Positions 1-64,000 of a stretch of DNA of 64,000 bases are shown one piece after another (the first letter of the stretch is position 1; every line of letters starts with the position of its first letter). This DNA is from Agarophyton chilense (lineage: Eukaryota; Rhodophyta; Florideophyceae; Gracilariales; Gracilariaceae). The DNA lies in contig JARGXX010000080.1 of the NCBI GenBank assembly GCA_030374765.1, forward strand, positions 2,108,001-2,172,000, in the 5' to 3' direction. The position numbers and the translations under genes are program-made. Below the pieces are notes generated by a model. It had not been told where the DNA came from and ran no database searches. It saw only the letters and a list, made by a program, of their open reading frames with translations.

Positions 1-1074
1 ACGGAAGCTTTTTACAAGCGCTCCTCTGCATCGTTGCGGCGCAATAGACCGTTCACCCAGACGGCGGTGCGTCAGGGACGGCCCAAACTTGAGCTACGGG
101 GAGAACCAAACACGAAACGAAAAAAATGAGAGCGAGAAAACCTTTTAAACACCCCCTGCAGTTGAGGTCTAGCAACCCCATAAAAACACTAAAAAACAAT
201 CGAAATGCAAACCAAACTAATTTATACCTTTTGGCACATCCATGACGGTTGTAGCTCTAGGTACTGGGCAGGCGACACGAACCCGCGCTCGGTCTCTCCT
301 GGCCCGCCTTACTCAGACCAATGAGCAACACCGCGTAGACGACGGTCATTGACGGCAACCACGAAAATCATGGTGTTAGTCATTCCTGTCCAAATTAATC
401 CGAATGTGGCATACGTGGATGACGATGACTGCCACTTTCTGATTACTTTGGATTTCGTTGTTTCTTTTCTACCAGTTTGTTTTCGGTTTTTTTCATTTTC
501 TGAGGTACTCGTTATCAATTTGAGATACGTTTTAAGGGTCTGTTGTGCTTGTTAATATTTGTGTCACATGGTAACCAAAGAACACATTTAATTTTCTTTT
601 TACAAATGTCAAAGCAGAAGTGCAATATTCATATTATACTGTTTGCTATTCTCATCGAATACCATTTATTCAGTCCGTAAAACCTGAATAACATGTTTAC
701 TATCGCAGATATTTTGTAATAACTACCCCGGATATCGGTTCGTTAATAAGGAAATTCCGTGCGACGAGGAGCCTAGTCTAAAGCCATAATTATGGTCGGG
801 CGAGATTTGATAGGTGGAAACACGAAGTCGCTAGCGCACTATGAACTGTAGCTCCCTTTATATACTTAAATTAAGATTTTTCATAAAAGTTGCCAATTTC
901 ACTTATTTTTGCCGTGTCATACGTGTTAAATACATCCTGTTTGCTTCCAGCACTACTCCTATATCGTCTACGAGACCAATCCTTTATGAAACATGAAATC
1001 CGAAACCATAAAAAGCAGTTAAGCACCTCCCAGCCGGCCAGGCTACCCGTGGTAACCCTTGAGCTCCACCTTTA
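1..1074. other. No gene recognised
   Basis: I see only short open frames on both strands, with no family motif, no long repeat and no clear splice structure. The sequence is moderately AT-rich from about 550 to 1,000. Confidence 0.4.
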
Positions 1075-1280
1075 GTCTTTGTCCCTTTTCTGGTTCCAGT
1101 ACATTTTCTGAAGGGCCTGGCTTGGTCTTTAATGCTGCTGTATGTCTTTTTCGTGGCTTTTCGCTACCGTTGTAGGCCGTCTCTTTATCCATTTTTGTGT
1201 TACGCGCATTATACATTCCCACCAAGCGTATCTCTGTGTACCCTTACCGAGTGCACTGCAAAAGGTCTCCTTACTAAAAC
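1075..1280. repeat. Dispersed repeat, copy 1
   Basis: About 200 bp align by eye, in the same orientation, with 16,660-16,855. Shared blocks include a TTTTC(C/T)TGGT start, an ATTATA(C/T)ATTCCCACC core and a CCTGCAAAAG-like end. Identity looks like roughly 65-70 percent. On the minus strand both copies keep a similar frame around YN(A/V)xNT, so it may be a decayed coding fragment. The family is unknown. Confidence 0.5.
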
Positions 1281-2435
1281 ATACCCTCTCTTGTAATTTG
1301 CGCGTCTTCAGTGGTTGATTTCTCTCCCATGGGTCGTTCAGAAGTTTCTATATTCTGATTATAATTACTGGAAGCGAGGTAAAAACTCCTCGCCAATTAC
1401 CAAAATGGTTAACCCCCGGGGATCCTCTTGAGAAAACGCCGGGCGCTACCAAAGCCCTTGGGATTGACATCGCTGTATAGGTTATGCAGCCTTTTCAATC
1501 GCAGGCTAACAGCACTCGCAGTGCTCCCGCAAAGATCTTGCCACTCGTGGATAAACTGGAGCAAATACTACAATCGTACACTCCGACGGAACTCCAAGAT
1601 CGGTTGGAGACTGTGCAACACCAATCCTCATTGGGAAGGCCTCCAACAAAAACCACTTAGAATTGAGCCATGTACGCCATCTACGAAATTACCTGAAACT
1701 CTATGGAAATCTTTGGACGCATTAGCACAAACATGGAACAAGACCTCACAGATCTCCGCAGTTGGTTGCTTTTTGTGCTGATATCACCCGCGGAGTGTAT
1801 GATGATCGGCGAAATACACCACCAAATTACGGCATTGGTTACCGCAGAAATGAGCGCCAGAATGGACGCCCTTGTTTACATCATGGTATTCCAACTGAGC
1901 ACCTCTTAGATCCTGAAGAGCTTCATTGCAAAGAGTGTGCCCGCAAAGATGAAACGACTCCTGGAGCCCTTCCCTACTGGGTACCGGTTACCTGAACAGA
2001 ATCAATAAGTCGTGTCGGAATTGCAAAAACCCAACATCCCCCTGAAGTCAACTCCAGATCTCAGACCCATGAGGGACCCCAAAGAAGACATAATCGACCT
2101 GAGAACTCGTTTCCTAGAGAAGACAAAGAGCAATGGTCACGTTTCCCAATCGGAGTGCGAGTATCGAGGTCGCCATATTTCTCGAGACCAAAATAAGAAC
2201 CGGTAAAGAGCTACCCACAAGAAACATGGTCTTTCCAATATTTCCGATCACTCGGTTTCAAGCTTAACGTAGCATCTTGACTCAAGCGATTTGGAAGACT
2301 TTGACCCATGAGTTGGGCTTTTCAAACATATAACGCATTCGGCCCAATAATGGGAATATCAACAAAGTGCTGAGTTTTTAATATTAGAATCCTGTCACCA
2401 GGAGTAGCTTCTATGGCCACTGGGTTGCCAGGTCC

Positions 2436-2618
2436 GTGATAAAGCATGCCAAAGAAATGCAGTTTCAAACTACCCAGCACTTCACCGGAAAAAACGCAAT
2501 CTTGATACTGCAATTCCTATCGCCGTTCAGACAGCCGCAAACCAAAATGGTGGACACGAGGGCGCAGCTCTCTCGTTTTTCCGTTTATTCCTGGATGGAC
2601 GCTCACCTGATACCGTGA
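2436..2618 (+). pseudogene. Gag capsid fragment (element A)
   Basis: The frame holds KHAKEMQFQTTQHFTG followed by ILILQFLSPF. This lines up with KHHKKLSFQ, YTGTDPIAVIEFLPKF in element B and with FTGTDPILVLDFLARF in element 2, which is the start of the retrotransposon capsid domain. Capsid proteins of this type assemble the virus-like particle in the cytoplasm. Only about 60 codons survive and the flanking frames are broken. Assignment rests on the conserved FTG-x-(D/N)-x-I-x-x-LxFL pattern. Confidence 0.55.
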
Positions 2619-3061
2619 TTTTCAAGATCACTGGCGAATTTGGAGCTGTGGACGACCGCAGTCCCGAGCTCCTTACATCCTAGCAGAAGTAGGCTACCTT
2701 CTTGAAGTATATGGAAGAAAGAAAATTATATGAGAGACTTATTACGTTATTATCACCCACGACAAAAATTCGGTGGTGACGGAACGCGAATATGTGGACT
2801 AACTGACGCACAAAACCCCAGATAGAGGTACATTCCCAGCGAGACGTGCCTGACGGCCCTCGTCACTGAGGGGCTCATTTCGCATTTCCGGAAAAACGTG
2901 CAAAACCATTCCGAAAGGTAGCCAGGAATGTTCTTCCCGCAGCCGGTTAACTATAGCCGAAATCTTAGAGATAAAAACAGGGGTGGAAAATTCGTTTAAA
3001 GACTCTGGACACCGCGAGAACCACTTGTGCCCCTTGACCCACTTCTGGAGCTTCACTGTTA

Positions 3062-3688
3062 GTGTTTATTGATGTGGTTGAGACCCATATGAATTTCCTC
3101 TTCATAGAAGTCGGTGCCCTATCGCTGGGAGTCCAGCCCGCTGCGATCCACTCCGTCTGGTCTTCTTACTCTACGGATTCATCGATGCATTGGATAACAC
3201 CATCCTACTTGGACAATCGTATGAGAGCTATATTCCCAGGGGATCATGCAAGAATGCTGCAGCCACCCAAAGAGCTCCCCTATCTACCGGAAACGGCTTC
3301 AGATATCAGAGTGGCAACGTGCGGGATCTGCCTATCCTCGACAAGGCCTTGCCGTCAATGTTTACAAGCCCAATACCCGGACTTCTTACCACAATACCAT
3401 GAGGCAATCTATCAATACCGAATCACAGAAGAGTACTGCAAGCCCAAATACTCTGGCAGCCAAACTTGTCAATTGTGGATTCCACCCCAAAAAAGGGCTA
3501 AGCAGTTATACGAACTGCTCCATCCGCACTGGAACCATACCGCGGAATCGATTAGACACGCCGTCCTTAACAGGTTCTCCAAGTCTTTGTTTTCAACGAA
3601 GAACCGGTTTATGCCAAGGGAGGTGCACGAGAAAACGATGAAGAGGAAGTTTAAAAGAAACGCTTACCGACAGACATGTATTTCCTAA
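3062..3688 (+). pseudogene. Gag C-terminal fragment with altered zinc knuckle (element A)
   Basis: A 208-codon open frame contains CGICLSSTRPCRQC at 3,320-3,361. The spacing is that of a retroviral CX2CX4HX4C knuckle, but the histidine position holds arginine. The residues after the knuckle (PDFLPQYHEAIYQYR) resemble those after the knuckle in element B (PPGMRDQLIQARMENHR), supporting homology. The rest of the frame is not recognisable. The intact ancestor would have bound retroelement RNA; this copy is not expected to work. Confidence 0.5.
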
Positions 3689-4586
3689 ACCTATAAAACT
3701 ATCAGTGAAGCCACCCCAAAGTACTTCACCTGGCTTCTGTCGAGACTCTCAAGATCAAACTATTTGCTGGCTAAGTCTTCCTCAAAACTCTTGAGGACAA
3801 GAAGATCCCAATGGATGTAAGTATTATTCCGTTCACTTCGAACACCCCACGGAAAAAACAGAGTGAAAATTCTGTGCGTATCATCATTCGTGGCAGACTC
3901 TTGCCCATAGGGTGCCACAAACTCATTCAAACAGGAGAGACCCCATTGGTATTGAACTTTTTGAAACTACCATTGACCGTTCTAAGATCTATAGTACAGC
4001 AGGCCCTAATTGGGAATCTGACGGCCCTCGTTCGATTCTGGGGTGCCAAAATTTTGGCCACCTGCGTTGTTCCTGGTACATTGTTTATCGACTGATACCT
4101 TTGGGCCATCTATCCTCACGAGTATAGGGTCGCCATTTATGGGACTCTCCCTGCAACCCTCTTTGGCACAAATGGCGGCAGACTGGAAAACAAGAAATTT
4201 GTCCAAACACTTTCGAAAGAAATGTTGCCCAGCAAAATATGACTGGCCAGACCCCTAAAGATTCTCCCATGACCAAACCGGAAGACGTGTTTATGTGTGA
4301 AACCCAAGAACTGGGCTTACTCCAGATTCACCCAAAAACCGTTTCAACAAAACTTTTCCTTTATGGAAAAAAAGCACACAATTCCAAACTGCCCTTTCAA
4401 AGTGCTGCTTAGTAAAATTTCTCTCAGAAAACTCCACCCGAAACACTCCATAATCGGCCTTGGGTTACTCGCTCCATGAGTAACCGTCACTTTATCTGAT
4501 CAAAACCTCCCAGGAATGCGGCGTTCAAGGATCCCAGACGACAAAACCATAGAGAAAGGCCCTCACGCGCACGATCTGGCTCTGGA

Positions 4587-4925
4587 TTGGTAGGAGACAG
4601 TCACCGTGAGCGAGCAGCACGCAAATCGAATATAAGAAATCTTGGTCACGTTAAAGTAACACAAAGACATGTGGGTGGACCGTGTAGACCAGATCAACGC
4701 TTCTCGAACCAGATAGTCTTGGAACCGGACGCCAAGCCTACTTATCAAGTACCCTACAGAAAAAGACAAAGGGCCGGCCGGGGACATGAAATGCCTCGAT
4801 GTCCATCTAATGTGAAAGACGGTATCTATGATCCCTTGTCGGCCGAATGGAGTTCACCCGTGGTATTTTCCCAAAAGAAGGACGGGTACTGGCAAATAGT
4901 TCATGAAGAACCTCAAGATTTTTAG
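4587..4925 (+). pseudogene. Reverse transcriptase N-terminal fragment (element A)
   Basis: The frame includes LEPDAKPTYQVPYRK and then EWSSPVVFSQKKDGYWQ. This is the typical start of a Ty3/gypsy RT, equivalent to SDWASHVVLLQRKEDS in element B. The frame stops at 4,923-4,925, before any catalytic aspartates. Sequence after 4,935 shows no further RT homology, so the element is truncated here or lost the rest. Confidence 0.65.
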
Positions 4926-4935
4926 GATTGTCGAG

Positions 4936-5477
4936 ACGGTAGTACCAGAAGTTCTTGGACGTAGACATCCCGTGAATCCTTTCAATATGTTGAGAACCGT
5001 GTCTTGCCAAATCGGATGCATTTAGAGAACGTGTTTTGCTTGCATATAGAATGCCGTATGTTCCGAGCGCTCAAATAGGGTTTTGTACATACGAAAAAAA
5101 TAGGCTTTCACTGCGATTGAAAGGCATAATAGAATAACAACGGCGTCTGGAATAGTAGAAGGGATAAGATCATTTCGTAAGAGATCGGTTAAAGAAAAAT
5201 GCAATGTATCGTCTTCGTTAAGATCTTGAGGGCGTCGAAGAAACTGCCAATTTTCTTCAACTTGTGTTTCGCGATCATTTTAAGCACTTGTTGAAGTATC
5301 TGTAATCATAATGAGTAGTGATTACAACAAGGAGTACTCAAGTCCAAATAGAATCAAAAGGCGAATGGCACTCGAGCCCTACTGAAAGCAGAGTTGATCC
5401 AGACGGATGTCTTCGCCCGTCAATGCTACCATGTAGGAATGGGAATATCAGGAAAAATCATTGCTTTATTCGAAAGG
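4936..5477. other. No gene recognised
   Basis: This stretch lies between the end of element A and the left end of the piggyBac-like element. Only short frames without known motifs were seen. Confidence 0.4.
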
Positions 5478-6061
5478 TAATGTCTAGTTTCTACACGCCC
5501 GGCGGATTGGCCCCACATGACGCCAGTTCTATTTTCCAAAAAATTACTAAAAATCGCTTGTTTCCACACTGCAGCGGCGTATTCTATTTTCTAAGTAAAA
5601 AACTATTTTCTAACCATGTTCCTCCTGCTTTTAACTACATTCTTTCGACAGTTGTCTTCAGTAAAAGCAGCTCAGTGGTCCCACGACCGCTTGGAGACTG
5701 ATAAAAACAGGGTTCCAACCTCGCTGAGTTCAGTGTAACTCTAAAATTCTCACGGGAGCTCGACTAATTCTAAAAAGTATTATGGTCTAAGAACACATTT
5801 GCGTCCTCTTGAACAGCGTACAGAATGAGGTGACAGCTGCTAAAATGATTGTTTCGTCAGAGACCATATTATATCTAGCAACTTGAATAACGCGGACTGA
5901 AATTGTAAGGGGCTTAAGGTTATTTGAACTTTTGCTTTATCCTTTTAAAAAAGGCCTCTAAAAAGCCTTAAAAACGCATGTTGACAAACGACCATCAATG
6001 TTAATGACTAAATGTTGCTCGAAATGTGATGAGCGTCACGCAGATGATCTATAAAACACTC

Positions 6062-7833
6062 CTAACTGGTTCCACTGTGACATATATAAATATCCATATC
6101 ATTGTACTTTTTGCATTCTGAACAAACAAATTTGAATTTGAAAGTGGTTTTGCAGACTTTGCATCGTCCGTGATATGTTTGAGACGTCAAAGAACCATCC
6201 AATTTCCTACATTTTCGATTGGTCTCCATTGAATGAATGCCGATACCAGCCATATATGGTTTTTCTATTTCATCTTCCTCCTTACATTTTCTTTTCATAT
6301 TTTGAATTGCTTCCCAGTTATTATCTATTAATCCGTCTGCGAGATTACAATAGAAATTATGCAGTGTAAGATTCAATGTGTTTCCGTATGAACCCTTGTA
6401 AAGATTCCAGGCATCAACCACGCTCATTGCCAGCAAAGAAATGTTCACTCTGAAAGACCATCTTTTCACTTCAAACTTCTTTTCCATATTCAGATCATCT
6501 TGAAGTGACCTATTATGCCTATCAATTCTTGGACAAAAAAAGTACTCCTCGCAAACCTCTGGAATAGCAATGGAAAGCGGGTTTTCGTTGTTATTCCATC
6601 AATTATCCTCCATCTTTTACGAGAAACGGGATTTTCTGGTTGGGCACTTCTACAATTGCTGATAAAATATTTCCTATCGCGGTTCACCCAGAGCACAGAC
6701 ATCATTTTTCGATCCAATTCAAGCAGTTTCGAGACCATTGACACGTGCTGGCCTCGTGCCGTTATCGTAAGTTCAGAAAGATGTTTCATAGGAAACCTTC
6801 TGGTGGCCGTTTTTTCAAACCCAATAAATCGCATTCCTCTGTTTAAAAGATCTTCACCCGTTTCAACAGATACAAAATATGAACCGGCACAAACGATTCG
6901 ATCAGTCGCGAACCAATATTCAACAATTCTCATTAAAAAAGCTGTTCCATGCGCATGTTCTGATTCAAAAGGCTGTATATCTGATTGCGTAGCTCCCATC
7001 TTGATTTCTATTTTGAGAATAATTACACTCCTTACACAACACACTGTCTTTAATTTACATCCATTTTCAGGTTTCCTATCAAGAACAGTGTAGTGTGGAA
7101 GTCCAATTCTAATCTAGTTCCCTCCAGGTCCATTCCAACTTGACATACTTTCGTCCACGCAAATAGTGTGTGACGGAGTAACTAACGCTTTTCGATGGTC
7201 ATTTATAGCTTTCAAAAACTCAGAAACGCATGAACACCTGCATTCTTTTGATTTTTGATCGTTTTCAGAGCCACTGAAAACGATAAATCGCCGTATATGT
7301 TCAAACCGATTTCGTGACACCATGATGCTTCCCAGCTGCGGAGATTCAATATATTTCAAAATCGTGTCTTTAAACCATGGTGGTCTTCTATTTGAAAACA
7401 CAAAGCGTGTCATTAACACCATCAAACAGAAAAACTTTCAAATTTATCCCCCAGTAGTCTGTTTTAGGCATTTTCCTTCCAGCCGAGAGTTCGTAGATCG
7501 AACTATTTTTTCCAAATGAGCTAAAGAAAACATCCACATAAATAAATCGTATGGAGAGAGTCCAGAGGGTGCATGAATGGCGGAGATGGAATCTCCAACA
7601 GGTCCCGTGACTTTTCATTGATGCATTTGCACTGGACCATTTAGAGTCAACGATACATTTTCCGTTGTCCATATCGTCGAATGAACTTCCACAAAGCTGT
7701 CTTGCGTGTCACTGTTTGTCACAGTAGGAGGGCTCAACGGATTCATTGTGTGACTGTCATCGCCATCCGGGACAGTATGCTGCTCTTCATTGTTCGAAAC
7801 TTCATTAGTAATAGCAGCCCCATTTATCTCCAT
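6062..7833 (-). pseudogene. piggyBac-family transposase pseudogene (DDE_Tnp_1_7)
   Basis: Successive minus-strand frames (7833-7615, 7672-7388, 7425-7114, 7044-6490, 6487-6062) form one protein broken by frameshifts and a stop. Recognisable parts in order are: an acidic N-terminus; KMPKTDYWG; the first catalytic motif CVDESMSSW; a GLPHYT and RKPENGCK region; YFVSVETGEDLLNRGMRF with TATRRFPMKHL; the third motif VVDAWNLYKG; and a C-terminal Cys-rich tail CKVCKTTFKFKFVCSEC. piggyBac transposases cut and paste DNA with a DDD active site. The second aspartate is lost: the usual ADSYF reads CAGSYF, with glycine encoded at 6,883-6,885. This copy cannot be active. Confidence 0.85.
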
Positions 7834-8302
7834 GTTGGAATTGATGACTTCTTGAGCAGATTTATAAACCCTGACATGATCACCGGCTTTTACATTGCAA
7901 AGTATGAGAGTGTATTTTTTCGCGACCAGGTAGCTCGAAGTTTATCGTGACAAAAGTGTGTCTCCGATTGTTTTTGACAATAACGTCTACTTTTGTAACA
8001 CTTCCGCTGACCAGTTTCGTCTTCCATTGCGTGCCAAAGAAGCGTTAACAGTGGCTCTCTGATGTGATGAGACGTGCGCGGATGTTTACTCTGTTTTCCG
8101 CTACACGACTTGGATCCATAGATGATGACATATTGATAAATAATGAAAGAATGAAGTAAAGATGATGTTGTTTACAGGTTGTGGACACTCGTTCGTGATC
8201 TTTGAGGTTGACGCCAGAGAAGAAGAGAGTGTTGACAACGTCTCGTCCCAAAAATTTAAGGAAATTGACAAACTTTACAAAAATTATCGATGTTGTAATT
8301 TT

Positions 8303-8318
8303 GGCCTCATATGAGGCC
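8303..8318. repeat. Perfect 16-bp palindrome in transposon end
   Basis: GGCCTCATATGAGGCC is its own reverse complement. Near-identical copies sit at 16,190-16,205 and 16,593-16,608, and a degraded one lies near 5,510-5,530. All are at the ends of piggyBac-family elements, so the palindrome is probably part of the terminal inverted repeat and may be a transposase binding site. Confidence 0.6.
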
Positions 8319-8605
8319 AGTGGTCGTATAGACACCAGCCACGAGCTAGGGTATATGTCGGCCGGTGGCCTACTGTAATAAGGCCGCACAGTATCCGTAA
8401 TTACAAGTTATATCTTAGATTTCGACCGCACCCTGGAGTGTTATTCGCTTAAATACTAGGTTGCAACCTCGGGACGTCGTTGAGCCGAAAGATATACAGG
8501 TTTTGCAATGCAACGGACGCATTTCTCATAGCGATGGCATGGTAGATATATCGTTCGAATAATTTGTCCTAAGTACTGCTTATACCAGGTGGGTTACGTG
8601 TGAGG

Positions 8606-8610
8606 ATCAG
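8606..8610. repeat. Target-site duplication, left copy (ATCAG)
   Basis: ATCAG immediately precedes the left LTR and is repeated exactly after the right LTR at 15,374-15,378. A 5-bp duplication is typical of Ty3/gypsy integrases. Confidence 0.9.
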
Positions 8611-9524
8611 TGTAGAGCAACGCCCAGTTAGGGGATACTTGAAGATGCAACTCATAGAATGAGGATTGAACCCTCCGAGGGTTATGATTATGATCCCCTC
8701 TACGGTGTGCTGAGGTGGCACTGTTTTCTGGTTATATTTCGCCTATAAGAGAAAATTCGGATGGCCCATGGTTGGATTGGCCCCGTGATACACGTGGCTT
8801 AATTTTGGCACCGATTTTCGGGTATTTGTAGAACGTTGGACTTTTGGGCCCTGACAGTTGGATCTCCACGTGTATGGCCCTGAGCAAGTGTGCACTACTG
8901 TAGAGTTTAGTTAGTGGGCCCTACTTAGGGAGATGAGATCTGACAGGCCGAAGCTCAGAGTAAATGGGAACCAAGGTTGGTCTTCGATACCTTTAGAGGT
9001 TCTTCGTCGCCATCGTTCCGGCCTTACAACCCGGAACGGGCTCTGGTTAGCAACGCCTGCGTAGGGACACGACTCCACTTAGAGAGTGCCCACCTTTGGG
9101 TTCCGTGCAACCACCCCCTTGGGACCGCTCAGACGACCTGCGTGCACGATACCCCGTGGGGGTTCTGCTTACTTGTTGCGTGCTTTTTGTGTTTCCTTTC
9201 GAGGACAGGTTTTCGCCCCTGTATTGGGTTTCTTTTGTTGTTTCGCCCCTTTTCTGGTTCTCGGGTCTGGTGCCTGTTAGTGCCCGACCCTCGCCCCGTT
9301 TTTCCTCTTCGCCGGATTTTCCCCCATTCTTTGGGATACCCATACCCATTCTCGATCCAACGGTTTCAACCCCTCACCTCCGTCGGTACTGCCGGAATCC
9401 CCCGTGGGAGTTACACCCCAAACTACAGGTGGAACGGAGGGCTCTGTCTCTGAGTCTGCCTCCCCCAGGGAGCAAGGCTTCGAACACCTTGAGAGCACTT
9501 CCCGTCGCCGGGTTTTGCTCCACA
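8611..9524 (+). repeat. 5' LTR of element 2
   Basis: This 914-bp direct repeat starts TGTAGAGCAACG and ends GCTCCACA. A TATAAG box at about 8,744-8,749 is a candidate promoter element. Long open frames inside the LTR are found in both copies but resemble no known protein and are not annotated as genes. The match to 14,460-15,373 has about 98 percent identity with no indels seen. Confidence 0.95.
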
Positions 9525-9526
9525 AG

Positions 9527-9544
9527 TGGTCTCCCGACTTAGAA
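9527..9544 (+). promoter_or_regulatory. Primer-binding site of element 2
   Basis: TGGTCTCCCGACTTAGAA starts two bases after the 5' LTR. The first ten bases are complementary to a tRNA 3' end reading CGGGAGACCA, which is the 3' end of budding-yeast tRNA-Tyr. Element B has nearly the same site at 21,693. Priming by tRNA-Tyr is therefore likely but depends on the host tRNA sequences. Confidence 0.7.
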
Positions 9545-9751
9545 TCCGTTCTCAGACTTTTGGGTTGGTTATCTGCGTGTTGGAATACCTCTTGGAAGAG
9601 GAAGCAACGTCGTGAAGATTTGTTGTAGTGTTCCCCTTTGGAAAGGGTGGAATTGGTTTTTATTTTTGTTTTGTGTTACGTTATCCGTTCTCCGGGAATC
9701 TCGTGATCGAATTTCATCGTTACCCCGAATCGTCGGTATCGTGCCTGCAGC

Positions 9752-11578
9752 ATGTCGCCGATTACCAGTGGTTCCAGGACTGGATCGAACCGTCAAGCGG
9801 ATTCAGTGCCCCCGGCCCCGCCTAGGTCGAGGAGCTCTATTCCCGAAGGTTGGAACGATTCTGGTATCGATCCGGACACTCGGAGAGCACCCTCAGTGGT
9901 TTCAGGTCCTCGAGAGGTCGTGGCTGTGGGCCCAGCTCCAGTGGTGGAGACCCCCTCAGCAGCACCCCGAAGTCGGGCCGACCCTGAATTACAGCGCCTG
10001 GAGACTCGAATTGATATCGCCAACGCGGCTCACATCGAGCTCCTTCAGAAGGTTACTACCCTCCGCCTCAAGGTGGAGGACGCCCAGGTGCGGGGAGTCG
10101 CCGATGACCTTCGTACCCTGAGGAGGGATGTGAACTCTCTTTTGGAAAGCTTTGGTACCCCTGGGGTCTTTATCCAGGAGTACCGGAGCCTCGTGGAGGA
10201 ACACCGCGTGCAAGCGGAACGCTTCCGAGCTCGGCTGGACACCCTCGAGGCCATTATCCGTATGGACAGAGACACAGAAGCCTCGAAGGATAAACCCGAC
10301 GTTTCGGAAGACGAAGAACACCGCTCCGCTAAACGGGACCGCCGCAAGTCCAAGAAGAAGGTTCACCTCCAAGAGGATTTATCGGATTCCGATCCCAATC
10401 GCTCGCCATCGAGTTCGTCCTCCGAATCTTCGGATAGTGAAGATGAACGCCGGTCATCCCGGGCGACTCGGTCAAAGGCTACTTACACCTCTCAAGGGGC
10501 AATCCGTACCCGGAAGAAGGGTAGGAAACACCTTGGATTAAGGGAGCTGAAGCCGACGAATCCTCTCTATCGGAAGCTGCTATCGTACCGCTATTACCGG
10601 TTGGATAACCCTTCGGGAGATCGAACATCCCGCGGAACGGGTAAGGTCAAGGACTACATCAAAAGGCTGAGCATCACCCTACAGAAGAGGGAGTTTACAG
10701 GAACAGACCCAATTCTAGTGCTCGATTTCCTTGCGAGGTTCGTCCAGGAGGCTGACATCCTCGGTATGAGTGAAGCGCAAGCGTATCTTGCATTACCCTA
10801 TTTCTTAAAGGGGATGGTTGAAGACCAGTTCAACTCCGTCCGTGGATCATCCCGAGCCTCGGAAGGGGGAGTCACGTGCTGGCCCGAAGCGGTGCTGTAC
10901 CTCTTGAGGTCATACGCTACTGGAAATGCGATTCATGAAGCAATCCTTGCATTAAGGGATACGCGGCAGAAGCCGATGGAAACCGAAACGGTGTATTCAA
11001 CACGCTTGAATAAAGCGTTTCACCGATGCGGGAATGTATTTCCCGCCTACGAAAGATGCTCCATGTTTGTGGATGGTTTGGACCCCTCGATAAGGGCATT
11101 GGTTGCCCGACATCGAAAAGAGAAGCGCAAGCTGCCCTACTTGGAATTGGTTCAGTACGCCCAGGCTGAGGGGGATACTCTCCGTGCCCGGCAGAACCGA
11201 AAGAGTCGGCCGACAAGTGCACTCCTCGCCGATGGAGGTAACTCGTCCTTGTCACTCGCAGGAGGCCCTGCCCCTGTGGGGGTCAATGATAACATTCACT
11301 TCATGGGAAGTAACCCCGAATCTATGCGTACGTCTGAGTTGCCGTCGACATCCGCTCCGACTACGGATGAAGACCCTGCGCTCTATACCCACGGACGGAG
11401 GGTGCCAGCCGCATCGCTACCTTTTGCGAATACCGCTGCTCGGTTCTCTCGCCTCGGATGGAGGGATACAGCACCACGTCGCGTGGATTCACGTCCACAA
11501 CCGAACCCGGCAGAGCTGATTTGCTATTTGTGTTACCTCCATGGTCACAAAGCACCAGACTGCACATTTCCAATGTAA
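9752..11578 (+). CDS. gag: Gag polyprotein of element 2
   Basis: This intact 608-residue frame starts at an ATG in the leader after the LTR and ends with TAA. The first 170 residues are proline/serine-rich and then likely coiled coil (regular leucines around residues 70-170). Residues 190-240 are a basic, Ser/Glu-rich linker. The capsid domain runs from about residue 290 to 490 (FTGTDPILVLDFLARF, LPYFLKGMVEDQFNS, FHRCGNVFPAY, YAQAEGDTLRARQ). Residues 591-604 are a perfect CX2CX4HX4C zinc knuckle (CYLCYLHGHKAPDC). Gag forms the particle and packages element RNA. It is the only uninterrupted structural gene of the three Ty3-type elements here that carry gag, and the only one with a canonical knuckle. 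The frame continues after the stop as coding-like sequence (next entry). Confidence 0.9.
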   Translation: MSPITSGSRTGSNRQADSVPPAPPRSRSSIPEGWNDSGIDPDTRRAPSVVSGPREVVAVGPAPVVETPSAAPRSRADPELQRLETRIDIANAAHIELLQKVTTLRLKVEDAQVRGVADDLRTLRRDVNSLLESFGTPGVFIQEYRSLVEEHRVQAERFRARLDTLEAIIRMDRDTEASKDKPDVSEDEEHRSAKRDRRKSKKKVHLQEDLSDSDPNRSPSSSSSESSDSEDERRSSRATRSKATYTSQGAIRTRKKGRKHLGLRELKPTNPLYRKLLSYRYYRLDNPSGDRTSRGTGKVKDYIKRLSITLQKREFTGTDPILVLDFLARFVQEADILGMSEAQAYLALPYFLKGMVEDQFNSVRGSSRASEGGVTCWPEAVLYLLRSYATGNAIHEAILALRDTRQKPMETETVYSTRLNKAFHRCGNVFPAYERCSMFVDGLDPSIRALVARHRKEKRKLPYLELVQYAQAEGDTLRARQNRKSRPTSALLADGGNSSLSLAGGPAPVGVNDNIHFMGSNPESMRTSELPSTSAPTTDEDPALYTHGRRVPAASLPFANTAARFSRLGWRDTAPRRVDSRPQPNPAELICYLCYLHGHKAPDCTFPM

Positions 11579-12292
11579 GAGGGTTCACGAATTATCGCTC
11601 AGTACGAGGCTCTGACCCCTGAGGAGAAAGCTCGAGTCCCGAGTAGGTCCTATGAGAAACAAAGGATACTCCGAGCTCACCTTGCTGACAGGGATACAGA
11701 ACTCGTACCCGCGAACGGGGAACAACCGGTCCCCTTCGAGGCAGCTGCACCGAATTCGCTGGGGTCCGCTTCGAAAAACTAGACTTCGGATACTCCCGAA
11801 CCTGAGCCCGCTCCCTCAAGGGCCCAGCCAACGAACTCTTACAGAGTTACTCCCCCACCGGAGGTAGTCAAGCCTCCTGGCTCTCCGCCTAAGGAGGGGG
11901 AGGAGGACTTAGTTCCTTCGCAGGACGATGTTTCGGCGTCAGCCAGTCGCCCTAACAGGGAATCTAGTTCTCACAGTGAGACGGCGAGCCCGACCGAGCC
12001 GTCGACAGAGAAGTCACAACCCCAGCGTATGGGTAGCGACATCACCGCCGACCCAGCCGAGCACGACGTCAGAAAAGATGACGAAAACCCGCCTAGGGAG
12101 AGTCGTGTGGAGAACTCCGCACCCGGAACGCCTACAGAGCCGACGATCACCCGCCGCCGCGGAAGAGACACTGAGGTGTCGCACACCCAAACCCCGCTTT
12201 CTCGGGAACGAGCTGTGTCAGCGGACCCGCACGGGGAAGATCTCGACGACCAGGTTGACCAAATTTGGCTCTCCGTTATGGAATGGGAATAG
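11579..12292 (+). pseudogene. Gag C-terminal extension behind two in-frame stops
   Basis: The gag frame continues past TAA at 11,576-11,578 with no shift: YEALTPEEKARVPSRSYEK, then a second stop (TAG near 11,780), then about 170 codons of Glu/Pro/Ser/Thr-rich sequence ending IWLSVMEWE and TAG at 12,290-12,292. The sense bias and typical post-knuckle wording suggest the ancestral Gag was longer and was cut by point mutations, or that the stops are read through. No protease motif (DTGA or DSGA) is present. The boundary with deleted pol is close to 12,300. Confidence 0.6.
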
Positions 12293-12649
12293 GAACTCCT
12301 ATGGAGACACTGGAACCCTAAGGAATGGGAAAGAAATGAGTGAGACCCGTCGGGGACAGCTCAGGAGAGTGCTAGCGCGTGCCTAAAGCGCCACCTCATA
12401 TCCGCTTGCGGAGTAGCAACCGGCGCCCGCGCATTTATGTGGCCCACGTCGAATGGCACCGAGCCAATCAAAAGGCTCTGACGACCAACCGTCGCGCAAA
12501 GCGCCTCCGTCGCACGGCGCGTTGCACAAGAGCAACCTTCGTCCCCGTAGCTCGGGTTGACGTTGAAGTCTTACCCCCCTGAGACTGGAGACGCTACCGC
12601 GTCGCGGTTTCTCAACTGTCACGTAATCTAAGAACGCTGTCGTTATCGG

Positions 12650-13082
12650 GAAGATCTCAGCTTTAAGAAGAACCCAAAACTGGGCCGTTTTGACTCCGTA
12701 GACGGAAGTTACAACGTAGCCCACAGGCCACTTGGCGCCGTTTGGACGAAGTGCTGAGACCCGCTCGCAACACGGAAAAGAACCCACCGGGGTGTGTCTA
12801 GACCCTACGTTGACACCCTCAAGGGAACTAGAGCGTTCCAAGATGGAAGAGAAGCCCGAACAGGGAAAATTGTACCCGCAGGAATTCGTTATCGATCGCA
12901 TCGTGCGTCACATCTACACCCCCGAGGGAGAAGTTCGCTACCAAGTCCGATGGTACGGATTCTCGCCTGATGAGGATACAGTGGAACTCATTGAGCACCT
13001 TCCGAGGTCTAAGGTTTTATCCTATCACCGACGCGCTCGGGTAACCTTGCCTCCAAGTCTGGATCGTGCCCAAGTCGGGTAA
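12650..13082 (+). pseudogene. Integrase C-terminus remnant plus chromodomain
   Basis: A short stretch around 12,680-12,760 reads FDSVDGSYNVAH and then PLGAVWTK, which resembles the end of Ty3/gypsy integrases, but in a broken frame. A frame with an ATG at about 12,843 then encodes a chromodomain: EFVIDRIVRHIYTPEGEV, RYQVRWYGFSPDEDTVELI and EHLPRSKVL, ending at 13,082. Chromodomains direct integration toward marked chromatin, and the aromatic residues (RWYGF) needed for the fold are present. The catalytic DDE core that should precede it is absent, so the internal deletion runs from about 12,300 to 12,650 in present coordinates. Confidence 0.75.
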
Positions 13083-13249
13083 GCCACCACGGGAACTGGT
13101 GTGGATGCGACCTCAAAGTGAGGAAGATGTTGAACCTCTGAAGAGGAATTGAGGAGAGTATTCCGAAGAACACGTATTGAGAGGGAATGTTTACTGGCCC
13201 TCGGCCTAGCGCCGTTAACCGGGGAACACAACACCGGTTATCGGGACAG

Positions 13250-13425
13250 TTTATGATGAAAAAAGGAAAAGAAGACCCACGAAGTGGAGAAGAAGATTAA
13301 GAAGAAGATTGGACCCTAGGAAGGGAAGAAGACGAAGACGAAGATGAAGAAGATCCTAAGAAGGAAGAAGATGAAATAGAAGTTAAGATCCTAGGAAGGA
13401 AGAAGAAAAGAAGTTATGCAAATAT
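13250..13425 (+). repeat. GAA/AAG-rich purine tract
   Basis: About 175 bases are dominated by GAAGAAGA-type sequence with two CCTAGGAAGG blocks. The tract separates the chromodomain from the antisense frame. It could be an internal (second) polypurine tract, since purine tracts resist RNase H and prime plus-strand DNA, or simply low-complexity expansion. Element B has a shorter purine tract in the same position at 28,361-28,380. Confidence 0.6.
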
Positions 13426-13480
13426 CAGAAGTTTACTATTGTCGCCAAGCTATGGACTCCACAATTGCCCGAAGGCGGAA

Positions 13481-14417
13481 CTACGGAAAGCCCGAGGAGG
13501 GACCCGCCCCACCGTTGGGATTCTGACCCTGATGGTACGCCGAGGCGAAAGCCAACATCTGGCTCACATCCGTCATACCCGGTGGAATCGGAATGCCTGC
13601 GTTCACGAGGCCTTGTCGCACACTATCCGCTGGCGGAGTGGCAACCGGCGCCTGCGCAAGGGTGTTCACACCCCACCCGGGGGGAGCAGATGGACCGCCA
13701 CCGGATGCATTCGCCGCCGCAGCTGAGGTCGTTCCCACTGGTTGGAAGGGTGCAGATGGCTCCACAGGGAGTACTCCCCTAGGAGCTGGCACGTCGTTAT
13801 CCAACGCTGGATCGTCCAGGGCTACTGGAGGCTCGTACTCGTAATCGTCGGTATAAATGAACCCCGTCGGGTGTCCCACCGGCATCGGTCGAGGCGAGTC
13901 AATCAGAGCCCGTGCTTGCGCCGCGCGGATGCGAACCCCTTCGAAGCGATTGTAATAGACCCAGTTACCGGCGCCCGGATCGTACCGGCCAGGAGACCTG
14001 TCTCACGCGGATCCTTCCCCTGCGGGTTGATTTGCCACTGGAACTCGATCCCATTGGGTGTTGTCGATCATGTCCAAGATTGGATACAGGTCCTGCACGT
14101 TGCTGGCCGAACCCAACGCTGGGACAAGGTCGATCTGACGCATGATGGTCCGTAGCATCGGAGAAATCTCCACCCTGCTGGGGAGCTTCGTTGTCCGCCG
14201 GCGCGGAGGCCGATGGCCCCGAGAGTGGGTTGATGACGTATGGGTTCATTCCCTTGAGAGGGCTAGTCGAAACCGCTGCTGCGAAAAGTTGCGTATCGCT
14301 GAAAGTCGGAGGAGTAGAAGAAAATGGTACCGATGTGCCGGTTTTGTGGCGATCCTCAGAAGTGGTGAAGGACCCCATTGGGAAAGAAGTATGTATAGTG
14401 ATCGGAAAGTTAGACAC
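13481..14417 (-). pseudogene. Antisense reading frame of element 2 (about 310 codons)
   Basis: Read on the minus strand, a coding-like frame runs from just inside the 3' polypurine tract to 13,481. It has one apparent frameshift near 14,165 and one TGA near 14,010. Recognisable order: Ser/Thr/Pro-rich N-terminus (SFPMGSFTTSEDR, STPPTFSDTQLFAAAV), a middle block (SPMLRTIMRQIDLVPALGS, QDLYPILDMIDNTQWDRV, NWVYYNRFEGVRIRAAQAR), then an acidic and Pro/Ala-rich C-terminus (TDDYEYEPPVALDDPALD, PIPPGMTDVSQMLAF). The first ATG is at 14,378; the open frame begins upstream at a TAA next to the polypurine tract. I do not recognise the protein. Some plant Ty3/gypsy elements (such as Grande) carry an antisense gene at this same place. 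Element B has one too. Confidence 0.6.
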
Positions 14418-14446
14418 CCGCGGCTCGGAATGTTCTTCCTCGTCTT

Positions 14447-14459
14447 AAGGAGGGGGAGG
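14447..14459 (+). promoter_or_regulatory. Polypurine tract of element 2
   Basis: AAGGAGGGGGAGG lies directly against the TGTAG start of the 3' LTR. This is the expected position and composition of the plus-strand primer. Confidence 0.9.
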
Positions 14460-15373
14460 TGTAGAGCAACGCCCAGTTAGGGGATACTTGAAGATGCAAC
14501 TCATAGAATGAGGATTGAACCCTCCGAGGGTTATGATTATGATCCCCTCTACGGTGTGCTGAGGTGGCACTGTTTTCTGGTTATATTTCGCCTATAAGGG
14601 AAACTTCGGATGGCCCATGGTTGGATTGGCCCCGTGATACACGTGGCTTAATTTTGGCACCGATTTTCGGATATTTGTAGAACGTTGGACTTTTGGGCCC
14701 TGACAGTTGGATCTCCACGTGTATGGCCCTGAGCAGGTGTGCACTACTGTAGAGTTTAGTTAGTGGGCCCTACTTAGGGAGATGAGATCTGACAGTCCGA
14801 AGCTCAAAGTAAATGGTAACCAAGGTTGGTCTTCGATACCTTTAGAGGTTCTTCGTCGCCATCGTTTCGGCCTTACAACCCGGAACGGGCTCTGGTTAGC
14901 AACGCCTGCGTAGGGACACGACTCCACTTGGAGAGTGCCCACGTTGGAGTTCCGTGCAACCACCCCCTTGGGACCGCTCAGACGACCTGCGTGCACGATA
15001 CCCCGTGGGGGTTCTGCTTACTTGTTGCGTGCTTTTTGTGTTTCCTTTCGAGGACAGGTTTTCGCCCCTGTATTGGGTTTCTTTTGTTGTTTCGCCCCTT
15101 TTCTGGTTCTCGGGTCTGGTGCCTGTTAGTGCCCGACCCTCGCCCCGTTTTTCCTCTTCGCCGGATTTTCCCCCATTCTTTGGGATACCCATACCCATTC
15201 CCGATCCAACGGTTTCTACCCCTCACCTCCGTCGGTACTGCCGGAATCCCCCGTGGGAGTTACACCCCACACTACGGGTGGAACGGAGGGCTCTGTCTCT
15301 GAGTCTACCTCCCCCAGGGAGCAAGGCTTCGAACACCTTGAGGGCACTTCCCGTCGCCGGGTTTTGCTCCACA
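14460..15373 (+). repeat. 3' LTR of element 2
   Basis: This 914-bp copy of 8,611-9,524 differs at about 18 positions, mostly transitions. It ends CCACA and is followed directly by the ATCAG duplication. Confidence 0.95.
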
Positions 15374-15378
15374 ATCAG
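15374..15378. repeat. Target-site duplication, right copy (ATCAG)
   Basis: Exact repeat of 8,606-8,610. Confidence 0.9.
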
Positions 15379-16150
15379 CATAACATCTGAGTGCCATGAT
15401 GCACGGCCTTTTGGTAGGCGGACTGTTTATTATTTCGACACTTGACAGCCGCCGCTGGAAGGGCACTTAGGTATATCCAGCCCGGCCAGCTTCACTGTGG
15501 TGTGTAGTATCCGCTCTAACGGAGAGAGCAGACATCTGCGAGATTGTTCGGGACTTCCGAATAGGTGCTTGCCGTTAGGGGGAAGATGTGGTAGAGCACA
15601 ACACTAGCGAGCTAGAATGTGGGTTGTAAGGCCACACTCGCCAATGAGGGAGGTTGGTACTATGAAACGGATAACTACTTGTTTTAGCTCGTCCGGATCT
15701 CCAGTTAAGGAATCATGAACAAGGAACAAGATAGTTTGGAAATCCGTTGTTGTCTCCTTTACTTTGTAGTCTACGCTCCCCTTTATGCCTTGTACACTGT
15801 GCACAGGGGTGAGCGCTGCACATAAAAATATATATATATAAACTTGGCTAGCCAATTAACCCCTCTGCAGTACGGGATAACTAGCTCTAAATGGGCTTCC
15901 GTCTACGAAGGGTAGACTTGGTTGCCACGTGGCTACCCACTATATGCGCCGTTGCCAATCCGGTGGTTCCCAACAAAGGGCCGAATCGGATACGCCGTGG
16001 CAGACCGAGATCCCACGTGTAACATACCATCTCGCTGGCTATCTGCAGGATATCGCTTCATAGCTTCATCCTAGCTGTTGCGCTCACCTATGAGTATCAT
16101 CGTACTTAGACGAAAATTAATCCGTCGGCATTCCGACAGTAGTACAGTAC
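15379..16150. other. Pre-insertion target DNA, no gene seen
   Basis: This sequence was continuous with 8,356-8,605 before element 2 inserted. It contains a short (TA)n run near 15,830 and no recognisable gene. Confidence 0.5.
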
Positions 16151-16154
16151 TACA

Positions 16155-16645
16155 TGTTGAGCGTCTAGTGTCTACACGCCCGGAAAGTTGACCTCATATG
16201 AGGCCAAAATTTCTCTTAAAAAAGAAACTGAAATACATTCAAAATATGAATTTTCAAATATAGAGCAGAAAAAACGAAAACAAAAATAAAAACCATACAT
16301 CTTTGTCGTTGACAAAAAGCCTCGGGGATCCAGCGCTTTAATACCTTACTTTTCTTTAAAAAGATATACTTTTGGTGTAGCAAACTTAAGTAGTCACTAA
16401 TAAACAAGAACCAAATTTTTTTTGACTCAAACGATCCAAAAAACCATGTCGAAAGGAAATATCTTTTTTAATCATCTAGTAAGGCATACTTCAAATGTTG
16501 AGTTCATCAAGGAAAGAGTGTTTGTCAATATGTTCCAGTCATGCCGAGGTTGTAGATTGCTTTTATCGCTTTATTACAAAGAACTAGAAAATGGCCTCAT
16601 ACGAGGCCAATTGACCTCACACTAGGCCGTCGTTCGTATTAACAC
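16155..16645. mobile_element. Short non-autonomous piggyBac-family element (MITE-like)
   Basis: About 0.5 kb is bounded by inverted terminal sequences shared with the transposon at 5.5-8.35 kb. The left end has GTCTAGTGTCTACACGCCCGG and the palindrome GACCTCATATGAGGCC followed by AAAATT. The right end carries GGCCTCATACGAGGCC and, inverted, a CTAGTGTTAATACGA block, with an extra GACCTCACACTAGGCC copy. The left end matches the inverted right end of the larger element over about 22 of 23 bases at the palindrome. The interior is AT-rich and encodes no transposase, so movement would need the enzyme from a full-length relative. Confidence 0.6.
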
Positions 16646-16659
16646 TAGCACCAGCTATG

Positions 16660-16855
16660 GGTTGAGTCCTTTTCCTGGTATAAATGTCTTCTGTAAAGGG
16701 TTAACCTCCGCCTTTACCGCTGCTCCACGCCTGTCTGGTTGCATTTTGTTGCCGTGGCAGTCTGCTTCTTTGTCTCCGCTCGGGTGTTGTGCACATTATA
16801 TTCCCACCGAGCAACATGTGCACCGGTACCCAGGGCCCTGCAAAAGAGGCAACGT
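16660..16855. repeat. Dispersed repeat, copy 2
   Basis: Counterpart of 1,075-1,280, in the same orientation. It starts directly outside the right end of the MITE-like element. A minus-strand frame (16,989-16,714) crosses it but starts at TTG and matches no known family. Confidence 0.5.
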
Positions 16856-18650
16856 AAACCTGAGCTGACATAATTCTCATTTATGAAGAAAGTGGAGGCA
16901 ACAATGGTGGTGTCAAATAACGGACAAATCACTTTAACATCAAGTATCACATGGTAACAAAACCCCGTAGAGAATGGAATGTTCTCCAATTAGCATATCT
17001 TCACGAACACCAGGGCAACACACTTAGGTACCAAGTCATTGCAGGGCAACAAATAAAAACGACTTCGTGAAATAATTGAAGTGAAGTGTCTAAGTTTGCA
17101 ACGACGGGAGTTCATCGAAAAAGGGCTCAAGAAAGTTCCAAAATAACTAAAATTATATTTTGGAATAGACTCAGTATTTTTGGACACTCACCACTGGCTG
17201 AGTAAATTTCTGGGAGTTTGATGAAAATAAAATGTTATAATTAGAGTAACAGAACAAAACTGAGAAATGCAATTCTGTGATCAAGGTGCCACCCAGCATT
17301 TGATGTATAGAAAAAGCTGCGCAGTTTTATAAAACTTGTAGAAGTCACCAAAAACAATAAACTCAAGGACTGAGTCTTCTAATAAAGTGCATTCTTTTGC
17401 TTAGAACTGATTCGTCGTCGAGTTTGCATATCTCAGAATCAAGCATTTACAATTATAGTTCAAGCCGGCAATTGCCATCAGAGTTCAAAACTTCCAACAG
17501 TTAAAAAGAAAAAGAAAAACTAAAAACTCACTCGTTTTTCCCACTTGAAATTGAAAGTGTTTCTTTAAGTAGTAATCAAAGTTCATAGACATTATTTTTT
17601 ATATAGATACAATGCACTGCGTAAAAGCTCTTTTGGATGGCTCTTTGTGTTTAAAAAAACCATCTTGAGACAGTTCAACTCGTGGTAAAGAAGTAAATCA
17701 CAGATAGACATGTTTTAGCTTGAAAACAATTTTCACAGGTTTTATTCGAATTAACTCGGTCGTGGCGTGCAACGATGTTTATCTACGAAAGTAATGCATT
17801 TTTTATTTTAGATTAAGCATTGTGTTTCAATAAATCATTTAGATATATATTTGTCGAAGTTTTGGTTTAGGGAAATGCATCACGTTACGGAATTGATAGT
17901 AAAGTGTTTGTCATTTTGGTAATCCGGCTAGTCAGAGAAGTTTATTATCTCAGGAGAAATCATCTTCGCATAAAATTTACGAAAATTGGATTATGTGCAG
18001 GCTCTATTTGTATACCAATAAGTCCCTATTTTAATTTCTGTGGCAAAATCACTTAAACTAGTGAAAATTTAAATGAAAATAATAGATCCCAAACTTTCTT
18101 TAAAAACATATATAATATTTATTGAATTACTTTGGCAACGGGGAACATTTTCTATTTTCTATTACACTACATACAAAGGATTTGTTTCTTTTGTCTAAAG
18201 AATAGACTACGACGAAAACCGTCAATCATTGAGTGTATGACTATAAACACTTTCTGTACTTTAAGAAATGGGCTTCGGTAATCGACAGTATCGCCCTTGG
18301 CGATCCATTTCAAATACTAACGATTGTTCTTTCTTCAATAAGGTCTTTTTTCGGAAAATCATGCCAAACACAGCTTCTCTTCTAAGTTGAATAAAGAAAT
18401 CCAAAGACAAAGATACATCAACCAATAAATACCTTAAAATTCCTGATCATCATTTTTTTGACAATTTTCTTTAGATTGATACTAACTAAAAAAAACCCAA
18501 GAAGGAAATGTTTTCGATATACCGATTTTGTTTTATGTAAAACTAGTATTTATTGCCATGCCAACCTTATCTCATCTCTTTCGATTAATCATCGTAGATA
18601 ATTCGTTATGAGACGGTTTCAGCTCTGTTGCCTTAAATCTTAGTATTTCC
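16856..18650. other. AT-rich region without recognisable gene
   Basis: Both strands carry only short frames. Base composition falls well below that of element 2 and matches the GT77-like gene that follows. Nothing repeated elsewhere in the window was noticed. Confidence 0.5.
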
Positions 18651-19874
18651 ATGCATTCGAAATTAAAAATCCCAATTTTTTTATTGCTGGGTGCATATGG
18701 AATATTTTCAGTAGGAAGGGTGTTCGTGAGAGGTCGTCTAAATGTTAAATCTAGAGCATACATGCAGCATAAGACAGAAAAATTCCTACAAAAGAATTTT
18801 AATTTGAGTTCTGAGGTTCTATGTGAAGGAAATCTCGGACAAGCTATTCATATTACTTATAAGGTATACAACAGGTTACAGTCAGATTCATCTTACCAAA
18901 ACGATTTTTTTTTTCAAAGTAGGATATTCAGAAAATACATAAATATATATTCAGGATACCACGGAATGTGTCATGTTAAGGTTTTAAGCTCTTTCGTAAA
19001 ATACAAATATTTTTGGAAACCTTTTATACTTATGGCGCTGTTTGAAGTCTTCAAGAAAGACCTTGTGTACCATGATTTAGATGTTTTTGTTTACAAAAAC
19101 TACCTCAAAAGCTTTTGGAATCGTTCTCGGCTTATATATCTTCAGTATGATCTTTCCACACAAAGTATAAACGCAGGTGTAATTTGGCTACCATATACTG
19201 CAACCTCACTGAGTATTGTAAGAGAATGGAGCTCTGCACTGAAAAGGGAAAGTATATTGGATGATCAAATAGTATTGAATAAATTGGCTGATAAGTCCAC
19301 TGAGTTTTCTGTATTAAAACACGGAGTGGGGGCTGATCACTATCTTGGGTCTACGAGAAGAAAAAATGCTGGGCCCCTACTTTCAAGCCAGGTTTATACA
19401 TTTACCGTAATTTACAAGACTTTTTCTGCACTATACTGTTTATTTCTCATGGTTTTAATGCGAAAAAAAGGAAAAAATCCCTTGTTTAGCAAATTGCATG
19501 GAAGAATATTGTATGTAATTCCTTTTGTCTTTACTGTTATTGAGATTTTTTCACACATTCTTTTTTATAGTTTTGGCGGTCAAATAATATGTGGATCACC
19601 AAAGTACATGAGGTTTTCCAATATCATTCCTTTGTCTGAAGGCTGCAGAATGTGGAAATACCGTAGACATCTTATGTTCTACGATGGGTCGTGTCTGAAA
19701 CACACAATTATTAGTACTTTGGGCTGGAATGACGAAAAGATAACAGGGATTCTTTTTTTTCTGAGACGAAAGTTTTTCATGCAAACACTTATAGCCACAG
19801 CAATCATTTTGAAAACACTGGATAAATTTTCTCAGGGGGGTGAGGGAAACAACCTTTTCTTTCAATTTGAATGA
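18651..19874 (+). CDS. GT77-like nucleotide-diphospho-sugar transferase, membrane bound
   Basis: This 407-residue frame starts at ATG and ends at TGA with no interruption. Residues 7-24 form a signal anchor (IPIFLLLGAYGIFSVGRVF), typical of a type II Golgi glycosyltransferase. The catalytic core has the DxD metal/nucleotide-sugar motif VYHDLDVFVYKN (D142, D144), then INAGVIWLPYTATSLSIVREW and ILDDQIVLNKL (D204, D205). That order (DxD, NAG, DDQ) is the signature of the Nucleotid_trans / GT77 group, which transfers sugars such as xylose, arabinose or galactose onto glycoproteins or polysaccharides. Unusually, two further hydrophobic segments follow at roughly 250-275 and 288-310, then a Cys-containing tail. 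The exact sugar cannot be predicted. It is one of the few intact host-type genes in the window. An intron at either end cannot be excluded. Confidence 0.75.
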   Translation: MHSKLKIPIFLLLGAYGIFSVGRVFVRGRLNVKSRAYMQHKTEKFLQKNFNLSSEVLCEGNLGQAIHITYKVYNRLQSDSSYQNDFFFQSRIFRKYINIYSGYHGMCHVKVLSSFVKYKYFWKPFILMALFEVFKKDLVYHDLDVFVYKNYLKSFWNRSRLIYLQYDLSTQSINAGVIWLPYTATSLSIVREWSSALKRESILDDQIVLNKLADKSTEFSVLKHGVGADHYLGSTRRKNAGPLLSSQVYTFTVIYKTFSALYCLFLMVLMRKKGKNPLFSKLHGRILYVIPFVFTVIEIFSHILFYSFGGQIICGSPKYMRFSNIIPLSEGCRMWKYRRHLMFYDGSCLKHTIISTLGWNDEKITGILFFLRRKFFMQTLIATAIILKTLDKFSQGGEGNNLFFQFE

Positions 19875-21186
19875 AATATGACTAACTATATCTCAATATT
19901 TGTCATTGCTTCTAACAACCAGTGACAAATATAAACGTGTATAATAATAAAAAAACTAAGTATAATAGTAAGTGAAGTTGAAATATGAAGTGATTTCAAA
20001 TATCCGCAGCGGAATTTCAAACTTTTGAAAGTAGTTAACCTTACTGCAGTAAAGTATCAACGAATTTAATGATGTCTAACTAATAATTCAAGAGAATCTG
20101 AAGTGAAAAGGGCTCTATTTCGAGTCCACTATTCTTGACGGATTGCCTGTTTACTTCAATGCCTTTCGAAGTTTACATAGGGCCATTCTACTGTATGTGC
20201 TTCGGAGTGTAGAAGGCCGAAGTCCTGAAAATCAGTCGATTTCAGATGTTAGGGCTTGTTTCTTTTTCATAAGATTTCATATAAACAAAGCAATATAATC
20301 ATCTGGAGAAAATCCAACGCAGTACACCATGCCATGCACGATATACTCGTCAATAATTCTTCTTTTACACCGCAAGTGAGCCGGCCGCTGCCCAGTTCTT
20401 CGTTATTCCTGTACTCACCATTACTGAAAGCCACTTGGAATACGATCTTTACACAAGCATCTGCATCGTTTCTGGCCGCAAAAATGACATTTCAGCAGCT
20501 CTACAAAATGCGTGTGGCAGTCTTTGATGTTCTCTTCTCTGACCTGGCAGAAACCCGAACCCGGTTGTAGCAACTACGTGCAGTTCTTTTGAGATCTGAC
20601 TTCAGCTTTCAAGCATATTAGAAAACTTGATTGGATAATTCATTCTATCATATATGCCGAGTAACAAAGACGCATTTTCAGACGCTGAGCGCTCATGCGT
20701 GCAAAAAACCAGTTCAAAAGCAGAAATATAACAAGTCTAGAGTATGGTGTGTTCCCGTCCACGTTATGGTGTTCGTTAACATTCGATTTCAAGCACGACC
20801 AAACTATATCTATATTTGGTGCCTCTTTAAAAATGCAGATTCGACTGTTTGTTATGTTTTTCGTAAAATTGTTCTCGCCCTGACGAAACTCTCCCAAAAC
20901 TGTCATTTCCAAGAACGGCTCAGGCAGGGATGCAAAAAGCCATTCATTTTCACGAACTGCGTCTGAGTCCACTTAGAAAAATTATTACCGCACTGCATGA
21001 ACTTGCCATCAAAATCAAAAGATCACAATGCCGTGATGCCCCCGGTCCGCGTAAGTGTCGTATAGTTGCGGAAGGGCTGACCATTGAGGTTGTCAATATA
21101 CTACGCTGACATTGTAGGTGATGGATGCGGGGGATCATCGGCCATGGAGCTCCTGGTGAGCTACCATCTAGGTGTTGTCAGCCACG
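19875..21186. other. Intergenic, no gene recognised
   Basis: Short overlapping frames on both strands near 20,250-20,970 show no family motif. Sequence directly after the GT77-like gene is AT-rich and could hold its 3' untranslated region. Confidence 0.4.
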
Positions 21187-21301
21187 TGTAGTGTAGACAT
21201 TTACCTTCTGGTTGAGTAATTGTTAGTACTTGTAATTGGAAATAAAATTTTTTTAGTACAGGAGTGGCGTGGCCACCTGGCAATGTAGCCAGTACTGGCC
21301 A

Positions 21302-21326
21302 GGTCTCTGACACTAGGTCAGAGACC
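21302..21326. repeat. Perfect 10-bp hairpin, 5-base loop, in the LTR
   Basis: GGTCTCTGAC, loop ACTAG, then GTCAGAGACC. It could be an RNA or DNA stem-loop in the LTR transcript leader or promoter. Confidence 0.8.
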
Positions 21327-21360
21327 GTGCCTTGGTGGCAGCTCCCAGGTGATCTGGAGA

Positions 21361-21390
21361 GTGCAGTTCACTGCATATAGGGAACTGCAC
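21361..21390. repeat. Perfect 9-bp hairpin around a TATA-like box
   Basis: GTGCAGTTC and GAACTGCAC flank a 12-base loop that contains CATATAGG. It lies only 35 bp downstream of the previous hairpin. Confidence 0.75.
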
Positions 21391-21692
21391 CTCCCCCATC
21401 CTAATCTGATAAAGACAGGCACCACTTGGGTCACGACTACACCTTTTGGTTCATCGTTTCTCAACTACTTCACAGGATTTCCCGCGCGTTGACGCCTACC
21501 ATCGTTCACCTACACGGTACAGGCTAGTTGCCCCGCCGTTTGCTCGTGCGGGTTTTCACGGTGCCCTGTTACCATCGAGGTTTATTACGTTTACATTCTA
21601 AGGTTGAGCCTCACCACGCTTCCTACGGTTGAGCGTCACCACCCTCCCGAGACAAGACAGTAGCATACCCCAGAGGTGATTGTACGACATTT

Positions 21693-21710
21693 TGGTCTCC
21701 CGCCTTAGAA
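21693..21710 (+). promoter_or_regulatory. Primer-binding site of element B
   Basis: TGGTCTCCCGCCTTAGAA begins three bases after the LTR end. It differs from the element 2 site at one position in 18. The first ten bases fit a tRNA-Tyr-like 3' end. Confidence 0.75.
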
Positions 21711-22129
21711 AGTATTTTTTGGGTTTCGTCGTACCTTCACGGTTCACACGAGATTCCGAGAAGGATTAGACGCTCATACACCGATTCAGTTTCAGAAAAT
21801 CTCACAAAGCAATACAGGATACCACTATAGGTCACAAATGGAACGACCTAAGAGGTATACGCGTGGTGCGAGCGCCCCGCCAAGCCATAAAGTTTTTAAA
21901 GGAGCCCCATCGGCTCAACCGATTCTGGAAAACGGCGAGGAGCTGCTCCGGCACCCTCGGGACAAAATCGTAAAGGTACATGGTCCGCCGCCTAACGGAA
22001 CCGCAAAGGGAATATCCAATTGAGGTTGCAGCGGAGGAGCTATGACGTCAGCTCGAAGACCGAGCGAAAACGCTAGTCACCCTCGCGGTCGAGGATGCAT
22101 TAACCGTAAAGGAGAAGTCGGATGCCCGG

Positions 22130-24043
22130 ATGGTTCTGCCCTCAATGGACGTCGATGAATATACCCGTAATGTATTTGACCGAGCAACTCAAGAGCTATC
22201 GGACAGGATACCTGAAATGGTGAAACAGTATTTCTTTACAGATGCTAGGGAGTATGTTTACCGCGCTGTGCAGGACCTTTGGGTTTCCGAGGGACTCGCA
22301 GAATCCCGACCTACACAGGTGATTATCGCAAAGCGCATACCACAAGTGTTCCAAAAAGGTCATTCCAGCCATTCCAAACACTTACCCACTGATAGTGAGT
22401 ACGAACAAGGTCCAAGGCAGAGTCAAGAGGTCCCGGGGAAGGTAGATCCTCACGACATTTATCTGCCACCAATCACTGGTTTCGTTCAAAAGGATACCCA
22501 TGGAGGTGGTCCCAAAGACGATTCGTCTGACTCGTTGGATGAGCGACGAAGAAACCGAAAAAGGACGAAGCGGAGGCCGAAGAGGGGAAACAATTGAAAG
22601 GATGATTCAGACCCAGACTCGTCAGACTCCAGTTCCGATCCGAGTTCATCGTCGGATGATGACCGTAAAGGTAAGAAGAAGAAGAAACCGAACAGGTCGA
22701 CGAAGAAGTCGTTGAAAAAGACCCGAAGGGATTAGAAGCGATTCAATGAGTCGCCCGACTCTGAGACGAACACCAAAATGGACCCCGAGGTACACCAACC
22801 TTTGCACGCTATGTTCACCAAAGTGGTTGATTACAGGACTTAACGGTTGATCAAAAAGTCTTTTGAATACAATCAAGAGGTTGTTCAGAAGGTTGCTAAG
22901 CACCACAAGAAGCTCAGCTTCCAAAGGGGTGACACCACCTACACAGGTACGGATCCTATTGCGGTGATTGAGTTTCTACCGAAATTCAAGCTTTCGTGTG
23001 ACCAAAATGGTTTTTCCGAGGGCGGTGCTATGTGGCTATTTCAGGTTTAATTGAAAGGACAAGCATACTACTTGCTGCAGGGTAGGCTTCGCGGCAATAA
23101 CTGAGCGATGGATGAGGATGCCACAGAGATGTTGGAGCCATACCCAGAGGTGGTCAATTTCCTTTCGGAAACGTACGCCACCGATGAGGTTATCCAGGAG
23201 GCTTATTCGGAAGTCCCCGCCTACCATCAAAGGTTTGGGCAAAACAAATCAGAGTTTTTGCTCGTGCTTTGGAATTTGGCAACCCGTTGTGGTAATGTGT
23301 TCACTACCTCTACGTTAAACTCGGTATTTGCCGACACTGTCGACAAAGCGATCCGTTCCCAGGTACGCAATTACCTGTACACTAACGGAAAGGTAGACTA
23401 CAATTAGCGGGCTCGATACTCCCAGGGCATTGGAGATACCTTTCGGCTGGGAAAGAGACCAGCCGTGCCTTCAGTCTCGAAGGATAAATTGAAAAAGTCT
23501 GTCTTGGAATTGGAAGACACCACAAACTCAGAGGGTAGCTTGCACATCGAAGTACCTACAGGGACTGCTATCCACTTGGTAGCGACCCAGGGGAGGTTCT
23601 CGAAACATTCGACGGTAGGAAATTGGTCGTCAACACGTACAACAAACTCGGTACAATCACCGCCAAGTGCGATGTGCTTGCAGACGATGCCAGGAACGAG
23701 CTCCCATAAATCTCCACCCACATCCTACGCTACTGCTCCTACGAACCAAGTTTCGAAGCCCCTTTCAATAGTAACGCGAGACCCCCAAACGGGAGGCCTC
23801 GTTTTCTGGTTCTATCTCGCAACAGACCATTTGTCAAACAATTGCGCTAACATACCTCCAGGGATGAGAGACCAGTTGATCCAGGCTCGCATGGAGAATC
23901 ACCGACGCCTATATAAGTTTTCAACGCAAGCACCAAATAGGTTCAAACCCCGTACACCGGTACAGGTCAATACCATCGAGGAAACACCAAACTTGGACTC
24001 AACCCCTTCCGTACAGGAGGAAAGAACCGAATGGTTGGCGTAA
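22130..24043 (+). pseudogene. gag: Gag of element B, interrupted by six in-frame stops
   Basis: A single frame of about 637 codons reads from 22,130 to the TAA at 24,041-24,043, broken by TGA 22,595, TAG 22,733, TAA 22,841, TAA 23,048, TGA 23,102 and TAG 23,405, with no frameshift. Domains: N-terminal helical region (SMDVDEYTRNVFDRATQEL), an acidic/basic Ser-Asp linker near 22,600-22,720, the capsid (YTGTDPIAVIEFLPKF, LKGQAYYLLQGRLRGNN, LWNLATRCGNVF), and a zinc-knuckle position FWFYLATDHLSNNC. In that knuckle the first two cysteines have become Phe and Tyr, each one base from Cys, so RNA binding is lost. A frame starting at ATG 21,838 ends at 22,023 and may be the original N-terminus in another frame. 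The C-terminus overlaps pol by about 13 bases. Confidence 0.8.
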
Positions 24044-27000
24044 TGGCCGAACTCAACCTCCCAGTGGAAGGCAAATCGATACCCAGAACCTTGAAGGTGG
24101 AAAATAACACGTCACAACCAGTTCCGGTTTGTCGTATGAAGTACAATAACTATAAAGTACGTGCTTCAATGTGTTTCTCCGATCGCCTTGCGGTTCCGGT
24201 CACCTGCGTGTTGGATACGGGGGCCAGCCAAAACATCCTCAACTACCACGTCATACCTGAGGTTGTACTTCGGAACTTGAGGCAACCTTCCGACAACAAC
24301 CCGCTGGTGGATGCAAATGAGTGCCCATTAAACCTTTGAGGTATGCTCACCACTGCGGTGCAGCTCGGACACCTCAAGGTAAGACTTCAATTGTTTGTTG
24401 TCGACCGTTTACCAACAGACTGTCTACTAGATACGAACTTCATTGACAGACATGTCAAAAAATCCCTTCCTGGTTCCCATACCGTCGCCCTACGTCACGG
24501 GGGACGAATTTCTATTTCAGGTAATACGGAAACCAAACGAGGATGGTTCATCAAACCGAAGAAGACGATATCCACCGAAACGGTCTCCAACAAATTGCGC
24601 ATTACCAAACAGGTTGTTATCGCGCAAATGAACCCAATAATGATACCGGTGTCGTGGACGACCCCCGGGCTGGTCATACTACAAAACCATCGGAGGTTAG
24701 CAAATCAACACCTCACTTTGATGGCCAACGGGATTGTCGACAACATCCCAAATCAACGCTTTAACGTGTGTCTCAGTAACTTCAGCAGTCACGACGTGAA
24801 GTTGCCGAAGAATACCAATGTTGGCATCGTACTACCGGCACCACAAGGGGTCTTCACCGTAGGTTACACTGATCTCGGAGAGGTCGCCTTCGATAAGGAA
24901 GAGGGGTGTGCCAATGCGTTGAGAACCACCAAGGTATCGATAAACACTAAATTGGAATCAAAGCTAACCGATAAGGCATCGGTAGAGAAAGAAGAGGAAC
25001 ATGACACTGAGAGACAATGGGAAGATACAGTCCAGATCGGTGAAGATAACGGAGAACTGCGCGGCCGTATTCTCGACCGTCTGGAGGTGTTCGAAACCAT
25101 GTGGGCAGGCCATCTGGGCCAAATTATGGCCACACAGCATCGTATGGAGCTCCTTGCTGACTCTAAACCGATTCATCCGCAACCATACCTTGCAGGTCCG
25201 AAGGCCAGAGAAGTAGAACTCAAAGAAGTGGAGCGAATGCTCCAAGAAGTTGTAATTAAACATGCCAACTCAGATTGGGCTAGTCACGTGGTTCTGCTTC
25301 AGAGGAAAGAGGATAGCCGTACGAGGTTCTGTGTGGACTACAAGAGTCTCAATAGCGTGACCGTCAGGGATTCGTATCCGACATTTAGAATGGATGAGTG
25401 CATCGACTCCTTGGGAGATGCACAGATATTTACCACGTTGGATGCCAATTGTGATTATTGGCAGGTACCTGTAGTTGAAGAAGATCGAGACCAAACGACC
25501 TCCACGTTCCTTGCAGGTTTGTTTCGCTTCATGCAGATGCCATTCGGGTTGTGCAATGCTCCAGCCACCTTTCAGAGGGCACTGGACATCATCCTTTCGA
25601 AGGTTAAGTGGGCAACCGCCTTGGTATACATCGATGATGTAATCATCTACTCCAGATCAGTAGAAGAGCATTTTTCTCACGTGCGCACCGTACGAACCCT
25701 CCTAGCTGAGGGGGAGGTTACGCTGAAGCTACGCCAATGCGTCTTCTTTACCAGAGCGGTTGAATACCTGGGCCACATCATAGGCCGTGGTACCCTAATG
25801 GTTGCGCCGAGCAACATTAGAGCCGTGCAGGAGTTCACGGTGCCACGATCCCAGACAGATGTACGATCCTTTACAAGTTTATGCAACGTCTATCGTCGCT
25901 TCGTGAAGGGATTCGCGAAAAGAGCGGCTCCCCTCAACAAGAAGCTCCAGAAAGGTGAACTGAAATGGTTTGAGAATCTATCGAACGACGAAATGAATAC
26001 CTTGGACGAATTGAAACGAGCGCTGTTGCCGCCGCCAATCTTAGCGTTACCGAAAACAGGTCTACCGCACACGCTGGATACAGATGCATCCCATGCCCAA
26101 ATTGGTTGTTATCTGATGCAGGAGCAGCACAACGGAGACACATTACCTAAAGGATACTGGAGCCGCGCTATGAATGAGGCGGAGCAGAACTACACGGTAA
26201 CCGAGAAGGAATTTCTACGAGTAGTTTGAAGCATGTTGATGCTCCGTCCTTTTCTTTATGGATAGCGCTTAACGTTGCGCACGGACCACGACGCCTTAAG
26301 GTGGATCTCCGGACTCGCAGATGCGTCGGGTAGACTTTCCCGTTGGAGGTTGAGACTGTCGGAGTTTGAATACGACGTTCAGTACCGTCCAGGTATCACG
26401 CATGACATAGCTGATGCTATGTCACGCTTAAACACCTCAGGGTTAGAGACAGAACCTGTGGACGATGATTTCCCTTGATTTTTGGTGTCATAAAACCAAA
26501 ATGGTACCGGCGAACACCTACAAGGATGTTGGGACTTACCTGAGGAAGGTGCCTTGCGGAACGCCGACATGGCAACGCAAATACTGACCATAGATGAAAC
26601 GAACGTCATGCCCGTAACCCAAGAGGAGTTCCTACGAAAACAGGTCCGGGATGCGTACTGAAGAACTTTGGCTGACCAAACTGGTTTCAAAGGATCACCA
26701 TTCGATGTGGACCACAATTGGTACATCGTGAGAAGGCCATCCTTGGATGATAGCCTTCAAAAAGTGGTTCCAAAGGCGCTGCGCCCAAGAGTCTTGTATC
26801 TCGCGCACTACCCGCGACTATCGGGACACTCCGGTGCCATAAGGATGTATTGCACTTTGAGGCAACAGTTCTATTGGCCTCATATGGCCTATGATGTCTA
26901 TACCTTTGTAGGTCAATGCCAATCCTGTGTTCGTACCCGCGGTGGTATTCGAAAGCATCGAAAGTATCTCAAGCTGTATCCAGCAGCGCGTCCACTGGAG

Positions 27001-27477
27001 GTTGTTGCAATAGACCTTCTAGGACCACTTCACAAGACCAAGAACGGGTATCAGCACATTCTAGTGATCACCGACAAGTTCTCGAAGCTCACGAGAGCGA
27101 TACCTTTAAAGGAGACCAAGTCAACAACGCTGGAAATCGCGTTCCTCAACAATTAGGTCTACCCATATGGTGCACTACTGTACCTACTTACCGATAATGG
27201 TTCAAACCTGGCATCGAAACTCTTCGAAGCAGTCTGTAATGTCTTGGGTATCAAGCACTATTTCACTACTGCCTACCACCCGCAAACGAACGGTCAGGTC
27301 GAGCGCTTTAACCACACATTGGTATCAAGGCTACGACACTATACAGAAGAGCACCAAACTGGGTGGGATGAGCTGGTGCAACCGCTCACCTACTCTTATA
27401 ACCTTCAGGTACACCGGTCAACGCAGACCACTCCCTTTGATTTGGTTCTTTCGCGACACCCCCCCCCCGGAATGTAG
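24031..27477 (+). pseudogene. pol: Pol of element B: protease, RT, RNase H, integrase
   Basis: The frame is -1 relative to gag, which it overlaps at 24,031-24,043. Protease: LDTGAS at 24,211. RT: DWASHVVLLQRKEDS, motif A TTLDANCDYWQVPV, MPFGLCNAPATFQ, and catalytic YIDD at 25,627-25,638. RNase H: LDTDASH, TEKEFLRV and TDHDALRWI. Integrase: HHCC zinc domain (AHYPRLSGHSG, CQSC), then VVAIDLLGP, LLTDNGSNLA and GQVERFNH, so the D,D-35-E triad is intact. In-frame stops occur at 24,337, 26,227, 26,263, 26,476, 26,491, 26,659 and 27,154. By comparison with the family, several replaced Trp (TGG to TGA or TAG). The only indel is at a ten-C run (27,459-27,468), after which coding continues in another frame. 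Recently diverged in sequence but not expressible as one protein. Confidence 0.88.
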
Positions 27478-28335
27478 TTCAGAAAGATCATACCACCAGC
27501 ACTGCAGCTGGCGCGCTGAACCCTACCCAGGACAAGCGGAATACCCTTGTGAGGTTGAAGAGGCCTCTCAAACATGCAGAGAGCTGCCTCACTGCAGCCC
27601 AGAGACGGTACAAGGCCGACTACGACCGTAGGGTAACCAAAGTGGTCTCTGTATCTTCGGGACAATATGTCTACATAGACAACCCACCTTCAAGAAAAAG
27701 ACCACGGCCGGGTGATGAAGCAGACGATGGAGCTATTGACATAGATATCAATTCGAAGCTTCTACCCAAATCAGTAGGACCTTATAGGGTATTGAACGCA
27801 TCAGACCACACCGTTACGGTTCAAGAAGATGGAATACCGAATACGATATCAATTGACCGTATTACAGTAGCACCTGAAACGGGTCAACATTGCATTGAGA
27901 CAGGCACCTCAGCCTGATAGGCCAGAGCTATAGCTCGGCGCACTCCACTTTCGGAGGACTCCACCCCAATTGAGGTGAACGATGATCGTCAACGTGATGA
28001 TCCGGATTACAACCCTCTAACAGGGACGGAAAGTGAACCATAAACTGTAACAGCGGGAGCTCCCGACCCGGCTCCCACACATGAAGCTCCAAACTGGGAA
28101 CATATGAACCGTCGAGGTAGCGTTCCGCCGAAAGATCAGGACCAAACCTCAGAGTAATTTCCCATGGACCGTCTTATGTGCCACACACGAACCTAAAATG
28201 GTCTGAAGTACACCGTCAGCTGGTACGGCTGGGGTCCAGAAAGGGACTCCTTCGATCCCGCAGCCACAATACCCCCACACTTTCGTATGAGGTATAGGTG
28301 CCGTCGCAAGCCGCCGATTCCTGCAGACGGCTAAT
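27459..28335 (+). pseudogene. Integrase C-terminus and chromodomain of element B
   Basis: After the C-run the frame continues with NVVQKDHTTSTAAG, LKRPLKHAESCLTAAQRR, SSGQYVYIDNPPSRKR, LLPKSVGPYRVLNASDHTV and TISIDRITVAPE, the C-terminal part of a Ty3 integrase, ending TGA 27,915. The same frame goes on through five further stops into a chromodomain at about 28,164-28,335 (MDRLMCHTRT, then LKYTVSWYGWGPERDSFD and PAATIPPHFRMRY). The WYGWGPERDSFDP block fits the chromodomain aromatic cage and aligns with RWYGFSPDEDTVEL in element 2. Confidence 0.75.
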
Positions 28336-28360
28336 CTTAGACCTTCGTGGTACTCAGGCC

Positions 28361-28380
28361 TAAGGAAGGGGGAGAAAAGA
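28361..28380 (+). promoter_or_regulatory. Internal purine tract of element B
   Basis: CCTAAGGAAGGGGGAGAAAA follows the chromodomain and precedes the antisense frame. It resembles the 3' polypurine tract of element 2 (AAGGAGGGGGAGG) but no LTR follows. It may be an internal plus-strand primer. Confidence 0.5.
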
Positions 28381-28605
28381 CGCCGTTTTCCGCAGAAGGT
28401 GGACGCATATGCGTGTCAGATTACCTACAAGGGAGGGCACGAAAGAACAACCAAATGTAACAGTAGAGGAGACCAAATGAGACAACAATTTACTTTAAGA
28501 AGGACCTGTTGGTTTAGAAGCAATGGAATCAGGAGGACCCGTGTTATTGACCACCTACGTGGGAAAACTTGCAAAAATGCTAGGAGCCATTGACCTAGGA
28601 GGTAC

Positions 28606-30666
28606 CTAAGGAGCGGTAGTCCCACCACTTAGGAGAGGAGTCAGAATAAAAAGAGTATGAACGAATGGAACCGCCCGAGCGGGCTGCAAAACCGCAGCGT
28701 TCAAGTTAGCACCTAGAAGGGGATCCGTCAAAGGGTCAGATGGCGTAGCAGCAGAGACGCTTGCCAGATTTTCAACCTGACGGATGGCCAGTTGGTACAT
28801 GTCCAACTGGAACTGATACCGGAACTCATCAAGTTGGTTCAGCGCCTTCAAGTAGTGCGCATGGCGTGGCAGCAAACCTTCAAGAAGCATTAAGGCAGTA
28901 ACCACGGATGTAGGCCCAGCCCTCTGAAAGTTGGTGACGCAAGAGTGGTGAATTCGAGCCAGCAATTCGACCAAGGCCGGAGAACTTATCCTAGGTTGAG
29001 GCGGAGGACGAGCAATACCCGCGAACAGAAGTCGAACCGGACCAGCAACCCGCGAGGAGCTCGGTTGAGTAGGATTCACACCCGTAGGGATAGGCTACTT
29101 ACGACCTTGAGGTAACGGCTCGGACGGGAAGGGACCAGCATAACGACCAACTGGTGTCTCCACAGTACCGTGATAAGGTTCGGAGCTGGCCGGAGCTCCA
29201 TAAACAGGAGTCTCCCCGGGATAATATTGGGCGTTGCCAGGCGCAATCTCCTAAGTTGCGGGTTCAAAAGCCTCCCAACCTTGATGGGAACCCCAATGGT
29301 AATTCTTGCTCTGATCGCGATACGAGCCCAAGTCCTTCACGATATAATCGGTCTCCTCCACGATGTTCTCGTAACCAGATCGGAAAATATGCTGGGCAAC
29401 CCTCGGAGATATGAAGAATATGCAACCTACAGGTTGAAGACCATCTCGGTATATGTCAGAATCGGGATTGCGACAATCCCAATCGATACCGTAACGGGCG
29501 GTCTCTAGAGCCAGGATGGCAACCAACACGGTCCACTCCGAGAGGGCAATCGACCAAATGAGGTAATACCGCTCTAGGCTCAGGGAAATTTGACTCCTGA
29601 AGTACGCCGAAACTGGCGGGGTGGGCACGCTCAGCGATAACGGAACGTCATAGGACTCCCATAACTCCAGTCGAAGCACGTACCAATCGCGTCTCCCCTT
29701 CGTAGGTTATGAGAAGTACATGACGTTATGAAATGTATGTATAATGCGATTGTAAGAGTTGCGAGTGCGAACGCGACTCTCCATCGCTGCATCCTCGCCC
29801 CACCTACTACGGTCAGCCCAATTGATAATGGTGAAAGGTCGATTCAGGGAAACCAAGTCAGTTAAAACCGGAAGCTAAGTCTCCGGAATAGACGGGTACT
29901 GGCAGACGTGCACCACCAATCGACGGTAGTAATCCAGCTCCAGTTCGATGCACACATACGTCAAGTCGCTCTGATATATCGGCGGGATGAAATACCTCAA
30001 AGGTGTATGACGCTGCCGACTCTGGTAACATTCCAGTCGACCCTAACGAGGTTGAGACTCTTGGTCCCGTTTCTTCAAAAGCAATGGAACTGAGGAAAGG
30101 CGCTCGCAGTTCCAACGGGATAAACCCAAGTAGGTATCTAATTGTGGTCTGGTAAGAGCTGCTGGCAATGACGAATTACCCACCGCCACAGGCTAATCGT
30201 GCTTCAACAGGTCATTGTTCGTCACCTGGTCGAAGCTACTACCAAAAGGTCCATACTGACTCGTCGTCCGTTTCGCCGCACCGAATGCGAGGTTGTGAGC
30301 CCAGTTGGTTTGTGTTGTCGGAGGAAGTCCACCACTGCGTTGGTATGAATCAGCCGGAGTCCAAGGGGATAACTGTGTCGCAGGGACAGGCACGCTGCGA
30401 AAACCAATGTTGGTAGGCGTTGGAGAAGTCGACCGAGTCACCCTCTTGGTAATACCACCGCATCCACGGCCACGCGATGGGCCGCTAACTGACATGATTG
30501 GGAAGGTCGTAGCTCGACCCGACGAACGAGGTGATGAATCGAACTCCACCGCCGCGGTGAACACCAGCTGGTATTCATCCTTTTGAAGTGGCGCCTCCTC
30601 GGTCTGTTTTGAGGAGACGGCCAACGTATCCAAACTTCACTCCGACGAGACATCGTACGGCATCAT
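28606..30666 (-). pseudogene. Antisense reading frame of element B (about 687 codons)
   Basis: From ATG at 30,666 (or 30,663) on the minus strand one frame runs 2.06 kb with seven stops and no frameshift: TGA 30,637, TAG 30,193, 30,043 and 29,875, TAA 29,707, TAG 29,251 and TAG 29,095. The wording is clearly protein-like: EAPLQKDEYQLVFTAAVEF, SSGRATTFPIMSVSGPSRGR, LTYVCIELELDYYRRLVVHV, DWYVLRLELWESYDVPLSL, YYLIWSIALSEWTVLVAILA, RVAQHIFRSGYENIVEETDY, then Pro-rich sequence and a helical end (LNQLDEFRYQFQLDMYQLAI). The frame could continue past 28,606 to about 28,362. No family recognised. It holds the same position as the antisense frame of element 2. An envelope or nucleocapsid origin is possible but unsupported. 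Confidence 0.65.
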
Positions 30667-31749
30667 CACAAAAGCTGAAATCTGTATGTATTGACCCTTT
30701 CTACGGCAAAGCAGACTAAGCTCTTGTATTGTTTGCAATAACACCATGATCTTCATTAATAAGTCCCTCATCTATCATATCCCCGGAAAAAATGAACATA
30801 TTTCTAGTATTCTATTGCAAAAACGTTTGCCGCGTTACAACTTACCCTGCTTCATAGGGAACTCAGTATCCTTCAAGTTAACACGAAACTTCTCCACGTC
30901 TTGTCGCACGTGATTTAGCTCCTGCTACCTCCGGTATGATGTGTTCCGAAGCGGGCAACTGTGAACGATGTTCTAACTTACCAAAAACGGTTACTTGTTT
31001 TGTTACTCGTATTTCAGCCACAGCAGCTTACCTTGCGCATGGAAAAAAGAGCCATGAGAAGCAAACTCATCAACAGCGTGATTACACGTGACAACAACGC
31101 TCGTTCTGAGACCATCGCCCATACTTCTAAATGTTCTTACCACCATATTGACCTATATAACCTATTTCTTGAGATTATTATGTACCCTTCGAGACCGTAA
31201 GGGGAAACCGACGTGGGTAACAGCCAATAATGCACAGAGGAGCAGTTCATTTGCGCCAGGCACGTTCGAGCTACAAATTTCAAACAGTGGGAAAACTAGT
31301 TTCCTGAGTAGCATTGCCTCGAAGAGAAAACCTTAGTCCGTTCATATCCGTGCGTACATAAGCGTGAAAAGGCAAAGTATGAAATACGTTCTGCCCCAGA
31401 CACGATGAACGCATGATGAGAAGCAGCATGATATGAAGCTGTGCGCGACGGTGATACAACAAACGTATTGACTGGAGCAAAACGCGCGCGGAGAAGGCCG
31501 GGAATGCGTAGTTGAAACAATGACGCTGTGACGGCGACTGAAAGCCATGTATACAGATTGTAGCGGAGTGCACATCGCTGCAGTGGTAAATATAAGCTTA
31601 TTTCGTCGCCTTGAAAAGTTCGTGGTGTGCGCAGTTTGCCTTAGTACATGTCAGGTGAATCTGTTGCACTCAATACATACGAAGGCCATGCGAGTGGAGC
31701 GCGAGGCTTTGCTGAGAGGCATGAATGTATCTGTGTCACCTTAAAAGCG
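30667..31749. other. No gene or LTR recognised
   Basis: This is where the 3' LTR of element B should lie. I could not match it to 21,187-21,689. Short frames only. Confidence 0.4.
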
Positions 31750-34230
31750 CCAATGTACTACGCCGCCTGACTTTTGAAGCACGATTCTTCGTGGGTATGA
31801 CAAGGATATCAACTTTCACCCGACTGCATCACAAGTTTATCACCTGTACACCCATGGGATATCAATGTGCCTCACTTGGTCAAGAATTGAATGTCAGGAC
31901 GCTGCTTTTGAATCCCCTGTAAATGAGTTCAGTGGAGAAGTTACACGATACAAATAATGTCCTTACTCAGAAAGGTACCGAAAGTTTTTCAGGGGCGGGA
32001 AATGCTGCATTCCTTTTCAACGTCTTTTATACCTTGCGAAAACCGAATCAAATTCAAGAGAATGACGCTGCAAAACGTCTCCCGGTATCGAGCTACGAAT
32101 GAGTTAATGATAATGAGAAACCCGTAAATGTACACGACAATCTTGTTCTATGCCGATTAGGAAATTCCAGATGAACAAAAGCTTGGGTATGCTTAGATCT
32201 ATACTCAGCACGTCTTTCCCTTGATTGACGAGTCGCATACCAATGGTCCAGGATCTCCAGTTGTATCGCGTGTGAAGGCTTACAACTGCTCAGAATTAAC
32301 AACAGTGTAACCATCACAGATGCTTGCCTAGATCGCTTTTCACTCTACATCTTTAAATTGTTGTATATGTTGTTCAGAACTTCCCGATAAAGCGGATATG
32401 TGCAAATGAGCTCCCCCAATTATTTATGAGCTCCATCTTCTTTCTGCAATGACCACGAGAACGTGTTTTCTTCCAAGATATAGACCCTCCATGTTCATCA
32501 CCGTTTCCGTTGTCATTCGAAGTATTTAAATAATCAGAGTCAAGAGTCCTAGAACTGTTACCCACTGCACTTTACCATTCTTCATTCGAATGACGAGTGA
32601 ACTTCTGCTTCCTACATCGAAATGTCAGCTTCTTCGAATGGGGTCCGTAGAAGGTACCTCTTTTCTCTTCTGGCAAAAATGGTTTGGCTGTAGTTCTGCG
32701 CGTGTACTGCTGCGTCCAGAAGTTCTTAATAGCGAACAACTCAAGTGAGATCTTCCTGATTCTACGGTAGTAGCAGCAAACAGCGATTGTAAGGCATATA
32801 TACGGAGCTAATCATGCGCAAGCAACCATTCGTAGGCTTGAAGTGCCCATCTCAGCCATGAGACGGAGCAGTGCAATGTAAAGACCATAATTTTTTTAAT
32901 TGCAGGGAGGCTACGGGTGAGTATGGCTTCTTTGGAGACCACGGATACCTCCAGAGCAGCAGCCGGGGCACCCGTGGGATCTCGACCTCGCGCACCGCTC
33001 GATCAGCTCTTTAGCGTCAACAGAACAGGCTGAATACAGGTTTTGGGCTGGTTTGGTAGGATCTTTGCATCGATTACTGGACTGTAGTCGGCTGTTCAGC
33101 TGCGTAGACAAAAGTAATGAGCAGGTGCAAAACTAATGGTTTCTGTCTCATTTCGAATAATTTGTCCACCTCTGGCAAATTGGGCTCTAGCCAGAAGTGG
33201 TTCGGTACCTGGTAGGAGAGAACGATTTCGCTAGTTCCAAGTACCTGTATAGATATCTCGATACAGGATCAAAACGGTCGGCGCACTTGATCGCAACGCT
33301 TATAAGTTGCGAGACCATTTGTATTATGCACATCTACGGGAGGAAAGAACACCAACGACAGAGTTTGGACTGTTGAGGTGTTCCTAAGCTTCAAAGACAT
33401 GGTGGTAGAGATGGAACAACCGTTGATCGGAAAGCAGGCTAGAAGGAAACTCATCGAAGATGATGCTACTCAGTGTGGACTGTAAAAGGAGACCTCTCTC
33501 GTAAAATGGAGTAACTGAAAGAAACTGTCGACGATTGAATTGGCCTAAAAACACAAGTTTGGGGTAGTAAATGTTTGAAAGTAAGAGGCAGGGCTCAGGA
33601 GGGATGCCAGAAGTTCTCGAAAAAGAAAACATGAAAATTCACCCGAGCTCGGCCGGAGCTGGAAGAATTTTTGACACATTTAGCTGGATTCATTCAGATT
33701 AAATGTTTGTAGGCCACCATAAAAAGTGCTAGAGATGGTTCTCATACGCAACAGTGGAAAGCTCACAAAGACCTCCCTCTACCTTTGTCACAGAGTACAT
33801 ATTTCTCTACCTTGTAGAGCTCGTACACGACCATTGCTGCCTGAAGCAGAAGTCAAAAAAATTACAATAATACGTGAGATCAGAGATGCCTTATCAGAAG
33901 GCACGTTTTGACTGATAATGACCATCGAATAAAAAGTTTTGTTGAGTTTTTTTGAGAAAAATTGTTTAATAAGCGTTTCTTGGGTAAGTTTCCTGTACAC
34001 TGGGTAGGATTTACTCGGATGAATTGAACCTCTTCGTGATTGTACGATTCATCTTTTACTTACTGCTTGAAAAACTTGATATGTTTCGTATTGGATTTTC
34101 AAACTGCGACTGATGCTCAATCTGCTTGGTGTTCATTGCATTCTTTAGCGTACTGCATCATGCCGATAGTTCAAAGCATTGGAAATAGGAGCTATATGGG
34201 TGTAGTATAGTAACCAATCCATGCCGATAA
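31750..34230 (-). repeat. Repeat family X, copy 1 (unrecognised, coding-like)
   Basis: The reverse complement of this segment aligns collinearly with 58,550-61,250. Shared landmarks on the minus strand include AACTATCGGCATGATGCAGTA (here near 34,160), CAGCTAAATGTGTCAAAAA (33,680), CTCCATTTTACGA (33,510), GAACCATCTCTAG (33,735) and GCATTTCCCG (near 32,000). Translations also align: CQKFFQLRPSSGEFSCFLFR against CQKFFQLQPSSVGFSYFLFR, and QHFPPLKNFRYLS against WHFPSLKGLHYLF. It is broken by many stops. No domain was recognised. A splice-acceptor-like TTGCAG/GGAGG lies at about 32,905 on the plus strand and is probably fortuitous. Confidence 0.7.
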
Positions 34231-35131
34231 GCGGGTATGTTTTAATCCAGACCCTGCTTAAGGCTTATTATTTCTGGATACTTGACGAAAATTGACGCTT
34301 CGGCGTTTGGTCGACTAAAGCTTTCCTCCACCTCCTCGTTGTGTCGACTGGGCAGTGAGAGCTGGCTATCGGAGTAAGTCAGGAAGGGATCCATGTTGGA
34401 GAGGAAAGTGATCAGGTCTCCGTAGGCCAGTGATCCTTACTATGTTGGTGTGATTTTCAGAACACTTGAGACTTGTTTCAATTTTCTGAGAAAAATATAT
34501 TATCGGTATTTCAAGGGCGGGCGTTGAGGTTTGCTGGTGAAATTAACTTTTCAAAGCTAGGTTCGACGAAATGCAGAGTTTAAGTGAGTTCCCGTATAGG
34601 TTGTTGTCCATTTGGCTTTACTGGCGTTGCTTGTGTTAGAGTCCAGAAACGGAATTATGTATGGTCTTTCCTTATTTGGGTGACCAGGAGTTTTCCTCAC
34701 GTGCGCAATTTTATCGTCAGTGCAATCCGGGACGTCGCGTGAAGGTATCTGGCTGGGGGTTCTGCGCGTTTTTTGATCCAGACTTTTAAGGATTTTGGAA
34801 GTTGCATATCGAAATTAACGGTTTTTGCGATATTGGTGTTTAGTTTTTGCAGGGTTTTCTGAAAAACAATTGTTCAATTTCTGTACAATGCGGCTTGCGT
34901 AATGACGTAACGCGGGGGTGTTTTAAGCACTAAGGTCTTTTCAGGAGTGACTGTTGGTAGTGATGTCGAGGCACGAATCTGAGAAACCTGGCGGATACGA
35001 GGCCCAGACCTAATTCCACTTGTATGTGGGGTGGGGAACGGCTGGGCCTATTTAGGACGCGCGCTCAGCCGGGATCAGCCCTCCGAAAAGCGCAAGCCTG
35101 CACTACGGGTTAAATTAATCCCGAGGACGGA
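34231..35131. other. Upstream region of DIRS element A
   Basis: No long frame. From about 34,970 the sequence becomes GC-richer and has a CTATTTAGG box 80 bp before the first DIRS frame, so it may hold the element's 5' terminal repeat and promoter. No matching repeat was found downstream of 37,782. Confidence 0.35.
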
Positions 35132-35680
35132 ATGGGTTTACTGTCTTTAGAGGTGATGGACCTGCTTCAAAAAAAATTTCAAACTGCAGTTCTCTCGTGC
35201 AGAAAATCGAGGGCATGGGGGGAAGATGCCTTTTGCGTCCTACGAGAAGCTTTTCGCGGTAGGCTTTCAAATTACCTTGGAAAAAAGTCACAGAGCAAAA
35301 ATGCTCTCCGTCATTTAATCAGGAATGAGATTCCGGGGATCCCACAAGAGGGGGAGACGGACGTCTTGTTCCATTGCCTTGAAGGTAAAACATACCCACT
35401 CAGTGTCAGGGGGAGTGCGTCAAAAACAGGGTGTTCTAAGGGAGTAGCGAGTACTCGAGAAGTAACTGTCTCGGATAAAAAACCTCGAGGGCGTTCTAAA
35501 GGCGTGACGGAGGGCAAAGAGGTTGAATCTTCGAGTGAAAACGAGTCCGAGTCCGCTCCGGATTCGGAATATGAGGAAGAGTCTACTACGCGCCCCAGTG
35601 AAATGCAGAAAATTGTTTCTTTCATGGAGGGGTTGGAGAAGGCGCAGAAACTCATGACTAAAGACATTAAGGAATTGTAA
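35132..35680 (+). pseudogene. Gag-like ORF1 of DIRS element A
   Basis: A 182-residue frame, first codon ATG, with an acidic Ser-Glu region (VESSSENESESAPDSEYEEE) and a helical end (MEGLEKAQKLMTKDIKEL). After TAA the same frame continues with an acidic stretch (DSGNDSGSESDDGDQSKS) to about 35,830, where it meets RT sequence. It fits a DIRS ORF1 by position and composition only. Confidence 0.5.
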
Positions 35681-35826
35681 GAGTCGCGGAAAAATTCAAA
35701 GAAGAAACCAAACGGGGAGGGTTTTCTTGTCGACATCAGACAGGCAATGGAAGGAGTTGCTATCGATTCCGGCAATGACTCTGGCTCAGAGTCCGACGAT
35801 GGAGACCAATCGAAGTCGAACGGAAA

Positions 35827-36345
35827 TATTATTCCCTATCATGCTCTCAATGCCCATGGGGTGGTCACACTCCGTCTTTGTGGCTCAGAAAATCCATTTA
35901 GAAATATTTGCACGCGCTTAGCCCTCCATGAACGACTGGGTAGCGGATTCAATTTGCGTTGGCGAATATAAATTCGGAGCTTACGTGAACAATTATTTTT
36001 CGTTTGGAACAAACAAAGAGATTTCGGAAAGAAATATGCGGGCCGTGATAAAGGAGTCTGAGCGTAGCTCTTTGCCTTTGAAAGCAAAAAAAGTATAATG
36101 GCCTGCAGAAGAAGTAAATACAGATGTTTTGGGCATTGAAGTCTGGAAAAATGGTGTATTGATGCCGAAGCGGGAAAAAATGAGAACGCTGATAACAATT
36201 ACTGAAAACATGCTGAAGAAGAATATATGGAAGGTGCAAGAAGTACAAAGCATAATTGGAAAATGGGCGTGGTTTATGCTCTTAACGAGGCCACTCTTTT
36301 CGGTATTTGAAAGAATGTATTCCATTACGTCCTCGACGAGAGAAT
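35827..36345 (+). pseudogene. Reverse transcriptase, C-terminal half, active site YVNN
   Basis: The frame begins at SMPMGWSHSVFVAQ, equal to SMPMGCSHSVYIAQ in the copy at 52 kb. It continues with YKFGAYVNNYFSFGTNKEI at 35,970-36,020, VLGIEVWKNGVLMPKREKMR and SIIGKWAWFMLL. The first half with motif A is missing: the gag-like frame joins directly to this point, so there was an internal deletion. The catalytic YVDD box reads YVNN (35,982-35,993), both Asp to Asn changes being G to A. One internal TAG lies in ARALS and TAA/TAG follow. Not functional. Confidence 0.8.
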
Positions 36346-36399
36346 AAGTTGGCGGCAACTTGGTTAGCCGGAAGTAGCTGTAATCAATTTTGAAACTAG

Positions 36400-36860
36400 C
36401 ACCGTCGATCTGGATTAATGTTTCTACGCCGTTCAACACAACAATCAATTGTACAGATGCAATCTTTATGGGTGGAGGAGTAGTTTATACCGTGTGCCAA
36501 GATCCTTTGAAAATTTGCAAAGGATCAGATCGGATAGAATAGATTAAAGAACAGGAGTGGAAAATTTCGATACGACATCGTTGCAAGAAAAAGCACCCGA
36601 TACAAATTTTAGAGGGCAAAGCAGTCATTCTTGGTCTGCGTTGGCTTCTTCGAAATCGGAATAATTATCGAACACCGATAATTATGTTTATTGATAACCA
36701 GTCGCTTCTTGGAGCTTCGCTAGAAAGACGTAGCAGTAAGCGAAGCTTTAAACGGATCTCCAGGCGCGTTGCGGCGTTGGTACTCGTTGGTGACCCAACA
36801 ATGGATTATTTTTATATCCCTAGAGGGAAGAAGCCAGCCGATGAACCGTTACGGGCTTTT
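36400..36860 (+). pseudogene. RNase H domain of DIRS element A
   Basis: Reads CTDAIFMGGGVVYTVCQDPL, KISIRHRCKKKHPIQILEG, AVILGLRWLLRNRNN and IIMFIDNQSLLGAS. These match CVDASCWGGGVVYT, ILEGEACILGLRWAL and IIFIDNQALIGA in the copy at 51 kb. The first and third aspartates are kept. The catalytic Glu (GEACILG in the other copy) is Lys here, codon 36,618-36,620 (GAA to AAA). A stop lies near 36,540. Confidence 0.75.
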
Positions 36861-37782
36861 TGATCTAGCTCACCGACGGGTAAAAGCGAAAGCACTGCAG
36901 GGATATCGTAAGAACCTTGGTTATTTCGTGGAGTGGCTCGCGCAAAAACCAGTCGCTCGCCGTCGATTTAGGAAAGCAGAAGAAGTTGATTAATAGTTCA
37001 CGAGGTATTGCATTGATCTTTTTCATGGTAATCAACAATTGAAGGCAAAAGGTGTAGCTCAGGCAAAACCAGCGTTGGAATTTTTTCTCCCCGAACTCAG
37101 TGGGAAATGGGTATTGGCGAATCAAAGAATACAGGTCTGGACAGTATCGCGCCATAACCTTCATTTTTGCGTGTGTCCGAAAATCGTTGTATACGGATTA
37201 GCATTGGATCTTTTTAAGCACGAGGAGCCAGATCTGGGGGTAAGATTGCTGCTGCTGTTTGATGGGTATCTCAGGCTACGGAAATTATTGCAGCTAAAAG
37301 TATTGGACGTCGCCATGATGGCGCTATCCGAAAAGCGGTCGCACTATGGAATGCTCTATATTGCGATAGGAAAACGTGGCCGTAATGAATCCGCCACGAT
37401 AAGGACGTATTTTTTGGCGATTTTGTTGAACAGGTTGGTTAGAAGAAGGGAGTTTGCAGAAGCAGAAGTTCTTTTCTCGTATCAACCGGCCCGGTTACGG
37501 GCCGGTCCCCGAGAAGCCGTCAAACGTCTAGGGATTCCGTTCCCAATTACTCCACACATGCTTAGGTATGGCGTGGCGACCACCGATAATCTTTATGCTC
37601 GCCTCACCGATCAGGATATTAAATGTCGAGGTCGTTGGCAAAGCGAGAAGAATTTCGAGGGATCTATTCAACCACACAAATTATACCAATTGCTCAACGA
37701 ATTATCCCAGGCCCAACATCAGTCATTTGAGGCGGTTTACACCAGGGGAGACACATCTTTCAACGTGCCGCCGCCAGATTAG
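36840..37782 (+). pseudogene. Tyrosine recombinase of DIRS element A
   Basis: The N-terminal core-binding part (GLFDLAHRRVKAKALQGYRK, FVEWLAQKP) ends in two adjacent stops at about 36,991-36,996, then the same frame continues to 37,782. Catalytic features: GYLRLRKLLQL (Arg I), IGKRGRNESATIR, PHMLRYGVATTDN (HxxR), CRGRWQSEKNF (the W/H position) and the probable nucleophile Tyr in IQPHKLYQLL. This enzyme recombines the circular cDNA into the genome. Except for the two stops the catalytic half is intact, over 247 codons from 37,039. Confidence 0.82.
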
Positions 37783-37949
37783 GCTGGGGGTTTGGATTAT
37801 CATGTGGAAACATTAGCCGAAAATCGTTTTCGTTTAAGTCATTTCGTCCGGAGCTCGGCAGCCACCCTGGGCAGTAAACGGTAAGCACGAAGAGCATTTC
37901 GCCTTCGTTGTGTGCACAGATCAGTGGCACTTCCAACTGGTTCTACTAC

Positions 37950-40900
37950 AAATATATAAATCTTCCCTCCCCTCCGCACGTTCCTGACCAAGCCTCGTGC
38001 CAGCGACCGCCATTTTTACGTACCTCCACGCGGGGTTTTCCTGCGTACGCTTGGTACACTCACATAAGACGCTCAACCGCTCGGAATAATGTTGCTTTTA
38101 GGAACTATCTCACATTCGTCTCGCGACTGAGAAGTGGTATTCGTAAGCGCCCGACTTAAAACGATTCACGAGTTGAACATTATAGTCCAAATCGATCGGC
38201 ATTTCGCAACTGTACTGCCTTGCATAGAACGGTACGGTAATGGGTGACGAAGACACCCCCCGTGTTCACTTCGTCTTACCCGCACGTAGTTTCTGAGACC
38301 GCTCCCGATGGCTGCTAGAGCACTCGAAGCTCCGCGAAAGCCCCAACCTGACAGTTATAGACCACTGAGTATCTATTCCGCACTGATTCTTTTCGCATCC
38401 CAGCTCCAACGTTCGGAAAGTATTTGATTTCCGCCACGAAAACTGCGGGTCGTCTTTCTGTCAACAACCCGCCTTTGCAGCAAATAAAGTTCGCGACACG
38501 CTCCGCTCGCGTGCTATGGAAGGAACTCGAGCTGTATGTGCTCGCGCAACTACGCACGAGAATTCGTGTTCGTGTATCCATGCCGGTTGAGGAGTACCGA
38601 ACCGAACGAAATCATGGCCTTTTACTTAAGTATATCCCGCCGCTCATCAAGCCGATGGTTCAAAAGATTCTCCCAACGTACCAGCCGTAGGTTACCGAAC
38701 GGGATGCTCAGGGTGGCGGCGTGGCTGCCCTTCTGGCCTCCAGTGAGCAGACACCCTTTTCCAAAGTTGTTCCCAGCCAGACGTATATGGCACCCAAACG
38801 CACTGATTGGAAACGACTGGCTACGTGGAACTGGGAGATGCTTCGTCTGACCATATAACTGACCGCGGTCCCACCCCAGGGAGATCTGCAAGGAAGTTCA
38901 CACAGTTTCTATGAAGATGAGAGAAACAATCGCGGCCTCCCCGGCAAATCGGGCGAGCCTTATGAATCAGCTGGCAGCAACTGTGCACACAAGAACCATA
39001 GAGGCCGCAAGAGGCACAGTTCTTTCGACTCGGACTCAGACTCCGGCTGGACGTTGGCTTTGAACGCAGATTCCAAGGTGGACAGCGACCCCCATTTCCG
39101 AAGTCCAACACCTGGACCGTTATCGTTCCCACCGGGGAAAGCCTGCGCTTACGCGTATGAGGCCCTTAAACGAACTGTTTGCAAAGGTGGCGGACTACCG
39201 TAAGTATCGCCTGTTTAATCGTTCGGATATATACGACTCCGGCGTTGTTTGGAACATTTCACATTACCAGGAGACGTCGGATTTCAACACGAAGCGACAA
39301 TTTTTTTTTGGCTCAGATCCAATATCGTTTCTGAACTTACTCCCGAGGTTTAGGACAGCATTGATCCAAAACGGAGTTACCGAGGCAGCAGCTTTCTGCT
39401 GCTTCCAAGTTTTTCTAACTCATCCAGTGCACACGTTCGTGCAGTCCTGTATCATAGGAGAGTCCAGTGCTGTAGTCCCACAGCGCCGTGAGGCGCTCAC
39501 CACATATTCAAAAGTAGTCCACTTTTTGTCGACTAAGTACGGGACTGACGAGATCACCGCCGATGCCTAACCCCAAGTCATCCTTTATCGGCAGTCATAG
39601 TTTATGAACGGAACTGAATATGCCCAGAAGCTGTGGGAAAAGAGCACTCCAGTGCGTCATTGTCTTTCCCGATCGGGTTTTTAAGTCTATCTTTGCTGAA
39701 GGGGTTCTCCCCGTCATCCAATCTAGGTGCGTAATCACCTCACGACGCATCCAGCTATAGGTTACAAAGCTCTCGCGCGGTACGTCGTATGGTGATACCC
39801 ACCGTGTGACAAGGTCACACTCCGTTCGGGTCGACCCGACTGACCAAACTGCTCGGAAATCCACTTGGAGGTCCGTTTTGAATGTCGGAGGCACTTCTGA
39901 TGCGAACTACACCGATTCCGGAAACAACAAGCACGTGATCGGCTTTTCCGAAGATTGATCGTTCCCGACTATCCCCGCGAAGCCTACCGAGTCTGCGGAA
40001 TCTCGCCGTACGGCTTTTATCCCTACGTCACAGTCTGCGGCCACCACACAGCAATCTCAGCCCGTGCAGATCGTTGGGCAGTTGCGAGACTGTCTTTGTC
40101 TGATTTGCCTTTAACGGATTCGAAATAGTGTCAGTTGCTGCCTCCTGAAGTCCAATCGGCCTTGTTAGCCATTGAGGAGTTTACCTACAGGCAGCCTCGC
40201 CACTAGGGTTACTACAGTTAATAGGCGCCTTGCCCAAAAGGTAATATGTCGAGCTTCGGTCAGGAAAATACAGGCTGCAAGGTACTTTAGAATCCATGCA
40301 GTCGTGCCCAAGGCACTCTTCCTGTTTTTTTTGATGAAGAACACGGACCACACTCGGAAAACGAACAAAAAGATTCGTAGAGGCACACGACCCTTCGGGG
40401 ACAGAGCGCCTCACACAATTAGACGGCCATAATCAAAAATCAAACTCGGATGAGCCTATTCCTCCTCGTATGGTAGATGAATACCGTTCGGATGGTTCTG
40501 TCGTACTCTTTAAGAGCGAGAACCAAAAAGTGTGTTTTTCGGCCGGCTTGCATTTTACTATCATGTTTCTTCTCACAGAGAGCTCGCCACCAAAGAAGGA
40601 CGGAATCTCATCCTCGATCGACATCTTCCACCTAGGTAGAAGACTAAGATAGTTCTACGTTCGGTTCCTAACATTACAGATACATCACGGAACCGTATGA
40701 AAACTATTGGCATTCTACCGTTGCTGGTGCGAGTCGTTGATCTCCGTGCTCCAGTTCCATTATTTGTAACCATCAATCGGGCCACCATCTGCATTCTCTG
40801 CACTTCTCCAAAAGACAGATACGTGTTGAAAATCCTCCCTCCGAAACGGATGGTCCCCTTGCGACATTTTCGACTAACCTTCCTCCTGAAATCCAATGAT

Positions 40901-41550
40901 GGCTCATCCGTATCGGTTTGTCAACGTACACTGCAGCTCGATACCGCTGTGAGACTTCTCTGAACAAGTTTTGTGTCGCTCGCCAGGACTTAATACCACC
41001 GATGTCGTAAGTCTACGATATGGTCACCTCGAAGGCCTCTGAACTTTCCTGTATTAAGTCCAATCAACCTACGGGTAGGAAATAGCTTGCGTCCGTTTCG
41101 AACGACGTCATGGAACTCAGACCAAATATTCCCTTTTACGTTCAGGTTGCCAATTTCTCTGACTGACCCGTTGGTCATTAAAAACGTTCTATTATCGGGT
41201 TAGCACTTCCTTCTCCGAATGAACTAATTATACCCGAATGTTTGTCGTTGCAGTGCGCTGACGCTTTGGAGAGGGTTAGTAGTCCGCTGAATTGGAATTG
41301 GGAGGATACGTCTATAAGACAAACCAACAGAGATGGAACCAATTCCGCAGGCGGGACCTCTAAAGTCCAAGTGTCTCCGAACTATGAAACCGATTGAAAC
41401 AAAGTCATTAAGCAGCTCCGATCATTTCAAGACATGTAGAATGGGCACTCTAAGTCGAGTGGCTTTTGGTTAACAATGCATCGAACTCAACCCAGGCTCT
41501 TATCATATATACCAGATGCCCTAATTCTTACAAGAACAACTTTTTTCAAA
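37950..41550 (+). mobile_element. Element C: decayed Ty3/gypsy copy, same family as B
   Basis: A primer-site relic (CGTCTCGCGACTGAGAAG at about 38,117) follows LTR-like sequence, then gag from about 38,424 to 40,140, and traces of the protease to RT-linker region (NWEDTSI near 41,310 against QWEDTVQ in B; KQLRSFQDM against DRLEVFETM). It fades at about 41,550 before RT motifs. Many stops and shifts. It begins only about 170 bp after the DIRS recombinase. Confidence 0.6.
38424..39570 (+). pseudogene. Gag of element C
   Basis: The N-terminal part SMPVEEYRTERNHG and IPPLIKPMVQKILPT parallels SMDVDEYTRN and DRIPEMVKQYFFTD in B. A Ser-Asp/basic linker follows (HRGRKRHSSFDSDSDS). The best block is at 39,157-39,570: LFAKVADYRKYRLFNRSDIY, FGSDPISFLNLLPRFRTALI, GVTEAAAFCCFQVFLTHP and VVHFLSTKYGTDEITADA, matching the capsid of B residue by residue. 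The zinc-knuckle region lies further on at 40,097-40,138 and reads C-X2-C-X4-R-X4-C with a stop inside. Confidence 0.7.
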
Positions 41551-43247
41551 AATTGTGAGGGTTTTCGGAGGGCAGATCGAAATAATGGTCTTATTTTGAA
41601 CTTAGTTGGAGTTCATACGGCTCCGTTCTTCCTCTTCATGGCTTGGTAGCTGGAGCATACTAGAAACAAGTGGAGTGCCATCGGAGCAGCCTGAAAAAAC
41701 TTGTTGGATCAAATCATACTATCGCCAACTTCTTTAATACGCTAGTGGCTTTGTCGGCCACTATTTCTATCATTGAGTATACTGGTCTTTTGATGAACAA
41801 AAGTCAAGAGGGCCGTGTGATGATACAACACCTCCTTTCTATCAGTTTCGGGGGTTGATATCACATCTTCATTGGATGTAGATACGTAGTACACATTCTG
41901 TACACCTCCCTCATCAAACAATCTGCCATCTTTCGACGTCGACCAAAACGTCTTTGTTCTCGGAAAGCTAGTATTAGTCGCTTGTTTAGTATGCAGGAAG
42001 ATATCCGGCAAAAAATCTGCGAAAACTGACTGATCGCGGATGCAGAAGTAATTTCTGTTAATTTTTTAAAGTGCCAGCTAGTTTTGGCTTTCGATTCTAT
42101 ATCAAAATCCTACACATTATGAATGGGAAACGAATGCATAAGCCCCTGCTTGTTTACCGCCTATGTTTGGATGCCAAACGCTAGATGCGAATGACAAAAG
42201 CCTTGCTCAAACACCCTCACACCAACTTGGTGTTCTCGGAATGCTAGTTTCAGGTGCTAGAAGCGTAGGGGGCAAAGAAAATTGTCAAAAATCCGCGGAA
42301 AGTGAAGAATCGGCAATGTGCAAGCAATTAATTCAGATCTTTCGTATACCACACCTTCACGCATTCACGCGATTACCAGCAGTGGATAATGCAGAACGGA
42401 AATGCACTGAAGCGCTAGATTGCATATCATTCGATGGAAGTGAAACGATAGTTTGGCCACCTTTAACAACCACCAATAAACTCTTTAATCATTCTACCAT
42501 CGGCACTACACCCCTACCATTCTTCCTTTCCGAAGCACTCCCAATCCGGTGGCGGCTACGTGGCCGTCTCAAGTAATGACTGCCACGCCGTGAATACGTT
42601 CAACCATCTACTTCTCCTCCTCAACACCCCCCGCCACCCCCACCGGATTCTCTACATGTCTTACACCATCGTCTTCAAGTCTCTACGTCGGGCTCAGCTC
42701 GTCGACGAAATCGTTCTCTGCCTTTGAACATTGCTCGACCGAGTCATATCCGTCTTCTTTCCTCACTTCCTCCTGGAATGTTTCAAGCCGTCCTCCTTCA
42801 CCTCCCTTCACAGGCGCCCCTCCGCTAATCACCAACATCCTCTTCAGCACACTCTTCATATCCTCTGCTGCCGTCAAATACGAACTAGATTACAAATTCA
42901 AGCGCTACATCTCCGCATTCGGAGTTTACCCATTATCCCGTACCAGACAACCTCCTTCCCTTCGAATAGCACTAACTCTTACACTAGAACACTGACTGAC
43001 TTTATTCTCTCTGGCCGAGTGAACAATAAATAAAAACACTCTTCCCTTAACAACTCAGTTCCCTGCCTCCTCCTCCTCCGCATTTGCCCCTTCCAAAGAT
43101 TTATAGCTCCCACCCTCTTTATCTCACTTTTCTTTCCATTCGTCTACCACGGCAACCACTCGCTCCTCATCCTCTCGGTCTTAATCATCTACTGCCTCGT
43201 CTCCTTCCTATACATCCTCGTCATTCTCTCTCAAAACGCAGTCCTTC
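41551..43247. other. Mostly unassigned; one 137-codon frame
   Basis: ATG at 42,163 opens a 137-residue frame to 42,576 (MFGCQTLDANDKSLAQTPS, then HLHAFTRLPAVDNAERKC) with no known motif. From 42,590 the plus strand is strongly C/T-rich. A minus-strand frame at 42,877-42,683 (AAEDMKSVLKRMLVISGG) might belong to the pseudogene that follows, but I cannot connect them. Confidence 0.3.
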
Positions 43248-44095
43248 CTAAACCTTGGCTTTCAGTAGCACCGCATCAGGCAAGTTCTGGTTCTCTAGAA
43301 CCACGTACATATGGTACGGAAACAGCTGTTAATCCGACATGACACCGTCCGCACTTCCTGCTCCGGCATGAAAGACCTCACCCCTCCAGACGAATATTGA
43401 CATCGGCAGTATCGTGTACTTTTTCACATACATCCCTTGCGCGAACCACTGCAACTCCGCATTGCTCTTTGCGTAAGGCGTATGCGATCTTACACACACC
43501 CACAACGGAAACTACTACTTTCCAGTTGCTATCGTGTAATCGCCTGGATTCTTCCCCTCCAACTTGTCACGGTTCTTCAACGTCTGAAAGTCAGTATGCA
43601 TCTTTCTCTGCGGCCATCCCTTCCCGGTACAAAACACCCTTCCCCTATTATTTGGATCGTTCATCTTCATCAGCGCCATTCGGTTATTTTCCAAACCGGG
43701 CACACACATATCTGTCCCACTTGAGCATCCAACATCGCACGCTTCTTCACCTACACATTCCTATTCGATTTCAACTCCATCTCATCCAAGTTCCCCCTCC
43801 TTGTCGTAATACTCCTTCCAAGTCCTCTTCTACTATCCGAGGTGCCCTGCTCCTCCCTAGCCTTGATGATAGCATTCTAAGTAGTCTGATTCTCCGGATT
43901 CCGGAAGTCATCTTGCTGCCTAAAACTTGTCTCAAAGAACTCAAGCATTCCCACACTGACATCTCCATTCACTGCCTCTCTCGTCTCCCACAGCTTCTCC
44001 ACAGTTCTTCCATCCGTCGCAAACCCTTCCATCACACAGAACCCACGCTCTTTCAGTTCCTTTGCCCTCCTCGCAAAGTACACAATAGGGGACAT
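43248..44095 (-). pseudogene. 2-oxoglutarate/Fe(II) oxygenase-like pseudogene
   Basis: On the minus strand an ATG at 44,095 starts MSPIVYFARRAKELKERGF, CVMEGFATDGRTVEKLWE, which looks like the usual opening of phytanoyl-CoA dioxygenase-like proteins (helix, then GF-V). After stops and a frame change the next part has NRMALMKMNDPNNRG and GKGWPQRKMHTDFQTLK, giving an HxD iron motif at 43,590-43,598. After two adjacent stops the frame goes on to ELQWFAQGMYVKKYTILPMS and FVWRGEVFHAGAGSADG, where His (43,368-43,370) could be the distal iron ligand. It ends PYHMYVVLENQNLPDAVLL near 43,248. The HxD...H order supports the family; substrate unknown. No single frame is intact. Confidence 0.45.
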
Positions 44096-45234
44096 GTGTA
44101 GTGTTTGCAATGAACGTGGGATTCATGACCACCCAAAGCGAACTCAAAGCGATATACCGCGTGGTGATTTCGCACACGGTTCTGTGTCATGACTTGATTC
44201 TGTGGGAGATTGGACGATATAAAAGTTAGAAAGCTAGGAAGAGCGCGGATGACATAGTTTACCACCGTGTGGAGTTTGTAATGCTTTTTCGAGCTGTGTC
44301 TCACATAGCGGCATTATCGAGCTGCTTGTGGCACGACAACAGCAGCGATCAGAGCGAGACTGGTGGAAACATGTTGCAGAGAAGCTGACGGGAATGCAAG
44401 AAGAGTGCGGCAGGAGAGTAGACTACCAGGCAATCAAAAACGTGCGGCCATGACCATGCGACCACGATCATGGGCCATGGCCGTGCGAAAGGTCTGGGCG
44501 CAAGGGAGAAAAAGAGGAGAGGTCTCATGGCAGCCCATCACGAACGAAGTGGCGTCGAACAAAGTGTCGTCGGGAACGCTAGCCACCGTGCGCCGCGTCA
44601 AAAAGCTTCACCATGAACGCAAATGAACAAGGTGAGCCCACGGACGGACAGACGCAATGTTCACACAGAAGACACGCGGAGCCACTAAACCGCGGGGCCT
44701 ACGCGGAGAAAGGAAAGAGCTGCTGCGTAGCAATGAGATCAATTCCACTGAGCAACGTTGATGGCGAGGCGAGTAGGAGAAATGCACGAGAAAAGTAGAT
44801 GTTGCGGCGACTGGTGGCTACTGGTGGTGAAATCGTGGCTTTGAACATGTGTGAAATTGAGGTGTTTCTCAAGGCGCGCAAGCTCATCTCCACCGGCAGA
44901 ATGTTGCGCGCTGTCCGTTGCCGCCGCCACGCATTTTGCTGCGCGGATGCTGCATTCGAAATTACGGCCCATTCAGGGTCCCCTTCTCGCTTGCGAGTGA
45001 ACTGCATGCTTCATCTTCGCCATTACCGCGTATGCGTGCTGCGGCTTGTGCTATCTCAACCTTTCCGCAGTCCCTGACAACCATTCACTGCTATCCTGGC
45101 TTCTGCTTCCCATCGCTGCTTAACTACCGCCGTCTTTTCCGAGCTCCATTCGCTGTTTTCGACGTGTTTCTGTGTTGTTTTCTTTCTCGGAATTATATAG
45201 CTCCGCCGGCAACATAGATGCCGCCCAGCCGTCC
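44096..45234. other. No gene assigned
   Basis: Several 60-100 codon frames overlap on both strands (for example ATG 44,799 to 45,077 plus, and 45,007-44,699 minus). None has a recognisable motif and both strands are equally open, so none is called. Confidence 0.35.
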
Positions 45235-45354
45235 ATGTCTTCTCAGGATGCTTTGTTGTTTCTATTTGCTCTGTTCCTTTTTGCGCTCTTTCTATGTATT
45301 ATAGCGGTCGTTATTGTTCTCCCACGTCTTCTAACCGCACCGTTTCACTCTTAA
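45235..45354 (+). CDS. Possible small membrane protein or N-terminal exon
   Basis: ATG at 45,235 opens 39 codons dominated by one long hydrophobic helix (DALLFLFALFLFALFLCIIA, then VVIVLPRLLTAPFHS). It may be a signal-anchor exon of a larger gene that continues in the following sequence. A second frame (45,294-45,623) reads through GGKLRLVIPAIYVYPLAG and QIRWWPKAPVVDFNQVLN. Only composition supports this. Confidence 0.25.
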   Translation: MSSQDALLFLFALFLFALFLCIIAVVIVLPRLLTAPFHS

Positions 45355-45816
45355 CCAATCGCACACTGGGAGGTAAATTACGCCTCGTAATACCTGCCAT
45401 CTACGTATATCCACTGGCTGGCAGAGCTGCAGCACATTCATTGCAATACACCGTTCCAAATGATGCCGTAACCGTCGAGCAGCCTGTGCTCCAAATTCGA
45501 TGGTGGCCGAAGGCCCCCGTTGTGGATTTCAACCAGGTTCTCAACGTCGACCAATCACCACGCTTGACTGCACCACGCACGTCCAACATGAACTGCAGAA
45601 GTAACATACCGCATTCTTCCTGAAACGCCCTCTATATCGTTTACGAAGATGGTGGCGTCGTGTTGCCTCTGCGTCCGATGTCGACGACTCCATAGAACCT
45701 TCAGTGCTCATTTCTGTCCATTGCGTTGGCTTGCGAACACGGATGGTCAACTATCAGTCAAACTAAGACCTTCTCAGGCGAGTCATGGAATTGTCGAGGA
45801 GTGCATCAAGGCATGC

Positions 45817-46422
45817 TAGTTTTCTCAACATCGGTGTGCCCTCACGAGATGTTCGCACTCCTACATCAGACTCGACACGGACGTACTCAATGCTAAGATT
45901 GCGATCATAGATGATGTCTTTGATGAGCCAGTTGTGGTGCATAGTTATCGAGGCCATGGACCCCCTCGAAAAGCGAGCACAGGGACTGAAGAGAATCTAG
46001 ATCTCAGGGACGACTCAAACCCAAACTCACCGCCTGTGTGTCGTGTATCCATCGTGCTCAAAGAAACCTCATTTTCGTACGATATGCAAGCCATTTCTGA
46101 TATTGAAAGGGTTGTTGAAATACTTCAACCCCCGTTTATTGATCTTGTACTAGTGGCGAAAAGATTATTCTCGAGAAAAGGAAACCGGGAAGCTACAGGA
46201 ATACAGATCACTGTCGATGCCTCCCCAGTTTCTGACGATCATAGTGATTCTCGAACACAGAAGCCGTTTTTTCCCATTTCGTTTGAAGCGAGAGAAAGTA
46301 CATGTAAACCGTTGCCATTTCTGACCATCAGAAAGTGGGATTCAACTACCGATCAAGACAAAGGCAAAACGGAGCCAAGAAAACTGTGCTTTCCCATTCT
46401 AAGCAGATTTTTGGTTACCTGA
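45817..46422 (+). CDS. Hypothetical coding segment, unrecognised
   Basis: This roughly 200-codon open frame has no ATG at its start, so it is probably an internal exon or a pseudogene part. It reads LDTDVLNAKIAIIDDVFDEP, VCRVSIVLKETSFSYD, QAISDIERVVEILQPPFIDL and LSRFLVT before TGA. The same frame upstream (from about 45,600) is open apart from one TAG and has a Cys-rich patch (SCCLCVRCRRLH). Composition is protein-like with mixed helices and acidic loops. No family recognised. Confidence 0.35.
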
Positions 46423-47111
46423 TCGTTTGCCTACTTCACTAGAGTGTCTAACAAAGCACTTTTCAATGCTAAGAGTTGAAGAAGAGCAAAATGAAAACTT
46501 TGACGGAGGCCGCCCGATTCTTGTTCCTTCGCCCCAAAAGAGCAACAAGCCGGGCGAAGACGAGTTATGATCCGCAGCAAATCACTCAATCAATTGTTTC
46601 GGTCTTCCGACTGTTCATTCTCACATTTTGGGAGGGAATACCTTTCGATGGTCCACGAACTCATATCGAAAAGTAGCCTATTTCCGAAGTCGATCTAACC
46701 CTCGGTTTCAAGATAATTTTTCGGGCGGTGGCATCAGAAATATTGGCCAACATGAACTCGGTTCACATCCAATGGTTCTTTGTGGAACTTCAGGATCAGC
46801 ATTCATTTTAAATTCAAGTACCCCCACCAGTCATCACGCTACACTGCCATTTGATTTAAAACAAAAATTCTCAGCAGTTTTACGTCGAAGTCTCGGGTCG
46901 TGATTTCATGCATTGACAGCCACGCCCCCTGAACCTTCATTCCATCGTAGGAATCTGCCGCCGAAAATAGACGGAGGGCAGAGCGATCACCAGAATACCC
47001 TCCGAATTGAGAGCTGGAAAAACTCTCTTTAGCGCCTTACTGCAAATGATACATTAACTGTGCCTACGTCCTGCTCAAGGTTTGGTACGGATATCTACTT
47101 CACCCAAGATC
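46423..47111. other. Short frames, possibly 3' part of the preceding gene
   Basis: Frames at 46,476-46,676 and 46,628-46,903 (GGNTFRWSTNSYRKV, PMVLCGTSGSAFILNSS) are coding-like but short and in different frames. Confidence 0.25.
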
Positions 47112-48102
47112 ATGAGAGCTGTATTCATCCCTTTTTTGTGTACCATTTTACTCTTTCATCTGAGTCAGTCTCAACCAAGTGATGGCCATCCATCTTTTTC
47201 CATTTCTGAGGCGGACGACGGATGCAGCTCTCCGGACCAGAGTCTGAGCCTATCGTCTTCACCTTTCAACGTGCCGCCACCTCGAACAGGCCCCGGATCC
47301 AAAAACATCGATCTGTCATCGGGCACCGCACCTCATCCTCCCCATCTGCCCCCGTCGCCCCCTCACTTCTTCTTCCTCCTCCCTCCTTCGTCGCTTAGCA
47401 TGGCGCCGCATCGCCTCTCCGCCCGCTTTGGCCCTACTGACGTTCTTGTGCAAACCGATGCCGTCCCTTCCTCCAAAAGCGCCGATGATGCCGAGTTTCC
47501 CGACTTCCTGCCCGAGCCTTTTCAGTCCGTCGCTCACCTCTTCAGCTTGGCGCGCTTCCGCCCTAACGACCCTGAATTTCTTACCGACGCTGGTTTGCCC
47601 TCACAGGCCCAATCCGACGACGCAAGATGCGAAATCTGTGTTCATCCAGATTCGTTCCCTTTACGCCCATGCCCGCAATTCCACGTCACCACCTTCCACC
47701 ATTGTCTCCGCTCGTGGCTTCGCGTCAAAATAGAGGACGGTGATGTCAACCATCTTTCCTGTTTTCAGTGCCATGAGCTCAATCCCCGACGCCGAAGTGA
47801 GAAGTATCGTGGGAGAGCTCGAATTCAAAAAGTGTCTTTTCTTTCGCCCCAAGATTCAGCATGGAAGCAACCCTACCGCAGCATGTTGTCCAAAGGTGGG
47901 ATATTGGAAACTTTTGCGGTGCAATGTGCTTAAACTATGCGTCAATACTGCGAACATGACCTGCCCGGATTATGACACGCAGGTGTGCCCTCGATGCTTC
48001 AGCGAAGGTCATGGAGATGACAAGTGTCCAGTACCTATCGTCGCCGTCCGAGAAAAACACTCTCACTTATCTGGGAGAGGGTTCAAACTAAAAAGTGTCT
48101 AA
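47112..48102 (+). pseudogene. RBR-type (RING1-IBR) ubiquitin ligase, frameshifted
   Basis: An ATG at 47,112 gives a hydrophobic start (MRAVFIPFLCTILLFHL) and a long Ser/Pro-rich N-terminus; ATG 47,400 (MAPHRLSARFGPTDV) is an alternative start. RING1 begins at CEIC (47,628-47,639) and continues PCPQFHVTTFHHCLRSWL, KIEDGDVNHLSCFQCHEL. At about 47,780-47,786 the frame must shift by one base. The other frame then reads IPDAEVRSIVGELEFKK, CCPKVGYWKLLRC and TCPDYDTQVCPRCFSEGHGD, which is the IBR domain. Two IBR zinc ligands have become Tyr (47,902-47,904 and 47,971-47,973), both explained by TGT/TGC to TAT/TAC. No RING2 is visible. RBR ligases carry ubiquitin on a RING2 cysteine, so this one is likely dead. 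Confidence 0.7.
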
Positions 48103-48289
48103 TATCTCGAATATCTCTAATAACACTGTGAAGAACGATCGCTCTAGAATGTATTCAATGCGCAAATTGAAATCTCAGGAAACAGAGACTTTAGTTTCCA
48201 CAGGGGATGAAGAATCGGGTCTATATCAGATAATAGCAGAAACAACTGCGGGGGAAACAAGGCCTCCTTGAAAACGGGCAAAGCGCATG

Positions 48290-48900
48290 ATTCCAAGAGC
48301 CATAGTTCCTCCAGCATTCGAAAGTCCTCGCAGGCCTGTCGAAGAATCACCAATCAGACATGTTATTTTTGCTGCTGCGAAGCGACAGAAAGGAGCTAAT
48401 GGGTTAGGAGGGGGACATTCTGGAAGGACTGGGATGAACAAGGTTCTTAGGAGGTGAGTGAGTCATTGAAGTAATATGGTTTCGATTTTTGGTAGAAGTC
48501 TGACTTATATTTCTTTCTTGTTACGACAGTGATTGATCGGGAAATGGCGGAATCAAAGGTAAGTGCGAGCTTCAATCGTATCTTGTATGCGTTAGGGAAA
48601 GATATCTGACTTGCCGTTGTTTGCTGCTGCCAGAGAACAGGGAGGCAAGATTGGACAGGAGGTGGGATAAGTTGTCGCTATAGAGGTGAGTGTCGTGCTG
48701 ATGTGGTTTGGGTTTGTTTTGTGACGGAGATCTGACTTTTTTTCTATGTATTGATGCAAAGTGGGAGCAAGAAAAGGAAAACATATTTGAGAGAGGTTAG
48801 TTTGTTTATATGGAATTTGCTCGCATGAAGCGAGGAATTGGGCTCTAACTTGTGTGAGTTTGTGATGTCTATCTAGTAATATAGGAATTTGTGATTGATG
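48290..48900 (+). other. Spliced locus with four short introns and mini-exons
   Basis: Four introns with canonical ends can be placed: 48,454-48,529, 48,559-48,633, 48,686-48,761 and 48,796-48,876 (76, 75, 76 and 81 bp). The 5' sites are GTGAGT, GTAAGT, GTGAGT and GTTAGT. Each has TCTGACTT or TCTAACTT 21-34 bases before the terminal AG, a likely branch point. The exons between are only 29, 52 and 34 nt. Joining them leaves a frame open from an ATG in exon 2 (48,544) for about 31 codons (MAESKRTGRQDW, then GGGISCRYRVGARKG) before TGA. The first exon carries a longer frame (MIPRAIVPPAFESPRRPVEE) that does not join in phase. It may be a spliced noncoding RNA, a leader, or a decayed gene. Confidence 0.6.
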
Positions 48901-49562
48901 AAGGGTGAACTCATGTACCGCTTGGACGGTTCTCGGAGAATGGAGGGTTCTTTGCGTAGCGCTTTGTGCGACGCGAACTGAAGCGCAACGATCGGAGGAC
49001 GTAATGCCTAGCGCATGTGAATTGGGAAGATCTCAACTCACTTGCAACAGGGACCCGTTTCGGGTCTCAGTTGCAGGATCGCCGTATTATGCACTGGCCA
49101 TGAGGGTGATTAGAGGACATTAAATTGAATGTGCAGGGCATTGTAACGGTTCATACTAGCTACGATACCTGCAAGATATGAATGATCATGAGCTAGATAG
49201 CGTTCAGTATTCCTTTCATAATCGGTAGAATTCAGAGTCTAGGATAAATGAGTATCGAAAGATATCTCCCAATTTCTCTTCCATTCTTTCTAGTGTTCCA
49301 GTATTAGTACGGATATTTGCTAGTTTTCTAGATTCTCGCTAAAATTCACTTGGCTAGTATTTTTGCGCTCGATAATCTGGCATCAAAATTCTGCGAATTT
49401 TTGAATGCTAACCATAGACATTCTAGCACACCAAAACTAGAAATCTAGCCTCCAATACTAGCTTTCCGAAAACACAGACGAAGAACGCATACCCCGCTAA
49501 CATTCGTTCCAAACTTCATCCTCTATATGAACGATCAATAGTTTGTTAAGAAAATAGTGTGA
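48901..49562. other. No gene recognised
   Basis: Downstream of the spliced locus; possibly its 3' exon begins at 48,877. AT-rich, with repeated TCTAGT-type words near 49,290-49,460 and no long frame. Confidence 0.35.
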
Positions 49563-49853
49563 GCCTTTGCAGAATGTCGCGCCCCTCTCACTCGCGTAAA
49601 GACTGTCTTCCTTTTGAAACTGTGCTTGGAGATTCTGTTTTTGTTTCTTAGATGCTTCGCCGAGCAGGAAGATGACGATAATATTAGCACCTTCGGCACT
49701 AATGATACCAATTTCTCTATTCAGCCTAATTTGCGAGAATATATTCTTCTTCTAGCTTTTTATATTGTGCCGGTTCTTATCGTCAATATCAGTATCTATT
49801 GGATGAATGCGGGGCCTACTGGAGCTTTCCTGTCCAAGTATCCCGAGTTTTAA
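49563..49853 (+). CDS. Possible small single-pass membrane protein, last exon
   Basis: The frame is open from 49,563 to TAA at about 49,853. The C-terminal part is convincing: EDDDNISTFGTNDTNFSIQP, then a hydrophobic helix LREYILLLAFYIVPVLIVNI, and a short tail with AGPTGAFLSKYPEF. No ATG precedes the helix in frame. A pyrimidine-rich TTTTTGTTTCTTAG at 49,638-49,651 looks like a 3' splice site, so the start is probably in an upstream exon. An acidic lumenal part, one membrane helix and a 20-residue tail resemble small organelle membrane subunits, but I recognise no family. Confidence 0.4.
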   Translation, partial: AFAECRAPLTRVKTVFLLKLCLEILFLFLRCFAEQEDDDNISTFGTNDTNFSIQPNLREYILLLAFYIVPVLIVNISIYWMNAGPTGAFLSKYPEF

Positions 49854-50296
49854 ATCCTTGTACCCATTTTTTATTGTATATACTGTTTTGTTTTATTATT
49901 TCCTACTTGCAACAATCTAGCCAGCTCTCTACGTTCGTATGCTAATAGAACTACACTCGCTCACCGCTCGCGCTTAAACAAAAGGAATACTATGTGAAAC
50001 AACAACATTTATAAGGTTTTATTGTAAAGCATTCATTAATTGTAATTCCACGCGAAGCCCATGCGAGCGCCTAAGTCTAGCTAGCCCTGACCGGTTTAAC
50101 CCATCCTCCGTCAAACCCATCTCCACGCCATACTACCCCAGGACCCAAGAAGTCTCGATGAGGTCCGAAAATCAGATTGTTTCAGAAATAATTGATTTTA
50201 TACAGAGCTTTTTGATTCTGATCATTTTTCCGTCCAAAACTGAAATTGACCCACCGAGAAATCACTAAGTCCTGGAGCCTCCCTTAATTTCTGCTC
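49854..50296. other. 3' flank of small membrane ORF and of DIRS element B
   Basis: AT-rich at first (possible polyadenylation region near 49,870-49,900), then the presumed 3' terminal sequence of the DIRS element. No repeat partner found. Confidence 0.4.
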
Positions 50297-51029
50297 CTAG
50301 CTTCCCTCTAGTGCTTGCACGTTCTCCCGACCCCCAACCCAAGCGGGTGGCGTAACGTTTAATAACGTTGCTGCTCTGGCAATAGGCGCCTCGAACTGAA
50401 GTCGCTGGGCGTCTGTTAAAGCTTCCATGAACCCATACAACTTTTGGGGCTGTATGTAGAGTTTAAAATTCTTATCTGACGCCCAACGTCCTCTGTTCTT
50501 TGTTTCATGGTCGGTGAGGCGACCATAAAGTTTATCAGTTGTGGCACCGCCAAAACGCAGCATGTGGGGGGTAACACTTTGTGTTATTGAAAGTCGCGCA
50601 GCGGCACGCCGAAGATGCTCCCTAAATCGTGCTGGAGGCTCTTTAAAAAGCTTATGTTTTCTTAATACCCTTTTCTTTTCTATCAATCGAGACAACAATA
50701 CTGCCATAAAATATGGGCGTATTGTTACTGTCTCGTTTCGGCCGCGCTTTGAAATAGAAATGTTCATGCTTCCATAGTGCGGCCTTTTCCTTGATAGATC
50801 CAGCATCATCATATCGTCAATTCCTAGTCCCAAAAGATGCCCCAGACGGAGATATCCATCGATACCTCGTGAACAACCTGTCCACGTCCTGTGCCGTAGA
50901 GTACCTTCTTTCAGAATCATCCAGTGTTTTCAACCATTCGACAAAGCGTTGCAAGTTTTTATGGTTGTTTTGGAGAGTGCTTGGCTTTACCCTCTTGTTG
51001 GCTAGCTCAAACAGGCCTGGAGGGTTCAT
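50297..51029 (-). pseudogene. Tyrosine recombinase of DIRS element B, internal deletion
   Basis: Two frames: 51,029-50,817 has the N-terminal arm (GLFELANKRVKPSTLQNNHK, FVEWLKTLDDSERR, DVDRLFTRYR), then a shift into 50,920-50,297 with GYLRLGHLLGLGIDD (Arg I), SKRGRNETVTIRPYF, PHMLRFGGATTDK (HxxR), NRGRWASDKNF, and IQPQKLYGFM with the probable nucleophile Tyr. Against copy A about 80 residues between FTRY and GYLRL are missing here. The catalytic residues remain, but the deletion and shift should inactivate it. Confidence 0.82.
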
Positions 51030-51054
51030 CAGCAGGATTATTTACCGACAACAC

Positions 51055-51528
51055 CTAAAATGCTTCCAGTCTCATGTTGCCAGCCAAGAGCAAAGCCGCG
51101 ACTCTACGACAAATCCGGTTAAAACTGCACACACTGCTTCGTCCTTTCTTCAAGGCTCCGATAAGAGCCTGGTTGTCAATGAAGATTATTGGACGCATGC
51201 CAAAATGTTTCCGTTGTCGAAGTGCCCATCGAAGCCCCAAAATGCACGCTTCCCCCTCGAGGATATGGATGGGTGATTTTATATGCCATTTGTGTCTAAT
51301 AGCCAGCTTCCATGGTTGCGCGTTAGTCCATTGTACTTTATCATCCGCGGACGCTGTCAGCAGCCCGAGAGGGTCTTCTGTCGCCGTGTAAACGACGCCT
51401 CCTCCCCAGCAACTGGCATCAACGCAAAGTACCTTCTTCGCAAATTCTTTAGTTAAATGAACGCGTATTAAAGGTGGGAGAGCAACGAGCAAAGATAATT
51501 CTTGCTTGGCGGCTTTTGAGGCCACCAC
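51055..51528 (-). CDS. RNase H domain of DIRS element B
   Basis: About 157 codons without interruption. Catalytic positions are all kept: CVDASCWGGGVVYT (Asp), ILEGEACILGLRWAL (Glu) and IIFIDNQALIGALKKG (Asp). It degrades RNA in the RNA:DNA hybrid during reverse transcription. In the ancestor it was fused to the RT upstream; the join is broken by a one-base frame change near 51,597 and a TAA near 51,540. The frame reads on toward the recombinase region with CSFNRICRRVAALLL. Confidence 0.8.
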   Translation of the reverse strand: MVASKAAKQELSLLVALPPLIRVHLTKEFAKKVLCVDASCWGGGVVYTATEDPLGLLTASADDKVQWTNAQPWKLAIRHKWHIKSPIHILEGEACILGLRWALRQRKHFGMRPIIFIDNQALIGALKKGRSSVCSFNRICRRVAALLLAGNMRLEAF

Positions 51529-51548
51529 GGACTCGTGTTATGCTCGGC

Positions 51549-52538
51549 TCAACTTGTATACCGTGGATATAACTGAGAACAGGGGACGTTGAGCAACAAA
51601 AACCACGCCCACTTGCCTAACAGTCGCTGTAGCATTTTCACATTCCATCTTCTCCTACCTATGACCGCTTCCGGTAACCCTATTAGTTTACGCAACTTTA
51701 CTGCATCGGGCATCAGCAGGCCATTGAGGTGTACTTCAATGCCTAGGACTTCCGTAAAGTCACTCTCTCCTGGCCACGATATTTTCTGTGGTTTGGAGGG
51801 CAGATTACTCTTCCTGGACTCTTCGACAACCACTCTCAGATTCTGTACGCTTTTCTCCCAACCGGTCCCCAAAGAAAAATAATCATCGACGTACGCCCCA
51901 TAACGGAAAGCCGAGACCTCGATCACATCCGGTATCCAATCCTCTTGTCTCAACCCGGCTCTCTCAAGCAGAAACCTGTGCCCGTTCTGAGCTATGTAGA
52001 CGGAATGAGAGCATCCCATCGGCATCGAACAGACAACAGGGAACAGCTGCGAGTCTCCAGAACTGATACTGGGAAGACCAAATAACGTCCGTGACCACTC
52101 AGGCATCTTCATTCTGTGATACTGGTTGTCCATATCAGTTTTCCCTACATAGAGCTTACTGCCCGAAGGCAGATAAAGCCTAGCAAGGTCTGCTGGGTTG
52201 GGCAACTGTGTATCTGGGGCTGCGAAAAATGCGTTATTAGCATTTCTCGCATCGATAATTAGGCGTTGACTGCTCTTTTCTTTCTTTGGGACCGCAAAAA
52301 CTCCCTTCGTCACTTCTGCTTGTTTCCTTTGTAACGATATTGTTCCCACTTCCTCCAGCTTTTCAATAAGCCTTTTGTATGCTTCTCCTTCAACCCCACA
52401 GAAGGGCTTCCGGAGGGCCTCCCTTTCCCGTTTCGGTCTCACTTGTGAGTCTCGCGACTCATAAGTGACCCGAATTTCTTCTGGCAGTAATGTCAAGACG
52501 TCCGCAGACGCCGCCAATCCTTCGACCGGCAATGACAC
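51549..52538 (-). CDS. Reverse transcriptase of DIRS element B
   Basis: A 329-codon frame. RT motifs in order: VTKGVFAVPKKEKSSQRLII (fingers), VGKTDMDNQYHRMKMPEW (motif A, catalytic Asp), SMPMGCSHSVYIAQ (motif B), YGAYVDDYFSLG (catalytic YVDD), then LPSKPQKISW, VLGIEVHLNGLLM and LLGKWAWFLLL. The active site is complete, unlike the copy at 36 kb. The last residues before the TGA at 51,549 (NVPCSQLYPRYTS) are out of frame; the other frame reads QRPLFSVISTVYKLSRA, matching copy A, so a one-base indel lies near 51,597. The start is not ATG-defined with confidence. Confidence 0.88.
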   Translation of the reverse strand: MSLPVEGLAASADVLTLLPEEIRVTYESRDSQVRPKREREALRKPFCGVEGEAYKRLIEKLEEVGTISLQRKQAEVTKGVFAVPKKEKSSQRLIIDARNANNAFFAAPDTQLPNPADLARLYLPSGSKLYVGKTDMDNQYHRMKMPEWSRTLFGLPSISSGDSQLFPVVCSMPMGCSHSVYIAQNGHRFLLERAGLRQEDWIPDVIEVSAFRYGAYVDDYFSLGTGWEKSVQNLRVVVEESRKSNLPSKPQKISWPGESDFTEVLGIEVHLNGLLMPDAVKLRKLIGLPEAVIGRRRWNVKMLQRLLGKWAWFLLLNVPCSQLYPRYTS

Positions 52539-52580
52539 CAGATCAGGGTTGATAAGCTCCCAGGAGTGCTTTTCACCATA

Positions 52581-52901
52581 TTAAAATATGCCTTCATCCT
52601 TAACGACGGCAGCCGCCGCAACGAAATAATTTCGGCGGCATGCTGCCTCCCCGATGTCTCGCAAGAGGGTGGTCGCTAACCGTTGAACCGCGTTTCTCTC
52701 CTCACCTTGAGGCTCTAAAGAGAAGACATGCCCGGCATTTAGGCCATTCAGCCCTGCTACAAGTCTTCGAGTAACCGTGTCCAGCATGCGCCACTTTGCG
52801 TAACGCTGCCTTAGTCGACTATTCATACTAGCTTGTTTTTGCACATGCCCAGATCCACCTGGGATCGCCCACTGTAGGGGAAGCAAGTCCCGCATGTCCA
52901 T
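52581..52901 (-). CDS. Small ORF upstream of DIRS RT
   Basis: ATG at 52,901 opens about 106 codons: MDMRDLLPLQWAIPGGSG, NSRLRQRYAKWRMLDTVTRR and RNYFVAAAAVVKDEGIF before TAA. Position and basic/helical composition suggest the C-terminal part of the gag-like ORF1. No motif recognised. Confidence 0.45.
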   Translation of the reverse strand: MDMRDLLPLQWAIPGGSGHVQKQASMNSRLRQRYAKWRMLDTVTRRLVAGLNGLNAGHVFSLEPQGEERNAVQRLATTLLRDIGEAACRRNYFVAAAAVVKDEGIF

Positions 52902-52949
52902 TACAACAAATTCCCCGAGTTATTGTTGTTGTTTTATTAAATGAACTCC

Positions 52950-53261
52950 CTAATTCGTCTTGTCGTCACCCGGGACAGACTTATCTTTTCGGGAGCGTCC
53001 CGCGAGTTCACGACGTAATTTTGCAGATTTATGCAGCCTTCGTCGATATTTCTCCGGGACTAACTCGTTGTCATCCTCCCCTAGCTCGCGAGCAGCACCC
53101 CAATTGCCTGAGTTCTCCGCCATAATGACGGCTTCCAAGCGCCGTAGAGCGACTTCAACTGCCAATTCACGCCGGGCTCTCATGGTCCTAAACGATCCAA
53201 TGATACAGTCTACTATTTTAGCAAGACTTGCTGCCTCTTGCTTGCTTCGGAGATTTGTCAA
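52950..53261 (-). CDS. Gag-like ORF1 fragment of DIRS element B
   Basis: About 103 codons, helical and highly charged: SFRTMRARRELAVEVALRRL, EAVIMAENSGNWGAARELGE, KYRRRLHKSAKLRRELAGR. It ends TAA 48 bp before the next frame. Likely the nucleic-acid binding or assembly protein of the element, by position only. Confidence 0.45.
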   Translation of the reverse strand: MTNLRSKQEAASLAKIVDCIIGSFRTMRARRELAVEVALRRLEAVIMAENSGNWGAARELGEDDNELVPEKYRRRLHKSAKLRRELAGRSRKDKSVPGDDKTN

Positions 53262-53337
53262 ACGCCGAGCTTCTTACAGCTGTCCGTCGTGTCCATTTGT
53301 CCACGTGTAGTATCTATGTAGATTGAAGGAGAAAAAC

Positions 53338-53435
53338 AGTCCTGAGAGAGTTCTCCAATCAATCCGCAACAACACACACAAACAGCAAAACACCAACAAA
53401 CAGCACCAACGACTTCTTTTACCTCTCTCAGGACT
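53338..53435. repeat. 13-bp inverted repeat near the 5' side of DIRS element B
   Basis: AGTCCTGAGAGAG (53,338-53,350) and its exact complement CTCTCTCAGGACT (53,423-53,435) enclose about 72 A/C-rich bases. It could be a terminal or leader hairpin of the element. Confidence 0.7.
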
Positions 53436-56219
53436 CACCCACACAGAGAAGATAAAAATTCTTCTCCGCAGCCCAGCCAGAATATTGAGAAAATTCCAAA
53501 ATCCTGACCAGAACTGCAAAATTTGAATTCTTTCGCTTACTAGCGTCAGAAATCGTGAGTGAAAACAACTGCTTAATAGCATCTGATTTCACACCAACCA
53601 AGGATCACTCCTTGACTTTCTCTATTAGCCAGTTAATACCGCCCGGCTGGCACCGCGAGGAGGTAGAGATAAGATTCAAACCGACCATGTAGAGGCGTCT
53701 TGGATTGTTTCACTCGGAAATGAAATTACCTACGCATTCGCTCGGTAATAAAACATTATCATTCCGGGTTTGAATCGTATTAATCCGTTGGATTTGAGCA
53801 CAGCTGACACCTCTTATCGTTCGTGTACTTTTCGCTTCGATGGACCTTCCACCCGCACAAATAGTTATTTCCGGTATTCAGGGTCAGCCAGGCGAAATCA
53901 AAACCACACCTCTTCCACAAGCTACACAGAGCCCAAGTTCAAGTGCAATCTCGGTCGCTATGCGCTAAACATTGAGTCCTCCTGCTTACCGATCGCAGCA
54001 TGCTCATGTTTTCTTCTCGAGGCTCTTTATTCAGACTGGCTTGAGAATGAAGCGTGTTTGGCGCACTTGTGACTCAGATGTTGCAGTGGCCGCTGTTTAT
54101 CCCTACCACATGGCCCTGATTCTTTCCATTCTTTTCAGTGTGTTTTCATTTTTTTCAGCAGCTTTTGTACAGAACGAACAAATGTTGCTTTTAAACATCA
54201 GGTAAATGGTCAAAAGCAAAAGTGTATTTTTATACTCTCTTCTTTCTCCCTCTGGGAACTTATAGCATGTCAGGAGTGGTCAGCTGTCATTCATGGTCAA
54301 AAAACCATGCTCAACATGAACTCCGCATGGCTTCTATGTTTCATTCCGACTCTTGCAAAGCATGTCTCTTCACATGCAGAGAAGGAAGATTTGAATTGAG
54401 CTCAAGAAACTAAGGTCTTTCGCAAAAAGCTTAGTACTCTTCTCCAACTCTGCACATGCTAAAACGGACGTTTTGATAAAGATGCAGTTTTCGTTTTGTA
54501 TCACTGTTATTCCCTCGCCCAAAACTTTTTGAGTTCCTACGACATGTCGTAATGTAGCTTCGGTAGGTACTTCACCGTGACCTTTCGAGAATGGAAAGCT
54601 AAATGGGCCGGCGTGGTTTGTGAAGATCAAATGCTTGTGTGAGTTTTCCGTGAGACATTGAAAAACGCTTGCCGACATGTTTCGCACGAACGGGCTTGAT
54701 TGCTCATGATTAAGTGTGCAGATTCTGACGCTAGGTCGATGCGCCCAGCTGATGTGTAGGGGTTTCGTCCCGTCATGGCACCGCAAAAATCACTTAAAAC
54801 ACAATTTGGTATAACAAACGGTGTTTCTCAAAACAAACAATCACCCGGCATCTGTACCTCAGTCGAATTTTTATCGATTTACCTCTCTGTTATAATGGCC
54901 AGTTTTCTCCGTCCGCCTTTATCCCCGCAATCATTTCGCTAATCGTTGAATTTGATATACGTTCTGAAATTGCTCACGTTGTATTCCATCATTATTATCA
55001 ATGTACAGCATTGTAATGCTGGAATATTCAGTTAGTATGTACGTTACGCACTCTGTCGACTTCTGTCAATGAGAGACTGAGTAGAAAAACTTAAAATAAA
55101 AACGAAAGTTTATTGCCACATTTAGGGTGCTTGCCGAAATTCTAATCGCTCATAATTCGTTAGGATCTTTTTTTCGCGTCTCTTCTCACAAAGATCTCTA
55201 ACATTATGGCGCACTCTGCTTTTCAACACACATTTTAATAGAAATACTCTTCTCCTGAAGAACGAAAATTCACACAAGAGCAGAGACATCCGGCGCCATA
55301 GCGATATCACTTGAACGGGTTCCCAGGATTCCAATATCCCAGATCATAACCCATGGTCGATAACCACGACTTCCACAGGTTAGCAGATGCAGAAGAAGCA
55401 GGGGATGTCGCCTCCAAAGGCAGTAAGCCTTTCAACTCTCGGGGACTGCATATTAGCGGTGAAGATCGATTCTCTTCTCTTTCCGGATTCAAAATAGCTT
55501 CGAAAGAATCAAGTTTTGAAAAGATGGAATGGAATAGGGCTCTAGCCGATTTTTTCCATCCCAGCAATCTTCAATAAGCAGCTTAAATAGAACTCGGTAT
55601 TCTTAAGCTGTACGTGTCATAAATTTCCTCGTGTTTTGCGTAACTGATACCGTTTGGAAACAATTAGAAAGCAGTGCGTAACTCATAATCGTTGTGATGA
55701 CCAAATAATTGACTTTCACCGAAATCACAAATCATAACTGTGGCATTTAATCCTTTGTCCTCCTAAAGCTAAGCAACACTCTGGATGACTTCAAATCTCG
55801 ATGACGAATGCTTGGGCGGCTTTCATGGCAGTATAACATGCTACGAGAAGTTCTAAGTGCAAAACTAACAGCACCATACGGAGCTAGGCAATGCCCACGG
55901 GCACCATGCAAGTATTTTTAATGAGTGCCGCCGGTAAATAGCTACTCTGCACCTGCAAAAGTTTTATGTTTAAATCAAGTAGCTTATGAAAAACGTTGCA
56001 GAGAACGGGTTCTATTGGTTGGCACTCCCATCCTACATATGCACCCGCTCCTAGCCACCTCCTGGAGGTACATTTTCCAAAACGCCTCGGGCCTTGTGGT
56101 GCCGCTGCAAAACGAACATCGTCCCAATCGTCAGCATTGTCCATAAACACTTCAAATATTCTTAGCGACTTGTAGAATGATATGCCTTTCATAGTTGGAT
56201 TCACATTAGCCATGAAATA
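53436..56219. other. Unassigned region with scattered short frames
   Basis: Frames worth noting: minus 54,786-54,370 (138 codons, no ATG at start; HVVGTQKVLGEGITVIQNEN), minus 55,567-55,307 (NLWKSWLSTMGYDLGYW) overlapped by plus 55,353-55,577, and minus 56,213-55,884 (109 codons from ATG; FMDNADDWDDVRFAAAPQGP). None matches a family I know. The last lies just downstream of the Derlin pseudogene and could be its decayed 3' part or a separate gene. Confidence 0.3.
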
Positions 56220-56690
56220 CTACAAATGTCCTGCTATAATTCCGTTATAACTGTACCCAAGGCAACTACGACGCACGGAAGTTAGGAACGCCCGAAAAGC
56301 CAACATCCTGCCTATAATTTGGCCGGCTCCACACGTAAACCATCATAAAGATATGACTGGGTCCGAGAAAGTCGATAGTAGTAAAAGGTGACATGAGCAC
56401 AAGTCGCGCGGTTCCACAGATGATCATATATAGAAAGTCGGCAATCCGTCCCCTGAAGGAGTTAGTTCCAAGCATCTTGGAGTAGCGGTATAGGAAGAAC
56501 ATATGGAAAAGTAAGTCTAGCTCGAAGTTGCCCAAGTACAGAAAGTTGGCGAACACGCATCATATGTGAGCCTTCTAGAGACCAAGGACCCATTTTGGAT
56601 ATAGTTTGGGAGAAGTGACTACCTCAAGAGCCACGGAAACAGTGGTAAGACCCGATAGAAATATTTTGGAACCTGTAACACGAGAGATTC
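56220..56690 (-). pseudogene. Derlin (Der1-like) pseudogene
   Basis: One minus-strand frame reads GSKIFLSGLTTVSVALEVV, PKLYPKWVLGL, stop, KAHI, stop, CVFANFLYLGNF, ELDLLFHMFFLYRYSKML, FRGRIADFLYMII, FMMVYVWSRPN, VGFSGVPNFRAS, stop, LPWVQL. This follows Derlins closely: VTR-like start, LEVVxPxKLYxxW, NFLYxG, F-x2-D-x2-F, RYS, GRxADxLxM, YVW-x-R and FxAxYLPW. Derlins are ER membrane proteins of ER-associated degradation. Stops: TAG 56,575, TGA 56,560 (normally Trp in Derlins), TAG 56,266 (normally Tyr) and TAA 56,245. No frameshift was seen before 56,245. A TCTCTCGTGTTACAG acceptor-like sequence at the left of the frame suggests an exon border near 56,673. Confidence 0.78.
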
Positions 56691-58549
56691 AGTTTCATTA
56701 TTCTTCAACAAGCAAAATGTTTTGTTGGTGATTGTCGAGAAGTCTTTTTGCAGGACGTTTATGCATATAACACATATCTTCTTCAAAATAGACATCAGGA
56801 AACGACCGTAAGGCTGATCTGGAAGTCATTAATAATTCCACGGCGGATGTTAGAGAGCTTCCGGGTACCACAAAGCCGAAGCAGAAGAGTCTGTTATATC
56901 GGCTCGGGCGCTGAGAAGCAAGTTGGCTATCCAGAAAAACGCCTATGTCAGCGCGTTATTGACAGAATGCTGAAGCTCATGAAGGATACCAAAAGGATAC
57001 GGGTTGAAAGAATTGTCATTGGATGAAAAATACTCATTCAAAAAGCAGAATTCCAAACCCTACGTACTGAGTGCACTATTCAATATTTGCCATTCAAGAG
57101 AAGTGCTCGCGCATATTCCCGTGACTCCTTGGAAGGACGAAGAGGTTTAGGGGTTTTACTTGAAGATTTTGAGCGTTGGTCTCCGTCCTTACTCGCTTTC
57201 TTGCACAATCATCTCTTCTACTCCAATCTCTGATTCCGATATCTCAATATCATCAACGTTTGTTTGACGTCTGTCGTATCCCAGTTGCGGGTCTGGTTTC
57301 GATTTGAAAGCTTCTATTTCCGAGTTAGAACCATAATCGTAACCAATTCTTCCTCGCATTTGATCGTCGTTCTCCAATGCACAGTCAGAGCCTTTGGATT
57401 TGGAATCTGTGTCTCCCGATACGCAATGATGGCGAAACACAGCTTTCCTAGGTTTAAGTTTGGGCGGAGATGTTCGACGATTGGTTTGCAATACATCAAG
57501 AGCTTCTTATCTAGAGCATTTGGCAGGTGGAGCTGACCTAACAAGACCCATTTTGCGAGTTATCGACGTCTTCTCATTTTGGAGGACTTCAAATTGCTTT
57601 TTGCTAATGCCGGGAAGCCTTTGTAGTATTTCGTTCATTCACCATCTGAACATGGGTAACACTTCTAATTCTATAAGATACATCTCCATCCTCAGCAACG
57701 CTTCTTTGTTGACAGTTAATGATGTGATAGCCTTGCTACTGCTTATTACCCTCTCTAGTGCTGTTCACAAGAGACGGGCTTGTAAAATCTCGAGAAGTGT
57801 ATGGGAAATCAACACTTTCCCAAGAGAGATGGTCAGTGCCTGAGTTCAGCTCCGATGAGTTACTATTCGTCCCCTTATTCTTCGCTGTGTCTTCCTTCAT
57901 GGTTGTTCCCCCTTCTTTGCCGCCATTTACGTCGCTTCTGCGCTGCACGGCTTCTTTGATGAACTCATTCTAGAGCCAATTACTCTGCGCAGCATTGAAG
58001 ACGGGATGAAGACCTCCCAACTTCCTCTTCAGAACCAAAATCTGTGAGGAACTCTCGTTTCCAGCAGAGCTGTAAATACGAGATCCCCCTTCTAATTCTA
58101 CATTCTGATACAGATGCCGGCGAATGTCCTACCTGTGGTGGTCGTAAACGCCACAGATGTACCATGTGCAAGCGAATGACTCTCGCCTTCGTTCCGTCCT
58201 AGCCCTTTTACAGTTTGCTTTGCGGCGATGGCTCCTTTATCGGTTTAAGCGACTTCAGCACTCGATTGTCATAAGCAATACTCATAAAAGACTCGAGAAT
58301 GTCATTTTGGGTGAATGTGACAGTTTTGATTTTCAATGGCGAGATCAAAAACCAAAAATGCGAAATACTAATGGGTTTGCATGGAAGTACCCGTTTTTTC
58401 CCGAGTTGACCACGCAAACCGAAATCTAGCTCGAAATAGACGTTAGCCACCCAAACGTAATGACTTTTCGCTGGCTTAGGAACAATAATTAGTTATTGGT
58501 CTCGTTTTGGGAGTTAACGTATTTCAGCTCAAAGAGAAAACCAAATGCC
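56691..58549. other. Unassigned region; one Cys-rich coding trace
   Basis: A plus-strand frame ending at about 58,200 has CPTCGGRKRHRCTMCKR (58,125-58,169), spacing CX2CX7CX2C, close to the Cys-rich tail of the piggyBac transposase at 6.1 kb (CX2CX9CX2C). On the other strand 57,491-57,189 is an acidic frame (NVDDIEISESEIGVEEM). They might be parts of transposon relics, but strands disagree and no catalytic motif is seen. Confidence 0.3.
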
Positions 58550-61250
58550 TTTTTGTAGTTTGGACAAGAGCCGTGGGCATGCCCTTATAGCTCCCATTCT
58601 GAATGTTTCAAACTATCGGCATGATACAGTATGCTAAGGATTGTAAGAAACGTCAGGTAGAGTGGGAACCGCTCGTAGTTTCGAAGTACAATACGAAGAA
58701 ATCAGGCTTTTGAAGCAGGAAGTAGAAGGAAAATCGTACAACCACGACACTTTCCAACTCTTCTGACTAAATACTACGCAAGGTACAGAAAAGCAGAGAA
58801 AATTCACAAAAGAAAAGCCTTCTAAAAAATGATTTTCAACAAGAGTTCAACGAATCCTATTATTAGGTGGTAAGTATCATTCAAAACTTGCCTGCCGATG
58901 AAACATCTATAATTAAATGCATTAGTTTAAGATTTTTAACATCTGCTTCAAGCAGATATAGGCGCGTACATACCACATGAGAAAGTGAAACGAGTACTCT
59001 GTGACAAAGGTAGTCCGAGGTCTACATGAGCTTTTCCGTTTCGGAAATTAAACCCACTATTACGAACCATCTCTAGTACTTGTTAACGTAGCCTAACACT
59101 TGACCATAACGAATCCAGCTAAATGTGTCAAAAATTCTTCCAGCTCCAGCCGAGTTCGGTTGGATTTTCATATTTTCTTTTTCGGGTACTTTTGGCACCC
59201 CTCCAGAGCCCTGCCTATTACTTTCAAAGATTTAGTATCACATTCGTATGTGTTTACGCCATGGCACTAGTCGAAGTTTTCTTCAAGTCACTCCATTTTA
59301 CGAAAGAGGTCTGCGTATACAGTCCACACTATGTACCATTATCTTCGATTATTGGCCTTTTAGCCCGCTTTCCGCTCTCCGGATGTTCGAGCTCTACCGG
59401 CTCTGCGCTTAAGCTCAGGTACACCCCATAGCTTCGATCTTGGTCCTGGGAGTTTTCTTTTACCGTAGCAGTGGATCCTATTAGTAGTCTCCAAACTTTG
59501 AAGCAGTGGGCTGCACTGCCCGCATCGCTCTAGTAACAAGAAATCGGGACAGATACTCGGAACCGGTGGAATCGCTCACTTCTTATCAAGTAACGAATCA
59601 CTTGTGGCTGTTGCTGAATTCGTTAAAGGTGGACACATTGTTCATATGAGAGGGTAACCATTAGTTTCGCATCTTCACACAAGTTGGGTCTAGCCATCTG
59701 AAGAGCAGAAGCCAGTAAAGTATTCGTCGCTCAGGTCCTACGAAACCATCCTCGAAGCAGTGGTTTGGTTCCTCAGTGGACGCAGGAGAGCGGCCCGAGC
59801 GGTTTGCGATGTCTTGCTCACTCTGTAAGTAATTGACGGGATCCAGGGCGAGTCCCAGCTGTTTTCGTGGAAGTAGTCGTGTCCTTGAAAAAGTCACAGT
59901 CGCCTCCACCGGCTTTGGAACCTAGGAAAATGATGGCCTGTACATCACAGTGCTCCGTCGTAATTGTGAGTTGAGCATTTCATGTCTACGCATGGTTGCT
60001 TGTGCATCGTGACCTTGGAATCACAGACTGCTGCTGTAATCGTAATCTTTAAACATTTACACAGTGCGCAGCCAGATTTCGTCTGGCATATCGACTGAGA
60101 ACAGGTTGCGAGGTTACATAAAAATTGCATCACGATCTAACTAAGGGGTTAAGGATATGACCAATGTCTTACACAGCTTCATTTTAGATGCACAGAAACT
60201 TCTAGCTCGACTTCATCGTCGTTTCGAGCGCTTTTTATGGGCAGTATATATGCAGAACTGCTTCTAAACCATTTTTGCGAGAATAGAAAAGAGTCCCTTA
60301 TCAAAATGGTCATTCGAAGAAGCCGACTACACGATGCAGGGAGCCGAAGCTCGCCTGTCATTCGAAGAAGCTGACTACACGATGCAGGGAGCAGAAGTTC
60401 GCCTGTCATTCAAATGTATGGTGGTGGAGTGAGGAGCATAACAGTTCTACGACATATAATTCTGATTATTTAAGTAAGTCGAATGACAACGAGAATGATG
60501 ATGATCATGGAAAGTTTATATCTCGGAAGAAGAACACATTTTTGTAGTCACTGCAGAAAGAAGTTGTATCTCAAAAATAACTAGAGAACCTCATATGACT
60601 ATAGCCATTTTATATAGCAGTCCTGGCTTTTAGATACAAATTTTTAAAGTTATAGAGCAGGAAGCGCTTAGAGCAGACACACCTGTGGCAGCTACAGAAT
60701 TATTCTTTCGGAGCAGTAAAATGCCTTCAAATGCGATGCAACAGAAGAACCTTGATCTTTTGAATTCAATTCGGAATGCAAATGAATGATACGCTGAATA
60801 TCTAGTTCAAGGCATACCGAAGCTTTTGTCCCCCCGGAATTTTTCACTCGGAAGAGAAGAGGATTGCCTTGTAAATAGACACGTTTGAGAGTAGCTCTAA
60901 CTCATTTGTAGCTAGATATCGAAAGAGGTAGTGAAGACTCTTTTCCTTGTAGTTGCATTAGTTTTTACAAGTTTTAGGAGGGACGGCAAAAGAATGTGGC
61001 ATTTCCCGTCGCTGAAAGGCCTTCATTATCTCTTTTATAAAAATTATTCTTCGTATAGTGTAGCTTACCCAATGAGTTCCTACATAGATGCCTTGAAAGC
61101 ACTATGCTCAGAGCCAACTCCCGAAAGATTAATGCCTCTACCGTCACATCCTCAATCTTTTATCCCCGGAGATAAAATTCGCACTCAATAGACCAAATCT
61201 GAAGATCTTGTAACAATGATGCCCGTAACCGTGTTGATTTCATTACAGGG
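58550..61250 (+). repeat. Repeat family X, copy 2 (unrecognised, coding-like)
   Basis: Collinear, inverted counterpart of 31,750-34,230. Landmarks: AACTATCGGCATGATACAGTA (58,612), CAGCTAAATGTGTCAAAAA (59,117), CTCCATTTTACGA (59,292), GAACCATCTCTAG (59,065) and GCATTTCCCG (near 61,000). Protein-like blocks kept in both copies include QYAKDCKKRQVEWEPLVVSK, CQKFFQLQPSSVGFSYFLFR and LTSYQVTNHLWLLLNS. The boundaries are not defined, and the element may extend into the frames at 61.2-63.1 kb. Confidence 0.7.
60309..60404 (+). repeat. Two 48-bp tandem repeats inside repeat X copy 2
   Basis: The unit starts GTCATTCGAAGAAG and spans 60,309-60,356 and 60,357-60,404 with four differences; a partial third unit follows. 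Because 48 is a multiple of three, one frame holds a 16-residue repeat (SFEEADYTMQGAEARL). The other copy of repeat X has a single unit near 32,600. Confidence 0.9.
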
Positions 61251-61590
61251 TCCCACGTTTTTAGATATTTCGCACATAGAATCGCCTGAGAGGGAAGATT
61301 CAGTTGATGACGTAGATAGTTGGTTTTTTCTGTGCACCTATGGTTCTCGATATCTCAAATGCTTCTTGACTCGATACTGTCATCATATCTCAACATCTCC
61401 TGAAATCTTTCTAGTTGTGGACCATCTTCAAAAAGCTATTGAATTAAACCAAATCTGCAAAGGTACGATTTCAGGGGAAAAAACTGGGCAACTGCTCTAT
61501 GTTTCATGGCTTTCTGTCTTGAAACCTTGTTACCTGGAATGCTGTGATATCTGGTACCGGAATATCAGACATACTCTAATATACTCATGA
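60910..61590 (+). pseudogene. Repeat X-encoded protein, one in-frame TAG
   Basis: One frame of about 225 codons, interrupted only by TAG at 61,189. It reads KEVVKTLFLVVALVFTSFRR, MWHFPSLKGLHYLFYKNYSS, YIDALKALCSEPTPERLMPL, then after the stop TVLISLQGPTFLDISHIESP, VDSWFFLCTYGSRYLKCFL and IFLVVDHLQKAIELNQICKG. The part before the stop aligns with a more decayed frame in the copy at 31.9-32.0 kb, so it is real coding sequence. A GTAACC...TTACAG stretch at 61,225-61,248 could be a short intron. Function unknown. Confidence 0.4.
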
Positions 61591-61599
61591 TATAGGACT

Positions 61600-62091
61600 G
61601 CCCAGTGAAGCTCGATTATGTCCTAAAAGCGGGCGAAATATGGTCCTAAGCTGTGCGTTGCTTGCTAAACGTGTCCTGCACTCAGCCAAAAAAATTGCTA
61701 TTTCGGGTTCTCCCTTTTTTTTAAGTTCTTAATAACGATCAAATGGTCGCCCAAATTTAGTTAATGTCATTCGATGGTCCTATATGCGATCCTTTTGTGG
61801 ACGACCGGAAAACTTTTGTACATGTTTGGTCCAGTTCCAAGTTTTTTTGAAAAATCGTGATCCTTGCCCAACATTTTGAACGCATTTTTCCCTTTAACAA
61901 GTCTACAGCGGTATTGTTTGGGCCATCTTTTTTTCATGTGCTCTTTGTAAGGAGGTTGATAACAACCGCGTTAACTGGGTTGTCATTTTGCACTTTTCTT
62001 TTTGCGCTATCAATGCACCTCCACTTCTCGTAAATATCACTGCGGCTTATTTGGTGCCAGGCATGTGTGTGTTGTGTCGTTACACTCAAAC
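61600..62091. other. No gene recognised
   Basis: AT-rich spacer between two coding-like segments; only short frames. Confidence 0.4.
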
Positions 62092-62598
62092 ATGGGCGAG
62101 AGTAATACTGGCAGTAATCAGGATGCCGAGGCACTGTTGTTTCATCGTGTTTACTTTGGCAAGTTTGACAGCGAAAACGCCCGAAAGCAATTCAAAACTT
62201 TTGTTGAACATAGGATTAACAAATCGATTCCACCTATGCTGCAGGTTCTAATTGACATATATCGTTTGTTTCTTGAGAAGTTACAATCATTCGTTGGATC
62301 AGGAGGCTTGGTGGAAAGAAAGATACTGGCGGTAGACTAGAAGGAGCTTAGAGATGACAACATTTCGGTATCGAGTGCTGGGTCTTTTGCATCCGACTCT
62401 TCGTCTCCGGAAGTCATGAAGCACATGATGCAACTGCTTTCCTGCGTTTCGGATAGCAAAAACGGTTTCAGGGCGAGAGCGTTTGCAAAACATTCAATAT
62501 CACGCATAGAGGAATGGAAGAGTGACATTGGCAAGTTCTTTAGCGACTTTGACCAGCTGAAGTGGGTTTACTTCGGACGATGTAAAAAGCGCCGTTGA
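62092..62598 (+). pseudogene. Unrecognised protein segment with one in-frame TAG
   Basis: ATG at 62,092 (MGESNTGSNQDAEALLFHRV) opens a frame of about 168 codons to TGA 62,598, interrupted only by TAG near 62,338. It is helical and charged: NARKQFKTFVEHRINKSIPP, LQVLIDIYRLFLEKLQSFVG, VMKHMMQLLSCVSDSKNGF and SRIEEWKSDIGKFFSDFDQL. Length, helix content and lack of motifs would suit a gag-like or structural protein. It may continue in the next segment after a frame change. Confidence 0.35.
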
Positions 62599-62600
62599 GG

Positions 62601-63119
62601 TAAAAGAGGTGGTCAGCACATGAAAACGAAGAAACGGTCTCATAACGGAGGGATGTTACTATTAACTGGCTTGGCGAAACGGTATATTTTGCCAGATCGG
62701 GATCTAATTGGGCTTGTTCATCACATGTGATGGGCGGAGAATTACTTGAGTTCCCCCATTTTTTAACCATTTCGGATATCACGGGCCTGCCCCTCTTCCT
62801 ACTGCCACGAAAGCTCTCGAGGAATAAGAAGCTATTGGCCGAAGCCCGGAGAATTACTTAGGCAGCTTCACAGGGAGGAAGACCCGAAGAGACTGCAACT
62901 AAAACACCTACTCCGATTATGGAGACCGAGACTAGATGCATAGAAGAGCCCCAGAGGAGGCCTGTTATTTTTTTTGGTGCTGGTCCGTTACAGAATGAGG
63001 GGATCTGCTTTTCAATCCTCTGAACTTGGGCCACCGAAAACAAGACCATTCGAGAGGCGAAGGATGACGCAAAGTCTGTAACGTTGTACTATCTGTACAA
63101 AGCCATCAAAGGTCTGTAA
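62601..63119 (+). pseudogene. Unrecognised coding-like segment, three in-frame stops
   Basis: One frame runs KRWSAHENEETVS, stop, DVTINWLGETVYFARSGSNW, ACSSHVMGGELLEFPHFLTI, SDITGLPLFLLPRKLSRNKK, stop, EPQRRPVIFFGAGPLQNEGI, stop, and ends KSVTLYYLYKAIKGL. Composition is clearly protein-like and there is no frameshift inside the segment. It follows the previous segment closely in another frame, so both may be exons of one gene. Family unknown. Confidence 0.35.
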
Positions 63120-64000
63120 GATAGATCCCGGATGGATAGAATCTGTCAAGTCATGGGGAACTATTTGTGCTGCAACTCAAAGATTGAAGTGATTTGAAAG
63201 GGATAGACATGGACACATACATTTCGTATGTGCAGTGCTGGCTAAGTTCGTGTAGTAAGAAGGAAGCGACTTAATTCTGTGAGAAGTTGAACACATTTTC
63301 AATGGACATGTCTTCGAGTTGTAAAAAAACCCCGTAAAACAAATGACAGTACCAAGAATGTCCTAAAAATGGCCGAAAACCCATCCAAAAACTTCACATT
63401 TTCATGTCCCGAGATCTGCCAGAACATGCTGAAATTTCAGCACAAAATGCCGTTTAAAATGTCCGGCAACATATTCAGCATGGCATAGTAGGTCCGAAAA
63501 GTGGGCAACAAGGCCCTTCTTCAAACATATGTCGAGCTACCTGGTAGATTTTCTGTGCATTTATCAGCCTTGGTAGCATCTACAAGAATGTGTCAAGATG
63601 TGGCCAGGTATTTTTCGAAGTAAATCTTCGGAAACTACCAAGGCAGTACCGCAACTGTTCGAGAATAGTACCGAAAATGTGCAAAATCTCACCGTGAGGC
63701 AGCCGGCACATGTTCTGTAGAGGCTTTAATTGTTGCCATTATAGTACAAAACCTATTCTATGGTAGATCACGCCTGGGTAAAGAACAGAAAATGTCATGC
63801 ACAAAGCACAAATCATGACCTTGAAGGCCACTAACATGGCCCGAAACTCCCAAAAGGGACCCATGAACACCCAAAGCGCGATGTACGCAAGTACATTAGA
63901 TTATGGTTTTTACATGTTAGAACTTCTATGTGATCCTGGGAAGAAGGCACGGTGGACGCCAGCACTAAAATGCTTGCGAGAGACTAAATCAATCCAGATA
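63120..64000. other. Noncoding tail with recurrent AAAATG-type words
   Basis: No open frame of note. From 63,340 words such as AAAATGGCC, AAAATGTCC, AAAATGTGC and CCGAAAA recur irregularly, which could be a strongly degenerate tandem repeat. Confidence 0.3.

What the first reader, a model, noticed from the sequence alone, without database searches (positions are those of the whole stretch)
28606..30666. A 687-codon antisense frame behind the chromodomain of a Ty3/gypsy element
Minus-strand sequence downstream of pol stays in one reading frame for 2.06 kb with seven stops and no indel, and reads as structured protein. Conservation of one frame without shifts implies it was under coding selection until recently. 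I recognise no family. Antisense genes at this place are known only from some plant elements such as Grande, so this could be a new accessory gene of this lineage.
Basis: partly seen in the sequence, partly recalled or inferred. Interest (0 to 1): 0.78.

Follow-up and report, generated by a model that had tools for sequence, protein, structure and literature searches.

The report
Antisense gene in seaweed retrotransposons
A family of copy-and-paste DNA elements in a red seaweed carries an extra protein gene written backwards behind its main genes, kept by selection and shared with related elements, but matching no protein of known function.

Summary
The minus-strand frame is the decayed end of a real gene. 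The genome (79.8 Mb) is Agarophyton (Gracilaria) chilense or very near. All 40 scored copies, the window included, carry the frame: about 842 codons, with a conserved ATG giving 821. It converges with pol without overlap and lies before the 3' LTR. Three of 40 copies have neither internal stop nor frameshift. Variants private to one copy look neutral (non/syn 2.70); those in six or more copies are mostly synonymous (0.63; p 4e-11). By another method the bias is like that of pol: 0.30 against 0.34. New here: three other chromodomain families of this genome carry a homologous antisense gene behind pol, and a homologue is annotated in Gracilariopsis chorda. Pfam, NCBIfam and PDB sequence searches gave no family. 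The layout is the known 'antisense accessory ORF' of plant Grande/Retand and fungal Boty; the protein family, the phylum and the sharing across chromovirus families appear new. A role in trans is likely; the exact function is open. The window copy is a truncated relic.

The parts
21056..21689 (+). 5' LTR of element B, 634 bp, TGTCG...CGACA
   Evidence: blastn to LTRs beside three other copies; ends read
24340..26229 (+). pol piece: reverse transcriptase and RNase H
   Evidence: Pfam RVT_1 E 4e-23, RT_RNaseH_2 E 6e-19
26662..27156 (+). pol piece: integrase zinc-binding domain and start of the core
   Evidence: Pfam Integrase_H2C2 E 1e-15; rve E 0.013, under its cut-off
28164..28334 (+). C-terminal end of pol with a chromodomain-like stretch (about 28164-28280, mapped by counting back from the stop in L005) and the pol stop at 28332-28334
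   Evidence: stop in 18 of 18 rows, which stand for 15 copies; Chromo 18.7 bits in L005 and 15.1 in L031, both under the cut-off of 25.1
28335..28494 (.). gap between the two converging genes
   Evidence: only 5 variants shared by six or more of 34 rows, no frame bias to be seen
28495..30637 (-). antisense accessory gene of element B, decayed and truncated copy (about the last 714 of 842 codons)
30637..30638 (.). break point: the 5' end of the antisense gene (with its ATG), the region up to the 3' LTR and the 3' LTR are missing from this copy
   Evidence: 39 of 39 other copies stop matching at query base 2027-2033; layout with LTR seen in L041, L043, L045
13481..14444 (-). homologous antisense gene in element A of the window, with most of its conserved core deleted
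   Evidence: tblastn of the family C protein, 30% over 213 columns, E 6e-13; 950-bp deletion with the same ends as in L061 and L062
8610..15374 (+). element A: LTRs 8610-9525 and 14459-15374 (98% alike), gag-like frame 9707-11578, pol end 12720-13082; no RT or integrase frame in between
   Evidence: the gag-like frame has a CCHC-like motif by eye and no convincing Pfam match; the pol end is read by eye against L060, whose frame scores 33.9 bits for Chromo

Best explanation
The frame is an accessory protein gene of a Ty3/gypsy element with a chromodomain-like pol end in a gracilarialean red alga, read from the opposite strand and placed between pol and the 3' LTR. It shares ancestry with antisense genes of at least three other chromovirus families of this genome. 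Shown: the frame, its position, its selection, its homologues. Inferred: it is transcribed from a promoter of its own between its ATG and the 3' LTR (about 690 bp) or from the 3' LTR read backwards, and it makes a protein that acts in trans on the element's RNA or pre-integration complex, as proposed for GENE23 of Grande and by analogy with HBZ of HTLV-1. I put the coding, selected, element-borne gene at 0.93 and the trans-acting nuclear regulator role at about 0.35.
For: All 40 scored copies, window included, carry the frame. Stops per copy are 1-9 in it, terminal one included, against 12-42 in the other five frames; by my count 24 of 40 copies have no frameshift and 3 of 40 are fully open. 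Upstream in-frame stop in 37 of 38, ATG in 37 of 38, terminal stop in 32 of 32 copies with letters there. Private variants: non/syn 1095/405 = 2.70; in six or more copies 32/51 = 0.63; ratio 0.23, p 4e-11. With expected values: this gene 1.00 to 0.30, pol C-terminus 0.98 to 0.34. Homologous antisense genes behind pol in families A, C and D, whose pol ends have chromodomains over the cut-off. B joins them by profile: score 54.1, E 6e-6, against at most 23.5 in 40 column shuffles and about 20 when reversed, and by blastp to P0006 E 7e-10 and to D about 1e-7. Homologue in Gracilariopsis chorda. In family A, copies lacking most of the antisense gene multiplied, as expected if the product is supplied in trans.
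Against: No transcript or protein was seen; no RNA data were at hand. B against family C alone failed (probability 2.5, E 0.019), and blastp gave no B-C hit. Cut into segments, the non/syn test is noisy: a stretch upstream of the frame gave 0.60, about as low as two segments inside it (0.58, 0.59), and the last 83 codons gave 0.81. The B protein folds badly (mean pLDDT 33), so its role rests on analogy. Only B is basic overall (pI 9.6); A, C, D and the six foreign homologues measured are acidic, 5.1 to 6.4, which speaks against a simple nucleic-acid-binding protein. Copies of family A without the core multiplied, so the gene is not needed in cis there; that also fits a dispensable gene. The 40 copies were those most like the window.
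Confidence: 0.85

Rival explanations
1. The antisense gene is a nested insertion: another element or a captured host gene that landed backwards in one ancestor of family B and rides along.
For: Its origin is unknown and it has no match in Pfam; single capture events are discussed for other elements in PMC7264820.
Against: Homologues lie antisense behind pol in four families. Pol proteins of B, C and D are 38 to 58% identical; the antisense proteins are 21 to 40% identical where blastp aligned them, B-C not at all. Purifying selection is about as strong as on pol. As an ancient, ultimate origin it is not excluded.
Confidence: 0.07
2. The region works as antisense RNA: transcription against the element makes double-stranded RNA that limits it, and the protein is a by-product.
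For: Convergent layout; suggested for plant elements (PMC7264820).
Against: Codon-level selection in this frame, and protein homology across families and to Gracilariopsis.
Confidence: 0.05
3. The protein is a second structural or envelope-like protein of the particle.
For: Large size; a hydrophobic stretch of high score in B (Kyte-Doolittle 2.47).
Against: The matching helix in A, C, D, P0006, P0007 and P0015 scores only 1.06 to 1.44; P0009 reaches 2.15 but at another place. So no transmembrane segment is common to the family. Antisense placing is unlike env.
Confidence: 0.12
4. The open frame is a chance by-product of base composition or of constraint on the other strand.
For: The window copy alone has stops and no recognisable family.
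Against: 0 of 2000 shuffles; pol ends at 28332, before the frame; the frame is kept in 40 copies and has homologues in other families.
Confidence: 0.01

Closest known systems
Grande gene23 and the related ORFs of RIRE2 (plant Ty3/gypsy)
   Different: Host is a red alga; the elements here carry chromodomains. Gene23 is transcribed from its own promoter and its protein is nuclear (review text); neither is tested here. I had no gene23 sequence to compare.
Retand antisense ORFs with TRP28 (PF04195)
   Same: Antisense ORF between pol and 3' LTR shared across many element clusters (PMC11963269, abstract and passages).
   Different: Retand is a non-chromovirus lineage of flowering plants; no TRP28 match in the proteins scanned here.
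Boty brtn (Botrytis)
   Same: Additional antisense gene of a Ty3/gypsy element (named in PMC7264820; passages of PMC8365987).
   Different: Fungal; no sequence compared.
HBZ of HTLV-1
   Same: Antisense gene of a retroelement with a nuclear protein (passages of PMC11963269; the rest recalled).
   Different: Protein of a retrovirus; no homology claimed. Analogy of layout only.

Membership tests
Antisense accessory ORF between pol and 3' LTR (aORF-3R) | Lies between pol and the 3' LTR of an LTR retrotransposon | tested here: met
   B: pol stop at 28332 in 18 of 18 rows = 15 copies; LTR beyond the gene in L041, L043, L045. A: frame piece ends at 14444, LTR starts at 14459 in the window. In C and D the LTR beyond was not located
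Antisense accessory ORF between pol and 3' LTR (aORF-3R) | Opposite strand to gag-pol | tested here: met
   B, C, D, A
Antisense accessory ORF between pol and 3' LTR (aORF-3R) | Present in most copies, conserved about as well as gag-pol | tested here: met
   40 of 40 scored copies, but chosen by likeness to this region; selection about like pol
Antisense accessory ORF between pol and 3' LTR (aORF-3R) | Transcribed, from a promoter of its own | not testable with these tools
   no RNA data
Retand TRP28 / Transposase_28 (PF04195) | Match to PF04195 | tested here: not met
   no match in P0001 at E 1 nor in 7 of 7 members of A6 at E 0.5; the genome-wide search had no working control
Plant mobile domain (PF10536) | Match to PF10536 | tested here: not met
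   one search had no working control
Chromovirus | Ty3/gypsy RT, RNase H, integrase order | tested here: met
   B and C, in separate frame pieces; not tested for A
Chromovirus | Chromodomain at the integrase C-terminus | tested here: inconclusive
   for B: 18.7 and 15.1 bits, under the cut-off of 25.1. Over it in A (33.9), C (26.7, 29.9, 26.1) and one of two D copies (30.6; the other 24.7)
Envelope-like ORF | Sense orientation and a transmembrane segment | tested here: not met
   antisense; no strong hydrophobic segment common to the family

The most novel reading that the evidence does not exclude
Red algal chromoviruses have carried one antisense gene since before the split of Agarophyton and Gracilariopsis. 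It encodes a trans-acting factor of a protein family and perhaps a fold not yet described, and non-autonomous derivatives exploit it as they exploit pol. Antisense control of chromoviruses would then have arisen independently of the plant and fungal cases.
Probability: 0.4. Interest if true: 0.75.

Novelty: new variant of a known kind. Interest (0 to 1): 0.62.

Why it matters
The function of antisense accessory genes in LTR retrotransposons is an open question even in plants (PMC7264820, PMC11963269). This gives an independent case in another phylum: four families in one genome, hundreds of candidate copies, open frames still present, and natural derivatives with the gene deleted. Copies with and without the gene allow comparative tests of whether the product works in trans. 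The protein family would also help annotate red algal genomes, where such frames are now called 'hypothetical' or 'unnamed' proteins.

Full report
What is there. The window is G000:C80:2108001-2172000 of a 79.8 Mb genome in 135 contigs. The first protein search (database of 5.8 billion; the 7996 candidates with most shared words were scored) gave one relative of the frame, an 'unnamed protein product' of Agarophyton chilense (P0002). Residues 90-612 of P0002 map at 97-99% in three pieces to one copy in this genome, so the host is A. chilense (Gracilaria chilensis; Gracilariales, Rhodophyta) or very near. The published G. chilensis assembly has 76 Mb in 138 contigs (PMC10388701, passages), so ours is another assembly.

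The frame. Reading 28606-30666 on the minus strand gives 687 codons with seven internal stops. Forty copies were scored of 249 candidates: the window and 39 others at 89-91% identity to it. Aligned, they show a frame of about 842 codons with 1-9 stops per copy including the terminal one, while the other five frames have 12-42. By my count, 24 of 40 copies have no frameshift, and 3 of 40 neither frameshift nor internal stop. In 38 copies (the window and L036, which are shorter, left out) an in-frame stop precedes the frame (37 of 38), an ATG follows 22 codons later (37 of 38), and the terminal stop is kept in 32 of 32 with letters there, giving 821 codons. Chance is excluded: 9 stops against a minimum of 11 and a mean of 21 for the best of six frames in 2000 shuffles.

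The element. The window copy starts with a 634-bp LTR at 21056-21689, carries RT, RNase H and integrase pieces, and ends pol at 28332; this stop is in 18 of 18 rows, which stand for 15 copies because three copies are in twice. The pol end has a chromodomain-like stretch below the Pfam cut-off (18.7 and 15.1 against 25.1 bits). The antisense gene ends at 28495, about 160 bp beyond the pol stop, so the two genes converge and do not overlap. In copy L041 the 3' LTR begins about 690 bp beyond the antisense ATG. The window copy is broken at 30637 and lacks the start of the antisense gene and the 3' LTR; it has the largest share of private substitutions of the 40 (3.41%).

Selection. Variants found in one copy arise mostly after insertion; variants shared by many copies arose while the element multiplied. 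Classing each variant by codons that real copies carry, private variants give non/syn 1095/405 = 2.70, those in two copies 402/148 = 2.72, in three to five 145/87 = 1.67, in six or more 32/51 = 0.63; private against six or more, p 4e-11 if variants are independent. At six or more the other five frames range from 1.0 (the pol-sense frame that shares third positions) to 4.0. With expected values the gene goes from 1.00 to 0.30 and the last 210 codons of pol from 0.98 to 0.34 (36 rows). Segments of 90 codons are noisy: inside the frame 0.15 to 0.59, 0.81 in the last 83 codons, 0.97 over its start and the stretch before it, but also 0.60 in the first 90 codons of the upstream stretch, where no open frame lies. 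The class 'two copies' is fed by near-identical duplicates.

Relatives in the same genome. Family C (L053, L054) has gag, RT and a chromodomain over the cut-off on one strand, then an antisense frame of 611 codons; a search with 419 residues of a family C protein gave 1630 candidates, 100 scored. Family D has a chromodomain pol end (30.6 bits in L057; 24.7 in L056) facing an antisense frame open over 471 codons (L057). Family A has a chromodomain pol end (33.9 bits in L060) facing an antisense frame of 581 codons; of 150 rows scored among 1127 candidates, 36 show a 640-codon frame without stops in the matched part (my count). In the window the antisense frame of A ends at 14444, 15 bases from its LTR. 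In C and D the LTR beyond the gene was not located. A, C and D proteins are 34-40% identical. B is far off but joins them: profile comparison gives score 54.1, probability 85 and E 6e-6 over 268 columns, against at most 23.5 in 40 column shuffles and about 20 with either side reversed; blastp gives E 7e-10 to P0006 and about 1e-7 to D (small search space). B against C alone failed. The pol proteins differ in the same order: C-D 58%, B-D 49%, B-C 38% over a longer stretch.

Relatives elsewhere. Profile searches found Gracilariopsis chorda BWQ96_10156 (P0007, 41% to A) and proteins P0006, P0009, P0012, P0015-P0018 from sources without a name. The other hits (P0008, P0010, P0011, P0013, P0014) are A. 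chilense. In a tree of ten rows A pairs with P0006 (100/98) and D with P0015 (95/100); C with P0009 is weaker (86/85); P0007 is unresolved and B is a long branch of unsure place. This fits families older than the species, but does not show it, because the hosts of P0006, P0009 and P0015 are unnamed. Whether P0007 lies antisense behind a pol gene could not be seen.

How it works. Coding status, position and selection are shown. A role in trans is inferred: in family A, a 950-bp deletion with the same ends in L061, L062 and the window removes most of the conserved core, and 23 of 150 rows show the 254-codon frame seen in L061 and L062 (my count; only these two and the window were aligned). Copies without RT and integrase seem to have multiplied too: 8 of 40 scored copies, the window counted, match window 11000-14000 throughout, while the other 32 match only from 11783 on; the window's 4.9 kb between the LTRs of A holds a gag-like frame, a pol end and the antisense remnant, with no RT frame listed. 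I did not look upstream of 11783 in the other copies. So the antisense product, like pol, seems to be supplied by other copies; that it is simply dispensable is not excluded. That it regulates expression or nuclear steps is analogy with Grande GENE23 and HBZ. Against it, A, C, D and six foreign homologues are acidic; only B is basic. The structure gave no lead.

What is known. [quoted passage not shown] In the listings of my searches for red algae, retrotransposons and antisense or additional genes (for only 10 of 103, 12 of 31 and 10 of 63 papers were listed) I saw no report of such genes in red algae; the library lacks most subscription papers. So the kind is known; the protein family, the phylum and the sharing among chromovirus families appear new.

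Noticed in passing
window 8610-15374: Element A has no RT or integrase frame and most of its antisense gene is deleted; 8 of 40 scored copies, the window included, match across window 11000-14000, and L061 and L062 share the antisense deletion.
   Followed up: partly
window 18612-19874 (+): 420-codon frame with a weak match to a nucleotide-diphospho-sugar transferase (PF03407, E 2e-4, 21.9 bits, just under the cut-off of 22).
   Followed up: no
window 36997-37782 (+): 261-codon frame with a weak tyrosine-recombinase match (PF00589, E 6e-4, under the cut-off), perhaps another kind of mobile element.
   Followed up: no
window 51549-52580 (-): 343-codon frame with an RT match just under the cut-off (E 2.5e-6).
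   Followed up: no
window 31929-34200 and 58582-61075: Diverged inverted pair of long stretches, about 69% alike.
   Followed up: no
L042, L044, L054: Antisense genes of other element families lie close to or inside copies of element B and of each other, as if inserted end to end or nested.
   Followed up: partly
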